A DNA stretch of 64,000 nt from Bugula neritina (Eukaryota; Bryozoa; Gymnolaemata; Cheilostomatida; Bugulidae). Positions within the stretch are counted from its first letter, which is position 1. Every line of letters begins with the position of its first letter. The position numbers and the translations under genes were made by a program. Below, in pieces: positions 1 through 64,000 of this stretch. Below the pieces are notes generated by a model. The model saw only the letters and a list, made by a program, of their open reading frames with translations. It made no database searches and was not told the DNA's origin. The stretch is taken from assembly GCA_964035545.1 (NCBI GenBank), contig OZ037771.1, positions 15,173,789-15,237,788 on the forward strand, given 5' to 3'.

Positions 1-727
1 TGTGTTAGCTGGTGTAACTAAAGTTAGATATCTGTCAGATATTTACTCTGTTGTAGTGTCATACTACACTGTGTATTAGCTAATCACCCATGTATAATCG
101 TGTCACCTATCATCCGTGATCTACACTTCCATCACTTGTTACAGTTCATAACACATTGTCATCTGGGAAGACTATACAATACACTGGGTTTCGATCATCA
201 CAAATATGTTGCTTGTTATTTCCTACCAGCTTAGAGTGATATTGAAGCGGGTGTGAGGTAACGCCCCATCTCTACTGTGATTTTAGGAGCTCAGCTATTT
301 AGTTTTATAGCAGCACTTAGTGTGTGTATGAGAAATGACTTTTTTCAAATGAATTGCAAAGAAAATTATTTGCCATTATTCTGCAACCCTTATTGTAAAG
401 ATGTTTTTTACCATAAAGGAAAAAAATAACCAACTAGAATGTCTCCAGACAAAGCTTTCACATCTAAATTTAAGTTTACATTGCTTACACAGCATATATC
501 ACGTAAAGATAGCACAAGTATAATAGCCTATATAAGAAATGGTACTGCAAAGTAATATTAAGGAATTATATGTTACAATGCTAATATATACACAATGTTA
601 TAATAACATATCATTATGGTATAATAAATTATTGGAGTTATATAATTTCAAACTATAACAGGTTTTCAAATTACATAATATATACTTATACAAAGTAATA
701 TATAAGTGTGTTTAGGATATCACATAC
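1..727. other. intergenic or intronic AT-rich DNA
   Basis: No coding exon was recognised here. It lies downstream of the last visible astacin exon on the minus strand, so it is probably intron; the exon with the zinc-binding HExxH motif must lie beyond the left edge. Confidence 0.5.
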
Positions 728-3126
728 CCTGGTATGTTGCTTATAGACAATACAATAGGGTCAGACGATTTCTCAACAAATCTGATGCAAGTAGCTGCCG
801 TCCACCACTGCATAGCCTCTCGAACTGTCCTTTTGTATGTATCTGCATGCGTAGATAATTTTATGCAGGCAAAAGTTGTAAGAACATTAAATGCAATACT
901 GGGTATACTAGATGATTTAGTGACAGTACTAGTTACTAATAGCAGTAAATACTATAGTAAGTACTTATGAGTATCAGTGAGTACTAGTGAATACTACTGA
1001 TTATCAGTGAGTAGTGAGTAGTGAGTAGTGAGTAGTGAGTAGTGAGTAGAGAGTAGAGAGTAGTATAGCAAGTATTAATGAATCAACTGTTATAATAAAG
1101 TGGATTTTTTTGGTGCAATAAAACTGTTCTACTTTGCTGCAACTCAACACAACACATCAAAAAAGCCTCTTTTCTGCTCTATATGTAGTCAAGTTGTACT
1201 TTCGCCTAAACAATACTTTGCGTACTTTACAAGCATGGAAAAGAAAGATAACCTCATATCTATTCATGAACTAATCACGATCATGTGACGCAGCAGCTCT
1301 AATTTACATCGTACCTGAGAAAGGTCTAGTTCTACTGAACTCAAACGGCACGACTCCATTTGGCCATTTGTCGCCTTCAACCTTGCGTTTCCTCCTAGAT
1401 CCTAAATCACCACGGGCAGCTTCTTCTGGGGTGAGTTCAAACTGTGTATAATATTCAGCTTAGCTGTCATACAATATGGTAATAATATGCAGGTGGCGGA
1501 GTGGGGGGGAGAGGGGGAGACGGACAGCTAGAAACTTTTTTTAACTTTATGGTATTCAAATAAAAGTGCATTTACTCTTTAGATAATATTATAAAATAAT
1601 TTTGCCCTCACTGGGATTCGAACTGGAGACCTCAGGTTTGCAAGCAGGCGTGCTAGCCAATTACGCCACAGGGATGCCTGGGTAAACTCAACACTACATC
1701 CCACCCAGTTCTCTGAACTCTACTGGTCTCTCTCTACTACTCCTTCAGTCATCAGGCTCCCCTGGTCTCTCAACTCCCTCAAAATACTACTACACTCCAC
1801 TAAAGGCCGAAATAACTTATAAGATAATTTTGCCCCTCCCCCCCTCTCCTCCAGAGACATGTTAACCATTACACTTCAGGAACCTCTATAGGTAAACTCA
1901 ACACTACAGATATATTTGACAATAAATTTATTTTGTTCAGTAAAAAATTTTGGCAACAACATTATTTTTGCGATACAATATTTCCTTGCTTTTTAATTTA
2001 GGAAAAAAGACTTGAACTTTGCTCAAAATAGCTTCCTATGTAATGTAAATATCTTTTTATCATACTTATGCAACACAAAACTATGGCGCAAAAAGATTCT
2101 TTAAGCCATGAAGTTTATGTAATGCTAGAAACTTAAGACTTCTCTTTCAACCATCGCAGTAGAAATTGCAAGCTAAATTTAAGTTTCTGTGGAAGTTATT
2201 GAAAGCTGCTTACACCAAACATCAGTTGTTGAAGAGCTAAAGGAAGTAGTAAGTATTTACATTAGAAGGCTAATCACGGTGGTTTAGCTACCATAAATCA
2301 TACTTAGGTACTAAATCCACTTATAGAACTGTTCCAAGAAGCTTGTACAGTTGGTTGTTTCAATTTCAAATGAATGGCTAGTAGTAAATACACAGCAGTC
2401 TTTCAATTCGCAAAAACAGGTGATTCTTCATAAATCTGAAGGAGTTAGTCACGTGACCGACAGTTAATGATTATTAGCTACTTGCTGGTGCACTTCCAGC
2501 TGTTAAACTTTGTCCAAAGTATTACCAAGAAATTTATTAAATGAGAAAGAAATTCATTTAAACTAATTCTGTAGGAAAGAAACGTTCCGCTGAATATGAT
2601 GCTGTAGTGTTGAGATTCCCCACAGTAGACCCTGTAGTTTCAGCATGCTGACGTGCAAGTTAGAAGTCGCAGGTTCGAGTCCCGGTGTAGGCAGAATTTT
2701 TTGCACTAAATTTTGAATTAATATGTATTTATAGCCTGTAACCTTGAACTTTGATGTGACTCAATCAAGAACTCAGTCTACTTACTGGTCTACTGAGAAT
2801 ATCGTCTTCTTCGTCTGGAGTTATCCCACCTATGCTGTCTTCTTGCCTGGGTGCCAGTGCAGGAGGGACGTCACTAGAAGCTAACTGTATAAACATGTGT
2901 CAGTAAAAGAAAAATAAATGTTTAAAAACTTTTGATCGAGTTTAAGTTGTTAATTTACTTATCAATATCTCTAAAAACAATTTTCGACAAAGTATGAAAG
3001 AGATCTTATACACTATTCATGGAGACTTACTGTTGGAAGTTTTCCGTTGACGTACACATTGTGTACAGAAGGAGGCAACTCCACTGAAATTGAATCATCA
3101 TCTAAGATGGTAGAGATGGAGGCAGC
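728..3126 (-). CDS. astacin-family zinc metalloprotease, partial (propeptide and start of catalytic domain)
   Basis: Four minus-strand exons with matching phases: 3126-3031, 2884-2786, 1441-1315 and 842-728. The first two encode an acidic propeptide stretch. The third carries a basic furin-like site (SRRKRK) followed by KWPNGVVPFEF, the usual start of an astacin catalytic domain. The fourth reads REAMQWW and then TCIRFVE, the conserved first-cysteine block of the family, and ends at SNIPG just before the usual 'GCxS' segment. All introns are GT-AG. The signal-peptide exon (right of 3126) was not found, and the HExxHxxGxxH zinc site lies off the left edge. Astacins are secreted or membrane proteases acting in matrix processing, hatching and growth-factor activation; the subtype cannot be told here. 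Family assignment is from motifs I recognise, not from a search. Confidence 0.72.
1006..1065. repeat. 7-bp microsatellite (GTAGTGA)n
   Basis: About eight imperfect copies of gtagtga lie between astacin exons 3 and 4, close to the splice acceptor side of no exon in particular. Confidence 0.8.
1600..1925 (-). repeat. tRNA-derived SINE-like repeat, dimeric
   Basis: The minus strand at 1690-1606 has a tRNA-like block with an A-box-like tract (GGCGTAATTGGCTAGCAC) and a B-box-like GTTCGAATCCC. It is followed by a pyrimidine-rich body (about 1690-1812) and a second, degenerate tRNA-like block (about 1830-1915) ending in the same ggtaaactcaacactac motif. The same body recurs in plus orientation at 19868-19990 between two tRNA-like heads. 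It lies in an astacin intron. Confidence 0.65.
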
Positions 3127-3701
3127 CTACGGAGCAGATAAACATAGTGTATGAGAGACACTTTAGAGATAAGACAATAATTTGTCTTTCATCAACTAAA
3201 ACACTGTTCTGTTACCAGCTAAATAATCTTGCATTCGAAAATCAAACAATTAAAAGCATCTAGTTATCAAACTTGAAAGTAGTTTGTTATATTTTCAGAT
3301 TGAAGAGGAATTTTCTAACTGTTGATTAGTTCTATCAATGATACTACACTTTATAAATGAAAAATGTGTTAATAAATAAAGCCGCAGTTCCCAGTATGTT
3401 ATTAGCATTAAAAATGCCAAAGACTATTTGATACAAAGCATTCTAAACGTTAAGTTCAAACGAAAATCAGTGCTAACATTTCCCGCAAACTCAGGGTCAA
3501 ATACAAGTTACATCGGCAAAGCTTAGCTGCTGACGCCAGCAGCTAAGCTCCTATTATCCCACTAGTGTTTTCCTACATCTTAGAATTTAATCTACTAGTT
3601 CTTTTAGGCTTAGCAAAGCTTACGGTGATAAATAAAATCTTGGAGGGCAACATTTCTTATTAATCGTGTCACGCCATTAGTCGCCTGTTGCAAGTATTCC
3701 C

Positions 3702-3906
3702 ACACACACACACACACACACACTCACGCACACACACACGCACGCACGCACGCACATGCACGCACGCACGCACGCACACGCACGCACACACACACACACA
3801 CACACACTCACACACACACACACACACACACACACATTACACACACACACACATTACACACACACACACGCACACACACACACACTCACACTCACACTCA
3901 CACACA
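3702..3906. repeat. (CA)n microsatellite with CGCA and TCACA variants
   Basis: About 200 bp of acacac/gcacgc. Open frames through it (His-Thr repeats) are artefacts of the dinucleotide repeat. Confidence 0.95.
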
Positions 3907-4089
3907 CCACATATTTTATGAATGAATTCCTGCTTCAATATACCTCATCAAATATGTCAAATCAGTCAACATAACATTAATTTATTGATTTATTGGTAAT
4001 AACAGGTATAGTGTATGAGTAGATATAGTATGAGAATATAGTCTAGGTTGTGTGTGAGTTTGTATATAAATTACATTACATCCCGTTGC

Positions 4090-4445
4090 ACTATACTATA
4101 CTACACTACACTATACTACACTACACTATACTGCACTATACTACACTACACTACACTACACTATACTGCACTACATACTACACTATGTACTACACTATAC
4201 TATACTACATTATACTATACTACACTATACTGCACTATACTACACTACACTACACTATACTACACTACATACTACACTACACTACACTACACTATACTAC
4301 ACTATACTACACTACACTATACTGCACTATACTACACTACACTACACTATACTACACTACATACTACACTACACTATACTATACTACACTATACTATACA
4401 CTGCACTATGCTACACTGCACTATACTATACTATATACTGCACTT
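4090..4445. repeat. 5-bp repeat (TACAC/TATAC)n
   Basis: About 350 bp of actac/actat pentamers with occasional gcact. Long open frames in two phases are by-products of the repeat. Confidence 0.95.
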
Positions 4446-7400
4446 CAAGGCCTTATACTGCACTACACTGCACTACATTGCTGTATATTGCACTACATGT
4501 TTATTTATTTGCAGGTCGGCTACTAAATCATAGCATATTATAGTGATCAAAATTATTATGCAAAACTCTGGTAACAATACCTATAAGGACTATGTGCTTG
4601 GTCCACAATTTCTACTTAAACTTCTTTTAATGTATCATTTTGTTACGATATTATTTTGTTGATATTGTAATGTGCAAGAAGATGCATGCATGGAATCCAA
4701 TGTAGCTGATTGACATCATATCCTGTACACACCACTATCGTGCCAACTTCTTAATATCAGCAAATCGGCCTAAAAACATAATTTAATATTAACTGGTGAT
4801 TTTCCGATTGATGTAGCCAAGCCTCTCGTCCCATGGTTAGTTGATTCCTAAGGGGAATGAGTCATTGTAGCCCAATGTGCGTAATTCAGTGTTAAATAAA
4901 TCTATTGTAATTATACAGATATTACATATTATAGGTGATATATTACATATTACGTGTAATTTATTGCATGCAGTATGTTACATTGTTGTGCATCCTTGGC
5001 CATATATCAAACATGTCAAGCAAAATAATTTGTGAGCACTTTAGATAAATTTCAGACTTGGTTAGATTATGTTATATTATCCTGTATTATTTTATATCAT
5101 ATTATTCTTTTGTGATATATTCTGGCATATATCGTATTATCTTATTGCATACTATATTATTATTATATTGCATTGTATTATGTTGTATTATTTAATAATT
5201 ATATTTTACAAAATGTTATGTTAGAAATTGAATTATGTTGTTTTATATAACTTATACATTCAAATCATATTATATTACAATATACTATATCAAATAATTT
5301 CATAATATGTCAAACCTTATATTATGTTATATTATTTTATAATATATTATAGATTGCTGTATTACATCATGCAACATTATAATATGTTATAATTAAATAT
5401 TTGTTATCATATAATATTTTCATAGAGTAATATATTGCATTAAATTTTATTATATCATATTATTTTATTCTATATTGTAATATGTGATACTATAATAATA
5501 CATTATATTGCATCATATTGCATTATTATATATTATGTTATACTATACTATAGTATATTACAATATGCTATATATTATACCATAATAATATTATTATGGT
5601 GTATTATGATGTATTATGTTGTACTACACATTGTTGTATTCCAATATATTATATTATTATATTATATGCAAAAGAAAAAGTTTTTCTGACTGAAAAACCT
5701 TTTAAAGAATATAAAATATCCATTCCTGACAAATCACTTGAACGTAGTCAACTGATTTGATCAAAAAGACAAGAAAAAAATTACTTTTCTTAACGCTCTC
5801 TGCATTCTCAGAAACACTTGAAAATCAAGAATATCATTTTCAAGTTTATGTTAAGATATGCATATAGGAAGTTGGTAACTTACCAAGGCAATGTGTTGGA
5901 CTATACAAGATATAAGTAGACAGGTAAAGCTGGTACTCAGAAATTTTCTAGCACAATCCATAGTCAAACAGAATCTCCCAGTAACTGGCTAGAAATTCAC
6001 TCCTTACCATTCCTCTGAGACCGCCTAACTGTTGTGTAAACATGCTAGGTACTTTTCTCTCCCATCTGGTAGATCAGCTTAACCAGACCTGCCAATATAC
6101 CCAAGTCAAAACTCTCATCCTCCACTGCTCAGCATAACGCAGTAGTAGAACCAATTCAACAAGTTTATTGATTTATTGCACTATTTATACATTTATTTAT
6201 TTTTGTTTTCTGTGTTCAATTGGATATTTAGTTGCAAAAACTTTTTTTAAATACAATAGTATCTGGAATAAATTTATAGGAAAAATTCAATTTTAAACAA
6301 AACTTAAAATTGTAAAAGTTTCAGACAGGCCAAAGACCACCATCAATCATTATGATTTTTGACTTTCAAAGGAACTGCTGGGGTTATTATAATCGGAAGT
6401 CTTTTTATCATAGGCTTTACTGGGATTTTAACCACCAAACAAACAAAACAGGTGTCACGCCTGGTTAGTTCAGACTACAGCTACTACTAGTTATATATTG
6501 CAAGCAAATACAAGGTCGTTTGGCAGGTCTGTAGCTCTGTGTGATGACGTGGGGGCTTAGAGATGAGCCGTAGATTATCTAGATTGATGACTGAATTAGA
6601 AATGAGGACGTGCTGCTATGGAAAAGATAATACAGTATAATATGCCTTAGTGTATACTAAGTATGTTACATCTACAATAGAGACATGTAATATATGCCAT
6701 AGTGTACCAAGTATATTATATCTGCAAAAGACAACATTATAGCATATAATGCTTATATATTGTACTGTATACGTATAACATAACTACAATATAAAGCATA
6801 GTATAATATCTGCTATAATATATAGAATGTATGCTATATATAGGGTACAAAAGACATTATTATAGAACGTACCGGAAAATAGAACTTAGAATTTACCACA
6901 AATACAATGCCTACAGATTATCAAGTAAAATCTTGTCTAATAATTGCATTCATAGCTACAAGTATGTTATAATACTAAGTAGTTAGACTTGTAGTATAGC
7001 CAGTGGCTTCTCAACATGAGACTGTGGGGTAACTAAGGATAGCTCACTAGGCAATTAGAACGTTTTATAGCCTTTAGCATTTGCAGGAAATTAAAATAGT
7101 TTTCATAAAAAGATGTTAGCAACAACTGCTGCCCATAATAAGCTTTGAAATGAAGCTGGCAGCAGTGCAGTATTTAATATGGCAGCATCTAATTATGTCA
7201 GGTCACAGCTAAAGTAAATTAAATTGTAGTGAAAATTCCATTTTATCTATTTATCAAAATTGTACAATAATAAGCAAAAAATTGAAAAGCCTGTTAAATT
7301 GACACAACGACAGTAAAATTGATTTATTCCAAGTATAAACCCTGTAATTGCTGTAATATTGAACAGCAACGCCAAACAAACTAAGTTTCGATCTTTCATG

Positions 7401-7648
7401 TAATACAGACTTCAAGGGGAGCTAATTACAGACTTGCAAAGAGCTTCAGAGGGTGGAGCTAGAAACTCAGATAGGGGGTCTCCTGCTATACCTGTGATTT
7501 GTACCTGTAACTATATAATTACATGTCTTCTCGTAGCTGTACCAGGCAAACATTGTAGTATTTTGCTGGGTAACTAAAGCACTGTACCAGCGGGTGTAGT
7601 ATATGAAAACATGTGCTTTTTGGACGCCTTTACAAACTCACAGAGTTA

Positions 7649-8032
7649 GCCTAGGGCCACACGGTGCGTATTTTCGCATGCGAAAATTGAAGTTGCAAGT
7701 AGCAAAGGTGTCCACTGTACGCGTTGAGAAAACATTCGCACTTGTCGCTCAGCATTCTCAACGCAAGTGCGAATCGTCTCTGTCATCGTCACCTAATTGG
7801 CTGGTAGTTATTTAGCGAGCCCAATTTCTTTATCTTAGTGCTATATTCCAGTAAATTGCGTTTTATTGAAAGCGAGTGCGATTTAAAAATGAAAGCTTTA
7901 TTTATCACGCATCACTGACGCTACAGTAGACACCTTTGATCATACTTGTGGTTTCAACGCGTACAGTGGACACCTTTGCTACTTGCAACTTCAATTTTCG
8001 CATGCGAAAATACGCACAGTGTGGCTCTAGGC
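7649..8032. mobile_element. MITE with ~79-bp terminal inverted repeats, TTA target duplication
   Basis: The first ~79 bp (from gcctagggccacac) recur as an inverted copy ending at 8032 with only about two mismatches. Both ends are flanked by TTA (7646-7648 and 8033-8035). The terminal repeat contains the palindrome attttcgcatgcgaaaat, and an internal inverted pair (cgcacttg...caagtgcg) lies at about 7735-7775. There is no transposase. A 3-bp TTA duplication fits PIF/Harbinger-type elements, but class assignment by TSD alone is tentative. Confidence 0.85.
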
Positions 8033-8035
8033 TTA

Positions 8036-9041
8036 CAGTGAAGGGTCAATTCATGGCAATTCATAAATGAGGTTTTGTTTCTGCAGACATCTAAAATCTA
8101 TATTCGTTGAATATCACTAAACCTAGTCAGCCTATATTGATTCAACTAGGTTTATAAATAGACATCAATTTTTCAAAAAGTATCAGGTCTGTGGAAGAAA
8201 TTAACAACATGGCTGCCCTCTGATGCTTTATCTATGTATGACTCAACATTGTGTCTGCCCTCAGATGTGTCATCTAGGTATCAGCAGGTAACTAAGTAGA
8301 TATTGAAAAAAATTCAACGTTAATCATTTAGTTTTTTGCTTAATTACCCTTGTAAGATGTTATCTGTGTATAATCAAACACTCTCTCCTTTTCATTGTTG
8401 GAAGAGAACATGTTTGGGAGTGACCTTATGTCATGAATATCTGCCAGTAGTGATGTAAAAGAGGTTCTTTTTCTCAAGTGTTTATGGCTATTGAAATCAT
8501 GCTTCACTGCACTACACTAACATGATGTGCAGTGCCAAAGAAATAATGTTCATAATAATGCTTTCGTATATTTGAAAAACTTGAAAGTAAAATTTTAATG
8601 ATTAGAGTCAAAATTATTGTAGAGTTGCCAAGAAAGCTTTGCAGTTTGTTTTTTCTAATAACATGTGTATCTCAATAGAAGAGAGTAGAAGTGAGATGCA
8701 GTTCTAGAATTTTCTATGTGATTATTAAAATAGGTGAGGCATTTTCTTGTAATGTTTTCTACATGAGTAATAAGAGGGTCTGCATTGTAAACAGTTCTCT
8801 GAAGATGGCACCAGAGAAATGATTTACGCTGCCATCATCTGATTGGCTAATTGGCTGGGGAGTGGAAGCTGACAGGAAATTATCTCATTATAGCTATAGT
8901 CTTGCTTGTAAGTGAGAAAGCTCTAGTTTTAGGAACTTTTAATTGCCAACTTTTGAAAAAATGTTGAATTAATAGACAAATATCATGAGTTATGACTAAA
9001 CAAAGACTTCAAAAAAATGTTTTCAGATGCCAAGTAAAAAT
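8036..9041. other. no gene seen
   Basis: AT-rich spacer between the MITE and the 3' end of secreted-protein gene 1; no motif recognised. Confidence 0.5.
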
Positions 9042-9047
9042 TTTATT
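9042..9047 (-). terminator. candidate poly(A) signal of secreted-protein gene 1
   Basis: AATAAA on the minus strand, about 165 bp past the stop codon at 9211. Confidence 0.4.
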
Positions 9048-9210
9048 CAAACTTCACACTTTAAAGTTTCACAATCGTTTTAATTACTAAAAAATATATA
9101 AGTAAAAGTAGCTAATGCTATACTTATACAGAAATAGTTTTCAGTCACAGCAACAACAACTCCAAATTCGAAAACCTATATCAGCACAAAAACCACAAAC
9201 ACTTTCCTCT

Positions 9211-11597
9211 TTAACTATGATCGACTTTAATATTCCGGCCAAAGAAGAAATAGAAGTTGAAACTTGGTGATCCCCTTTTACGTTGGGGCAGTAGTACATT
9301 GGAGGTTCCCTGTAGTCTCCCGTACAATGCATTCTGGAGCCATGCCAACATGTCGTCAGACGTTAGAGATTGAAGAGGATTGTCAGAAAAAGTTGTTTCC
9401 TCTTGTTTGGGAGTTGTAGTGGCAGTTTCAGTCTCGTAGAATGTCCCAGTGCTCACGGAGTCAGTTGGCAGCTCTGTTGAAGTGCTGCCTGGGGAAGATG
9501 AATCCCAAAACCATCTTGTAGAATAGGTAGAAAGAGTAGTAGGGAGTTTAGTAGTAGCGAGTTTAGTAGTAGGGAGTTTAGTAGTAGGGAGTGTAGTAGT
9601 AGGGAGGTTAGTAGTAGGGAGTTTAGTAGTAGGGAAGTTAGTAGTAGGGAGGTTAGTAGTAGCGAGTTTAGTAGTAGGGAGGTTAGTAGTAGGGAGTTTA
9701 GTAGTAGGGAGTTTAGTAGTAGCGAGTTTAGTAGCAGCGAGTTTAGTAGTAGCGAGTGTAGTAGTAGGGAGTTTAGTAGTAGAGAGTTTAGTAGTAGGGA
9801 GGTTAGTAGTAGCGAGTTTAGTAGTAGGGAGTTTGGTAGTACTAGAGTGAGAATTATCACTAATAGCAGGACTAGCAGTAGTGCTAGTAGGACTAGTAGT
9901 AGTGCTAGTAGGGTCATCAGCAAAATTAGTTGTTTGAGCAGCAGCCCCAGTGGCACTGGCAGTTTTAGTAGAACTAGTGGCAGTATGCTTAGTGGAAGTG
10001 ACAGTGTGAGTACTGCCAGAAGAGCTGAGAGGAGAGCTTGAAGGACCTGAACTCTGACTTGTATCGACGCTAGAACCCGCGCTAGAGCTGGTGTTAGAAT
10101 CAGATTCTTCTCTCTTCAACCTTCTCAGAGATCTCTTGACTGGGAATTTTGGAATTCGTCTTCCATTTAGATCTGGTGCAACTGATGAGGAAATGCTGGA
10201 AGATTCCATCAGCTCTCTCCACATTGGTGTTGTGTAAGTGGACTCTGTGTTTGTAGACTCGACTTCTTCTAAGTTCTTCCTTAACAGCCCTGTAGATACA
10301 ACATATAGTTGTTTACAATATCAACCTTGAATGACAATGTCCATGTAAGCAATAATTATATTTTATTAGAGAAATCTAGTAATGCTTCTTTTAAAAAAGA
10401 GATTTATTTTTTAGCATGTCTCATGTTTTTCAATGGCAATAGTAATCGATGTTTGATTAATTTATAAAAGTACAACACATCTTTTAAACTCAAGTATTGC
10501 TGCAAGGATTCTGTTAAATTTGATAATAAATAATTATAAAATAAAAAATTAGAAAAATAAAGCTCATTTTTAATATGTTTCAACGTTTATATGTTTTTAC
10601 TTACCCAAAAGTTCTGTGAAACCTGGCCAAATTGTAGTGCTAGTCTCGGTTGGAGGTATAGTTATATGCTCTTTGATCAACTCACTAAGAACCTCTTCTA
10701 AAGTCACATCCGGATTAGATGTGTCGCCATTTTCCTTCTGGATCAGCTGCAATATCAAACTGACCAGCCACCTGGGAGGCACTAGATCCTTGGTTTCAGA
10801 AGAATCTGGCGCAGGAGTTGGTAAACCTTGGGCTGAAATTATCTTCAGAAGTTGATTCCATAGCGGGGTGGTCAGAGTTGACTGGGTGCCCCAAGATGGT
10901 GTACTGGAAGACATAGTAGCTGTTGGGTTTGCCTGCCCTCTGTGCCACTCTAACAACAGAAATTGATTGGCAAATAATTTTTATCTATATGATATGACAT
11001 GAATTGCAATAGATTCAGTTTCAAAAGAAAAAGAATAATAAGTATTACTGTATATTATCATGCAAAACACTTGACAAAGGTTTAGTATAGTTTGGCAATT
11101 TTATTTTCTTATTAAATTGTCAGTTTCGAAATGTGAATTTTTCAGAAACATTGTTTTTAAAATTAAATTTATTTTATATAACACTTAAAAAATGAAAGCA
11201 GGAAATACTTTGGTTGTGATTACCTCATGTTTATATCAGACAATTTGCTATTTAAAGTTATTTAAATAAACTTTGTTTACAAGCTAAAAATTCAAAACAC
11301 ATTTTTACATTCACTCAACTTCAACTTTCCTTTTTATAAAAACCAATTTCAGTGTTCCATTTATATTTTTTTGTTTATGTTTTTCATGCTTTCTAAACAT
11401 CTGTGATTAAGATAATAGTCATGCTGCTGAAAATCTCGTGGTTTTTGAAGCTTCATTTTGTACTTAGCAAGTTATTATTTTTGACCAAACACTGATATGG
11501 AATATAATATTCTAAATGTGTAAAGTCGTGTATAACACAATGTTAACTCACCGAGCACACAGAGTAGTAGCAAGGTAATGAAGAGTTGCCCTCTCAT
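9211..11597 (-). CDS. secreted Ser/Thr-rich repeat protein, EWH family gene 1
   Basis: Three exons on the minus strand: 11597-11552 (46 nt), 10949-10605 and 10289-9211, all GT-AG, phase 1 at both introns, giving about 489 aa. Exon 1 is a Leu-rich signal peptide (MRGQLFITLLLLCVL). Exon 2 begins with EWH and holds a helical-looking segment with PPRWLVSLILQLIQ. Exon 3 has a basic patch (KRSLRRLKREE), a Ser/Thr-rich region and about twenty copies of a 5-residue TTKLP/TTNLP unit (9530-9840), then a non-repetitive tail. Genes 2 and 3 share exon 1 length and phase and the EWH start. Gene 3 also matches the W...PPxW...Q helical segment. The product is likely extracellular and O-glycosylated in the repeat; the function is unknown. 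The antisense frame over the repeat is a shadow. Confidence 0.68.
9530..9840 (-). repeat. 15-bp coding repeat (TTKLP/TTNLP)
   Basis: About twenty copies of a 15-bp unit (plus strand gtagtagggagttta) lie in exon 3 of gene 1. The unit length is a multiple of three, so several frames stay open; the spliced frame gives the Thr-rich reading. Confidence 0.9.
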
Positions 11598-11657
11598 TCT
11601 GATCTGCACTTCAGAACCGTGGAAACTGCACAACTGAAAGCATACGATATGAATGTC

Positions 11658-11667
11658 TATTTATATA
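11658..11667 (-). promoter_or_regulatory. TATA box of secreted-protein gene 1
   Basis: Minus-strand TATATAAATA lies about 60 bp upstream of the start codon at 11597. The sibling genes also have a TATA motif 55-90 bp before ATG. Confidence 0.55.
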
Positions 11668-12710
11668 CTTATCAGTAGACCTAGTCCTAGTAAATAAACT
11701 AAGCGCAGGTAAAAGTGCTACTATACGCTAACCATTGACTCTTTAAGCTTCTCAGACTAGAAAACTCAACTCTACTCAACAGTAAAGCAGTTCGATGTAC
11801 GATTCAAATCTTTGTTTGAAATATAGTCACTAACCTGTCTGAAATATCAGCTTATTGTGCCTATTGACAAGTGTTTGCAGGTGCTTTATTAGTATGGCAT
11901 TGACCTTCACATAGCTAGAAACACGTCTGTTGCTGACTCTGTTTGCTTAAATGCTATTGGCCAGTGGAATGCAAGACATTGAACACCCGGCATTCTTCTT
12001 TAGACTCATTAAATCCTGTCTTTTATTTAACTCAAAGGAAATTTCTATAATTGACAAGCTGCAACCTCCGTGTGAATCAACCCTCTCCCTCTCCTCTTGC
12101 CTAGATAGACACATACATTGAAATACCCTACCCTCTTGTCCAGATATACATATACAGTAAAAATAGGTTGTATGCTAAGATAATCTTACAGTTTCTGCTA
12201 GAAAATTCTCACTAAAATACTGATTTCAAATATAGTAGATGATCACAATGTCAAATAAGTATTGTTGCATGCATGTCTACGATTATGGAATAGATCCATA
12301 ATATTTCATGAAGTTGTTTCTAGAAGAACTTGAGATAATGTGTTTGACAGATGCAGGGATATAATAGGAGAATACAACTCTAACAGATCACATGACGCTA
12401 GTATTTACGCATGCATCATGTTGAGTATGGAGAGATGTTCATAATTTCATGACTAATACAGGTGAAAGAGTACTCGTGAGAAGTCCCTACACGTTAGTTA
12501 GTAACATCAGCACACAACACTCGCTGACGAACTTTGAATGGTCTAAGAAACAAGCGAAATGCTTCGGATTACACGATTTCCAAACAAATTCCTTTACAAA
12601 GTAATAAATTGCTGTAAAAGGTAGTAAACCCTATAAGTAGGCTTAGAGTATTAGAAAGTTTGGTGTTAGGCATAGTTTGTCTGTATCCTTGAGCTACAGT
12701 TACTTAGTAC
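11668..12710. promoter_or_regulatory. divergent intergenic region between genes 1 and 2
   Basis: About 1 kb separates the two TATA motifs of the divergently transcribed sibling genes. No repeat or further exon seen; it may hold shared regulatory sequence. Confidence 0.35.
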
Positions 12711-12718
12711 TATATAAA
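12711..12718 (+). promoter_or_regulatory. TATA box of secreted-protein gene 2
   Basis: TATATAAA, 83 bp before the ATG at 12801. Confidence 0.55.
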
Positions 12719-12800
12719 TGCAATTTCAAGCTGCGTGTTTTCAGTAGTGTTAATATTTCTCGCTGGTTTTACCTACAGATAAGTAGCAACTAATCTAACA

Positions 12801-13500
12801 ATGAGAAGGCAACTCTTTATCTTGCTACTGCTGTTTGCGTTAGGTAAGCATACATTGTAAATCAAAATTAAATAGTTTTCTATAAAAACATTCTCTTTGT
12901 ATCTAAAGATATTTTCAACTTTAAGTAGAGGACTTTACAATGTCTTGAAATAGCAAGTAGTAACCAGTGTTGAAGTTTGAACCAAGATGTGTATATATAT
13001 ATATATATATATATACAGTATAGCCTTCTTTCCTAAATGCCTATGTAAAAAATGGTTATACAATATTGATACCGATAAATAATATGGGATACTAAACAAA
13101 GTGTTGGTAATTGTTTTTATTCAAGACGTACAAAGTAAACTGTAGCATATGACGTTTAAAGCTATGAGTATTATAACTATATAGTATATAATTTTACACA
13201 GAATGGCACGGCGGTGAGACAATCCCTGTCTCTACAAGTACACCATCATCTACCTGGACACCCTCTACCACAACTGGCTCAACCACCTGGACACCCTCTA
13301 CCATGGCTAGCCCAACCACCTGGGCCCCCTCTACCATGACCAGCTCAACCACCTGGGCCCCCTCTACCATGACCAGCTCAACCACCTGGGCCCCCTCTAC
13401 CATGACCAGCTCAACCACCTGGACACCCTCTACCATGACCAGCTCAACCGCTAGAACTGACTGGGACAAGTTGGCAGAGAAGAAAAGCTTATTCATATAG
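12801..13500 (+). CDS. small secreted Thr/Trp repeat protein, EWH family gene 2
   Basis: Two exons, 12801-12843 and 13202-13500, give about 113 aa. Exon 1 is a signal peptide (MRRQLFILLLLFAL) very like that of gene 1; the phase-1 intron is GT-AG with a (TA)n tract at 12995-13014. Exon 2 begins with EWH and continues into Thr/Ser-rich sequence with about five copies of an 11-residue unit resembling STTWAPSTMTS (33 bp). It ends in a short charged tail. It lacks the helical segment of genes 1 and 3 and may be a reduced paralogue. A secreted mucin-like product is inferred; no known family was recognised. Confidence 0.65.
13250..13452 (+). repeat. 33-bp coding repeat of gene 2
   Basis: Imperfect 33-bp units (accacctgggccccctctac...) in the coding exon. 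The same unit length is found in the unrelated-looking repeat of the LAMP-domain gene at 21040. Confidence 0.85.
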
Positions 13501-15393
13501 CTGCAAGGAAAGATACTAATACTCTAATTTCAGAATAATAACATTTGTTACCATGGAAACACAAAACAAATAATTGTAGCTTAGAGTTTTAAATGAATTT
13601 TTCTACCAACATAACTTGAGTGGATAAATGTGTTAAAGTTTTAAAAAGATGGGTTTGAGAAAAATAGAATTGTACTCGCTGTGGGACATTCAGAATATAA
13701 TTGTACTAATTCTCTCCACTATATGTACTATGCACTCACTTTGCTCTACTATTTTAATGCACTAAGTATTAAAAATAAATTTACTGAAACTGAAACATCT
13801 GCACTCAATAATTTATATTCTAAACATTGCTTCTCAGTTTTTATGGTCTACTGTTTAAAGATATATAACATGTAAGCTGCAATTCCTGCAACTTGCTGTA
13901 CATGGTCTTTATAGGTCTTTACTGCAGCTTATGCTGTCTATTCCCATCTTATTGCATATATTCTGATTCCTGAAATCTGAAAATATAGCTGTTGAAGATT
14001 TTAATTGTTTAACCAGTTTAAAGCTCCCTCATTGCGCTATTATTGAGCCCGTGCTTTTTTTATTGCTAATTAAAAAGGGCCCTGTATTGGTGAGTTTACC
14101 CAGTGGTTCAGAGGTGTAATAGTTAGCACATTTGCTTGCAAGCCCGAGGTCTCAGGTTGGATTACCAGTGGGGGCAATTATTTTTCAGTCCAGCTGGGTA
14201 TAAATTTAGTTTGTGAATATAAAGCTTACTTTTATATTAAGCTATGCATCATGAAAGCTATTTACTTTAAAGTACCTAACAACCTAACAATTCATAATAA
14301 TTAAATTACTTAAAGGAGCCGCAGCTGTTACACTTTGCAGTTAAGTGAGCTAAATCTAGTGCTGCGATGGTACTCAGTTTGGTTTTCAGTTTATCAGCTC
14401 AGCACTAAGGTGTGAGATAGATTTTTCAAGTTCAAAAATAGGACACTGGTCTATTAAACAGGCAGAAAAATTTCATCATTTAGTTTTGATGAAATGATTT
14501 TCTGGGAATTTCCCTTGCAAGCTTTGGATAGTTTTAGCAGTGTTCCTGGCATATTTCTTCTAAAAATATTCTAGCTATTACTCTCATAGCAAAGAATCGC
14601 ATATATACACATCGTTCTCGGTAGCAAATTAAATTCAAGCTTGACACTATATATGAAGGCAGCAAAGCTACTCTAAGTGAACACAAACAATAAAATTTAT
14701 GGAACTTATAAGTAATGAATTCAGATGCGCGTACTGTAGCTGTTTATTTTAACATAATTTTGTTTTAAAAGCTATAACGTTATTGTACATTAGGTTTAAC
14801 GACTACTCATGTATGTATGTAGGCAATACATTTATAGACTTAGCTTATTATACTAAAAACTGCTTTATAATTGTTATAAGAAATTTTAGTTTCAAAGTGA
14901 CATAGCAATGAAACTATATTTCTATATTAGTGTATATATATGTGTGTTCTTTTAGTGCGTGTTCAGGGCAATGCTTTAGAGATCAATGAACTGTAACTTA
15001 GAAGATGTAATTAGATTAACTAAATATTTAATTTCAGTTGAGAATCAAAAAGCTCAACAAGAGGAGTCAATTGACCGAAGACTCTAGAAAACCTGAAAAG
15101 GCTTGAAGGACACTGAAAGAGGCAAACAAACAAACTCTCACCTATTCTCACTTATCTCTGCTTTGTCCTGTGCGGGTACCGGAGGTAAATTAACAAATAA
15201 GTGGAAAATTTTGAGTTCAAGAAATCAAAATGCAAATATATAAATTTGATTGAGTAAAATATGAATGTTATCAAAGCAGTAAGAAAATATTATACAGTCC
15301 GAACACTACAGTTAGATATAATTGTTATTGTACTAACAATAACTCAAGGTTCATCACTGGTAAGAGTCTTCAAAGTGAACTCATCCAACATGC
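13501..15393. other. spacer between genes 2 and 3
   Basis: AT-rich, with one SINE-like head (14091-14178). No exon recognised. Confidence 0.5.
14091..14178 (+). repeat. tRNA-derived SINE-like head
   Basis: Starts gagtttaccc. It has an A-box-like tract (aggtgtaatagttagcac), the tRNA-like arm ttgcttgcaag, a degenerate B box (ggttggattacc) and ends gggggcaattatttttc. Same family as copies at 1600, 19768 and 19996. Confidence 0.65.
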
Positions 15394-15400
15394 TATAAAA
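15394..15400 (+). promoter_or_regulatory. TATA box of secreted-protein gene 3
   Basis: TATAAAA in tgctataaaagggaga, 89 bp upstream of the ATG at 15483. Confidence 0.6.
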
Positions 15401-15482
15401 GGGAGATGAGACGCCTACTTATAAACTCTGAGGAAATCTGAGTGTTCAGCAGTGAGTATAGCGGTATACCAGAGCTTTAGAA

Positions 15483-16699
15483 ATGCGTGGGTGGCTGTTG
15501 AATACGTTACTGTTCTGTTTCCTCTTTGGTGAGTCAATGATTGAGACTATTTTTGCCATTTTATTATTTCTAGTACCAGTTTTTAACATCTTTAAGCTAA
15601 ACTAAAATCCTAATAATCTGCTTCAACTAAACGTGCAGGTATATTTCTGGAAATTTTGCTGCTAAATATATAGATAGCTAAAACAAATTTGATTTGATTA
15701 TTTCCTACGCTGCAATGAGTTTTACAGTACTTTATCTTACCGACAAATATAGCATTTGAAAATAGTTTGTTTCAGCATTTAATATGTTTAAAAATATAGG
15801 TAGGTTAACGTATCTTCCTGCTGTAAAATGCATCACAAAAAGTACATTAAAATCTGAATAAAGATAACAAGCTTCCGGGTATACCATATCAACACCTCAG
15901 CCAGCTGAACACTGAAATTTTGTGAGCTGAACATTTTATTTTCAAAGAAAGGAAGTAACAATGTGCATGAAAACAGGTTTAAATAATTTTTGTTAGGACA
16001 TTATTTGCCAACACTCAGTAAGCCTTTGAATATGAAAATATGTGTAAGTTTCATACAATGGGAGTCAATTTGCAAACATAAACTTTAAGTTGTATGTTTT
16101 TATACTAAATTCTAGAATGGCATGCAGCTAATACTGCACACATCGGGAACCAAAGTACACCCAAGACTAATCAAGGCCACCCGGTAGAAACCCCAGCTAA
16201 GGTTACTCAGCTCACAGATCCTAGCAAGTCAACAAACTTGGTTCATGAGTCAACTGAGAAGAATCCAACTAAAGCGCCACCTCGACTTTCTGTCCATGAT
16301 GTCTCCGAGCCAGTGATGTCTACACAGCTGAGTACAATTGACCTCCCACTTACCACTACTGGAGCAGATCCAAGATGGCTGCACATGGTGATGGATCTCT
16401 GGCTGAATGGGAGGTCTTCTGAAGATAAAGGAACGAGCCCACCATGGTGGTGGGCTGTTCTTCTGGAACAGACTAAAAATTCTGTTGACATCAACTGGCT
16501 GAGGAAACGAGTCACACGAATGCTGAGAGATGAAGCTAGGAGTAAATCTGGTACTGAAGCTTCAAAGACCACCGAGCCAGCCTTCACATGGAAGCCATTT
16601 GCGACAAGAAACAAGCAGACGTCACGTGATGTACTAAGAAAGTTCTACAAATCTCTTCTGTTTTGGATCAAGGAGAGCACTTCTGTTGAGAAACTGTAA
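15483..16699 (+). CDS. secreted protein, EWH family gene 3
   Basis: Exon 1 is 15483-15528 (46 nt, same length and phase as in gene 1) and exon 2 is 16116-16699, giving about 209 aa. The N-terminus MRGWLLNTLLFCFLF is a signal peptide, and mature sequence starts EWHAAN. A Thr/Pro-rich region is followed by DPRWLHMVMDLW and SPPWWWAVLLEQ, which line up with the W...PPRW...Q segment of gene 1, and then a basic, probably helical C-terminal part. It has no long tandem repeat, so it may best represent the ancestral domain. There are no cysteines in a disulfide pattern. A polyadenylation signal lies 39 bp after the stop. Function unknown; a secreted location is inferred. Confidence 0.68.
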
Positions 16700-16737
16700 C
16701 CAGCTCCTAATGGGGAAGATTTCAACTGCATTTCGAA

Positions 16738-16743
16738 AATAAA
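16738..16743 (+). terminator. poly(A) signal of secreted-protein gene 3
   Basis: AATAAA 39 bp after the stop codon of gene 3. Confidence 0.6.
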
Positions 16744-17378
16744 CTTTTTAACTTGACCCAATACTTTTCAGAAACTATAAATTAGTTGCAGCCTTGAGAT
16801 AACTGAGTTTATTATATTATTCTGCTATATTATATTTTATTCTAGTTATTGTAAACCTATATAATATATTATGTAATCTATTATATAAAGGCTCTTAGGT
16901 ATTTCTTTGCTTCACTCTGTTTATAGTACATGTTTCAAGTACTGTTAGAATTTGTTACTTGCCAAACCAAATTTTTTATTGTTGATTATAAATTACCATA
17001 AAATAATATTACACTGGCTATTATTATTACTTCATAAAAATAACATATCCATGTTTTCTTTTCCACAATTCTGCTGCTTTAGAAACAATGTTATATTTTT
17101 GTTTAGCTAATCTCTCTAACATATAAACCATTATCTTTCTATTTTAATGGCTTTGCACTTGCTAATTCTTTGTTGCTGATCAATAAACCACATTTTACAT
17201 TCTCAGCTGACTGTTTCTAAAGACTTTAACCTGTTGGTGACAATGTAAACAGCTCAATATACCAATACTCCTTTCATCAATCTGCACATCCAGCTGTAGA
17301 CATATTTGTTGCGTAGCAAGTTATGTTGATGCTGAGATTGACTAAGAATACGTCTCCTCTCGTTGTTTTTACTTCATC
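16744..17378. other. no gene seen
   Basis: AT-rich spacer between gene 3 and the MITE. Confidence 0.5.
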
Positions 17379-17382
17379 TTAA

Positions 17383-18148
17383 AGGATTGCTCTATCTTGT
17401 CTAATAAATGGCCATTTAGGTCAAACACACATAATATTGTGTTTTTCTAAGCATGCATTGACAAAAAGCATTTGACCAAAGGTAGAAAAAGTTAGTTGAA
17501 GTTGAGGGTGTAGATTGGTAACAGCCAAAACGCTGATTTTGAAATGAGCTGGGAAGTGTGACGTAACAGCGCCAGCATTCCTGCTGGTCACGTGACTATA
17601 CAAATGAATAACTATAGAAATATGACTGTGAGATGTGATCTTTCAGCTCGTAATTTGTACATTTATAGAAGTGCAAATGTGAATTATCTCAATCTATAGT
17701 TTTTGACATGTTAAATAACATATATGTGATAACATTAGGCCATATTTTGCTTGTAAACACAGAAAAAAGCATTGCAAAAACATGCATTCTTTAGGATGAA
17801 TGCCTGCGATCGATCTAAACTAGGTCAGATTGTGCAATATTACGGGCGCACCAAAGCTGACCTATATAGCACACTGTAACTGCTTGAGCGTTATTGGTTG
17901 ATGTTGCGCTCAGCAACCTTGAATACTAGCATTATAGTTAGCACGTGCAGCATAGTTACTGGCATTCACACGTCACGTATTAGGCTATTCTTTTTCATGG
18001 CTGAAAATTTTACCTCCCTCAAAATTGGAATTTTGAAAAGCTGTTTTCTAGACATATATCCCTTTGCAAAGTCACAATTGTTTGCATACACATTAGATTA
18101 TGTTCATAATTATAATGTGATTGTAATAAACTAAGATAGAGCAATCCT
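17383..18148. mobile_element. non-autonomous DNA transposon with TTAA target duplication
   Basis: The 16-bp terminal inverted repeat AGGATTGCTCTATCTT (17383-17398) recurs inverted at 18133-18148. Both ends abut TTAA (17379-17382 and 18149-18152). The 766-bp interior has no transposase frame. A TTAA duplication fits piggyBac- or Kolobok-type elements; the inverted repeat does not begin with the CCC typical of piggyBac. Confidence 0.7.
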
Positions 18149-18152
18149 TTAA

Positions 18153-18967
18153 GAAAAAATAATAACCACTGACACAATGATGTAGCCCTGAAAATCAACC
18201 CTCTTTATTACCTGTATCAACTGGATATCTTGATTGACATATAAATAAAGGGGTAGACAACTTATATACGTTGGCCTGTAACAAAGCGGAAATAGAATAA
18301 TCCAAGTGTTGAAAACATAAGCCTGTATCTGTTATAAGTTATAACTCAATAGCAAAAGCAAAACATGTCTAAGCTTTTTAATGTAATCAATTTCAATGAT
18401 AGTTTCAAGCACTGTCAGAATTTGTTACTTGTCAAAAGAAAAGTTTTACTGCCGTTCATAAATTTCATAAAACTTTATATAAACATAAAAGCTCCCATAA
18501 GAAGACAGCTACCACATCTCACGGTTGCAACAGTCTTAGTTGCTATCTTTTGACTCTATATTCTGTAAAGAATGCGATTTATAAAGAGCTGGAATTATAA
18601 TTCTGTTCTGTAAATATATCAAGCAATATAATACATGACGCACGAATTCGAACATCATTATGAATTTAATTAGCTTCATAAGCTGCCATTGGATATGAAG
18701 TTATCAACATACTACCTTAACAAACAGCTAAAAGGGAAGATATTACTTTCAATTAGCCTTCTAAGGCTGATAGCCAAATGAGTAGCACCTAATTATGTTT
18801 AACATGTACTGTTTTACTTTCATGCTCTATTGAATGAGATATTATATGGCTTGCTCTCCTCCTAGCGCTCAGTCCAGCTTTTTACAATTAGGCAGATTTG
18901 ATATAAATTAGCAGCAGCTTAACTTATTGGCATCCTTATATTAGCACTTTACCTGATGACAAGACCG
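18153..18967. other. no gene seen
   Basis: Spacer between the TTAA element and the LAMP-domain gene; nothing recognised. Confidence 0.5.
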
Positions 18968-18974
18968 TATAAAA
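18968..18974 (+). promoter_or_regulatory. TATA box of the LAMP-domain repeat gene
   Basis: TATAAAA 55 bp upstream of the ATG at 19029. Confidence 0.55.
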
Positions 18975-19028
18975 CACAATAGCTTTGCAAACCAAAGCAG
19001 TTTAGAGACGTGAAGAAGAGCTGCCAAG

Positions 19029-22000
19029 ATGGGTGCATGGAACCAGTTGGCTCTCTGGTATATAGTAGCAGCAGGTGGGTGGTTATGAGATATACACAGA
19101 GTCTCTACCAGCTGTAGTATTCACCAATCATTGGTCTGTTTAGTAAACATTCACCAATCATTTGTCTGTTTAGTAAACATTTACCAATCATTTGTCTGTT
19201 TAGTAGATCTTCACCAATCACTTGTTTGCTTAGTAGACATTGGTCACTTTATATGCAATGATGTGATACATTCAATACTTTCTTGTATGTTTTGGTTTAT
19301 AAAGCATGCGAAGTGAACATACAAATATAGACTGGTAGATTTCAATGCAATTATTAATGCTTCATTAACATTTGCAGTTTATCCTGTCCCAAAAACCTTT
19401 AGGGCATGTGAAACAATGGTCACTATTTTATAGCCAATCAAAAATTATTATTTGGGTAAATATTAATCATTAATTTGTTGATTACAAACTTCTAAATGTT
19501 TATGTTTGACTTTAACAAACATAAAATTTTATTAGAGGTAAATAATTTGCATTAGCATCATTTTAGCTGTACTGCCTGGTAACAGAGCAGTCCAATACAC
19601 TTATGGAGAAAAGGGAAAAGACCCGTGTTTGACTGTTGATATGTCAATGAACTTCCAAATAGTATATACGGTAAGCAGTTACTCTCAGTGTAACAATATT
19701 GCTAGTAGTACTAAGTATTGAGATATTATAAAACTTTGCCCCCACTGAGATTTGAACCTGATGTAGTGATGAGTTTACCCAGCGGTCCCCGTGTCGTAAT
19801 CGTTAGCACACTTGCTTGCAAGTCGGAGGTCTCAGGTTCGATTCCCAGTGGGGGCAAAATTATTTTTCAAGCTATTTCAGCCTTTAGTGAAGTGGAGTAG
19901 TACTCCGAGGGAGTTGAAGAGCTAGGGGAGCCTGAAAACTGAAGGAGTAGTGGATAGGCCAGTGGAGTTCAGAGAACTGAGTGGGATGTAGTGATGAGTT
20001 TACCCCGTGGTGTAATGGTAGCACACTTGCTTGCAAGCGAGAGGTCTCAGGTTCGAATCCCAGTGGGGGGCAATTATTTTTCACCTGAGACATCTGGCTT
20101 GCAAGCAGGTGAGCTAACCATTACACCACAGGGGCCATACTGGGTAAACTCAACACTGCATACAAGCAGAATGAAAGTCTACTGAGAATTCAACACAGAA
20201 GCATATTTCTGTTAGCTCTACACATGAGTATGTACTCATTCTAGGAGCAAGATTCTATCCTATTGATGAAATGTTTCAGGCAAGGCATGGACTTCGGGAA
20301 GTGTTCGAATTTGATCCGGAATACACAAAGATTGAGAACATAACAGGAAGCTGTCGCAGCAAAGAGCTCAGAATAACATATGAGTCAGTTATCAAGTACC
20401 TCAACTTTGCCATTACAGAAAATTCTACCAACCCGAACTCTGGACTAGATATTTCTTTGGCCTACAATCCGCATGAAGCATTCTTATCAATTGAAAGTGA
20501 GTTACTATAACTATATTATATTCTTCACAATTTCAAAAAATTTCAATTTTAACTAGGTTTGAACAGTGATTAGATAGTATTTTGGCTTAAATTTCATATA
20601 GGAAAATCCAGTTTTACAAAATCAGGAATAAATTTACTTTCAAATTTATAATTTGTTTTTTTTTTCTTTTTAGAAAATGAGCAAAAAACAGTTTTTCTAA
20701 ACAATCCATTGCCACTTGCTCCTTATGGTGCATCAACAACTTGCAACGAAACTCAAAATCTGGCGTTAGGCCCATATGTAAGGCTATCCATCAACTCTAT
20801 GAGAGTTCATGCCAATGGTATACAAAACAAAGGCTTCAATGTATCACAAGGTTGGTCTACACTCTACAGGATATAAGAAATAAGACGCTGTGTTTGGCAA
20901 ACATTAAATACTAGTCCTATACAAGTCATTTTTATGGTAATGTGAAATTGATGTTTGTTAAGTACAAGCTGTGGGCTATGCCAACTCTATTTTTATTTTA
21001 AATAGAGTTGTGTGGAAATACCAGTTATCCAGAGAAAATTCTCCCCACAAGACCCAGTTGGTGGTACACAACCAAAACTGCAAGACCCAGTTGGTGGTAC
21101 AAAACCACAGCTGCAATACCAAGCTGGCGGTACACAACCACAGCTGCAAGACTTACTCAGGAGCACACAACTAAAACTACAACACCCAGTTGGTGGTACA
21201 AAACCACAGCTGCAAGACCCAGTTGGTGGTACAAAACCGCAGTTGCAAGACCCAGTTGGTGGTACAAAACCACAGCTGAAAATTCTACTCAGGAGCACAC
21301 AACCAAAGCAACAAGACCCAGTCGGTGGTACGCAACCACAGCTGCAAGACCCAGTTGGTGGTACACAACCACAGCTGAAAATTCTACTCAGGAGCACACA
21401 ACCAAAGCTACAAGACCCAGTCGGTGGTACGCAACCACAGCTGAAAATTCTACTCAGGAGCACACAACCACAGTTGCAAGACCCAGTTGGTGGTACAAAA
21501 CCACAGCTGCAAGACCCAGTTGGTGGTACACAACTAAAACTACAACACCCAGTTGGTGGTACGCAACCACAGCTGCAAGACCCAGTTGGTGGTACACAAC
21601 CAAAACTGCAAGACCCATTTGGTGGTACACAACCACAGCTGCAATACCAAGCTGGCGGTACATAACCACAGCTGCAAGACTTACTCAGGAGCACACAACT
21701 AAAACTACAACACCCAGTTGGTGGTACAAAACCACAGCTGCAAGACCCAGTTGGTGGTACAAAACCACAGCTGAAAATTCTACTCAGGAGCACACAACCA
21801 AAGCTACAAGACCCAGTCGGTGGTACACAACCACAGCTGCAAGACCCAGTTGGTGGTACACAACCACAGCTGAAAATTCTACTCAGGAGCACACAACTAA
21901 AACTACAACACCCAGTTGGTGGTACAAAACCACAGTTGCAAGACCCAGTTGGTGGTACAAAACCACAGCTGCAATACCAAGTTGGTGGTACGCAACCACA

Positions 22001-23278
22001 GCTGCAAGACCCAGTTGGTGGTACACAACCACAGCTGAAAATTCTACTCAGGAGCACACAACTAAAACTACAACACCCAGTTGGTGGTACAAAACCACAG
22101 TTGCAAGACCCAGTTGGTGGTACAAAACCACAGCTGCAAGACCCAGTTGGTGGTACACAACTAAAACTACAACACCCAGTTGGTGGTACGCAACCACAGC
22201 TGCAAGACCCAGTTGGTGGTACACAACTAAAACTACAACACCCAGTTGGTGGTACGCAACCACAGCTGCAAGACCCAGTTGGTGGTACACAACCAAAACT
22301 GCAAGACCCATTTGGTGGTACACAACCACAGCTGCAATACCAAGCTGGCGGTACATAACCACAGCTGCAAGACTTACTCAGGAGCACACAACTAAAACTA
22401 CAACACCCAGTTGGTGGAACAAAACCACAGCTGCAAGACCCAGTTGGTGGTACAAAACCACAGCTGAAAATTCTACTCAGGAGCACACAACAAAAGCTAC
22501 AAGACCCAGTCGGTGGTACACAACCACAGCTGCAAGACCCAGTTGGTGGTACACAACCACAGCTGAAAATTCTACTCAGGAGCACACAACTAAAACTACA
22601 ACACCCAGTTGGTGGTACAAAACCACAGTTGCAAGACCCAGTTGGTGGTACAAAACCACAGCTGCAATACCAAGTTGGTGGTACGCAACCACAGCTGCAA
22701 GACCCAGTTGGTGGTACACAACCACAGCTGAAAATTCTACTCAGGAGCACACAACCAAAGCTACAAGACCCAGTTGGTGGTACACAACCACAGCTGAAAA
22801 TTCTACTCAGGAGCACACAACCAAAACTACAACACCCAGTTGGTGGTACAAAACCACAGCTGCAATACCAAGTTGGCGGTACATAACCACAGCTGCAAGA
22901 CTTACTCAGGAGCACACAACTAAAACTACAACACCTAGTTGGTGGTACAAAACTACAGCTGCAAGACCCAGTTGGTGGTACACAACCAAAACTACAAGAC
23001 CCAGATGGTGGTACACAACCACAGTTGCAAGACCCAGTCGGTGGTACGCAACCACAGCTGCAAGACTTACTCAGGAGCACACAACTAAAACTACAACACC
23101 TAGTTGGTGGTACAAAACCACAGCTGCAAGACCCAGTTGGTGGTACACAACCAAAACTACAAGACCCAGATGGTGGTACACAACCAAAGCTACAAGACCC
23201 AGTTGGTGGTACAAATTAAAGCAATTTGCTCAGTACTATTTCAATATCAACAATCTAACCATAAATCAATACTCTTAA
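19029..23278 (+). CDS. LAMP-domain protein with giant Trp/Tyr/Thr 11-residue repeat, no transmembrane exon
   Basis: Proposed exons: 19029-19074, 19567-19670, about 20229-20496, 20674-20850 and 21006-23278 (about 955 aa). Exon 1 is a signal peptide. Exons 2-4 resemble the N-terminal lumenal domain of the LAMP gene at 29069: exon 2 is 104 nt in both, the intron phases agree, and the cysteines (DPCLTV, TGSCRS, STTCNE, ELCGN) sit in comparable places. The last exon would correspond to the LAMP hinge but encodes about 66 copies of an 11-residue unit like ARPSWWYKTTA, alternating with an STQEHTTK variant, then a short tail and stop. There is no second lumenal domain, membrane span or YxxΦ tail, so the product is probably secreted. 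The exon 3 acceptor is the weakest junction. The long antisense Cys-rich frame is considered a shadow because only the plus frame joins the upstream exons in phase. Confidence 0.7.
19735..20155. repeat. cluster of tRNA-derived SINE-like pieces
   Basis: This lies in intron 2 of the LAMP-domain repeat gene. It holds a truncated minus-strand piece (19735-19760), plus-strand heads at 19771-19860 and 19996-20077 separated by a ~125-bp body, and an inverted head at about 20088-20155. The heads carry GGTTCGAWTCCCAGTGGGGG (B box) and a gtgtaatggtagcac-type A box, and they start with gagtttaccc. Because complete tRNA folding is poor, these are repeats rather than tRNA genes. Confidence 0.7.
21040..23215 (+). 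repeat. 33-bp coding tandem repeat with 693-bp higher-order period
   Basis: About 66 units built on cccagttggtggtacaaaac, mixed with a variant containing ttactcaggagcacacaac. A block including the rare acccatttggtgg unit recurs exactly 693 bp (21 units) apart (21611 and 22304), showing recent block duplication. Confidence 0.95.
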
Positions 23279-23814
23279 AATTCTTTCTCTACTGCTTGAT
23301 GCTATGGTTGCTATTTTGACTTTTGCATTTCTATTTCCTCAAAGAAAAATTGTTTTATGCTAATTATTTAATCTACACATAAAGTTTGTGTTTTCAGTAT
23401 TTATCATTTCAAATTAAGTTCAATTCAATAAGAATTATGATGCACCATTTCAAATTATGATACTTGAAATCATAAAGCATTGAAATTTTCATCATTGTAA
23501 CAAATAAACTGGTTTAAATACGGCACAAATAAAGGATATAACAATGTATTACTTTTAAAAGTGAAATTATTAAAGCAACAGCACACTTCAAACTCTAGCT
23601 ATGATGTGATTACAATCTATTCAATACATGAAACTTTAAGGAGCTCAGTTTAAAGATGAGACAACTCTGTCATATATAAAACATGGCTAGCCGAAATACA
23701 GTTGGTTCAGCATTGAGAAGATGACACAGTGACTAAAGAGAGTAGATTTGACAGGGGAGGATAAGTACTATTTCAAGAACACCATGTAGGGAAGATAACT
23801 ACATCTTGCCATCA
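23279..23814. other. no gene seen
   Basis: Probable 3' UTR of the LAMP-domain gene followed by spacer; AATAAA-like words occur near 23500-23530. A TATA-like catatataaaacatgg at about 23673 has no credible coding exon behind it. Confidence 0.4.
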
Positions 23815-25841
23815 TTATGCTAAATCATCATCATCAAACAAGTCTCCAAAATCTGCAAACAAAGCAGAAAGCAAATTTAATAAGTGTTGACATTTGTAAA
23901 CACATCAGAGCTGAGCTATGTAAGGTAAAAATCACTATGAATACAATCTGCAAACCACTAAAATCAAAATCATTTAGAAAATGCAAAACTTGCTGCTTTT
24001 ACACCAACATATCATGGATTAGTAAATAAGTTTTCATTAACATAAACTCAACAAGGAAAAATTTCCTATGAATTTCACAGATAAAAGATCTGCATAAAAA
24101 TTAAGCTTAAGCAAACATGTAGGTAAATAATCTGCTATGCATTTTAACCATTAATAACCTAGCGTCAACATCAACTGCTCATTTTACTCAGCAACGATAT
24201 TCTTTGAGTTGGGAGACATAAAATAACAACTCACTGTCATCAAAGTCAGCGTGAGCTGCGGGTGTTGGTTTACCTAGCGTCTCTCTCAGAGCTCCACTGT
24301 ATCCTAGCAACTAAAGTAAACAAATGTCCTTTTATGTAACAAAACAACTGGCAAAAATTTAAATGTTAGATGCAAGTTTTAGCATTGCATAGCATAGAAC
24401 AGCAAAGTGTAAGCAAAACAGGTTGAATTTCAATGATATTTAAAAACAAAAGTCTGAAATGGTGGCATATATTCTTTGCATGTTACATTGTAAACCGATG
24501 TGGTGATTACTAAGTATACGCCAACATAATGGAGTATTAATACTAGCCATGGAGCTTGCATGGAGTACTAACAAATGGTAATTACAATCAGTATGACTAT
24601 GTTTAATATTACTAGCACTCAGCCTATTTCTTCATTTTATTTATTTACTTAAATAACCATATGCCACTGCAGATGTAGCTATTCATTCACTTATACTATT
24701 TTAATAATTTTACTTTAGGTTATAGGAATTCAATAATAAATCAAAAATTAAAATAATTATAGTAATATATATTTATGATATGTATAGTCCTATAAAATAC
24801 CTCAAATTTAGTAGCTGTTTTAACTTTACAGTAAAACAAAAAGGATATAAATAGTGTGGCATGAATATTGGCCCGAGTTTAATTCTGAGTATTTTTCAAA
24901 AACTTTTTAATGAGCATAATTGGTAATAGAAATATAAAGTTTATCATCACAATAACAATTTAAAACTAAAATTTGTCATGTTTGCTTTGTCTACACCAAT
25001 AGGAGTTGCCACCTCCATACTGATACTCATAGTCATAATGATAGCCCTGCCCTTGGACATCAATACTATAGTACACAACAATGATAATACTGGTACTCAT
25101 AGTAATAGTTAGTAATGTACGTTATCATTATAATCATCTTTATAAGTTACAGAGTTCTATAGTAGTTGTCATAAAGATTGCTGGAGTGATATGTTAGTCT
25201 CAATCAACAACCAAAATAAAATTAACACGAACTCAAAGTGAAACTTTAACTGTAACTGGTAATTTAAAGTTAAAAGACTTTAGATTCCCAACCCAATCTC
25301 TAAATTCAAGATAAAGATCAACTAAACATTCATAATCGAATTGATGTTGCAATTTCATTCCCATGCCATGATAGATGTTAGTAGCAATAGTATTGTATCG
25401 ATTTGAAGACACTGTGAAGCAAAATATGAAAAAGATAGACCTGAACGAAAATGGCTGGCAAAGAATGACTAAATGGAGAGACAGATAGAGATGTCTGAAT
25501 AAACCAAATTGTCGCACCAACAGAGTCAGGCTGCTTTGATAATGATGATCACTTCATGATGCAATGACAATTTTGGTAGCCTGTGGTGACACTGACATTA
25601 ATGTTCAGTTACAATAACCGTAAGTAACTGTAACGGCAACGAGTAAACGTAATTATAATGAGTAAATGTAGTGACTAATGTCATACTTATAGTTAGGCCT
25701 ATACTTATAGTCATACTCATAGTAATACTCATCAAAACTAACATCTTTTCTTGCCAAAAGTTGAGCTTCTTCTATGTCCATAAATGAGGCTTCCGCGCCG
25801 TCTGGGAACATTTCATCAGCTACAACTACGTTGTTTGCCAT
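23815..25841 (-). CDS. candidate small acidic protein, three exons (~70 aa)
   Basis: Built from splice sites only. Exon 1 is 25841-25743 (start MANNVVVADEMFPDG), exon 2 is 24310-24235 (LLGYSGALRETLGKPTP) and exon 3 is 23852-23815 (acidic end FGDLFDDDDLA, then stop). Acceptors are good (ctttag, tttgcag); the first donor (GATGTTAGT) is weaker. Phases 0 and 1 match at both joins and no stop intervenes. I do not recognise the family. The predicted protein is soluble and strongly acidic at its C-terminus, with no signal peptide. It could also be a chance assembly. Confidence 0.42.
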
Positions 25842-27778
25842 TATAAATATATGATAATATTTCAAATTGAAGCTCAAGCTGTAACAAAGTCGAAATTATT
25901 TTCGATTGCTGTGGGTTAGAACTAGAGGTTTGCTTGACCTTGGAGTGAAACTCAAACTGAAAATACTGGCAAACGCTATAAATATGAAGCCAGTATTAAA
26001 AACTATTGTTTACCGTTGATTTTAATTACTAATTATAAACTACTCTCCTTATTTAACAAGGCAAACTTGGGGTAGGCCGAAATCTTTATTAGTTGCTCGG
26101 TCAACAATTATTGCACGGATGTCGAAAACTTTAAAATAAAACGGAATCTCTAAAGGTTTTTAACCTTAGTTTTTCACGTTATTATATGCAATCAAACGAG
26201 TGTTCATTTTGAGTTCTCGAACAATAACGTAGCCTTGCTTATCGTGTATGTTCCCTTTTCGCTATTCCACCTTGCTATTGTTCCATTTATTAATCGCTCA
26301 TGTGACAGACACGTGATCACAGCTGATCTAAATGCAGTAGATAATAATATTATTGTTATTATTTAAGTTTAGTTTCGATGCTATTATGATTATCACCAAT
26401 CATCATCATGGGTCAAAAGAGAAGGGCAGAAGTTGTAAACTTCAGTTTGTATTTTAGTAACAAGCATTTAATGAGCTTTGCACTAGCGTAATCAAACTTA
26501 AATTAGATAAAATCCCAATAGTTCTTTTCAATAATTTCCATGATGATGATCTATCAATTTGATAACCCAAATATAAAAAAGTTTGGTGTTTCATGATTCT
26601 AATTTTCAACAAAACTGTTAAAGTTTAAACTTTAACATTGAAAATAAAATATTACTATACTTATTGTGATGATCATTGTGATTGTCATAATCAGTATTGA
26701 ACTTGGTATAACTTTTAAGACTAAATGTTCTCCTCATCAGTGTTGTATTTGTAAAAAACAATCAACCTGCTATTCAGTCCTGTAATTTCAACTTCAATGA
26801 CAAATACCTCTTTTTTCCCTATAATATTATTAATAGCTGCTATATTGGGATTTTAGTGCAGACTTTGACATATTGGCCATGACTTTTAGATACTTAGTAT
26901 TTTTCAAATAGACTGGTGTCAATTGAAAGTTGTAGAATGAAGAGTTGTAGATATTATTCAACTTTATTTGCTAGTCCTAGTCATACTAATATTCATAATG
27001 CGACTTCTCTCACTCAAATTGGCTTTACTACATCCATGACTACTGCAATAATCCGCAACTCATTTATTAATTATAATTAATTCACATTTATAGTTCTCTT
27101 CACTGGAGTATATAATATCATTTTCCAACTTGAGTTAGGTTTGATTTACACTTAGGTCTGTATTCCTATATTACTAGTAGAGTATAAATTATCACCATGT
27201 GCTTTTTTCTTAAATCGGGATTTTATATTTAATTGATTTAAAATGCCAAAAATCTTTGTTTATGAAATAGCAGAACAATACCTAGAATATCTAATCAGTA
27301 TATCTTTAGGACTGCTATACATCTTATATGATAAAGCTATTTGTTAGTTACTAAGTTTATTATATCAGTTAGGCATGATATACTATTGCTAGCATTGCAT
27401 CTGACTCAAGTATCAACACCGACTAAACAGCAAATACTTTTTATCAGTTTGGCTAAATAGCTTCAAATTTGCTTTGTGAAATTATTGATGCATATACAAT
27501 CGCGCAGTACCTATGGAATAGTGTATGCAGCATGTGTACAATGTATTTCATGTGATAGCTTTTCATATCAATGTTATTGTTTTTATACAGGTTACAATAG
27601 CTTTTATCTATCTAGTAGTTTATATTACACTAATCACTAACCATATCATTTGATAATATATTCAATACCAATCTTGCATCACATGCTTGTAGTACTTTTG
27701 ATAGGTACTGGACAAGATAGAAACAGATAATAAGGTTATTATTACTATATATATAGTTGTAGTGTATTCAGTCTAAAA
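25842..27778. other. no gene seen
   Basis: AT-rich intergenic sequence; no exon, transposon or strong tandem repeat recognised. Confidence 0.5.
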
Positions 27779-28775
27779 ATTTACACTGTACTAGTAGTAT
27801 ATTAGTATTACACTGTACTAGTAATATATTAGTATTACACTGTACTAGTAATATATTAGTATTACACTGTACTAGTAATATATTAGTATTACACTGTACT
27901 AGTAGTATATTAGTATTACACTGTACTAGTAATATATTAGTATTACACTGTACTAGTAGTATATTAGTATTACACTGTACTAGTAGTATATTAGTATTAC
28001 ACTGTACTAGTAGTATATTAGTATTACACTGTACCAGTAGTATATTAGTATTACACTGTACTAGTAGTATATTAGTATTACACTGTACTAGTAGTATATT
28101 AGTATTACACTGTACTAGTAGTATATTAGTATTACACTGTACTAGTAGTATATTAGCATTACACTGTACTAGTAATATATTAGTATTACACTGTACTAAT
28201 AGTATATTAGTATTACACTGTACTAATAGTATATTAGTATTACACTGTACTAGTAATATATTAGTATTACACTGTACTAGTAATATATTAGTATTACACT
28301 GTACTAGTAGTATATTAGTATTACACTGTACTAGTAGTATATTAGTATTACACTGTACTGGTAATATATTAGTATTACACTGTACTAGTAATATATTAGT
28401 ATTACACTGTACTAGTAATATATTAGTATTACACTGTACTAGTAGTATATTAGTATTACACTGTACTAGTAGTATATTAGTATTACACTGTACTAGTAAT
28501 ATATTAGTATTACACTGTACTAGTAGTATATTAGTATTACACTGTACTAGTAGTATATTAGTATTACACTGTACTAGTAGTATATTAGTATTACACTGTA
28601 CTAGTAATATATTAGTATTACACTGTACTAGTAATATATTAGTATTACAATGTACTAGTAATATATTAGTATTACACTGTACTAGTAATATATTAGTATT
28701 ACACTGTACTAGTAGTATATTAGTATTACAATATACTAGTAGTATATTAGTATTACAATATACTAGTAGTATATT
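27779..28775. repeat. 27-bp satellite, ~37 copies
   Basis: Nearly perfect 27-bp units (ttacactgtactagtagta...tta) differing mainly by aat/agt at one site. Each unit holds the palindrome ACTAGT. It ends about 290 bp upstream of the LAMP start codon. Confidence 0.97.
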
Positions 28776-29068
28776 GAGATATCAAAAGGGTTGAGTCACT
28801 ACCTCATTGTTAACATAGCTATCTATGCAAAGAACAATGTTATTAGAGTGGTATTCTATATTCAGTAAACTCAGTTTCAGTGATAAACCAATGACATTGT
28901 GCATTGTATCAGCAGTCATATCAGAGCGGGATTTGTGATAACACCATGTTATCTGGTCAATAGTTGAAGTCACATGACCTCTTCACATGATAAAGTATCA
29001 CACTTCAGCTGTTTCATTATAATATTCCTTTAGTTCAACGGAGGGTTTTGAAAGCAACAAACTAGAAA

Positions 29069-29782
29069 ATGGAAAGTTTACAGATTTTACTGATGATCTG
29101 TTGTAAGTTGCAATTTCCTCTTATACATTATACTTATATTATATATAATATTATATTACCTACATTATATTCTGTTATACTATGCCCTGTTCTGTTCATT
29201 TCTGTTATATTCAATTTTACTTTGCATGTCATATTAAACTATAATTTAATATTTTACCATGTTATTCTATATTCCAAACTACTATATTTTATTTCAATTG
29301 CTATATACTTTTTATCATATTCTATTATATTATATTGTGTGGGTCACATATTATATTCTCATTTCATCACTTAGTTGCAATTACTAGTATGTAACTGGTA
29401 AGGATATGTTCTTTTGCTAACGTATTTTATCTAAATTAATAATGCGAGTATTACAGTCGCTGCCTTACATATGTTACAGTCATCACCTTAAGTTCAGGAT
29501 ACACATTTGAGTATACAGATGATGCTGACACATTTGCTTGTCTCAGAGTGAAGTCTAACTTCACCATTGTTATAAACTATGAGGTAATATGGTATCCATG
29601 TTTATATTCATTTGGTGTATTTCTTTAATCTTATGGTACATCAGCTTGAATAATTGGGTCCTATAAGTTGAATTTATTGCTTATAATAATTTAACAAAAG
29701 CACTTATAAATTTCTGATTAGTCACGGATGGTTTTATAAAATTTGGTTTTTATTTGGTTTTGATATAGTAGTAAAAATATCG

Positions 29783-29871
<89 letters not shown>

Positions 29872-30131
29872 AATCTGTGGACAGCAGCTGTTTCGGGATT
29901 TGTCCCCTCATCAGCACAGAACAGAGTACCATGGCCCACACCTTCGCAATAGTAAAACTTATAGTTTTACTAAAGCATATTTAAAAGGTGTGTAAACTCA
30001 AGCCAGAGTGCTCAAGTAACTCTAGGGGTCACCTAGGAGTCACGAGCATTGCAAAATGCTAGCAGCTTGAGTTTGTGACCATGGTGAGAGTGCTCAATCA
30101 TTTAATGTCATTGCTGAGCATTAAATGAGAG

Positions 30132-30207
<76 letters not shown>

Positions 30208-33200
30208 TTAATATGATTTCATCACAATTTCTAAATTAGGAATTCAAATAATCTCAGTACGTTATCATATAGCAACTGTATAATCACCATTCATGGTAAT
30301 TATATAAAGCTGGTTTTCACCTGTTTGCGTGTACCCACCCTTGCTCAAAGGTTAGTGGTAAAGGAAAGACAATTTCTAATAATAATGTGTTTTTACTTCA
30401 GACAAAAGATGGAATGAGATCACAGCCGGTATTGCTAGCCGGCTCAGACGGGAGTGAGGGGTCTTGTGAGACAGAGGGCGGGGGTCCTTATGTGACATAC
30501 ACTCAATACCCTCCTGAATCCGTGGTTACCTCCATTTCCTTCACGTTTGAGAAGTCTAAACAGAATGTTTCCTCGCTAAGTATTAGCCTGACGTATGATC
30601 CACACCTTCTGGACTATTCCATAGAACGTAGGTCCTTCTATCAGTGTTCAGTTTCTTTTTTAATATAGAAAAGAAAACTCCAACTATGACTTAACAATGT
30701 TCAAATAAGGAATCATAGGGTTGGTTGGTTGGTTGCAAGTTGAAAATTGATAAGATTAACCTGTAAAGCTGAAAGTTGTAAGCAGTGGCAGCGTTCACCT
30801 ATGACCTCAAGTGTGAGAAATCGGTACCTCAGATGCTGCTCTTCATTTTAGTTGCTTTTAGAGAAATACTTGGCGTTTGAAAGCTGCCATTCTCAATGGG
30901 CCATTCTAGTTAAGTTAGTAACAGCTTGGGTCGGGAGTAGATTGAGTAGTTTTAGAAGTGTCTTGTCTCTTTTTTCTTCAGTTAACTAGAAGGAAATTCT
31001 TCATCCTAGCAGTTGTAACTGATCAAATTCTAAAGAACGTGACAATTTTATTGCCGATGGAAAAGTTGGTTATAACATTGAGTGATGCACTGGTTTGATT
31101 TCAGCTGAGAAAGCTGTCACGGTTGATTTAGCAAGTCCAATACCTCTGTCAGACACCGGTCACTCTTACTACTGCAACAAAACTCAGATGTATCAGATGG
31201 GAAACGTCACCCTCTCCATCTACTACATGCAGGCTCAAGGATATGGCATGGTTAATGGCACCTTCAGCCCTCCAGCTGGTACGTTATTCAGCCCTCCAGC
31301 TGGTATGCTATGAGTAGTGCTTAAGATGGCAAACGTTTCGGCACTTTCACCAAACACACCATTTTTCATGCCCAGTTTTTTTTCATTCCTACTCTAAATT
31401 TTTATAGTCGAGCTGAATTTAATTGAGTCTTCAAAGACAAATTAATTTTATATTAGTAAATATTTTTCACTACTTTGGCAACAATGACAAAGGAATTTGG
31501 TTTTCTATTCGTGTAAGAGCTGTTACAAATCTTAGATCATTTTTCTTCAAGATCATTGATGATAACATATCGCTCAACTCACTTTGCTGTATTCAATCAA
31601 TGTTTCTGTTTTAGTTGATCATTGTTCACCACATATTTTACCAACTACAACTAGAAGGACCACACCTACTACAAAGACCACACCTACTACAAAGACCACA
31701 CCTACCACAAAAACTACTCCTACCACAAAAACCACACCTACTACAATAACTACTCCTACCACAAAAACCACTCCTACTACAAAAACCACTCCTACCACAA
31801 AGACCACACCTACCACAAAAACCACACCCACTACAAAGACCACACCCACTACAAAGACCACACCCACTACAAAGACCACACCTACTACAAAAACTACACC
31901 TACCACAAAGACCACGCCTACTACAAAGGCCACACCTACTACAAAAACCACACCCACTACAAAGACCACTCCTACCACAAAAACCACACCTACCACAAAG
32001 ACCACACCTATCACAAAGACCACACCTACAACAACTGCAAAGCCCTCAGACGTTGACACTTTTGCCGTGAAAGATGATGGAAAGATCTGTCTATTACTAA
32101 AAGCATCTTTAGAGTTGCACATCAAGTATAAAGTATCTAACAAGGTACTGACTATATCATGTCAATTTTATTATTAAACTTTTATGACTTGTTATATAAG
32201 CTGGATAATTAAATTGCATTCTGTTATTTGAACTTCACTTACTGTCTATTTATCTTACCATTATACCCTTTTACGTGAGCAGACAAAGAGTGTAGACGTG
32301 ACAGCACCCGCCCGACCTCGATTCAATGGTAGCTGTAGCTCCACTATGGACATGCTGGTGATAGAGTGGGAGGATAAAGTAGTATCAGTCAACATGACTT
32401 TGGAGTTTACTAATAGTAGCAGTAACTTCAGTCTCTCTACTGTTGTCATGACTTACACTATACTAGATGATAGTAAGTTTACTAGAGCATAGTAAGTATA
32501 TTAGATGATAGTAAGTGTACTAAGAGATAGTAAGTATACTTACACTAACTTACACTTGTGCTTCATTTCAGAATTCACAGGAAATGCGATGGTGAGCAAC
32601 CTGAGTGATTTCTCCACGCAGCTGGGTAACTACTACTCCTGTGATTCCAGTACAAACATTTCTCTCAACAAAGATGTCTCTCTGTCTATGAAGTCCGTCA
32701 AACTGCAGGTCTTCAGAAATAAAAATGAAACGGGTTTCTACGGTGCAGGTGAGTTTCAGTTGACAGAAATAGGTGACCTAACACTTAACAGTCTGTGTTT
32801 TATAAACTTTCAGCAAAACTTGTGTTTTAGCAAGGAAATATAACACTTACATCTTGTAGATAAGTAGACACTCTATAATATTTAATTCGAGTACATATAC
32901 TGTATTGTGTAAATGTCACAGAACAGCTCCTGAGTTGACACAAACTTACATTTCTGACTCTTTCTGTTCGGTAAATTTCCCTTCTTATATTTTTTTATGA
33001 TTAATTTTCTTTCATATCCATAGAAAGCCAATTGATTGTATAGAAACGTTTGTAGAGTAGTGATTCACTTGCTTCTATTCTAATATCTCCATCATTCATT
33101 TTCCTGCCTTCAATTACAAAGAGACTTATAAAAATTGCATTCAAACAGCCAATAAGATTTATTAGTATAAGCTGTAGTGTTTGCCATGAATTCAGAGTTA

Positions 33201-33481
33201 TCTTTCCTTGAAAACAAGCAATATATGTTGAGAAGACAACTCTATAGCTTGTGGAAGTTACAAGCTATCTGTAGCTTTCACAAGCTATTGAGTTAACATA
33301 TTCATATGATTTACCTACAGAAAACAAGTGCAGTTCAGGGAGCTCAGATAATCCAGTGGACACTGTGATACCTATCGTGGTTGGCTGTGTACTCGGTGGT
33401 CTTGTTATCATCGTTGTCATTGGCTATATTATTGGCAGAAGGCGGGCTAGAGCTCAGAACAACTACGAGACTCTCCCTTGA
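29069..33481 (+). CDS. LAMP: lysosome-associated membrane glycoprotein (LAMP)
   Basis: Eight exons: 29069-29102, 29480-29583, 30402-30627, 31105-31278, 31615-32144, 32283-32472, 32572-32748 and 33321-33481. All are GT-AG and in phase (about 531 aa). Domains: signal peptide (residues 1-~18); first lumenal domain (~20-183) with paired cysteines; Thr/Pro hinge of ~23 PTTKT units (~188-322); second lumenal domain (~323-480) with several NxS/T sites; transmembrane segment [19 protein letters not shown] (~493-516); short basic tail ending YETLP. YETL fits the YxxΦ lysosomal sorting signal. The two-domain, hinge, single-span layout and the VIPIVVG...GRRRA segment are typical of LAMP1/2. It is a heavily glycosylated lysosomal membrane protein. 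Intron 2 carries the ribozyme-bearing repeat. Confidence 0.93.
29784..29869. repeat. (TA)n microsatellite
   Basis: About 43 TA dinucleotides, directly flanking the hammerhead-bearing repeat on its left. Confidence 0.97.
29870..30135 (-). mobile_element. hammerhead-bearing repeat inserted between (TA)n tracts (retrozyme- or Penelope-like)
   Basis: A ~266-bp non-simple sequence in LAMP intron 2 lies between two long (TA)n runs. On its minus strand it ends with a hammerhead ribozyme. It has other strong foldback pieces, such as a near-palindrome around 29947-29972 (aaaacttatagttttac) and tgagcactct repeats. No protein is encoded. Penelope-like elements and animal retrozymes are known to carry type I hammerheads with a short stem III; which of the two this is cannot be told from one copy. 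Confidence 0.6.
29874..29920 (-). ncRNA. type I hammerhead self-cleaving ribozyme
   Basis: Read on the minus strand: stem I 5' arm TCTGTG (29920-29915), core CTGATGA (29914-29908), stem II GGGG-acaaa-TCCC, core GAAA, a minimal stem III (ACAG-ctg-CTGT) and the cleavage triplet GTC ending at 29880. The stem I 3' arm CACAGA (29879-29874) is an exact complement of the 5' arm. Every conserved core base of the hammerhead is present. Predicted cleavage is between 29880 and 29879. The tiny stem III is typical of metazoan retroelement hammerheads, which often work as dimers. Confidence 0.88.
30136..30206. repeat. (TA)n microsatellite
   Basis: About 35 TA units on the right side of the hammerhead repeat. 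Confidence 0.97.
31665..32035 (+). repeat. 15-bp coding repeat, LAMP hinge
   Basis: About 23 copies of acaaagaccacacct-like units giving PTTKT pentads, the expected O-glycosylated hinge. Confidence 0.95.
32461..32540 (+). repeat. 19-bp repeat carrying the splice donor of LAMP exon 6
   Basis: ATAGTAAGT recurs with GT at 32473, 32492, 32511 and 32530, an exact 19-bp spacing. The first copy is the phase-correct donor. Confidence 0.85.
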
Positions 33482-35270
33482 GTACCTTCAACGAGCCGGT
33501 CACATAACACGTACATTGAATGTTGCTAAACCACCTATTTATCATCTTATATATTTCGAGTATGACATACCAATTTATGCAGTGTTTTTTCTTGTTTTAC
33601 AAGTTTTATATTATACTAAAGTTAAATTTGTTTACCATAATTTTTCCAAATCTTGTGCAAAGCCATGGTGCAGTGTGTGAATATTTTATTAATTTATTAG
33701 TCATATCATTGAAGTTTCAAAATTTATAAACTAAGTTATACAATCTCTATAGTACTTACTATCCAGTTTGTTTTTAGATCTTTTCATGTGTTTTTGTAAA
33801 ATGACAATAAAAAGGCTCATAAAAAAGCATTGCGTTATTTATTCTCCTATATACTAAAAACCTGAGCTTATACTAAACAAATAAAGTAATATGTTTACTA
33901 TGATACAGTCTGTTGAACTGACTCTACAGTCTATAAACAGAGAGCTGAGCAGATCTATTTATAGCTCTACAAAAGCTGCCATGGTACCTGTAAGTTGTCT
34001 ACACCTGCTTTCCTTCTTGCAGCTCTCTTAACAGATCAATCTTTCTATAACCCTTTTTCCTAATGCTTTCCAAAATAGAAACAAAAATATTTCGAAAGTA
34101 AATAAACATTTTTATTTTAAAATGTTGGAAGTTTTACATATAAATCATATTCTTAGGCAGCTACTAAAAAATTCGAAACTGAAATGCTGTTGTATAAAAT
34201 AGCAAAATGTACGCAGTTGTTGAAAACTTAACTGGCAACATAATTGTTAATTTATAAACTAAATAAAACACCGGTTACTTTTTCATATAAATAATCTTTG
34301 ATTTGAAATCCATTGTAAAATATTAATAGTTGCCAAGTGTTTATAGATAGTTATATCAGCTTTGTTTGTAAAGATTGTTTCTTTTACTGATCATTATATG
34401 AAAATACATGTAGTATTATATTCATATAATATATAGTAGAATACTTATACTCAAATTCTCATAAGACTCCTATCAAAAATAAAAATTTAAGCAATCTACA
34501 AACTTACATCAGATTGTCAAAATAAAATATTTCTGCAGCTTTAATAAAAAACACGAAGTTTGCCAAACAACATCAATATCAAGCAAAAATAGTATATATG
34601 GCGTTGTTAAAAACTAAACAATAGCTGACCATCAAGTCTAATATGTACAAATTATACAATCAGGTATCTACATTTGGATATTCAAGTAGCAAATTGTAAA
34701 AGTTATTCAAACTTCTATGCCATTCGAAGTCAAATTGATGCAAATAGTGCTAAAATACTTTTCATGTAGGGCTAAAAATATATCATGATTATTCTACTGT
34801 GGATATTATTGTACAGTGTGCTGTAATTAATGTGATATATTACAAGCTAAGTTATTATATAACATAGTATCTGCATTATTAGTTGCGTTATAATGAATTA
34901 TGGTATCATGTTAGACTACATTACTTATTACAATATTATGTAAAATAATACTATGGTATAAGATAATGTAATATATTACTATATTATCTATATACCACAT
35001 TATTATAGCTATAGTGTAGTATAATAATGTAATATAGTAACATATATATAGTTAAGTAACATATTATCACCATGCAATATAATATAATTGCATATAATAA
35101 CATAATATTATAATAATGTAATATAATATAATGACATATAATAAAAATGTATGCCATCACACGAAAGCCCTTGAGTTTATAGCTGGTAGCTAAAATACTA
35201 TTGAAAGTAGATTTCTTACAGAAAGCAACTTGGCTATTTCCTTAACTGGTAGAAATAAAAAACCTTCCAA
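33482..35270. other. convergent spacer between LAMP and IAP-A
   Basis: This holds the LAMP 3' UTR and AT-rich DNA. No exon recognised. A minus-strand AATAAA near 33836-33842 could serve IAP-A but is 1.4 kb past its stop. Confidence 0.45.
33806..33811 (+). terminator. poly(A) signal of LAMP
   Basis: AATAAA about 325 bp after the LAMP stop codon. Confidence 0.6.
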
Positions 35271-38200
35271 TTAAAGATGAGCAAAAGTTGTGCGAACTGT
35301 TCCCCTTACTTCCTGTCTACACAGGGGGCACTGCACCATGGCAGGGGCACACGTAGCACAGCACACTAAAATATAACATACAGTACAGTACTGACGACAG
35401 CGTAATATACATTCCTTGGGCAGCAAGCTACAGTAGAGTACTGATGACAGCGCAATATACATTCCTTGGGCAGCAAGCTACAGTAGAGTACTGATGACAG
35501 CGCAATATACATTCCTTGGGCAGCAAGCTACAGTAGAGTACTGATGACAGCGCAATATACATTCCTTGGGCAGCAAACTACAGGTTGATGGACTTAATAA
35601 AATTACTCATTAAAATATTGAATTCGGAATAGAATAAAGGTTCTGCCACAGGAAGCAGAATTTATGCAGTGAACAAACGATTTGTGAGCTGCCCACTACA
35701 CACAATACGTAGTCAGTGAGACTGAAACTAGAGTAACCAATTGTCCAGCGAGGTGCACTAACTAAAAATATTTTAACTTCGGCTAGCCTTTGTTTTAGGA
35801 CTGTGAATTGTTAAATGTAGTGCTAGCCGGAAAGCAGGCTAAATGCTAAACGAGCTACTCACCAAAGTGGCCACAGGGAAGGAACACAATGCCCAGTGGA
35901 TTCTCTAAGCACACTTTGCATGTAAAGAACATCTGCAGTTCTCTCCCTGAAGCTGCAAATAAATTAGTGGTAACTTTACTCTTCCCTATCCAGTCTGCTG
36001 CTATGCTAGGCTGTAGCAAACACATACAGGAAGCAGACATGCATACTCGGCATTGTGGGAGCCTCCATCAGGTTCATCGTCTGCTCATCTTCTCTCTGTG
36101 CGCCTTCTCCTTCTTCGTTCACAGCAGGATCTGAACTAGTGGCTTCTGCGGTTTCCATTTCTCGCTCCTCACCATTCTCAGCTCCTTCTGGTTGCTGTAC
36201 AACTTCTGGTACCGGAATTTCCAGCTCTATTTCTTGTCTCACCTGGGTGAGCTGCTCATTGTCTCCCGACCTTTTCAATATGGCCGCCACTAAATCTCTG
36301 GCGTATAGAAAGTCACTTTGACCATACTATAACAAAAAAGTTATTACTTTTAAAACCACACAATTAAAACTGGTACTGTGGCACGTTTTTCATTAAGAAA
36401 ATATAGAAAAACTGTTGTTGAAAACTTAACAACTAAAATTTATACTATATATTGATTACTCTAAAAACAGACACTTTTGTTAAGTTTTACAAATTAATGT
36501 AGAATAATTTATTCAACACCTGCAAACATTTAAAGTGATATGAACGGGTGCACCATATCTAACATATACACATGTTTGTTTCATCAGTGAATTTATCTCA
36601 GAGTCAAGAGAAACAAGAGAGATTACTCCACAAAAGGCAAGACAACGGCCATAGAGCACTAATTATCACATTAACTTGTACCAAGTTGCATACAGATTTC
36701 ATAAACAAATTACTGATGGTGCTTCTCCTTCCAATAATGTAACTGATATGATAAACTACAAAGGATGACCCTCTCCCCAGTCTCTCTACTTCTCTAACTA
36801 AGCCTAGATACCAGCACTAGACCACGAGAAGAAAGGGACGACCCCCTCCCCCCCTAACCTTGATGTTGAGAATGAGAGCTGCTCTAACATCTTCTCTCCT
36901 GTAGGCAGGGTCTGTCATATCCAGTACTGCCTGCGCAGCTGGACTGTCCATTCTGGGTCTCAGCATTCTGGTCGTGACAATCTGGAGGAGAGAATGAGTA
37001 ACTTACACGTACATACAGTACTTACTGTGAGGTAACTTACATGTAGATACAGTACTTACTGTGAGGTAACTTACATATACATACAGTACTTACTGTGAGA
37101 TAACTTACACGTACATACAGTACTTACTGTGAGGTAACTTACATATACATACAGTGCTTACTGTGAGGTAACTTACACGTACATACAGTACTTACTGTGA
37201 GGTAACTTACACGTACATACAGTACTTACTGTGAGGTAACTCACATGTACATACAGTACTTACTGTGAGATAACTTACATATACATACAGTACTTACTGT
37301 GATGTAACTTACATATACATACAGTACTTACTGTGAGGTAACTTACACGTACATACAGTACTTACTGTGAGGTAACTTACATGTATATACAGTACTTAAA
37401 GTTATTTAGTTTCTGATAATAAAGACATAGTGCAAACCTATATTATAATTTATGTATATTATATATAATACCTATATGTACATTATATATACTATTCACC
37501 TGTATGTTATATATATACTATTCACTTGTATAATATATATATATATATACTGTACTATTCACCTGTATGTTATACATACTTTTCATCTGTACATATTTAC
37601 TGTATAATTAGATATTGTAGTGAATTTTGCCAGTTCACTATTATTATTGTGTGGGTCTACTTAGTCAAAGCCACTGCACCAGGTTGTTTACGATAAGATA
37701 CTTTATTATTTACACAAATACAAGAAGGTTATTTACTGCTAGCATGAATAGAAAACGATTACATAATTAGTGAGCTTTAATACACAACTACTCTAAATGA
37801 AGTCCCAAGCTGCTCTGCCGGCTAGCTACTCAGCGCACTGCAACTACGAGTAGCTAGCTCCACCTGCTGTTAATTAGTGTCACTGTCCTGATTGGTGGCT
37901 ACTAATGGTGCCACTACTGTCCATAGTTACACTCCGACAGTGTCGAACTCACAAGATACATAAACAATATAGAGTAAACCTTTTCGATTAATATAATAAG
38001 AATTGCACTACTAAAATCTATCACACTCTCCTCGCCTATCGAAAAGTACTCTCTAGACTTAATATTTACATGACAGTAACACACGAATAATGATGAAGGT
38101 AACATAGGGTTTTACAAAACTAGGGGTACACTTGAACAAGAGAAATATATATACAGAGTAGATAACATAAGTATAATAAACGAGTCTTCATGCCGTAGTC

Positions 38201-41200
38201 CATAACACCTATTTACATTGCTTGACTAGCCAGGAGGGGGGGGGGTACATGTGTAGGTGGCCGTACTTCTATCACTTCTTCGCCAGCCGTTTCTCTAGTC
38301 GGGTCTGCAACTTAGCCAGCTCGGTGGTCGCTCGCTTCTGTTCCTTACTGAGGCGAGCCATACGCCATTGCACTTTCCTAATGTCAGTTAGTAGGGATTG
38401 GTCAGGGTCGCTGTCATCTCGGGGTGTGCTGCTAGCACCCCTCTTCTTCTTATGGGTGTGTCGGGGCACGTAAGAGATTGTCGTCGTTGGGGGTTGTGAG
38501 TCCTTCGTTACAGCGCGTCCAGCACGGGTCACTACGACGCGTAGGGGTTGGGTGGTTACGTCTGGAGGGTAGGTAGTCGTTATTTCGGAGGGTTGGGGGT
38601 CTGCATCAGAGTCACTCTCTACTGTAGGTCGGGTAGCGGGGAAGTGGTCCAGGAGAGTCTGTCGTCGGTCTGGGTCGGTCACGTGAGGTAGTATTAGGTC
38701 CCTGAACTCCGTGTAGGAGTCCGCGTCGACTTCATACAAGTGTCCAACATAACAGTCTCTAGTCCGTTGGTGTCGCAGTATCGTGTCCCTGCAGAAGTGG
38801 TGGACTCCGCAGGGACAGAAAGTCACAGTAAAGTGTTGGGGAACATGTATTCTCAGTCTCCTAGTAGTCGATAGTATTCTTCTACATTCAGTGCATTGTC
38901 TATTGTCGTCTGTCCCTACTAGTGCTTCTATCAGTGTTCGAGTCCGTCGAGTCGTCCAGTTAGTCCGTCCCAGTAAGGCCCGTGGTAGTGCTAGAGTATT
39001 GTCCTTGGCTACAGTCAAGTCATCAGTCAAGTCGTTGGTATCAATTTGCATCGCAGTGTGTGTCGGGGAGTCCGTAAATGTTGCTAAGTGTATGTCGGAC
39101 AGCATGTCTACCCCTGCTTCTGACATGCTGTCCCAGTTAGTCGTAGGCGTGTCAAGTAATGCCTGTATCTCGTCGGATACAGGCTCAGTCTCACCTGCAA
39201 TAGAGTATTTAAATTTAATTACACTCTATGCGTGGGACTCCCGTTCCAAACGATATTAATAATCGAGTCTCACAGTCTGTCACTCACTGATCGTGTAATC
39301 AGCTGAGTCGACTGTCCCACTCTAACTATCAATATCATTCGCTGTCAGGAGTTTCAACTTTATCATTATGACAAAGTGAGACTGCTGTCGCTACCAGAAT
39401 AAATTCTAATTAATTATTATAGAATTTCTAGTAGACTTACCCCCCAAAACAGTTGCTGCATTAGACATAATGATGCTGCTGCTTTCTTAGGGCTCGTAGA
39501 TAGCCAAATTGTTTATTGCAAAAGACGTGCTGCCTGTTTGCTAGCTGTAATTGAAAAGAGCGCTCACAGCTAGAGTGCTTATGTAACACCCTATACGCTG
39601 TGATTTGGCTACGCTCTGCTGACCCCCGGCTGACCTATTCAATCCGCCACTGGGTCGCCTGCTATCAATTACTTCGCTCCCCCAGACTTCTTTGTGAATG
39701 TCGCCATGCTACAGAATACTGTGCATGTCGACCAAGTCACACAAGAAGTCTTTTAAATAAGATGGTGGCGCCCTGGTACGTTGGCTACGGTCCAACGGTA
39801 CCGGGGAGTTTGCTGCGACTGGTGACTCTTCCACCACGGGTGGTGTCGCCAGTACGGGGGGGTCCACCAGTACGGGTAGTCCTCCCCCAGCTGCCTCTCC
39901 CTCACTATTTTGGGGGATTTCCATCTCATCCGGAACGATGGGCCTGTCGACCGGCTCCACAGGTGGTGGGGCCGGCTCTGACAAGTCTTCAGGTGTGTCG
40001 ACCTCCTCTTCCTGGGGTGGAGGAGGCTGGGGCTGGTCGGCCGACGCATCAGCCGCCCCGTCCTGGTCTGGCAGTATCTCCTCAATCTCTCAATATGCCA
40101 TGGGTCGCCCCCTCATAGGAGGGCGCCTAGCTGGCTCTAAGAGAGGAGGTGCTTGACCTGCCGCATCAGGACTTGCCCAGTGAGGTTTTAGCCGTGCCTC
40201 GTTCTGGACCGACACTTGTCCAGACCGTTCCACTTTGTATGTATGGTTTGGCATTACCTCAATTACGCAGTAGGGACCTACAAACTTTGGCTGCAACTTG
40301 GCTGCCTGTCCGCGCCTGCGGCGATGACTGGTCATCCAGACCCAGTCCCCCACCTTGTATAAAGGTGGGTCGTCAGAGTCACCACTCCTGACCTGCCACT
40401 GCTGCTCACGTAGCACCTCGTGAGCCGTTCCCATGCGTTTTACGAGCTCGTCCACGTAGTCGTGGACATTGCTCTCGGGATTCGGAACATGATAGATTAC
40501 GTGCTCAGGAACCCTTGTTTCTCTCCCCAGCATGAGAAAATTAGAGGTCTCCAGTGTACTGGAGTGAGGGGTACCACGGTACGCTCGCATGATCTGCGGC
40601 AACACCAAGTCCCACTCTTCCTGGCTCCTACCGATAAGCAGGCTTCTCAGAGAGTCCCCTAGCATTCGGTTGTTCCGCTCCACGACCCCGTTCTCTTGCG
40701 GGTGATACGGGGTCGTCCGACTCTGGTTTACCCCCACACTCTACAGAGATCGCTCATAAGTTGCGACTGAAACTGGGCGCCTTGGTCAGAGTGTATCTGC
40801 TCCGGCAAGCCGAAATAGCAGAACACCTGCTGATCCAAAGCTCTGGCCACCGAGGGGGCCGACGCATCTGGAATAGCCATTGCATCAGCCCACCGCGTGA
40901 AATGGTCAGTTAATACCAGTATCCAGTTATTACCTCTCGCTGTAGTGGGCATGGGGCCTACCAGATCGACAGCAACCACCTGCCACGGACGACCGGCATG
41001 AAGGCGACGCCTCCCTGCGGTCTCAGTGGGGCGGCCATGCTTGCTAGCTTGGCACACCTCGCACTTCCGCACCCGGAGTCGGACATCTCGGGTCATACCG
41101 GGCCAAAACCACTGAAGTTGAAGACACCTGATCACCCGGCTAGCTCCTGCGTGAGCTTGCTTATGGGTGTCCCAGATCAACTCCCGCCTCAAAGCTGACG

Positions 41201-44200
41201 GGCAGACTACCCTCTCTCGTTCACTGCGATTGGTGCCGGCTGCCAATGTGATTGTTAGCAGCCCATCGCCGTTGAACCTGAGGGAGTCCCAGCGGTCACA
41301 GAAGTACTTAAACTCAGTACTCTTCACTCGCTGTTCGGCCTCACTCGGCCGCCGTCCCTCCTTCTTGGCCCGGACTAGGTCAGCTACCACTCCTGGTAGC
41401 GTGGACTGGAGCCGACATAGCTCCCTGACGTTCCGAAGCAACGTGGGGTTTGCGTGGAGGTTGTTAACAGCTTTGTTGGGTGATTCGGACAGGAGTTGCC
41501 CTTCTTCCCAGCTGTACACACCCGCTTTTCCCAACTGCGCTTCGACGTCCGAGCGAGGGGGTCCACCGTCCCTGCGCTCGATATTCTGGCATTGCTTACA
41601 CCCATCTGCCTGGCGGCGGCTGAGTCCATCTACATTACCGTGTTTCTTACCGGGTCGATGCTCGATCCGATAAGAAAACTCTGCCAGGATCTCTAGCCAG
41701 CGCGCCACTTGGCTGGATGGTTCTGCCCGTCGACACAGCCATATCAGGGACGCATGATCCGTCCGAAGCCGGAATGTGCGCACATATAGATATGGTCTAA
41801 AGTGTTTGACCGCCTTGACTACTGCCAAGAGTTCCCTCCTGGTTGTACAGTAGTTCTTCTCAGGCGCCGACAGGGCCTTGCTATAGTAAGCCACCACCAC
41901 CTCGCGACCATCTTGGACCTGCGATAGCACAGCCCCCACATTATGGTTACTAGCATCAGTATCCAAAATGTACTCCTTCGCAGGGTCAGGATACGCCAAG
42001 ATGGGTGCTTCCACCAGGCGATCCTTCAGGTGGTCAAATGCCTTCTGCTCAGCCTGCGTCCACTGCCATCGCACCCCTTTTGCGGTCAGCCGATTTAACG
42101 GCTGTGCAATTCCGGCGAAGTCTGGTATGTACTGACGATAGTACCCTACCAGCCCCAGGAACGCCCGCAATTCAGAGAGGTCGACAGGAACGGCCCAGTC
42201 CCTCACGGCCCGTACCTTCTCGGGGTCGGTGGTGACCCCGTCTCGACCAACTACATGGCCCAGGTACTTGTCCTCGCGTTGCAGTAATGCACACTTCGAG
42301 GGTTTTAGCTTCAGGCTAGCAGCTCGGAGTCTGTCGAACACCTCCCTGAGTCGACTGACATGTGTGTCGAAGTCGGGGGAGATGACGATGACATCATCGA
42401 GATATATGAGCAAGGTCTTCCAGTGCAGTCCACTCAGGACCTGCTCCATGAGTCGCTGGAAGGTGGCTGGTGCGGACGTGAGTCCGAATGGCAACACCTT
42501 CCATTTCCAGAGCCCATCCCGCGTTATGAACGCGGCCTTGTCCTGTGCTTCAGGACTCAGGGGCACCTGCCAATACCCGCTTAGCAAGTCCAACGTGCTG
42601 AAGAACTTGCTACCAGCTAAGGCATCGAGCGACTCATCGATCCTCGGTAGAGGGTAAGCATCCTGGATGGTCACGCTGTTCAGCCTGCGATAGTCAACGC
42701 AAAACCTCCAGCTACCATCCTTTTTCCAAACCAGGACGACTGGAGAACTCCAGGCCCCATGGCCTGGCTCAATCAGGTCCCGGTTCAGAAGGTCTTGCAC
42801 CTGACGGCTCACTTCTCTCTCCTTCTCACGACCTAACCGGCGGGTCGGCTGCCGAATCGGCACCTTCCCCGCCGCCAGGGGTATCTCATGACGAACCATC
42901 TCAGTCAGACCCATGTCATGGTCGCCGCAACTGAACACGTCCTTGTACTCAGAGAGTAGCCGCGCCATCTCCAGGCGTTCTCGCTTGCTCTCACAGCCAT
43001 CACAGGCATCCTCGTACAACTCTGCTACGTGTTCAGGCACCGGCCCCCTGCCGTCTCTAGTGGGTACTCCCCGGGCACCGTCCGCTGTTTCCAGCGCGGG
43101 CCCTACATCCTCCTCTTGCACGGAGTGAAACTTCCCTACTAGAGACCCAGCCGGTAATTCTACCGGCTCCGTGAAAGGGTTTACGCACTGGACCAGGAAC
43201 TCCCCCCGCTCATCCAGTCTATTCAGACTGTTAGCGAGCTGGACGCCCCCCAGTGCACCTTCCACCACTCCGAGCTCGGAGATCTCCCTACAGTTCACTC
43301 TGCAGCGAACTGTAGCCCGGGAGCGCCCAGGTACAGTACAGCGCTGTACCACCTGCACTCCCCCCACCAAGGGTCGGCCAAATCGGTCGACACAGGCCAG
43401 CTCACGCCCCGCCATCACTACTGCCGACTTGCTAAAGTCTATGTAGCACCTGTGTCGTTTCAGAAATGGCATGCCCAAGATGGCATCCTTCTTGAGTTGA
43501 CTGACGATGAAGGTCTCACTGATCATCTGATCACAGACTTTACCAGTCAACTGGATTACCCCATAGAAAAGAATACACGACCCGTCCGCCAACGTGCCGT
43601 GCTCCCCTTCATATGGTTCTAGGCTAGCCCTGTCCCTGGCACTGAGAGTGTCGAAGAGACGTCGACTTGGTAGATTTGTGGTGCACCCAGTATCCAACAG
43701 GAATGTGGCAGCTTTACCAGCAATTTTGCCGGGGAGGAAATAGCTGCTTCCATATGGCTGAGCGCTCACTGAGCGGTTTGTCTCTTGAGGCGACACCTCA
43801 TGTGCATGGAGTTGGGGATGCACCTGTGCTTTTCGGTTTGCGAGGGGGTCGTCGACGTTGTATGGGCGGGCAGGGTACGTCTCGGTCTCGCTCACACACG
43901 GGCGGCCGAGTGAATTCTCGGACTGATGCTCGTGTGGGCAACCGAGGAAAATCCCTGTTGTGCTCCCATTCGTCGTTCACTCCCTCATTAAGCAAACCTT
44001 CAAAGCGGTTTTTGAGTGCCCAAGCCGGAGGTATTGGTGGGCCTTGCGGCCGACTCACTCTCCTTGGGGCTTGCCACTCTGGCGAAGGCGGCCTCCTCAC
44101 CCGGTGGGGTGGGGGCCGTAGCCTCTGCCTTGGGGGGTTAAACTGGGGCCCACGGTAGGCGGAAGTTACCGTGGGCCGTCGCTGTTTAACCGCCTCCCAC

Positions 44201-47200
44201 TGCCGCGGGGGCAACTTCGTAGGAAGTGTCCACCACTACCACAGCCCCAGCATACGGGGCCGCGCCTGTCGTCGACAGCTACCGACGACCTCTTGGGTCT
44301 CTCGGCTGTCGCCTGCTGGCGCAGTTGCCTGATCTCGGCGAGCAGTTCTCGAATCAAGCTCGTGGTTAAGCTAGATTCGTCTGCTGCTGCCGCTGCGACC
44401 TGTACAGCTGTTTTCGTTGGCGACGTCGACACGTCGTCTGCCCCGACTTGCTGTACTGTCGCGCCAGGTCGACTTGCACTGTCGGCTTGGAAATAGGCAT
44501 TCCCAAGCCTTAGAGCTCTCTCCATGGTCTCAACTTCGGCCACCAGCAGATGCTGTTTAAGACCGAGGTTGTTAATAGACTGGAGGAATGCATCCAGTGC
44601 TAGGCTCTGTCGACCATCGGCAGGCAAGTCGCTGTAAGCAACTTGTGCCAGTCGTTCGACTACGGTAGCGTGCTCTCGCAGATTGGTCTTAGGATTTCTC
44701 CTAAGACTCTGCAGTTGCACGCGAGCATCTCGAGCGGTTAATCCAAACCTAGCTCGTATTGCTTCAAATATGTCACCGACATTCTGGCTTATCCCATAGG
44801 GTTTAGCCGGCCCTGTCAGACACAACCGCAGCTGGATCAGAGTAACCCTGTTCGGCCATCCGCAGATGTCCGCCACATCACTGAACTCAGTGATGAATTG
44901 CTCCACATCTTCTTCTCCTGAGAAGATGGGAGCCCGCAAGTGGTACCTGTCCATAGGCAGCGCTGGGCCGCCTATGTGATCCTCCTCTATTGCTGCTGGC
45001 TCCTGTCGGGGCGCGTCGACGACTTCGTCGGTCATCTTACTCCCTGGCTAGGGGCATTTGTACTAAGTGAAATCCCACCGCTGCCACCAGTGTAGTGAAT
45101 TTTGCCAGTTCACTATTATTATTGTGTGGGTCTACTTAGTCAAAGCCACTGCACCAGGTTGTTTACGATAAGATACTTTATTATTTACACAAATACAAGA
45201 AGGTTATTTACTGCTAGCATGAATAGAAAACGATTACATAATTAGTGAGCTTTAATACACAACTACTCTAAATGAAGTCCCAAGCTGCTCTGCCGGCTAG
45301 CTACTCAGCGCACTGCAACTACGAGTAGCTAGCTCCACCTGCTGTTAATTAGTGTCACTGTCCTGATTGGTGGCTACTAATGGTGCCACTACTGTCCATA
45401 GTTACACTCCGACAGTGTCGAACTCACAAGATAAATAAACCATATAAAGTATAAACCTTTTCGATTAATATAATAAGAATTGCACTACTAAAATCTATCA
45501 CAATATAACATGTTTTATTGGTATATATCATCATCAAACAATTTTTAGAGAAAGTTATAAGAAATATAAATCTCAAATAAAACACATATAGCACATATAA
45601 ACTAGAATATATTATGATTATTTCTACTGGAATTAATCATAATTTGACTGCAATCTTGTATGAGTACATATGTAGTGTATTAGACACAGTTAGAAGGTTA
45701 CCATTCCAAACCAGTGCACAAATGAAGAAAATTGAATGGTGGGAAAAAATATTTATAATATATTTATTTTTAGCAGAATAATAATTTCATACAAATATGT
45801 GAACACTAACTAGTTATTACATGGAATATATGAATTATATTGAAGAAGTAGTAAGTTTATACGTTACAGACATAAAATAATTACATTTAGTAAAAATATT
45901 CAGAAATTTCCTGTATAAAATAATTCATGCTTGAAAGGGTTGAGCGAAGTAACAGCTTACGTTGATGACAGGTTCTTTGGCCGGCACCACGTATCTGCCG
46001 TGCTCCTCTATGACATCATTTATGAAGTCGTGACCTTTCTCCCGAATCAGCAGCTGACAGTTCGGGGATTGTCTGGCGTGTCTCACCCAAATATTCTCCA
46101 CCGTCGTCCAGTTTGACATTTCTACGCCACACGAGAAGCAGCACACCGTATCCCCTTCACCTGCAGTATACACCTGAGTATACACCTGAGTATACACCTG
46201 AGTATACACCTGAGTATACACCTGAGTATACACCTGAGTATACACCTGAATATACACTTGAGTATACACCTGAGTATACACCTGAGTGTACACCTGAGTA
46301 TACACCTGAGTATAAGAACTATGTAGCTCCTTCACTTTAGTAGCATAGAACCTTGCCCACACTCACAGTTTTATACACAGAGTTGAAGAATGTTGGACTT
46401 TTGGGAAGTGACTTTGACAATAATAATTGTCGCTCAAATCATACCATATATCGTATCGTACCATATCGTATTGCATCATATCATATATCGTATCATACCA
46501 TACCGTATTGCATCATATCATATATCGTATCGTACCATACCGTATTGCATCATACCATATATATTATATTCTAATATAGCTACATAGTTAACCTGTTTGT
46601 AGGTTGGATGGGGAATGTATATATATAAATTAGAACAATGTTAACATGATAATATCAAGTATGTATTATAGAATTAGAACAATATATAAATTTATAACAC
46701 TGTGTGCCAGGAAATTAGAACAGTGGTGTGTTGCTATTTTTCAACCAATGCATTTCGAAACACTATAAACTTCAAGATTGATAATTGAGAGTTATGTTCT
46801 CAACATTTTCATGAACGAAGTAAAACATTGAAGTTAAAAATACAGTGTAGGTCTCTATAAATAGAAATATATGTCTCATTATGTGTCACATTACTTATCC
46901 ACCCCTGTATTGGGGGAGACTAACTTATCCGCCCCTGTATTGGGGGAAACTATAACTTATCCGTCCCTGTATTTGGGGAGACTAACTTATCCACCCCTGT
47001 ATTTGGGGAGACTAATTTATCCACCCCTGTATTGGGGGAAACTATAACTTATCCACCCCTGGATTGGGGAGACTAGCTTATCCACCCCTGTATTGGGAGA
47101 GGCTAACTTATCCACCCCTGGATTGGGGAGGCTGAACAGGGGTTGTTATGCCGTACCTTTGTAAAAGAGAGGAGAGTTGATAAACTCTACGGCCATCTTT

Positions 47201-50200
47201 CTGTTCGGCCTCGGCCATGTTAGAAATGTCGCCTCCCTCCGAGACTGGACGGCCATTTCCGGGTGTTTCACGACCTCGGTGATGATGCCAACACCACCAA
47301 GAAGGTTAGACTGAGAGTCTGGGTCATTAGCCACTTCGAATAAATCCGACAATACGTCTGGGACATTGGTAACTGCAGTGGAGCCTGCGATAGATAGTAT
47401 ATAGAACTCTGGTTATTATATAGACTGTAGGCAGTGTAGAGAACTCTGGTTATTATATAGACTGCAGGCAGTGTAGAGAACCCTGGTTATTATATAGACT
47501 GTGGGCAGTGTAGAGAACCCTGGTTACTATATAGACTGTAGGCAGTGTAGAGAACTCTGGTTATTTTACATACACTGTGGGCAGTGTAGAGAACTGTGGT
47601 TATTACATACACTGTGGGCAGTGTAGAGATATAACAAAACTCTGAGGTACAAATGCATAGAAATAATGACTCATAAGAAATTCCCGACGTCACACCATCT
47701 GCTAATGTTATAGATACCGGAAGCTTCAGAGTTTAACCCGGAAATCCCGCGATAATCCGGAACTAGTAATAGTAACACTTTCTAAGATGGTGTTTAGTAG
47801 AGCTGTTATTATTTGTCACTCACATATAGCTAGAGGAGGGGAGAGGAGTATATATTATGGTAAGTTGTTTACATTATTATGTAATAAATATATGTATTTT
47901 ATGTGTATATATATGCAATGGAATGCCAACATTAAAGCACTATAGTTTAGCTGAAAGTAGAAATAGCCTGTGTACCTTGAACAAATTGACAGCCAGGTGA
48001 GGATTTTATGTGACGGTCATGTGGTGTTGTCTCATTGTCCCAGTCCCTCAGTCTAACTTTGCAGTAAATACATTCAACCACATCACCATGGCCTACAGAA
48101 TAGCATTGTACTGTGTTACTACATGTGTTACTACAGTGTTACTACATGTGTTACTACATGTGTTACTACATGTGTTACTACATGTGTTACTACATGTGTT
48201 ACTACATGTGTTACTACATGCGCAGTGTTACTATAGCTATAACACGCCACTGAAGTTTAGTATTACTGCTTCGCACACCCCAGTAAGAACTACTATTCTT
48301 GCTGTATTTACATATCACAGTTAAAGTAGGCGGTGCTAACAGCAAATAGAGGCGTGTTTAACTATGCTATGCAGTCGATAGATAACTGGAAGTGAATACA
48401 ACTCCGCACTTGGCATTGCTTTACATCTGCAGCCGCAAAATATCAAACATTATTCTAAAAACAGGCTAGGAAAAAGCATTTTAGACCAAGCTCTACAAGA
48501 GTAAATTTACTGAGAGGCATAGTGAAGGGCTCAACATACATAGGCCTACCAACTCCCAGGCTAATCACATGAAAATGAGTAAATGGAAAATGGAAGATTT
48601 AGTAAATTTTAACTATTGCGCAGTAATTGCATAACTCACATTTACATGCACGGTTATATAATTACTAGCTACAGTTGGCTGCAGATATGGGTGTAGTGTG
48701 AGTTCCTACGCAACCAATAAGCTATTTACGTAGAGCTTTATTACTAAGTTATAATGTGTGAGGCTAGCCTTTGTTATCTTAGCTGCGGTAGGAATATAAG
48801 CCACAGCACACTACTCTAGTGCGTTGTATTATCATCATCGATCTCACCGTACCTAAATGACGAAACAATTATACGGAATATTACTTGGGTATTGCGTAGC
48901 AACTTTCCAATAGAAATGCGTCATGAGTCGGTAGAATGATAAAATTAGTAACTAGTAAGAATGCAATAGCAAAATGCAAAGCTATGAATCATAGTTTTAT
49001 CATAATCCAATTGTTTCATTGAGCAATGTCAACAATATGAATCATCACAAACTTTATAAAACTGCATGGCCTCTACTAATTTTTGTTAGTTATATTTTTG
49101 CTGTTCTAGGATTAGGATGTGAAAAAAGAGGCTGTGCTACACAAGCCTACCTACCTTGATAGACGAAGCCACTGGCCGCCAGCTCTCTAGTGGAGATGTC
49201 AGGTCGAGGCCAGGAGACAAAGGAACGTCTGCGGTTTCTCTCATAGCAGAATTCTGGAAAGCTCTGAGGCTGATCAGGAGGTAAGCTCAGGAGAATGTCG
49301 ATATGATTTTGAGAAATTAGAGACCTAAATGTTCACACATGTATCGTATTAGTCATACTCCACTTGAGAACTCAATGGTTTTTGTCAACTGCACGCTATG
49401 TAGGTCAAATGCAGTAAAAGTTTTTTGGTGTTTGTGTGACCAGCAAATGCAAATGCTGCAAATTTGCTGCTGGCTGGGTGTGACAGACCAACACAGTGGG
49501 AGGCCTATATTTAGCTGTGTTGCAAAATTAGGCATTTTGCATATTTACCACTTCATGATTTGCTATTGACTAGAAGTTCAAATAGAAAACCAAATATTAC
49601 TACAGCTTAGTTACCTAAGATGAGCTTTTTAATTAGCCCAGCCATAAAAGGTGAGTTTTCTAGTGAGTCTAGCTACCAGGTGGGTTTTTTATTGAGCCCG
49701 GCTACACTTAGCGAGGCTTGCAATGACAATGCAAGGAGACAACCTTTAGCTAATCATAAAGGTCAAGGGCAGGTGAAGTTCATTGTCACTCCATCTCATC
49801 ACACTTGAGATCGACTGTGTTGTGTCTAACACCATACCTGGGTGGTCTAACACCACACCTGGGTGGTCTAACACCACACCTGGGTGGTCTAACACCACAC
49901 CTGAAGTGGTCTAACACCATACCTGAGGTTGCAGTGCTTTGCATACAGCCCCTTGATATCAGTATCGTCCGACACACCATCTGTGGAGTTGTCTCGTATC
50001 CTCGACAACGTGACGTTCTGCTGCAGACCAGAGGCCGTCTGCAGCTCTCTGTGAGTCACGGCCACTTCCTCTTCTGTCACAAACGGTACGTTCAGGTCGG
50101 TCAGGTTGTGACTGGCATTGTTATTCAAGAACTGACAGTTTGGAGCAAATGTCTTGTGCCATGCTAGCGGCTGGTGGGTCGGCTGGAGACCTCTGACCTT

Positions 50201-50353
50201 GAGACCACACACCTTGCAATGGAACAAGTTGTGCTCAGAGTCGTACACAAAGCCGGCTAATGCACAAGGTAGGGACGGTGCTGAGGGCTCCCTTACAGTA
50301 CAGGTTCTCAGACGGAAATACTGACTATTGTGGGATTTATTCGAAGTGGCCAT
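35271..50353 (-). CDS. inhibitor-of-apoptosis protein IAP-A (BIR-BIR-BIR-UBA-RING), complete
   Basis: Nine exons in descending order: 50353-49923, 49285-49155, 48092-47976, 47384-47157, 46160-45961, 36981-36859, 36326-36047, 35952-35863 and 35365-35271. Every junction is GT-AG and phase-consistent (1,695 nt, 564 aa). BIR1 in exon 1 has CKVC-x16-H-x6-C. BIR2 (exons 2-3) has SFVSWPRPD and CIYC-x16-H-x6-C. BIR3 (exons 4-5) has ATFLTWP and CFSC with the downstream H and C. Exons 6-7 encode a UBA-like helical region followed by an acidic linker. Exons 8-9 encode a C3HC4 RING (CKVC...LPCGH...CPLCRQ) ending six residues after TVRTTF. The layout matches cIAP/XIAP/DIAP2 proteins, E3 ligases that bind caspases and ubiquitinate signalling partners. 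Intron 5 (9 kb) contains a Gypsy element in the same orientation. Confidence 0.92.
35384..35583. repeat. 50-bp minisatellite, ~4 copies, IAP-A intron 8
   Basis: Units containing gatgacagcgcaatatac and ccttgggcagcaagctacag. They begin within 20 bp of the exon 9 acceptor. Confidence 0.9.
37000..37395. repeat. 34-bp minisatellite, ~11-12 copies, IAP-A intron 5
   Basis: Units ggtaacttacatgtacatac + agtacttactgtga, starting about 20 bp from the exon 6 acceptor. The same repeat occupies the homologous intron of IAP-B at 55815. Confidence 0.95.
37612..37615. repeat. target-site duplication ATAT, left copy
   Basis: Matches ATAT at 45503-45506 next to the other LTR. Confidence 0.7.
37616..38025 (-). 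repeat. 3' LTR of the Gypsy element
   Basis: 410 bp, TG...CA. A minus-strand AATAAA (37707-37702) lies 86 bp before the end and could act as the element's polyadenylation signal. Confidence 0.93.
38026..38036 (-). other. polypurine-like tract
   Basis: On the minus strand, ggcgaggagag abuts the 3' LTR. It is purine-rich with one interruption, as expected for the plus-strand primer. Confidence 0.55.
38272..39468 (-). CDS. accessory ORF3 of the Gypsy element, two exons, Cys/His-rich
   Basis: Exon 1 is 39468-39441 (28 nt, starts ATG) with donor GTAAGT; exon 2 is 39194-38272 with acceptor ctattgcag. The 246-bp intron joins in frame (phase 1), giving about 316 aa. Without splicing, exon 2 has an in-frame TAG just upstream and its first Met is internal. 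The middle contains a zinc-finger-like cluster: CTEC, then HVPQH, CPCG, HHFC, RHQRTRDC, GH. The C-terminus is basic and coiled-coil-like (LSKEQKRATTELAKLQTRLE). It takes the position of env but has no signal peptide or membrane span. I recall similar proteins in other invertebrate Gypsy elements, but the function is unknown. Confidence 0.7.
39709..43895 (-). CDS. pol: Gypsy pol polyprotein (PR-RT-RNaseH-IN), interrupted
   Basis: The frame is open upstream to about 44000. Protease has LLDTGCT. Reverse transcriptase has FCVDYRRLN and the catalytic YLDD. RNase H has DTDASNHNVGAVLS. Integrase has the HHCC finger (HKQAHAG...CEVCQASK), the first Asp in VAVDLVGP and SDQG. A one-base loss in a run of five (plus-strand C's 40731-40735) shifts the frame, and the rest of integrase (ENGVVERN glutamate, C-terminal chromatin-like VGDWVWM part) continues at 40737-40090. 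A TGA at 40092-40090 separates the Pro/Glu-rich tail, which then runs to 39709 and ends with a typical TRAPPSYLKDF-like segment. Relative to the probable gag C-terminus, pol is in the +1 frame. As read, integrase would be truncated. Confidence 0.93.
43798..45035 (-). CDS. gag: Gypsy gag (capsid and CCHC nucleocapsid), with probable frame break
   Basis: The clean frame is 45035-44166 (289 aa). It has a capsid-like region (YHLRAPIFSGEEDVEQFI, typical of Gypsy gag) and a CCHC knuckle (CWGCGSGGHFLRSC). A one-base gain in the C run directly after the knuckle (plus strand G's about 44207-44211) would connect it to a long Pro/Arg-rich frame, 44214-43798, which reads like genuine gag C-terminus (WALKNRFEGLL, DEWEHNRDF). 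I therefore treat the tail as part of gag, broken by a homopolymer indel. The tail overlaps the start of pol by about 200 nt. Confidence 0.8.
45071..45089 (-). promoter_or_regulatory. primer binding site for tRNA-Leu
   Basis: The plus strand reads AATCCCACCGCTGCCACCA, the 3' end of an animal tRNA-Leu (AAG-type) including CCA. The minus-strand complement, one base from the 5' LTR, is the primer site. Confidence 0.85.
45091..45502 (-). repeat. 5' LTR of the Gypsy element
   Basis: 412 bp; all differences from the 3' LTR (three substitutions and a 2-bp indel) fall within 45430-45455. Confidence 0.93.
45503..45506. repeat. target-site duplication ATAT, right copy
   Basis: Matches 37612-37615. 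Confidence 0.7.
46165..46314. repeat. 12-bp minisatellite at the IAP-A exon 5 acceptor, ~12 copies
   Basis: Plus-strand unit tatacacctgag; on the gene strand each unit reads ACTCAGGTGTAT, mimicking the real acceptor ACTGCAG/GTGA. It directly abuts the exon at 46160. Confidence 0.95.
46440..46566. repeat. ATCGTATC-rich minisatellite in IAP-A intron 4
   Basis: Nested repeats of atcatatcatatatcgtatc and ccataccgtattgc. Confidence 0.85.
46895..47140. repeat. ~32-bp minisatellite at IAP-A exon 4 donor side, ~8 copies
   Basis: Units acttatccacccctgtattg + ggggagacta, ending about 15 bp from the donor at 47156. Confidence 0.92.
47395..47635. repeat. ~37-bp minisatellite at IAP-A exon 4 acceptor side, ~6 copies
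   Basis: Units with gactgtaggcagtgtagaga and actctggttattatata, starting about 10 bp from the exon 4 acceptor (47385). Confidence 0.92.
48110..48222. repeat. 12-bp minisatellite (TGTGTTACTACA)n at IAP-A exon 3 acceptor side
   Basis: About nine copies, beginning 18 bp from the acceptor at 48093. Confidence 0.93.
49830..49925. repeat. 21-bp minisatellite containing the IAP-A exon 1 donor
   Basis: About five units. On the gene strand each holds CAGGTRTGGTGTTAGAC, with GT at 49922, 49900, 49879, 49858 and 49837; the first is the phase-correct donor. Confidence 0.9.
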
Positions 50354-52169
50354 GACCTCTGGCTCATCTCAGATCAATCCTAACTTCTGTCGCGCGTCCA
50401 TATCGAGGAAAATTCATCTTGACTTTTCTCTGCAAAGTGATTTTAAACAGCCAGCTGTTGTAAAACAGCAAGAAATAACAATTGCTGCTCCACTTAGCAA
50501 TAGTTAGTTGAGAAATAAACATCATAGTTGAAGAAGGGTTAGCCATAAATGAATATTTGATTATCTCATTTACATATAACAATAAAAAGAAACTAAAATA
50601 ATAAGAGTAAAAATAATTTTACAATTTTAGACAACTCACCATTTTGCAAGCTCTACTAGTAGTATAATAGCTGCAAGTTGCTTTTGCAGCTACATAGGTA
50701 TATAGTGTACATGCACAGTAATTATAATTATGACTAACTGGATTTTCCCCAACTGTAGCTGTAGATTCTAAAGCTAGATCTACTTTTATTGTGGGATGAA
50801 CGTGACCAAATCAGAGCAGTGCATAATAGTTGCTAGTAGCTACTCCTAAGGGGTAACAACTTCCTCATTGGAACAACTTGTACTGCAGTAGAAAACATTG
50901 CCCCAAGTTCGCTTATGCACAGTACAGCTTTCAATTTCACCAGTTTTCTAAAGCCGCCTAAAGTTCGTCTCATTGATGAAGTCTACTCACACACCACAGA
51001 GCATTGCTCTCTGCCTTATGTTTAGCATAGAAAAGATGCCTTAGCAGAGAGAATAAAAATACTGTGTTTTTGTACCACTTTCTTGGCTCTACAACAACCT
51101 GTAAAGAAGGAAGCAATACATACGACTGTTTACAAATAGAGCACATAAAGGACTTATAGAAAGACTCAATGTTATTAGTCATTTTAGTATTAGTAAACTG
51201 CACTCAGCTTGCTGCAAGCACTAAAAGTAGTATAAAGCTGTAACTGTCCTCATTTGCTCAGCTCTAAAGCACTCTATGCAGTTTTGAGTTACACAAATAT
51301 CGTGTCACAAACTCCATTGACGAGTTATGGTTATCATAATGATTAAACAATTACTTTTACCACTGCAGTATTACAGTGTATAATTATATTATATGTGGGC
51401 ATGCAGCAAGTGACAGCTTGTGCAATTTATTCATCTGTTGCAAATGCTTTCTTAGAAATGAAATTGAATAAGTACTCACCTTTATTTATGAAACCATTTA
51501 CCATTGTATATCCTTTAGTAGTTAGCTGCAAACGTAAAGCTAGCTTACCTACTTTGCTTGAGCTAGGGCAGATGTTTACAGTAAGGAGTTATAACTATAA
51601 CCCATTTAGTTTAGTGTACTGCTTATTGAACAAGAAAATTTATTGGAACTAATTCTCTTGATATACTTCATCTGCATTTATGACCAAACTTTCTCCTATT
51701 GGTTTTTTTCCCAGCAATATTGACAGCTTCAGAACTGACTAGGAATAATTACCATGGTAACAACAGTAGCCGTAGTAACCTGGCTTTGTTGACATCTACA
51801 ATGCTTTTATTGAGGTAGAGCGTGTTCCTCATAGTTAACCTCTTTAGTCATTCTATTATAGTTTTCTCCACTGCTAGAGTAGTTAAGTAGTAGAATTTAT
51901 ATGCATGGTATACTAAAGACAACTTTAAGAGTTCCACTTCCAGCAATATCAATAATATAAACAAACTTATAAAATATTACAATAATACTTTGTAAATATT
52001 ATACAGTGATTTTAGTACGTTTCATGTATTATTGTATGAATAATGCTGGGTAGTTTAGGGCATTCAATACCAATGTGCATATAGATTGACAAAATGATCT
52101 CAATAATGCAAAGGAATACTATATAGGATAGCAGGTTTTTGGGACCAATTTTAGAGTCTGAATTTACTT

Positions 52170-52292
52170 TGGAATATGAACTTGCTTTAAGGCCTGGAAC
52201 CACTTTAGGGGTGGACGTACTTCAGTGCCTGGACTTTTATTGTCGACTTACTTTAAGACCTGGACTTACTTTAAGACTTGGACTTACTTTAG
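52170..52292. repeat. ~20-bp minisatellite
   Basis: Imperfect units of ggacttactttaagacctgg, about five copies. Confidence 0.75.
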
Positions 52293-52554
52293 GGCAACTG
52301 GTGTAAAGAGGAACAGCTTGGTAAACAGAGTGATTGTCAATTTATTAGATATTTGAACAAGCAGCTAGCTATCACAAACCAGTACAAGCCATGTTCTAGA
52401 AAGGCAGCAGAAGAAGCAGCACAACATACAAGTCTTGAACAATGGTACAGTTACTACTACAAGACACATGTGTATATACAAAATGTACAGTATATATAAT
52501 AATATACAATACATACATATTTTATATTATTATATCTACAAGTATACATTTTAC

Positions 52555-52705
52555 ATACACACATACAGTATACAGTATAACATAAACACGTACAGCCTAC
52601 AATGTAACATACATAAACACATACAGTATACAATGTAACATACATAAACACATACAGTATACAATGTAACATACATAAACACATACAGTATACAATGAAA
52701 CGCAC
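52555..52705. repeat. 29-bp minisatellite
   Basis: About five units of acataaacacatacagtata + caatgtaac. Confidence 0.9.
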
Positions 52706-52934
52706 ATAAGCGCACAGTATAAAATTAACTGGTGCTTACACAAATGATAAATAGAAGGCAGATCTTCAATTGGCAGTGATTAAATAACACATGGACTGTC
52801 GTAGAATAGTTTATAGTCCTAATTATGCATGAGATGTTACGAACTAGGGCTAGATGCAAGTAAACTGATGAGATGAACAATTTCTTACAAAAAAACTCTG
52901 AAACTATTTTTACATAACAATGCTTTACATATTA

Positions 52935-53035
52935 TAGTATTGTTCTATGATACTGTTATATGGTACTGTTATACGGTACTGTTATATGATACTGTTATAT
53001 GATACTGTTATATGGTATTTTCATGTGGTACTGAC
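52935..53035. repeat. 13-14-bp repeat
   Basis: Units atactgttatatg, about seven copies. Confidence 0.85.
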
Positions 53036-53140
53036 CTATTGTATTCCCATATTATCATAGCTGAGCTGCATGACTAGGGTGTAACTGAAAAGGGGACAGT
53101 TGCAGCTAGCAACTATTGGAAGGTGGGAGTTAGGTAACAA

Positions 53141-53302
53141 TTCACTAAGGCTACAGACTTGTGAGTCCCTAAGGCTACAGACTTGTGAGTCCCTAAGGCT
53201 ACAGACTTGTGAGTCCCTAAGGCTACAGACTTGTGAGTCCCTAAGGCTACAGACTTGTGAGTCCCTAAGGCTACAGACTTGTGAGTCCCTAAGGCTACAA
53301 AT
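53141..53302. repeat. 24-bp minisatellite, ~6.5 copies
   Basis: Near-perfect units ctaaggctacagacttgtga + gtcc. An open frame (LRLQTCES)n crosses it but has no exon context. Confidence 0.93.
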
Positions 53303-53771
53303 TAGTGTGTAAAGAAACTTGGAATCAGATATTTAAACAAGTTCAATCTCAATCTTTCATATTACCAATAAATTTGAAAATCAATATGTGGTTAGAAATG
53401 GGAAAAATTACAGGGGTGTATAGTGCAGGAGAGTATAATGCAGGGGGTATGGGGTACAGGGAGCCGTGAGTATAGTAGTGAACAGGTAATAAGCAGGTAG
53501 TAAGCAGGTAATGGAAATACAGCATGTAATGCTAGCATCAGAAAGAAATGGCTAGGAATATTGTACTATATAGCAACAAGACTGAGCTAGACACTAAGTC
53601 CTAGGTCTAGAGTACGGGTGGGGGGGGCACATCTGCTGGCTAATCCGGAGTTCCAGGTTCAATTATCTGCAGTGTATAACATCAGACAGGGCAGAGTGGA
53701 GTGCTGCCTGCGCGACATCAAGCAGGTCGAAGGTCGCCGCCAAGTGTGACTGTCACATCACAGGTGTGAGA

Positions 53772-56700
53772 CTACAGCTTGTCCAGGTAAGCTCTCACGG
53801 TCCCCTTGACGTCCTGACGACAGAGAGGGCACTGTACCATGGCCGGGGCACAGGACGGACAGCAAACTGGAAGAGAATAAACCAGATTACTAGCATATCA
53901 TATAAGTATGTACAGTATTACCAGAGTACATGTAGTATAGAGACAGTATTACCAGGGTACACGTAGTATAGAGACAGTATTACCAGGGTAAATGTAGTAT
54001 AGAGACAGTATTACCAGGGTACACGTAGTATAGAGACAGTATTACCAGGGTAAATGTAGTATAGAGACAGTATTACCAGGGTACGTGTAGTATAGAGACA
54101 GTATTACCAGGGTACATGTAGTATAGAGACAGTATTACCAGGGTACGTGTAGTATAGAGACAGTATTACCAGGGTACATGTAGTATAGAGACAGTATTAC
54201 CAGGGTACACGTAGTATAGAGACAGTATTACCAGGGTACACGTAGTATAGAGACAGTATTACCAGGGTACACGTAGTATAGAGACAGTATTACCAGGGTA
54301 CATGTAGTATAGAGAGAGCGTTACATCTTACCCATATGCCCACAGGGCAGGAAAGCTATCCCCACCACAGCATCCATACATATTTTACACATCAGTTGCA
54401 ACTTCATAGCCTTTGCCATTTCTAAAATGATGTCAGATTTGTTAAGACAAACAGAAAGAGCCAAGTGGACTAGCAATCACTTGAGATGAAAAAGGGCAGG
54501 AGACTCACCCACAGGGTCGCCAGGAAGAGGGGGTGTGGCCACTCGCTGGCCACTAGTAGATGGTCCGGACCTAAGTTCCGGACCATCCCGAGCAGCCGGC
54601 CCTCCTGTGGCGCCCATCTGGAGATCCTGCGTCTCGGAGCGAGGCGTGCCCAGAGTGACGTCGGTAGAGGGGAGAGAACCCTCTCTGGTTTCTGCTGCTG
54701 CTGGTGCCGCTTCTGGTGGAGGTCTCGGTTCACTGACGACAGTAGGGGGAGGGGGTTCACTCTCAATAGCCTGTCGCACTCGCGTCAAATCCTCGTCGTC
54801 ACTCCTCTTCTTAAGAATGGCCCGGACGAGGTCGGCTGTGTTCATGAAGTCATTTCCTCCGTACTACAACCACCCAACATATTGCTACTACTAGTAGTAC
54901 ATAACTACTAGTAGTACTCAACTAGTAGTAGTACTAGTACCACTACTAGTGGAGAATATAACAAGCACTACTACTCAGTATGAGTATAGTACTAGTACTA
55001 CTACTCAGCATGAGTGTAGTACTAGTACTACCACTGAGTATACATGAGTATAGTACTAGTACTACACTCAATCAGTAACAACACACTAAACGAGACAGAT
55101 CGTGGAGACATTGACGAGCCGAAAAAAGTTAGTAAACACGGTTCGGGTGAAAACATCACCGAATGTTAACTCTAACGGTTTTTGTAACAGCGCGTTTTAT
55201 CGAAGGCCTTCGATTGTATTAGACCGAGTTTATTTAACCCCATTAGCTAATAGCCCAATTAAACAGCAATAGACCAGAAGCAGAATAGCTTAAGATCATG
55301 TTGCGTGACGTGAAGAGGGTAGGTCTGGAGGGTGCAACTTAGTCTCACTAACTTCTTACTGAAAGAAGATAACAGCACATGGTTACCATAACGCATTGGT
55401 TGGTTAGTAACAGAGTGAACAGAGTAAAGTGATACAGGTTACAGGAGAGCACAACTACTGCCCACACATTGTACTACAGCTGGAGGTCACATATTAAGAA
55501 TACACAGCTGGATGTCACGCAAGCTGAGTAGACTGAGAGTGTCACAACATTTAGTCATCTAACATTTAACTGAAACTCATGCTAATATATTTTTGACAAC
55601 ACAGTAAACTTCTATAGCCTAGGTACCAGCACTAGACCATGAGAAGAAAGGGACGACCCCCTCCACACCCTAACCTTGATGTTTAGAATGAGAGCTGCTC
55701 TAACATCTTCTCTCCTGTAGGCAGGGTCTGTCATATCCAGTACTGCCTGCGCAGCTGGACTGTCCATTCTGGGTCTCAGCATTCTGGTCGTGACAATCTG
55801 GAGGAGAGAATGAGTAACTTACATGTACATACAGTACTTACTGCGAGGTAACTTACATGTACATACAGTACTTACTGTGAGGTAACTTACCCATACATAC
55901 AGTACTTACTGTGAGGTAACTTACATATACATACAGTACTTACTGTGAGATAACTTACATGTACATACAGTACTTACTGTGAGATAGATATGAAGTAACA
56001 GCTTACGTTGATGACAGGTTCTTTGGCTGGCACCACGTATCTGCCGTGCTCCTCTATGACATCATTTATGAAGTCGTGACCTTTCTCTCGAATCAGCAGC
56101 TGACAGTTCGGGGATTGTCTGGCGTGTCTCACCCAAATATTCTCTACCGTCGTCCAGTTTGACATTTCTACGCCACACGAGAAGCAGCACACCGTATCCC
56201 CTTCACCTGCAGTATACACCTGAGTATACACCTGAGTGTACACCTGAGTATACACCTGCAGTGTGAGAATACACATTGAAATGAAAAGGCCAAGTCATGC
56301 ATAGCGGGAGGGGGGCCTCACACCCGCCACCTACCTAAATAGAATAGCTTAGCCTCTATCATCTCAGCGGCCATCTTCCTGTTGGTGCGGGGCCAGGTAA
56401 GGAAGGTGGCCTCTCTCCTAGAGTCGACAGCGAGCTGGGGGTGTTTGGTGGTGTCGGTGATGATGCCGAGGTCCTGGGAGATCTGCCTGTCAGCGCTAGG
56501 GAGGATACTCTCAGCGTCATCAAACAGCTCGCTCATGAAGTCGGGGATATTGAGCACGGTACGCGACCCTGGGAATAAGTATTCGCTAGCATCTAGTATA
56601 GTCAGTATTCTGAATATGAGGAGTTGCTTTCTCACAGGAATGCTGAATGTACTGAAGAAACATTCTAAATATTTTGTGTTGTTAGCACAGAATAATGTAA

Positions 56701-59700
56701 GATGCAATTTAGTGTGAATATTCAGTCATAAACTCCTGTAACCTACAAGTTTTGGTTGTTTGTGGTTATAGTGGATAATAATTCAACATTAAGTGACTGG
56801 AACTCGTAGTACAATTGAATTTTCAGATTATAACAGAGAGGACAACTACCAATTTTGCTGAACATATTATGTGTAATATTTTCCATACTTGTATAATATA
56901 TATATCGTAAAATGGGTTGTTGCTATTCAGAGTTATGCGCTGTTGATTTTGAATTTGAAACAAAAATATAGCAACTGGGAACACATAAAAAGCATTTAGT
57001 ATTAGTTACTAGTATTAGTTGCTAGTAGTAGTTGTTAGTAGTAGTTACTAGTAGTAGTTACCAGTACTAGCAACAGTAGTAGTAACTAGTTACTAGTACC
57101 TTGTATGAACTGGCAGCCTGGGGACTTGCTCTGATGCACCACATCGGGCACCATGTCCGACGTCCATCCTTGCACACGGAGCTTGCAATACACACACTCT
57201 ACCACATCTCTGTTACCTGAATAAAGAAACACAACGTAGAGGTCAAATACTGCACGTAGCAACATCACATCGGAGTTGTGTTCCCACACATCTTGTATAA
57301 GGAGTACATTACTAACTGGTGTATCGTATGTTGCACATGCACCCTGTGAAGCACATCTCAGTCCAAAGTTACAATTAGTAGTGAACCAGTTATACTGATA
57401 TATATTGCATTATTAGTTATATGGATATAATATAGTAGGTATTATTAGTTATACAGTATACCGTACTGTATTATTAGTCATATTGATATCGCGTCGCCGT
57501 CAAATACTAACAGTATTGCAAAGGGGACCATCATGTAAAATTCTAGTTGCCAAGAAACTATGACAAAGCAAACATTTTATCTTAATCCTGCCTATAAATA
57601 ATGTATGATAATTTCACCAAAATCATGCTGCCAGCGAGTCATACTTTTTAGTGCAGATGTGAAATCAATACGCGATGTGAAATCAGATCACGTGGAAAGT
57701 TTAAAAAAGGTCACTCATTCTTGGCTAGTGCTCAGTGGTGAACGTACTTCTTCATGTTTGTTTGCCAACCAGAGACTTAATTAACTTTAACAACTGCTAA
57801 TTTTAGACTGGGCTGCAAGGCTGTAGACTAAGCTTTAAATATAGCCAGTGGTCTATTAGAATGGGCGGAGACAACACAGGAACTTGCACCATAAGAGGAA
57901 ATAGAGTTATCTGCCCATGAAAAAACATTCTGAGTTTCATAAGTAAAAAATCTTTTGAACCAGAAAGAGTTTCTAGAAGAAAATGGAGCACAATGCTAGG
58001 AGTAAGTTTTGTTTATTCTTATTGGACAATATGTACTTACTAAACTTCACTTACACCGGAGTAAAATTATTGTTGATTGAAAAGTAAGAATTGTGATGAT
58101 TATCTGGCATTGTTTGTTATGAAACATCAGAAAATAGAGATTATAGGACAATAGGTTGGGTGTGACATAGAGAAGCCCTGTTCTGAAGTGATTTATAAAA
58201 GAGATAAAAGCTCTTGAATTATGTTGATATGTTGCCACATTGTGACCACAAAATCACCCACTCAGTTATGCTCAGGTATGACTCAAACTCAAGCGAAATT
58301 TCAAGTAAGTTTCAAGAGAATCACGACTGGTCATAGTGAGCAGAACTGAACATAGGGTCAAACATTGGCAGCTTCAAATATAAACAGCTTTTTGAGTTCT
58401 CTCCCCCAGTATCTGTCATATCATTGATAATGTTTTGTTTATAAAATGAGACTTTCTAAAACTAACTAAATGGCATGACTAAAATGGTACACATTCTAAA
58501 TATTCTATTTGAATTACTAGAAACTTCATTTAGGAGCAGCAGGAGAAATTGAGATAGCCCAAGTTCTTGAAACTTATTTATAAATTTTGGCTTGGGGAGC
58601 GGGTTGAAATGCTTGTTGAAAAGCTTCTTTTGTTACATTTGTAATCTAGAACACAGGCTTTTCTCAATTTCTCCGTTACTGCACCTACCTGAGAAACTTG
58701 AAAACCTGAGAAAGTTACCACTTGTGTTATTATGATACAATAAACCAATAACAATAACTAATATTACTATTAATTCATATAATATACTTTTGTGTACTAG
58801 TATATATACTTTTGTGTACTAGTATATATACTTTTGCCCAATACCTCCGTAACTATACGAAGTTTTTAAACTAAAGTGACATGACTTGTATAGATATGAA
58901 TTACTGTGTTTAGGTAGCCTATCCTATTCAATGAGCTCTTCCAGTTGTTTGCTATTAACCTATAGAGCTGGTTTGGGTGTGGCTGAAGATGCCATCAATA
59001 TTCAGGAGTAAGGAGAGAGCCAAGGGGAGATGGAGAGACAGGAGGAGTCTAACAACTGTTACCAGATAAGTGTTGCCAGCCACTTTCTTGCACTACCCTA
59101 CCCTACCCAACCCTACTCTACCCAACCCTACTCTACCCTACCCTACGCTATGCAGTAATCTATTATTATTATATTATCATTATAATACTTGATTTGACAG
59201 AGTTTATAACAATTACAGACCAACACAGCGTCAGAAAGTCCCAACACTAGCAAGTTTCCAGCTACTATCCCAACTAGCAGTCTTTCCTGATTCTCAACAA
59301 TTTCACTGGTTATACTGTTCTTTTATGACTTACATCCTCTCACATTAACTTACATCTACTAACATATAATCACATTAACTTACATCTACTAACATATAAT
59401 CACATTGACTACATTTACTAACATATAATCACATTGACTACATTTACCTACAGCTACTTACATCTACTTATACCATCACCTTTATTTATCAATCAGTATA
59501 ATGTATTATTCAACCATTAACTGCGAAGATCATTCAAGACAAGGCAACAGCAATAAAAGTAAAGTTCGCAATAATTTTTCAACTGAGTTGCCCTTAAAAA
59601 GTCCTGAGTACCTACCAGTTGTCATGACAACCATTAGAAGAATTATGAAAATAATAAAATGCTTGAAAATAGAACAAATTTTGTCTGACAATCTCTACTA

Positions 59701-62700
59701 ATTATACTAAACACAGCTATTGCTATCAATTATGCTGAGTCATAATCTAATCAGTTTGTTATTTGAGGATTAAGTAAGGTGGCTGACTTTGAATTCAGTC
59801 CATTAATCATGTAGGAAGGAGTTCATCTACAAGTAGTATGCACCACTTTCCATAATTAGTATTTGTGGTCACTAGTGCCCATTACTAACCCCACCTCATC
59901 CAAAGGAGCATCAATCATAGCTCACTGATTTAAATCCATTGCATAGCTAGCTTCTCTAACCCTGAATATTACATCATATTTATTCTACCACGAGATTACC
60001 TGAGATGATGTAATTCATCTTTACATTCAGAAAAGTTTCTTCAGCCTCTGTTGAAATAGCCACACCTTGGTATTTATTTTTCAAAGATTTTTTCATTATT
60101 GAAGTCATCACAACGCTGCCTTGTGGGTTTTGTTTTTTTCGTATTTGAAATATCAATGATAGCAAAATATTAGAGTGTTTTTTTTCAACTTTTTAATGAA
60201 CCTGCATTCAGGCTTTTTGGCGAAAAGACCATACATTGGGAAGTTTTCACAAGGATTCATCCATATTTTGGTATTTCCACTGGCCAAAATCTTGAGATAA
60301 TTTGGCCAACTAGTGCTGTTGACTTGAGCATAAGTTCTGTATAATAAACTTCAAGCTGCCCACTTCAGTTCTATTTTTATCATAAAAATGTTGAAATAAC
60401 CACTGAGCCAAAACTATAAAAATTATTGACTCACCACCACCAAGGAAAAATATTAGCGTGGAAGGATCCAGAAAGAACACTATACAAAACTATAAGTACA
60501 AAAATAATGATGAAGTCCTTTGTAAGATAAATTTATATGAGTAATACTTTCAGGAAACTAAATACAAAACTTCCTTCATCTTTAAAAGAAATTATTGTTT
60601 TCCAGTATATAGAATCAAAAATAATTTTGTTGCAATCAAGTCATTTGAATGTTCGCCAGTTGGGTGATATATTTATACTCCCTTTTATTAAGACAAAAAA
60701 TGCAAACTTAGCGATAAACAATCTATAATAACAACTGGGGGGATAAGTAAATATTCTATCACTATTTCTAGTGTCTTTTTTCAAAACACATGTGAAAAAT
60801 ATGGTGATAAGTCAATCTCTCCTAACCCCCCTCTCACTACCCCCTCCCCCCTCTCACTACCCCCTCCCCCCTTTTACTACCCCCACCCCCTCTCACTACC
60901 CCTACCCCCTCTCACTACCCTCTCCCCCCTGTTCATGTGAAGAGTTTTCTTGCCTGGCAGGCTCTAACAAAAAACTTAAAATTTCCACATTTTCAGAAAA
61001 AGAAAATTAAAAATACAACAGAGCAAACAACAGCTAGCATGGAATTTAAAGTATATATTACTAATTATATTACCAAGTATATTGCCTAGTAGACTGCCTA
61101 GTTTATTACCAGGAAATATATTGCCTAGTATATTACCTAGTATATTACAAAGTATATTACAAAGCTCCACTAGGTAACATTCATTAAAATAATCCATCTA
61201 TTTATATCTCAGTAATTAAACCTGGCAAGAAGTTGTAATTGAATACTAATATCAGTTGACCTCTTTTACTTATGTCACCAAAAGCTGTAAAATTACAATA
61301 AAATCCAATAAATTATTCAACATGAAATCCTTTGTAAGCTAACATAGCAAACTGGGAGACAAATATTCTCAAGTACATGATAATTAGTAGCTTATTATTG
61401 GCAACAGTGAGATTGTCTCCTCAACCTTTCAGCTATTCTATTTATTTCTATTCTATTTTCCCCTATTCCCTATTAGACAAGCATACAGTATTACTGCTCC
61501 ATAGATCGTGTTTTCCGCTACCCAATACCTGTGAAAATACTCCAGTGAGTGGTGGAAAAACCAAATGATCTTGTTTTCTTGGTGATGGACATTTCAATGC
61601 TACCATATGCTTCATATTTTGAAGTCAATGTATTTGTTGAGTGTTAAATGGGTAGTCTCATCAGATACTAGTGTTTGTTTTGAAAAGGTGGGTCTATACA
61701 TGAGCAGCTAGCTTACACAACACTAATTCAGAGGTCATTGCAACAATTTGAGGTCACTAGTTCTTTCTGTAATCAAAGGTCTTCTGCTTTTTTTTCTTTT
61801 GCTGTTTGAATTCGTGTGATTTTTTCCAAAGTGACATTCAGAAATAGGTCGGCTATTTTAGGCTGTCATTGCAGCTGAAATGTTTGATTTTTCCTTCAGT
61901 TTGAGATTAGCAGTGAGATTACTAGTTTGAGAAATTCTATAGCCACTGTAGCCAAAGCCGACACACTGCTTCTAGTAGTGGTAGCCGCAGAATTGTACAT
62001 TGGCAATTTTTCAAAACTAAATTTATATCAACCACGCCCTCAGAAATACTTTTCAAGTGACATTTTTATCAACAACTTTTAGTTAAAGGTTTGATGATTA
62101 TATATTAGCTATTGCTACCAGTATATTGCATAGCGTATCCAAGACACAGCAAGCCTTAGCTCTTTAGTTTAGATGATATCACTTGCTATGTTGGCGGACG
62201 ACTAAGATAATTTTTCCTAAATCAAAGTGAACTGACATGGGTATTATCTCCTAAGGTTCATAATTTCAGCTGATAGTAGTTTTTTAATATTTTTACAAGT
62301 TATTATTGAAAACCTTAACAGTGAATCCATCTGATAACTTGACAATACTCTTTCATACTTGAGAAGTATTGTATTTAGCAAAAGCTCATTAATGATTCAA
62401 TATTATTAATTATTACACTTGTTAGTCAAATTAATAGTGAAATAAACTTCCATAATTTGCTTTTTTTTAATAATTTTATGGCGTTCAACAGGTTACACAA
62501 TATTAATTATTACACTATATTAATTATTACACTAAATTAATTATTACACTATATTAATTATTACACTAAATTTTTTGCCAAATTATAAATGAAAAACAAA
62601 ACTGTTTTATTTTACTAGCAGTGAAATTCCTAAAACTTTTAATACCTTTTATGGTGTTGATAAGATGTACAATTATAAGTCACTAATTGCAGACAGCAGA

Positions 62701-63967
62701 GGGCAGCTGCACTGAGGACCAACTACTATTGCTACCATGTCCTAGTTTCACAATTTTTCCACAATTAAACTTAACTTCTACCCCTTCACTCCCCCCCCCA
62801 CTCAGTAGCAAACTAGTGACGCATTTTTTTTCAGAGTCTGACATTTTTCCTGTTAGAGGCACATATTTTCATTGTGACAGAAGAATTTCATAGACTGTGA
62901 TGCTGGTGCCCCAGAATATTACGTAAAGTAAAACATGGGCTACACACAGTACACACAGTATACACACAGTACACACACAGTATACACAGTACACACACAG
63001 TACACACACAGTACACACACAGTATACACACAGTATACACACAGTACACACACAGTATACACACAGTACACACACAGTATACACAGTACACACACACAGT
63101 ACACACACAGTATACACACAGTATACACACAGTATACACACAGTATACACACACAGTACACACAGAGTACACACACAGTACACACAGTATACACTACACA
63201 GTACACACACAGAGTACACACACAGTATACACACACTATACACACAGTATACACACACAGTACACACAGAGTACACACACAGTACACACAGTATACACTA
63301 CACAGTATACACTACACAATATACACACACAGTACACACACAGTACACACAGAGTACACACACAGTACACACAGTATACACACAGTATACACACAGTATA
63401 CACACAGTATACACACAGTACACACACACAGTATACACACAGTACACACAGTATACACACACAGTATACACACACAGTATACACACAGTACACACAGTAT
63501 ACACACACTATACACACAGTATACACACACTATACACAGTACACACACAGTACACACACAGTATACACACAGTATACACACAGTACACACACAGTACACA
63601 CACAGTACACACAGTATACACACAGTACACACACAGTATACACACAGTACACACACAGTATACACACAGTATACACACAGTATATACACAGTATACACAC
63701 AGTATATACACAGTACACACACAGTATACACACAGTATATACACAGTACACACACAGTATATACACAGTACCCACACGAGTCTCTCACCGGTAAACTTGA
63801 AGCCTGAAGCTGCCAGACTCTTGGGAGACACGACGTCTTTGATTGGCCAGCTGCTAAAGGACCGCCTGCGCTGATACTCGTAGTTGAAGCTGTCGGTAGC
63901 GAGTCCTTGCACTTCCTGTTGCCGACTAGACTTCAGCAACTCAATCTGCTGCTTGTCCAGGATGTGC
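53772..63967 (-). CDS. inhibitor-of-apoptosis protein IAP-B (BIR-BIR-UBA-RING visible), 5' end beyond window
   Basis: Eight exons in descending order: 63967-63789, 57216-57100, 56568-56335, 56206-56007, 55797-55675, 54863-54509, 54421-54332 and 53866-53772. All are GT-AG and in phase. They match IAP-A exons 2-9 one for one, with identical lengths for five (117, 200, 123, 90 and 95 nt). The first BIR visible has SFSSWPIKD and CVYC-x16-H-x6-C. The next has ATFLTWP plus CFSC with H and C. Then come the UBA-like region, a Pro-rich linker longer than in IAP-A, and a C3HC4 RING (CKIC...LPCGH...CPLCRQ) ending YLDKL. Exon 1, which should hold a start codon and probably BIR1, lies right of 64000. The role is presumably as for IAP-A: caspase binding and ubiquitin ligation. 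Confidence 0.9.
53900..54312. repeat. 31-bp minisatellite filling IAP-B intron 7, ~13 copies
   Basis: Units accagggtacacgtagtata + gagacagtatt occupy nearly the whole intron between the two RING exons. Confidence 0.95.
54880..55075. repeat. ACTAGTAGT-type repeat at the IAP-B exon 7 acceptor side
   Basis: Short actactagtagtact units, then a looser ~40-bp repeat with gagtatagtactagtact; begins about 17 bp from the acceptor (54864). Confidence 0.85.
55815..55985. repeat. 34-bp minisatellite filling the IAP-B intron between exons 56206-56007 and 55797-55675
   Basis: Same unit as at 37000-37395 in IAP-A, about five copies; the whole intron is only about 209 bp. Confidence 0.95.
56211..56260. repeat. 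12-bp minisatellite at the IAP-B acceptor, ~4 copies
   Basis: Same unit and position as in IAP-A (46165) but with a third of the copies. Confidence 0.93.
56996..57098. repeat. AGTAGTTACT-type repeat at an IAP-B donor
   Basis: Units of tagtagttactagtagtagt run up to the donor at 57099. Confidence 0.88.
57217..62940. other. large IAP-B intron (left part)
   Basis: No exon, transposon or RNA gene recognised. It holds minor repeats: ctaccctaccc-like (59093-59150), 31 bp at 59335-59460, a C-rich ctaccccctc tract (60825-60930), tatattacctag units (61060-61165) and a 17-bp aattattacacta repeat (62505-62570). Confidence 0.5.
59335..59460. repeat. ~31-bp repeat, four copies
   Basis: Units cacattaacttacatctact + aacatataat in the IAP-B intron. 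Confidence 0.88.
62941..63772. repeat. (ACACAGTATAC)n microsatellite, ~830 bp, at IAP-B donor
   Basis: Mixed acacacagta and acacagtatac units up to 16 bp from the donor at 63788. All six frames stay open over long distances, producing spurious Tyr-Thr-His and Val-Cys-Tyr frames. Confidence 0.96.
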
Positions 63968-64000
63968 CTGTTAAGGAAGAGAAGTTACTTATCAGATAGT

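What the first reader, a model, noticed from the sequence alone, without database searches (positions are those of the whole stretch)
29874..29920. Complete hammerhead ribozyme motif in a LAMP intron
All conserved core bases (CTGATGA, GAAA, GTC cleavage triplet) are present on the minus strand, with an exact 6-bp stem I (TCTGTG/CACAGA), a 4-bp stem II and a minimal 4-bp stem III with a 3-nt loop. Chance assembly of the core plus three compensating stems is very unlikely. Type I hammerheads with tiny stem III are known from Penelope-like elements and animal retrozymes. Here it closes a ~266-bp structured, non-coding repeat bounded by long (TA)n tracts.
Basis: partly seen in the sequence, partly recalled or inferred. 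Interest (0 to 1): 0.88.

Follow-up and report, generated by a model that had tools for sequence, protein, structure and literature searches.

The report
Hammerhead retrozyme targeting TA repeats
A bryozoan genome holds hundreds of copies of a hammerhead motif, in a 271-base non-coding element that is predicted to cut its own RNA; nearly all examined copies end at one fixed base in a run of TA, and examined copies of a resident Penelope-like retrotransposon, whose enzyme likely copies the element from an RNA circle, also end in runs of TA.

Summary
The hammerhead is real: on the minus strand at 29920-29874 every core base and three stems are present, and a descriptor hits the window once but none of 100 resampled windows. 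It sits in a 271-nt non-coding unit (29866-30136). The genome matches Bugula neritina; the core pattern occurs 378 times in it (reversed control 0). Units of 271-272 nt form head-to-tail arrays, and two subfamilies differ partly by compensatory changes. This is an animal non-LTR retrozyme, a known kind. New is its insertion anatomy: in 58 of 60 loci examined the 3' end is one base, GAGATA or GAGGTA (or a one-base variant) running into (TA)n; 5' ends vary, 36 of 60 exceed one unit, with TA microhomology. All 40 fetched ends of a Penelope-like element also run into TA repeats, at two AU-rich sites in its own ORF start. Both elements occur as head-to-head pairs and some share a TA tract. Inference: a (TA)n DNA end anneals to AUAU on the circularised RNA and the Penelope-like enzyme copies round it. 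No cleavage, circle or transposition was assayed; Rfam's threshold is not reached; 'LAMP' is weakly supported.

The parts
29866..30136 (-). Retrozyme monomer, 271 nt, family 1 (one copy; differs from the reference unit by C119T and a T to C change at its second base)
   Evidence: 99.6% to the unit found in tandem arrays elsewhere in the genome
29874..29920 (-). Type I hammerhead: stem I 29920-29915/29879-29874, core CTGATGA 29914-29908, stem II 29907-29904/29898-29895, GAA 29894-29892, stem III 29891-29888/29884-29881, predicted cleavage 29880/29879
29865..29871 (-). GAGATAT: fixed 3' junction and proposed site where a (TA)n DNA end anneals and reverse transcription starts
   Evidence: same junction base in 58 of 60 loci
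29786..29867 (.). (TA)n tract at the 3' end of the retrozyme (element orientation)
30137..30204 (.). (TA)n tract at the 5' end of the retrozyme (element orientation)
29922..30132 (-). Highly paired non-coding body of the unit
   Evidence: z -8.58; about 72% of bases paired in the circular fold; two double compensations between subfamilies; no stop-free run over 49 aa in any circular frame of either unit

Best explanation
This is a copy of a retrozyme, a small non-coding retroelement of the bryozoan Bugula neritina, whose 271-nt RNA is predicted to cut itself with a type I hammerhead and likely be closed into a circle that the enzyme of a resident Penelope-like element would reverse-transcribe from (TA)n DNA ends. 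Steps: (1) read-through transcription (inferred); (2) hammerhead cutting at GTC|CAC (predicted from the motif); (3) ligation to a circle (inferred from reported animal retrozymes and from templates that span the joined cut site); (4) a broken (TA)n end anneals to AUAU (family 2: UAU), which begins 11 nt 3' of the cut site, and primes reverse transcription (the fixed junction is shown, the priming is inferred); (5) the enzyme copies one or more rounds, and the cDNA end joins the other side, in family 1 most often where AUAU is met again (end positions shown, joining inferred); (6) the enzyme is the Penelope-like one (inferred from the TA target, junction form, head-to-head pairs and adjacency).
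For: 378 genomic core matches, reversed control 0. Tandem arrays of 271-272 nt up to 5 units. 3' junction at one unit base in 58 of 60 loci; 55 of 60 3' flanks are at least 80% alternating TA over 20 bp, against 0.03% of the window outside the element. 36 of 60 loci exceed 1.025 units, many ending inside a second round, which one cut linear monomer cannot give; the 3' ends carry the joined cut site. 5' ends: 20 of 39 (family 1, AUAU) versus 3 of 21 (family 2, UAU) lie at the start site within 2 nt, Fisher p 0.006; 36 other 5' junctions have mean TA microhomology 1.28 versus about 0.71 for random breakpoints, P 0.0004. Subfamily differences include U12-A36 to C-G, U89-A128 to G-U and stem II G.U to G-C. 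Penelope-like RT copies with open frames up to 777 aa, 1343 protein relatives. 40 of 40 fetched tails run into TA repeats at two sites; in 3 of the 18 class B ends the junction itself reads AGATATATA as in family 1. Two of the 40 tails run through TA into a retrozyme (L092, L096) and one retrozyme has a Penelope tail ending 14 bases 5' of it (L040). Head-to-head layout with outward 3' ends in both: nine pairs of Penelope-like tails and both retrozyme pairs read; in each retrozyme pair the two halves share a variant seen in no other held locus.
Against: No transcript, circle, cleavage or transposition data. No sequence found to be shared by unit and Penelope-like element beyond short words, so how the enzyme would recognise the RNA is unknown. 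In the published lizard element reverse transcription starts at a site not homologous to the cut DNA and unprocessed RNA is the main substrate (PMC11167929). One subfamily difference, A34C, breaks a pair. Some arrays may have grown at DNA level: in L031 three variants repeat at the internal junctions but not at the array ends; in L050, L005 and L017 variants are not shared between units. A long uncut multimer could replace the circle. The 60 loci are the best-scoring ones and some may be segmental duplicates. Other TA-targeting retrotransposons were not surveyed.
Confidence: 0.74

Rival explanations
1. The retrozyme is a true retroelement but is copied by some other (TA)n-targeting reverse transcriptase (for example a LINE), and the Penelope-like element merely shares the target.
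For: Other retrotransposons were not surveyed for TA junctions; no sequence similarity to the Penelope-like element was found beyond short words.
Against: 40 of 40 fetched Penelope-like tails run into TA repeats, 3 with the same AGATATATA string; head-to-head pairs in both; both carry a hammerhead or hammerhead-like motif.
Confidence: 0.15
2. The template is a linear uncut multimer or read-through transcript of a genomic array rather than a circle; the ribozyme is dispensable for copying.
For: The lizard Penelope-like element uses mainly unprocessed RNA in vitro (PMC11167929); DNA alone cannot tell a circle from a multimer.
Against: Many loci hold 1.03-1.6 units, which needs multimeric sources although single-unit loci are common; the core is kept in 64 of 66 distinct units (weak, because the copies are young); animal retrozymes elsewhere accumulate as circles (PMC7229834).
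Confidence: 0.2
3. A satellite-like repeat spread by DNA-level duplication and microsatellite recombination, the hammerhead being a relic.
For: L031 and shared variants within some arrays fit unequal crossing-over.
Against: Copies lie on all nine large contigs with different flanks, one fixed 3' junction and variable, microhomologous 5' ends; the ribozyme core is kept.
Confidence: 0.05
4. The motif is a chance hammerhead-like sequence.
For: No Rfam model passes its cut-off; the isolated 50-mer prefers another fold.
Against: 0 descriptor hits in 100 resampled windows; 378 genome matches versus 0 control, though these are copies of one repeat; stem II changes from G.U to G-C between subfamilies.
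Confidence: 0.02

Closest known systems
Metazoan non-LTR retrozymes (Cervera & de la Pena 2020, PMC7229834: coral, mussel, axolotl)
   Same: Type I hammerhead; unit of a few hundred nt; GC below 50%; tandem copies; non-coding, strongly self-paired; Penelope-like elements in the same genome
   Different: Here the 3' junction is one fixed base in TA microsatellites with microhomologous 5' ends; the review PMC7761336 (passages) says that animal retrozyme repeats show no conserved motif that reveals the mobilising element; phylum Bryozoa
Penelope-like elements with minimal hammerheads (Poseidon of Anolis, Frangieh 2024, PMC11167929)
   Same: The resident Bugula element has the RT, a GIY-YIG-like C-terminus, a hammerhead-like motif before the ORF (with an extra U before stem II), and ends at two sites roughly 20-40 nt apart inside the ORF start (the 'tail'); head-to-head pairs fit extension of both strands
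   Different: The retrozyme codes for nothing and has a 4-bp stem III; the Bugula end sites are homologous to the (TA)n target, whereas the lizard start site is not homologous to the cut DNA
Plant LTR retrozymes (PMC4918200, seen in search listings only; features from the animal papers)
   Same: Non-autonomous, hammerhead-bearing, reported to spread through circular RNA
   Different: Type III hammerheads in LTRs; here no LTR and a type I hammerhead
RAGATH-1 hammerhead, Rfam RF03152
   Same: Aligns to core and stems at 29920-29875
   Different: 19.1 bits, far below the 56.3 cut-off

Membership tests
Type I hammerhead ribozyme | Conserved core CUGANGA, GAA(A), NUH and three stems, open at stem I | tested here: met
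Type I hammerhead ribozyme | Rfam covariance-model score above gathering cut-off | tested here: not met
   no RF00163 hit; RAGATH-1 19.1 of 56.3 bits
Type I hammerhead ribozyme | Self-cleavage at the predicted site | not testable with these tools
   Needs in vitro transcription
Metazoan non-LTR retrozyme | Tandem/dispersed units of 150-450 bp carrying a type I hammerhead | tested here: met
   271-272 nt units
Metazoan non-LTR retrozyme | GC below 50%, strongly self-paired RNA | tested here: met
   GC 0.43/0.46, about 72% paired; z -8.58
Metazoan non-LTR retrozyme | Non-coding | tested here: met
   longest stop-free run 38-49 aa over all circular frames of both units, 17-22 aa from a Met
Metazoan non-LTR retrozyme | No LTR, primer binding site or polypurine tract | tested here: inconclusive
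   Units join head to tail without other terminal repeats; primer site and polypurine tract were not searched for
Metazoan non-LTR retrozyme | Co-resident Penelope-like elements | tested here: met
Metazoan non-LTR retrozyme | Target site duplication (when present) | tested here: inconclusive
   Flanks are mostly (TA)n, so a duplication cannot be read
Metazoan non-LTR retrozyme | Accumulates as circular RNA | not testable with these tools
   No RNA data
Penelope-like element (the proposed helper) | Penelope-like reverse transcriptase ORF | tested here: met
   720-aa ORF, RVT_1 E 1.8e-10, 1343 relatives
Penelope-like element (the proposed helper) | GIY-YIG endonuclease | tested here: inconclusive
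   Pfam GIY-YIG misses the Bugula domain, but relative P0030 carries PF01541, and Y626, Y639, G641, E642, R646 and H654 are invariant in 16 aligned proteins
Penelope-like element (the proposed helper) | Optional tail: insertions end at two sites inside the ORF start | tested here: met
   22 class A and 18 class B ends of 40; the tail translates as MFLVYLFIIKLLARKDIF, the N-terminus of P0001

The most novel reading that the evidence does not exclude
A circular ribozyme RNA that lives as a parasite of a Penelope-like enzyme through a four-base landing pad: AUAU on the circle lets a broken TA microsatellite prime rolling reverse transcription, and the same four bases end the copy, so one microhomology sets target choice, start, stop and array length, with both broken ends able to copy the same circle.
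Probability: 0.55. Interest if true: 0.82.

Novelty: new variant of a known kind. Interest (0 to 1): 0.7.

Why it matters
Which machinery spreads animal retrozymes is open: the papers read here argue for Penelope-like elements from co-occurrence, shared hammerheads and tandem copies. Bugula gives junction-level evidence, a definable start site, two natural variants of it (AUAU, UAU) and a helper with long open frames in one genome, so the question becomes directly testable with one purified protein, one circular RNA and one (TA)n oligonucleotide.

Tried and rejected
Rfam Hammerhead_1 in the genome gave nothing and its control rang nowhere, so it is uninformative. Pfam GIY-YIG found one genome hit and missed the Penelope-like domain. 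No meaningful sequence similarity between unit and Penelope-like element beyond short words. Sharing of private variants within arrays was considered as proof of a single circular template and rejected as decisive: L049, L042, L038 and L027 share, L050, L005 and L017 do not, and L031 looks like DNA-level expansion. The core pattern was absent from viral contigs (records near the window's genome may be left out there). Solved-structure searches gave no useful match. A first guess that the host was a sponge or tunicate was wrong. On checking, the 150-aa ORF list was no test of a 271-nt unit; one search replaced it.

What was left out of counts: one search dropped element groups under 200 nt or within 60 bases of a locus end and merged duplicates, leaving 62 groups; L070 (two groups, composite) was left out, giving 60. 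They come from the best-scoring copies of two searches, not from all 378 matches. The two L067 copies share a 5' end and may be one duplication; L018 and L041 share a variant. The microhomology test omits start-site rows and L065. In one search one of ten rows (L065) was cut 12 nt out of register. TA-tract lengths were measured before the 5' ends were re-extended and are not used. The two head-to-head retrozyme pairs were picked for that layout from the 100 places that one search lists; a third close pair in that list, on C2 at 33418463, has the opposite layout and was not read. The 40 tail ends are 40 of the 43 near-full rows, themselves the best of 388 candidates; the query copy (L042) also ends in TA, and two rows on C5 were not fetched.

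Full report
Observation. The minus strand at 29920-29874 carries a complete type I hammerhead. A descriptor with core and three stems, written after seeing the motif, hits the window once and hits none of 100 resampled windows. Rfam does not call it: nothing reaches gathering score, and on a 68-base stretch RAGATH-1-hammerhead aligns to core and stems at 19.1 bits, cut-off 56.3. In the circular fold, forcing the native hammerhead costs 3.7 kcal/mol in family 1 and 2.8 in family 2; the forced fold adds a 3 x 2 internal loop and 3 more pairs to stem I.

Source.

Copies. A 266-base query gave 58 genome matches, many 99-100% identical, several at 271-base spacing; a second subfamily, 272 nt, gave 127 rows, including short inverted self-matches of a hairpin, with arrays of up to five units. 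Each search had about 700 first-look candidates of which 40 were scored, so these are lower bounds. The core pattern has 378 exact matches in 215.8 Mb, reversed pattern 0. Of 66 distinct near-complete units (82 in all) 64 keep the core and 60 keep all 6 + 4 + 4 pairs. No stop-free run exceeds 49 aa in any circular frame of the two units.

RNA structure. The window's copy folds with z -8.58; the circular units have about 72% of bases paired. In ten aligned units the subfamily differences include two double compensations (U12-A36 to C-G, U89-A128 to G-U) and G.U to G-C in hammerhead stem II, while A34C breaks a pair; a hairpin also gains a G and a C on opposite sides. Diversity is low: this is in effect two lineages.

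Insertion anatomy. I analysed 60 loci. The 3' end lies at the same unit base in 58 of 60 (L046 one base earlier, L038 seven). 55 of 60 3' flanks and 44 of 60 5' flanks are at least 80% alternating TA over 20 bp; outside the element 0.03% of the window is. 5' ends vary: one locus is shorter than a unit, 23 hold about one, 36 hold more, with ends at unit positions 59, 113, 154, 174, 214 and others. Because the searches favour full copies, the lack of short copies means nothing. At 36 non-main 5' junctions TA microhomology averages 1.28 bases against about 0.71 for random breakpoints, P 0.0004. The unit reads GAGAUAUUACGC in family 1 and GAGGUAUUAUGC in family 2 across the junction; 20 of 39 and 3 of 21 loci begin there within 2 nt, p 0.006 (loci treated as independent, which some may not be). 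The AUAU begins 11 nt 3' of the ribozyme cut site, so each copy contains the joined cut site, and none of the 60 begins and ends at the cut site: templates were continuous there, as a circle or an uncut multimer would be.

Helper. A Penelope-like RT probe gave 67 matches, with open frames up to 777 aa. One copy, L102, has a 720-aa ORF with RVT_1 at E 1.8e-10; it has 1343 relatives among the candidates scored, of which 120 are listed, 104 of these with RVT_1, PF28514 and PF26215 and one with GIY-YIG. Upstream of its tail L102 has CTACT CTGAAGA TGGGTACAGTGGTACCC GAAATATT AGTAG, which I read by eye as a minimal Penelope-type hammerhead with an extra U before stem II; in L042 stem I is not kept and Rfam does not match it. 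The tail translates as MFLVYLFIIKLLARKDIF, the N-terminus of relative P0001, 97% identical, so insertions end inside the next copy's ORF start, as in the lizard element, where the tail is the stretch between two reverse-transcription starts (PMC11167929, main-text section read). The 40 tail ends fetched, of 43 near-full rows, all run into (TA)4 or more (in L105 after an interrupted stretch): 22 at TTTATA and nearby, 18 at AAAGATAT and nearby. In 3 of the 18 (L089, L090, L120) the junction string is AGATATATA, as in retrozyme family 1.

Both elements together. Two of 40 tails run through the TA tract into a retrozyme (L092, same orientation; L096, inverted); one retrozyme has a Penelope tail ending 14 bases 5' of it (L040). 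Nested insertion or template switching would both fit. Eighteen of the 43 near-full tail rows form nine pairs with outward 3' ends within about 2.4 kb. Two retrozyme pairs of that layout were read: each has GAGATA running into TA on both outer sides (short on one side of L123) and a TA tract between; the 5' ends of the two halves differ, and the two halves share a variant found in no other locus held (L123, L124). That fits two DNA ends copying one RNA rather than a plain inverted duplication, but it rests on two cases.

Known or new. Animal retrozymes were described in 2020 (PMC7229834; abstract, Discussion and passages read), with Penelope-like elements named a strong candidate from co-occurrence, shared hammerheads and tandem copies. 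The review PMC7761336 (passages) says that animal retrozyme repeats show no conserved motif to deduce the helper. In the held library, bryozoa with hammerhead ribozyme finds 0 papers, and Penelope-like with microsatellite, insertion and TA repeats 0; a six-term search found 4 papers, none with TA microsatellite or TA repeats. Subscription papers are largely missing, and supplements were not read. From recall only: some Penelope-like clades are said to insert in short tandem repeats, so TA targeting by such an element alone may not be new.

Verdict. Retrozyme membership is about as firm as sequence can make it, short of RNA data. The fixed TA junction is shown. Circle template, TA priming and the Penelope-like helper are inference, the last with the widest gap: nothing shows how the enzyme would pick this RNA.

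Noticed in passing
window 40090-45035 (-): LTR-retrotransposon-like element: 1055-aa ORF (40728-43895) with RT, RNase H, integrase zinc-binding and integrase core domains; neighbouring ORFs at 40090-40737 and 44166-45035 look like its integrase end and gag by eye.
   Followed up: partly
G000:C7:15248984-15250611, about 11 kb beyond the window end: Head-to-head pair of Penelope-like tails with outward 3' ends; nine such pairs among the tail matches.
   Followed up: partly
L102 (G000:C3:16070150-16073250), 230-350 and 2950-3060: The Penelope-like copy lies at the (TA)n centre of a palindromic repeat (read by eye), which suggests that the TA tract was the pre-existing target.
   Followed up: partly
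window 29494-32500 (+): Exons of a gene with weak, sub-threshold LAMP luminal-domain similarity and a threonine/proline repeat of 18-bp period at 31650-32034.
   Followed up: partly
window 27781-28775, 21048-23213 and many others: The window is crowded with minisatellites, for example 36.9 copies of a 27-bp unit and a 2.2-kb array with a 99-bp period.
   Followed up: no
window 49889-50353 (-): ORF with a BIR (inhibitor of apoptosis) domain.
   Followed up: no
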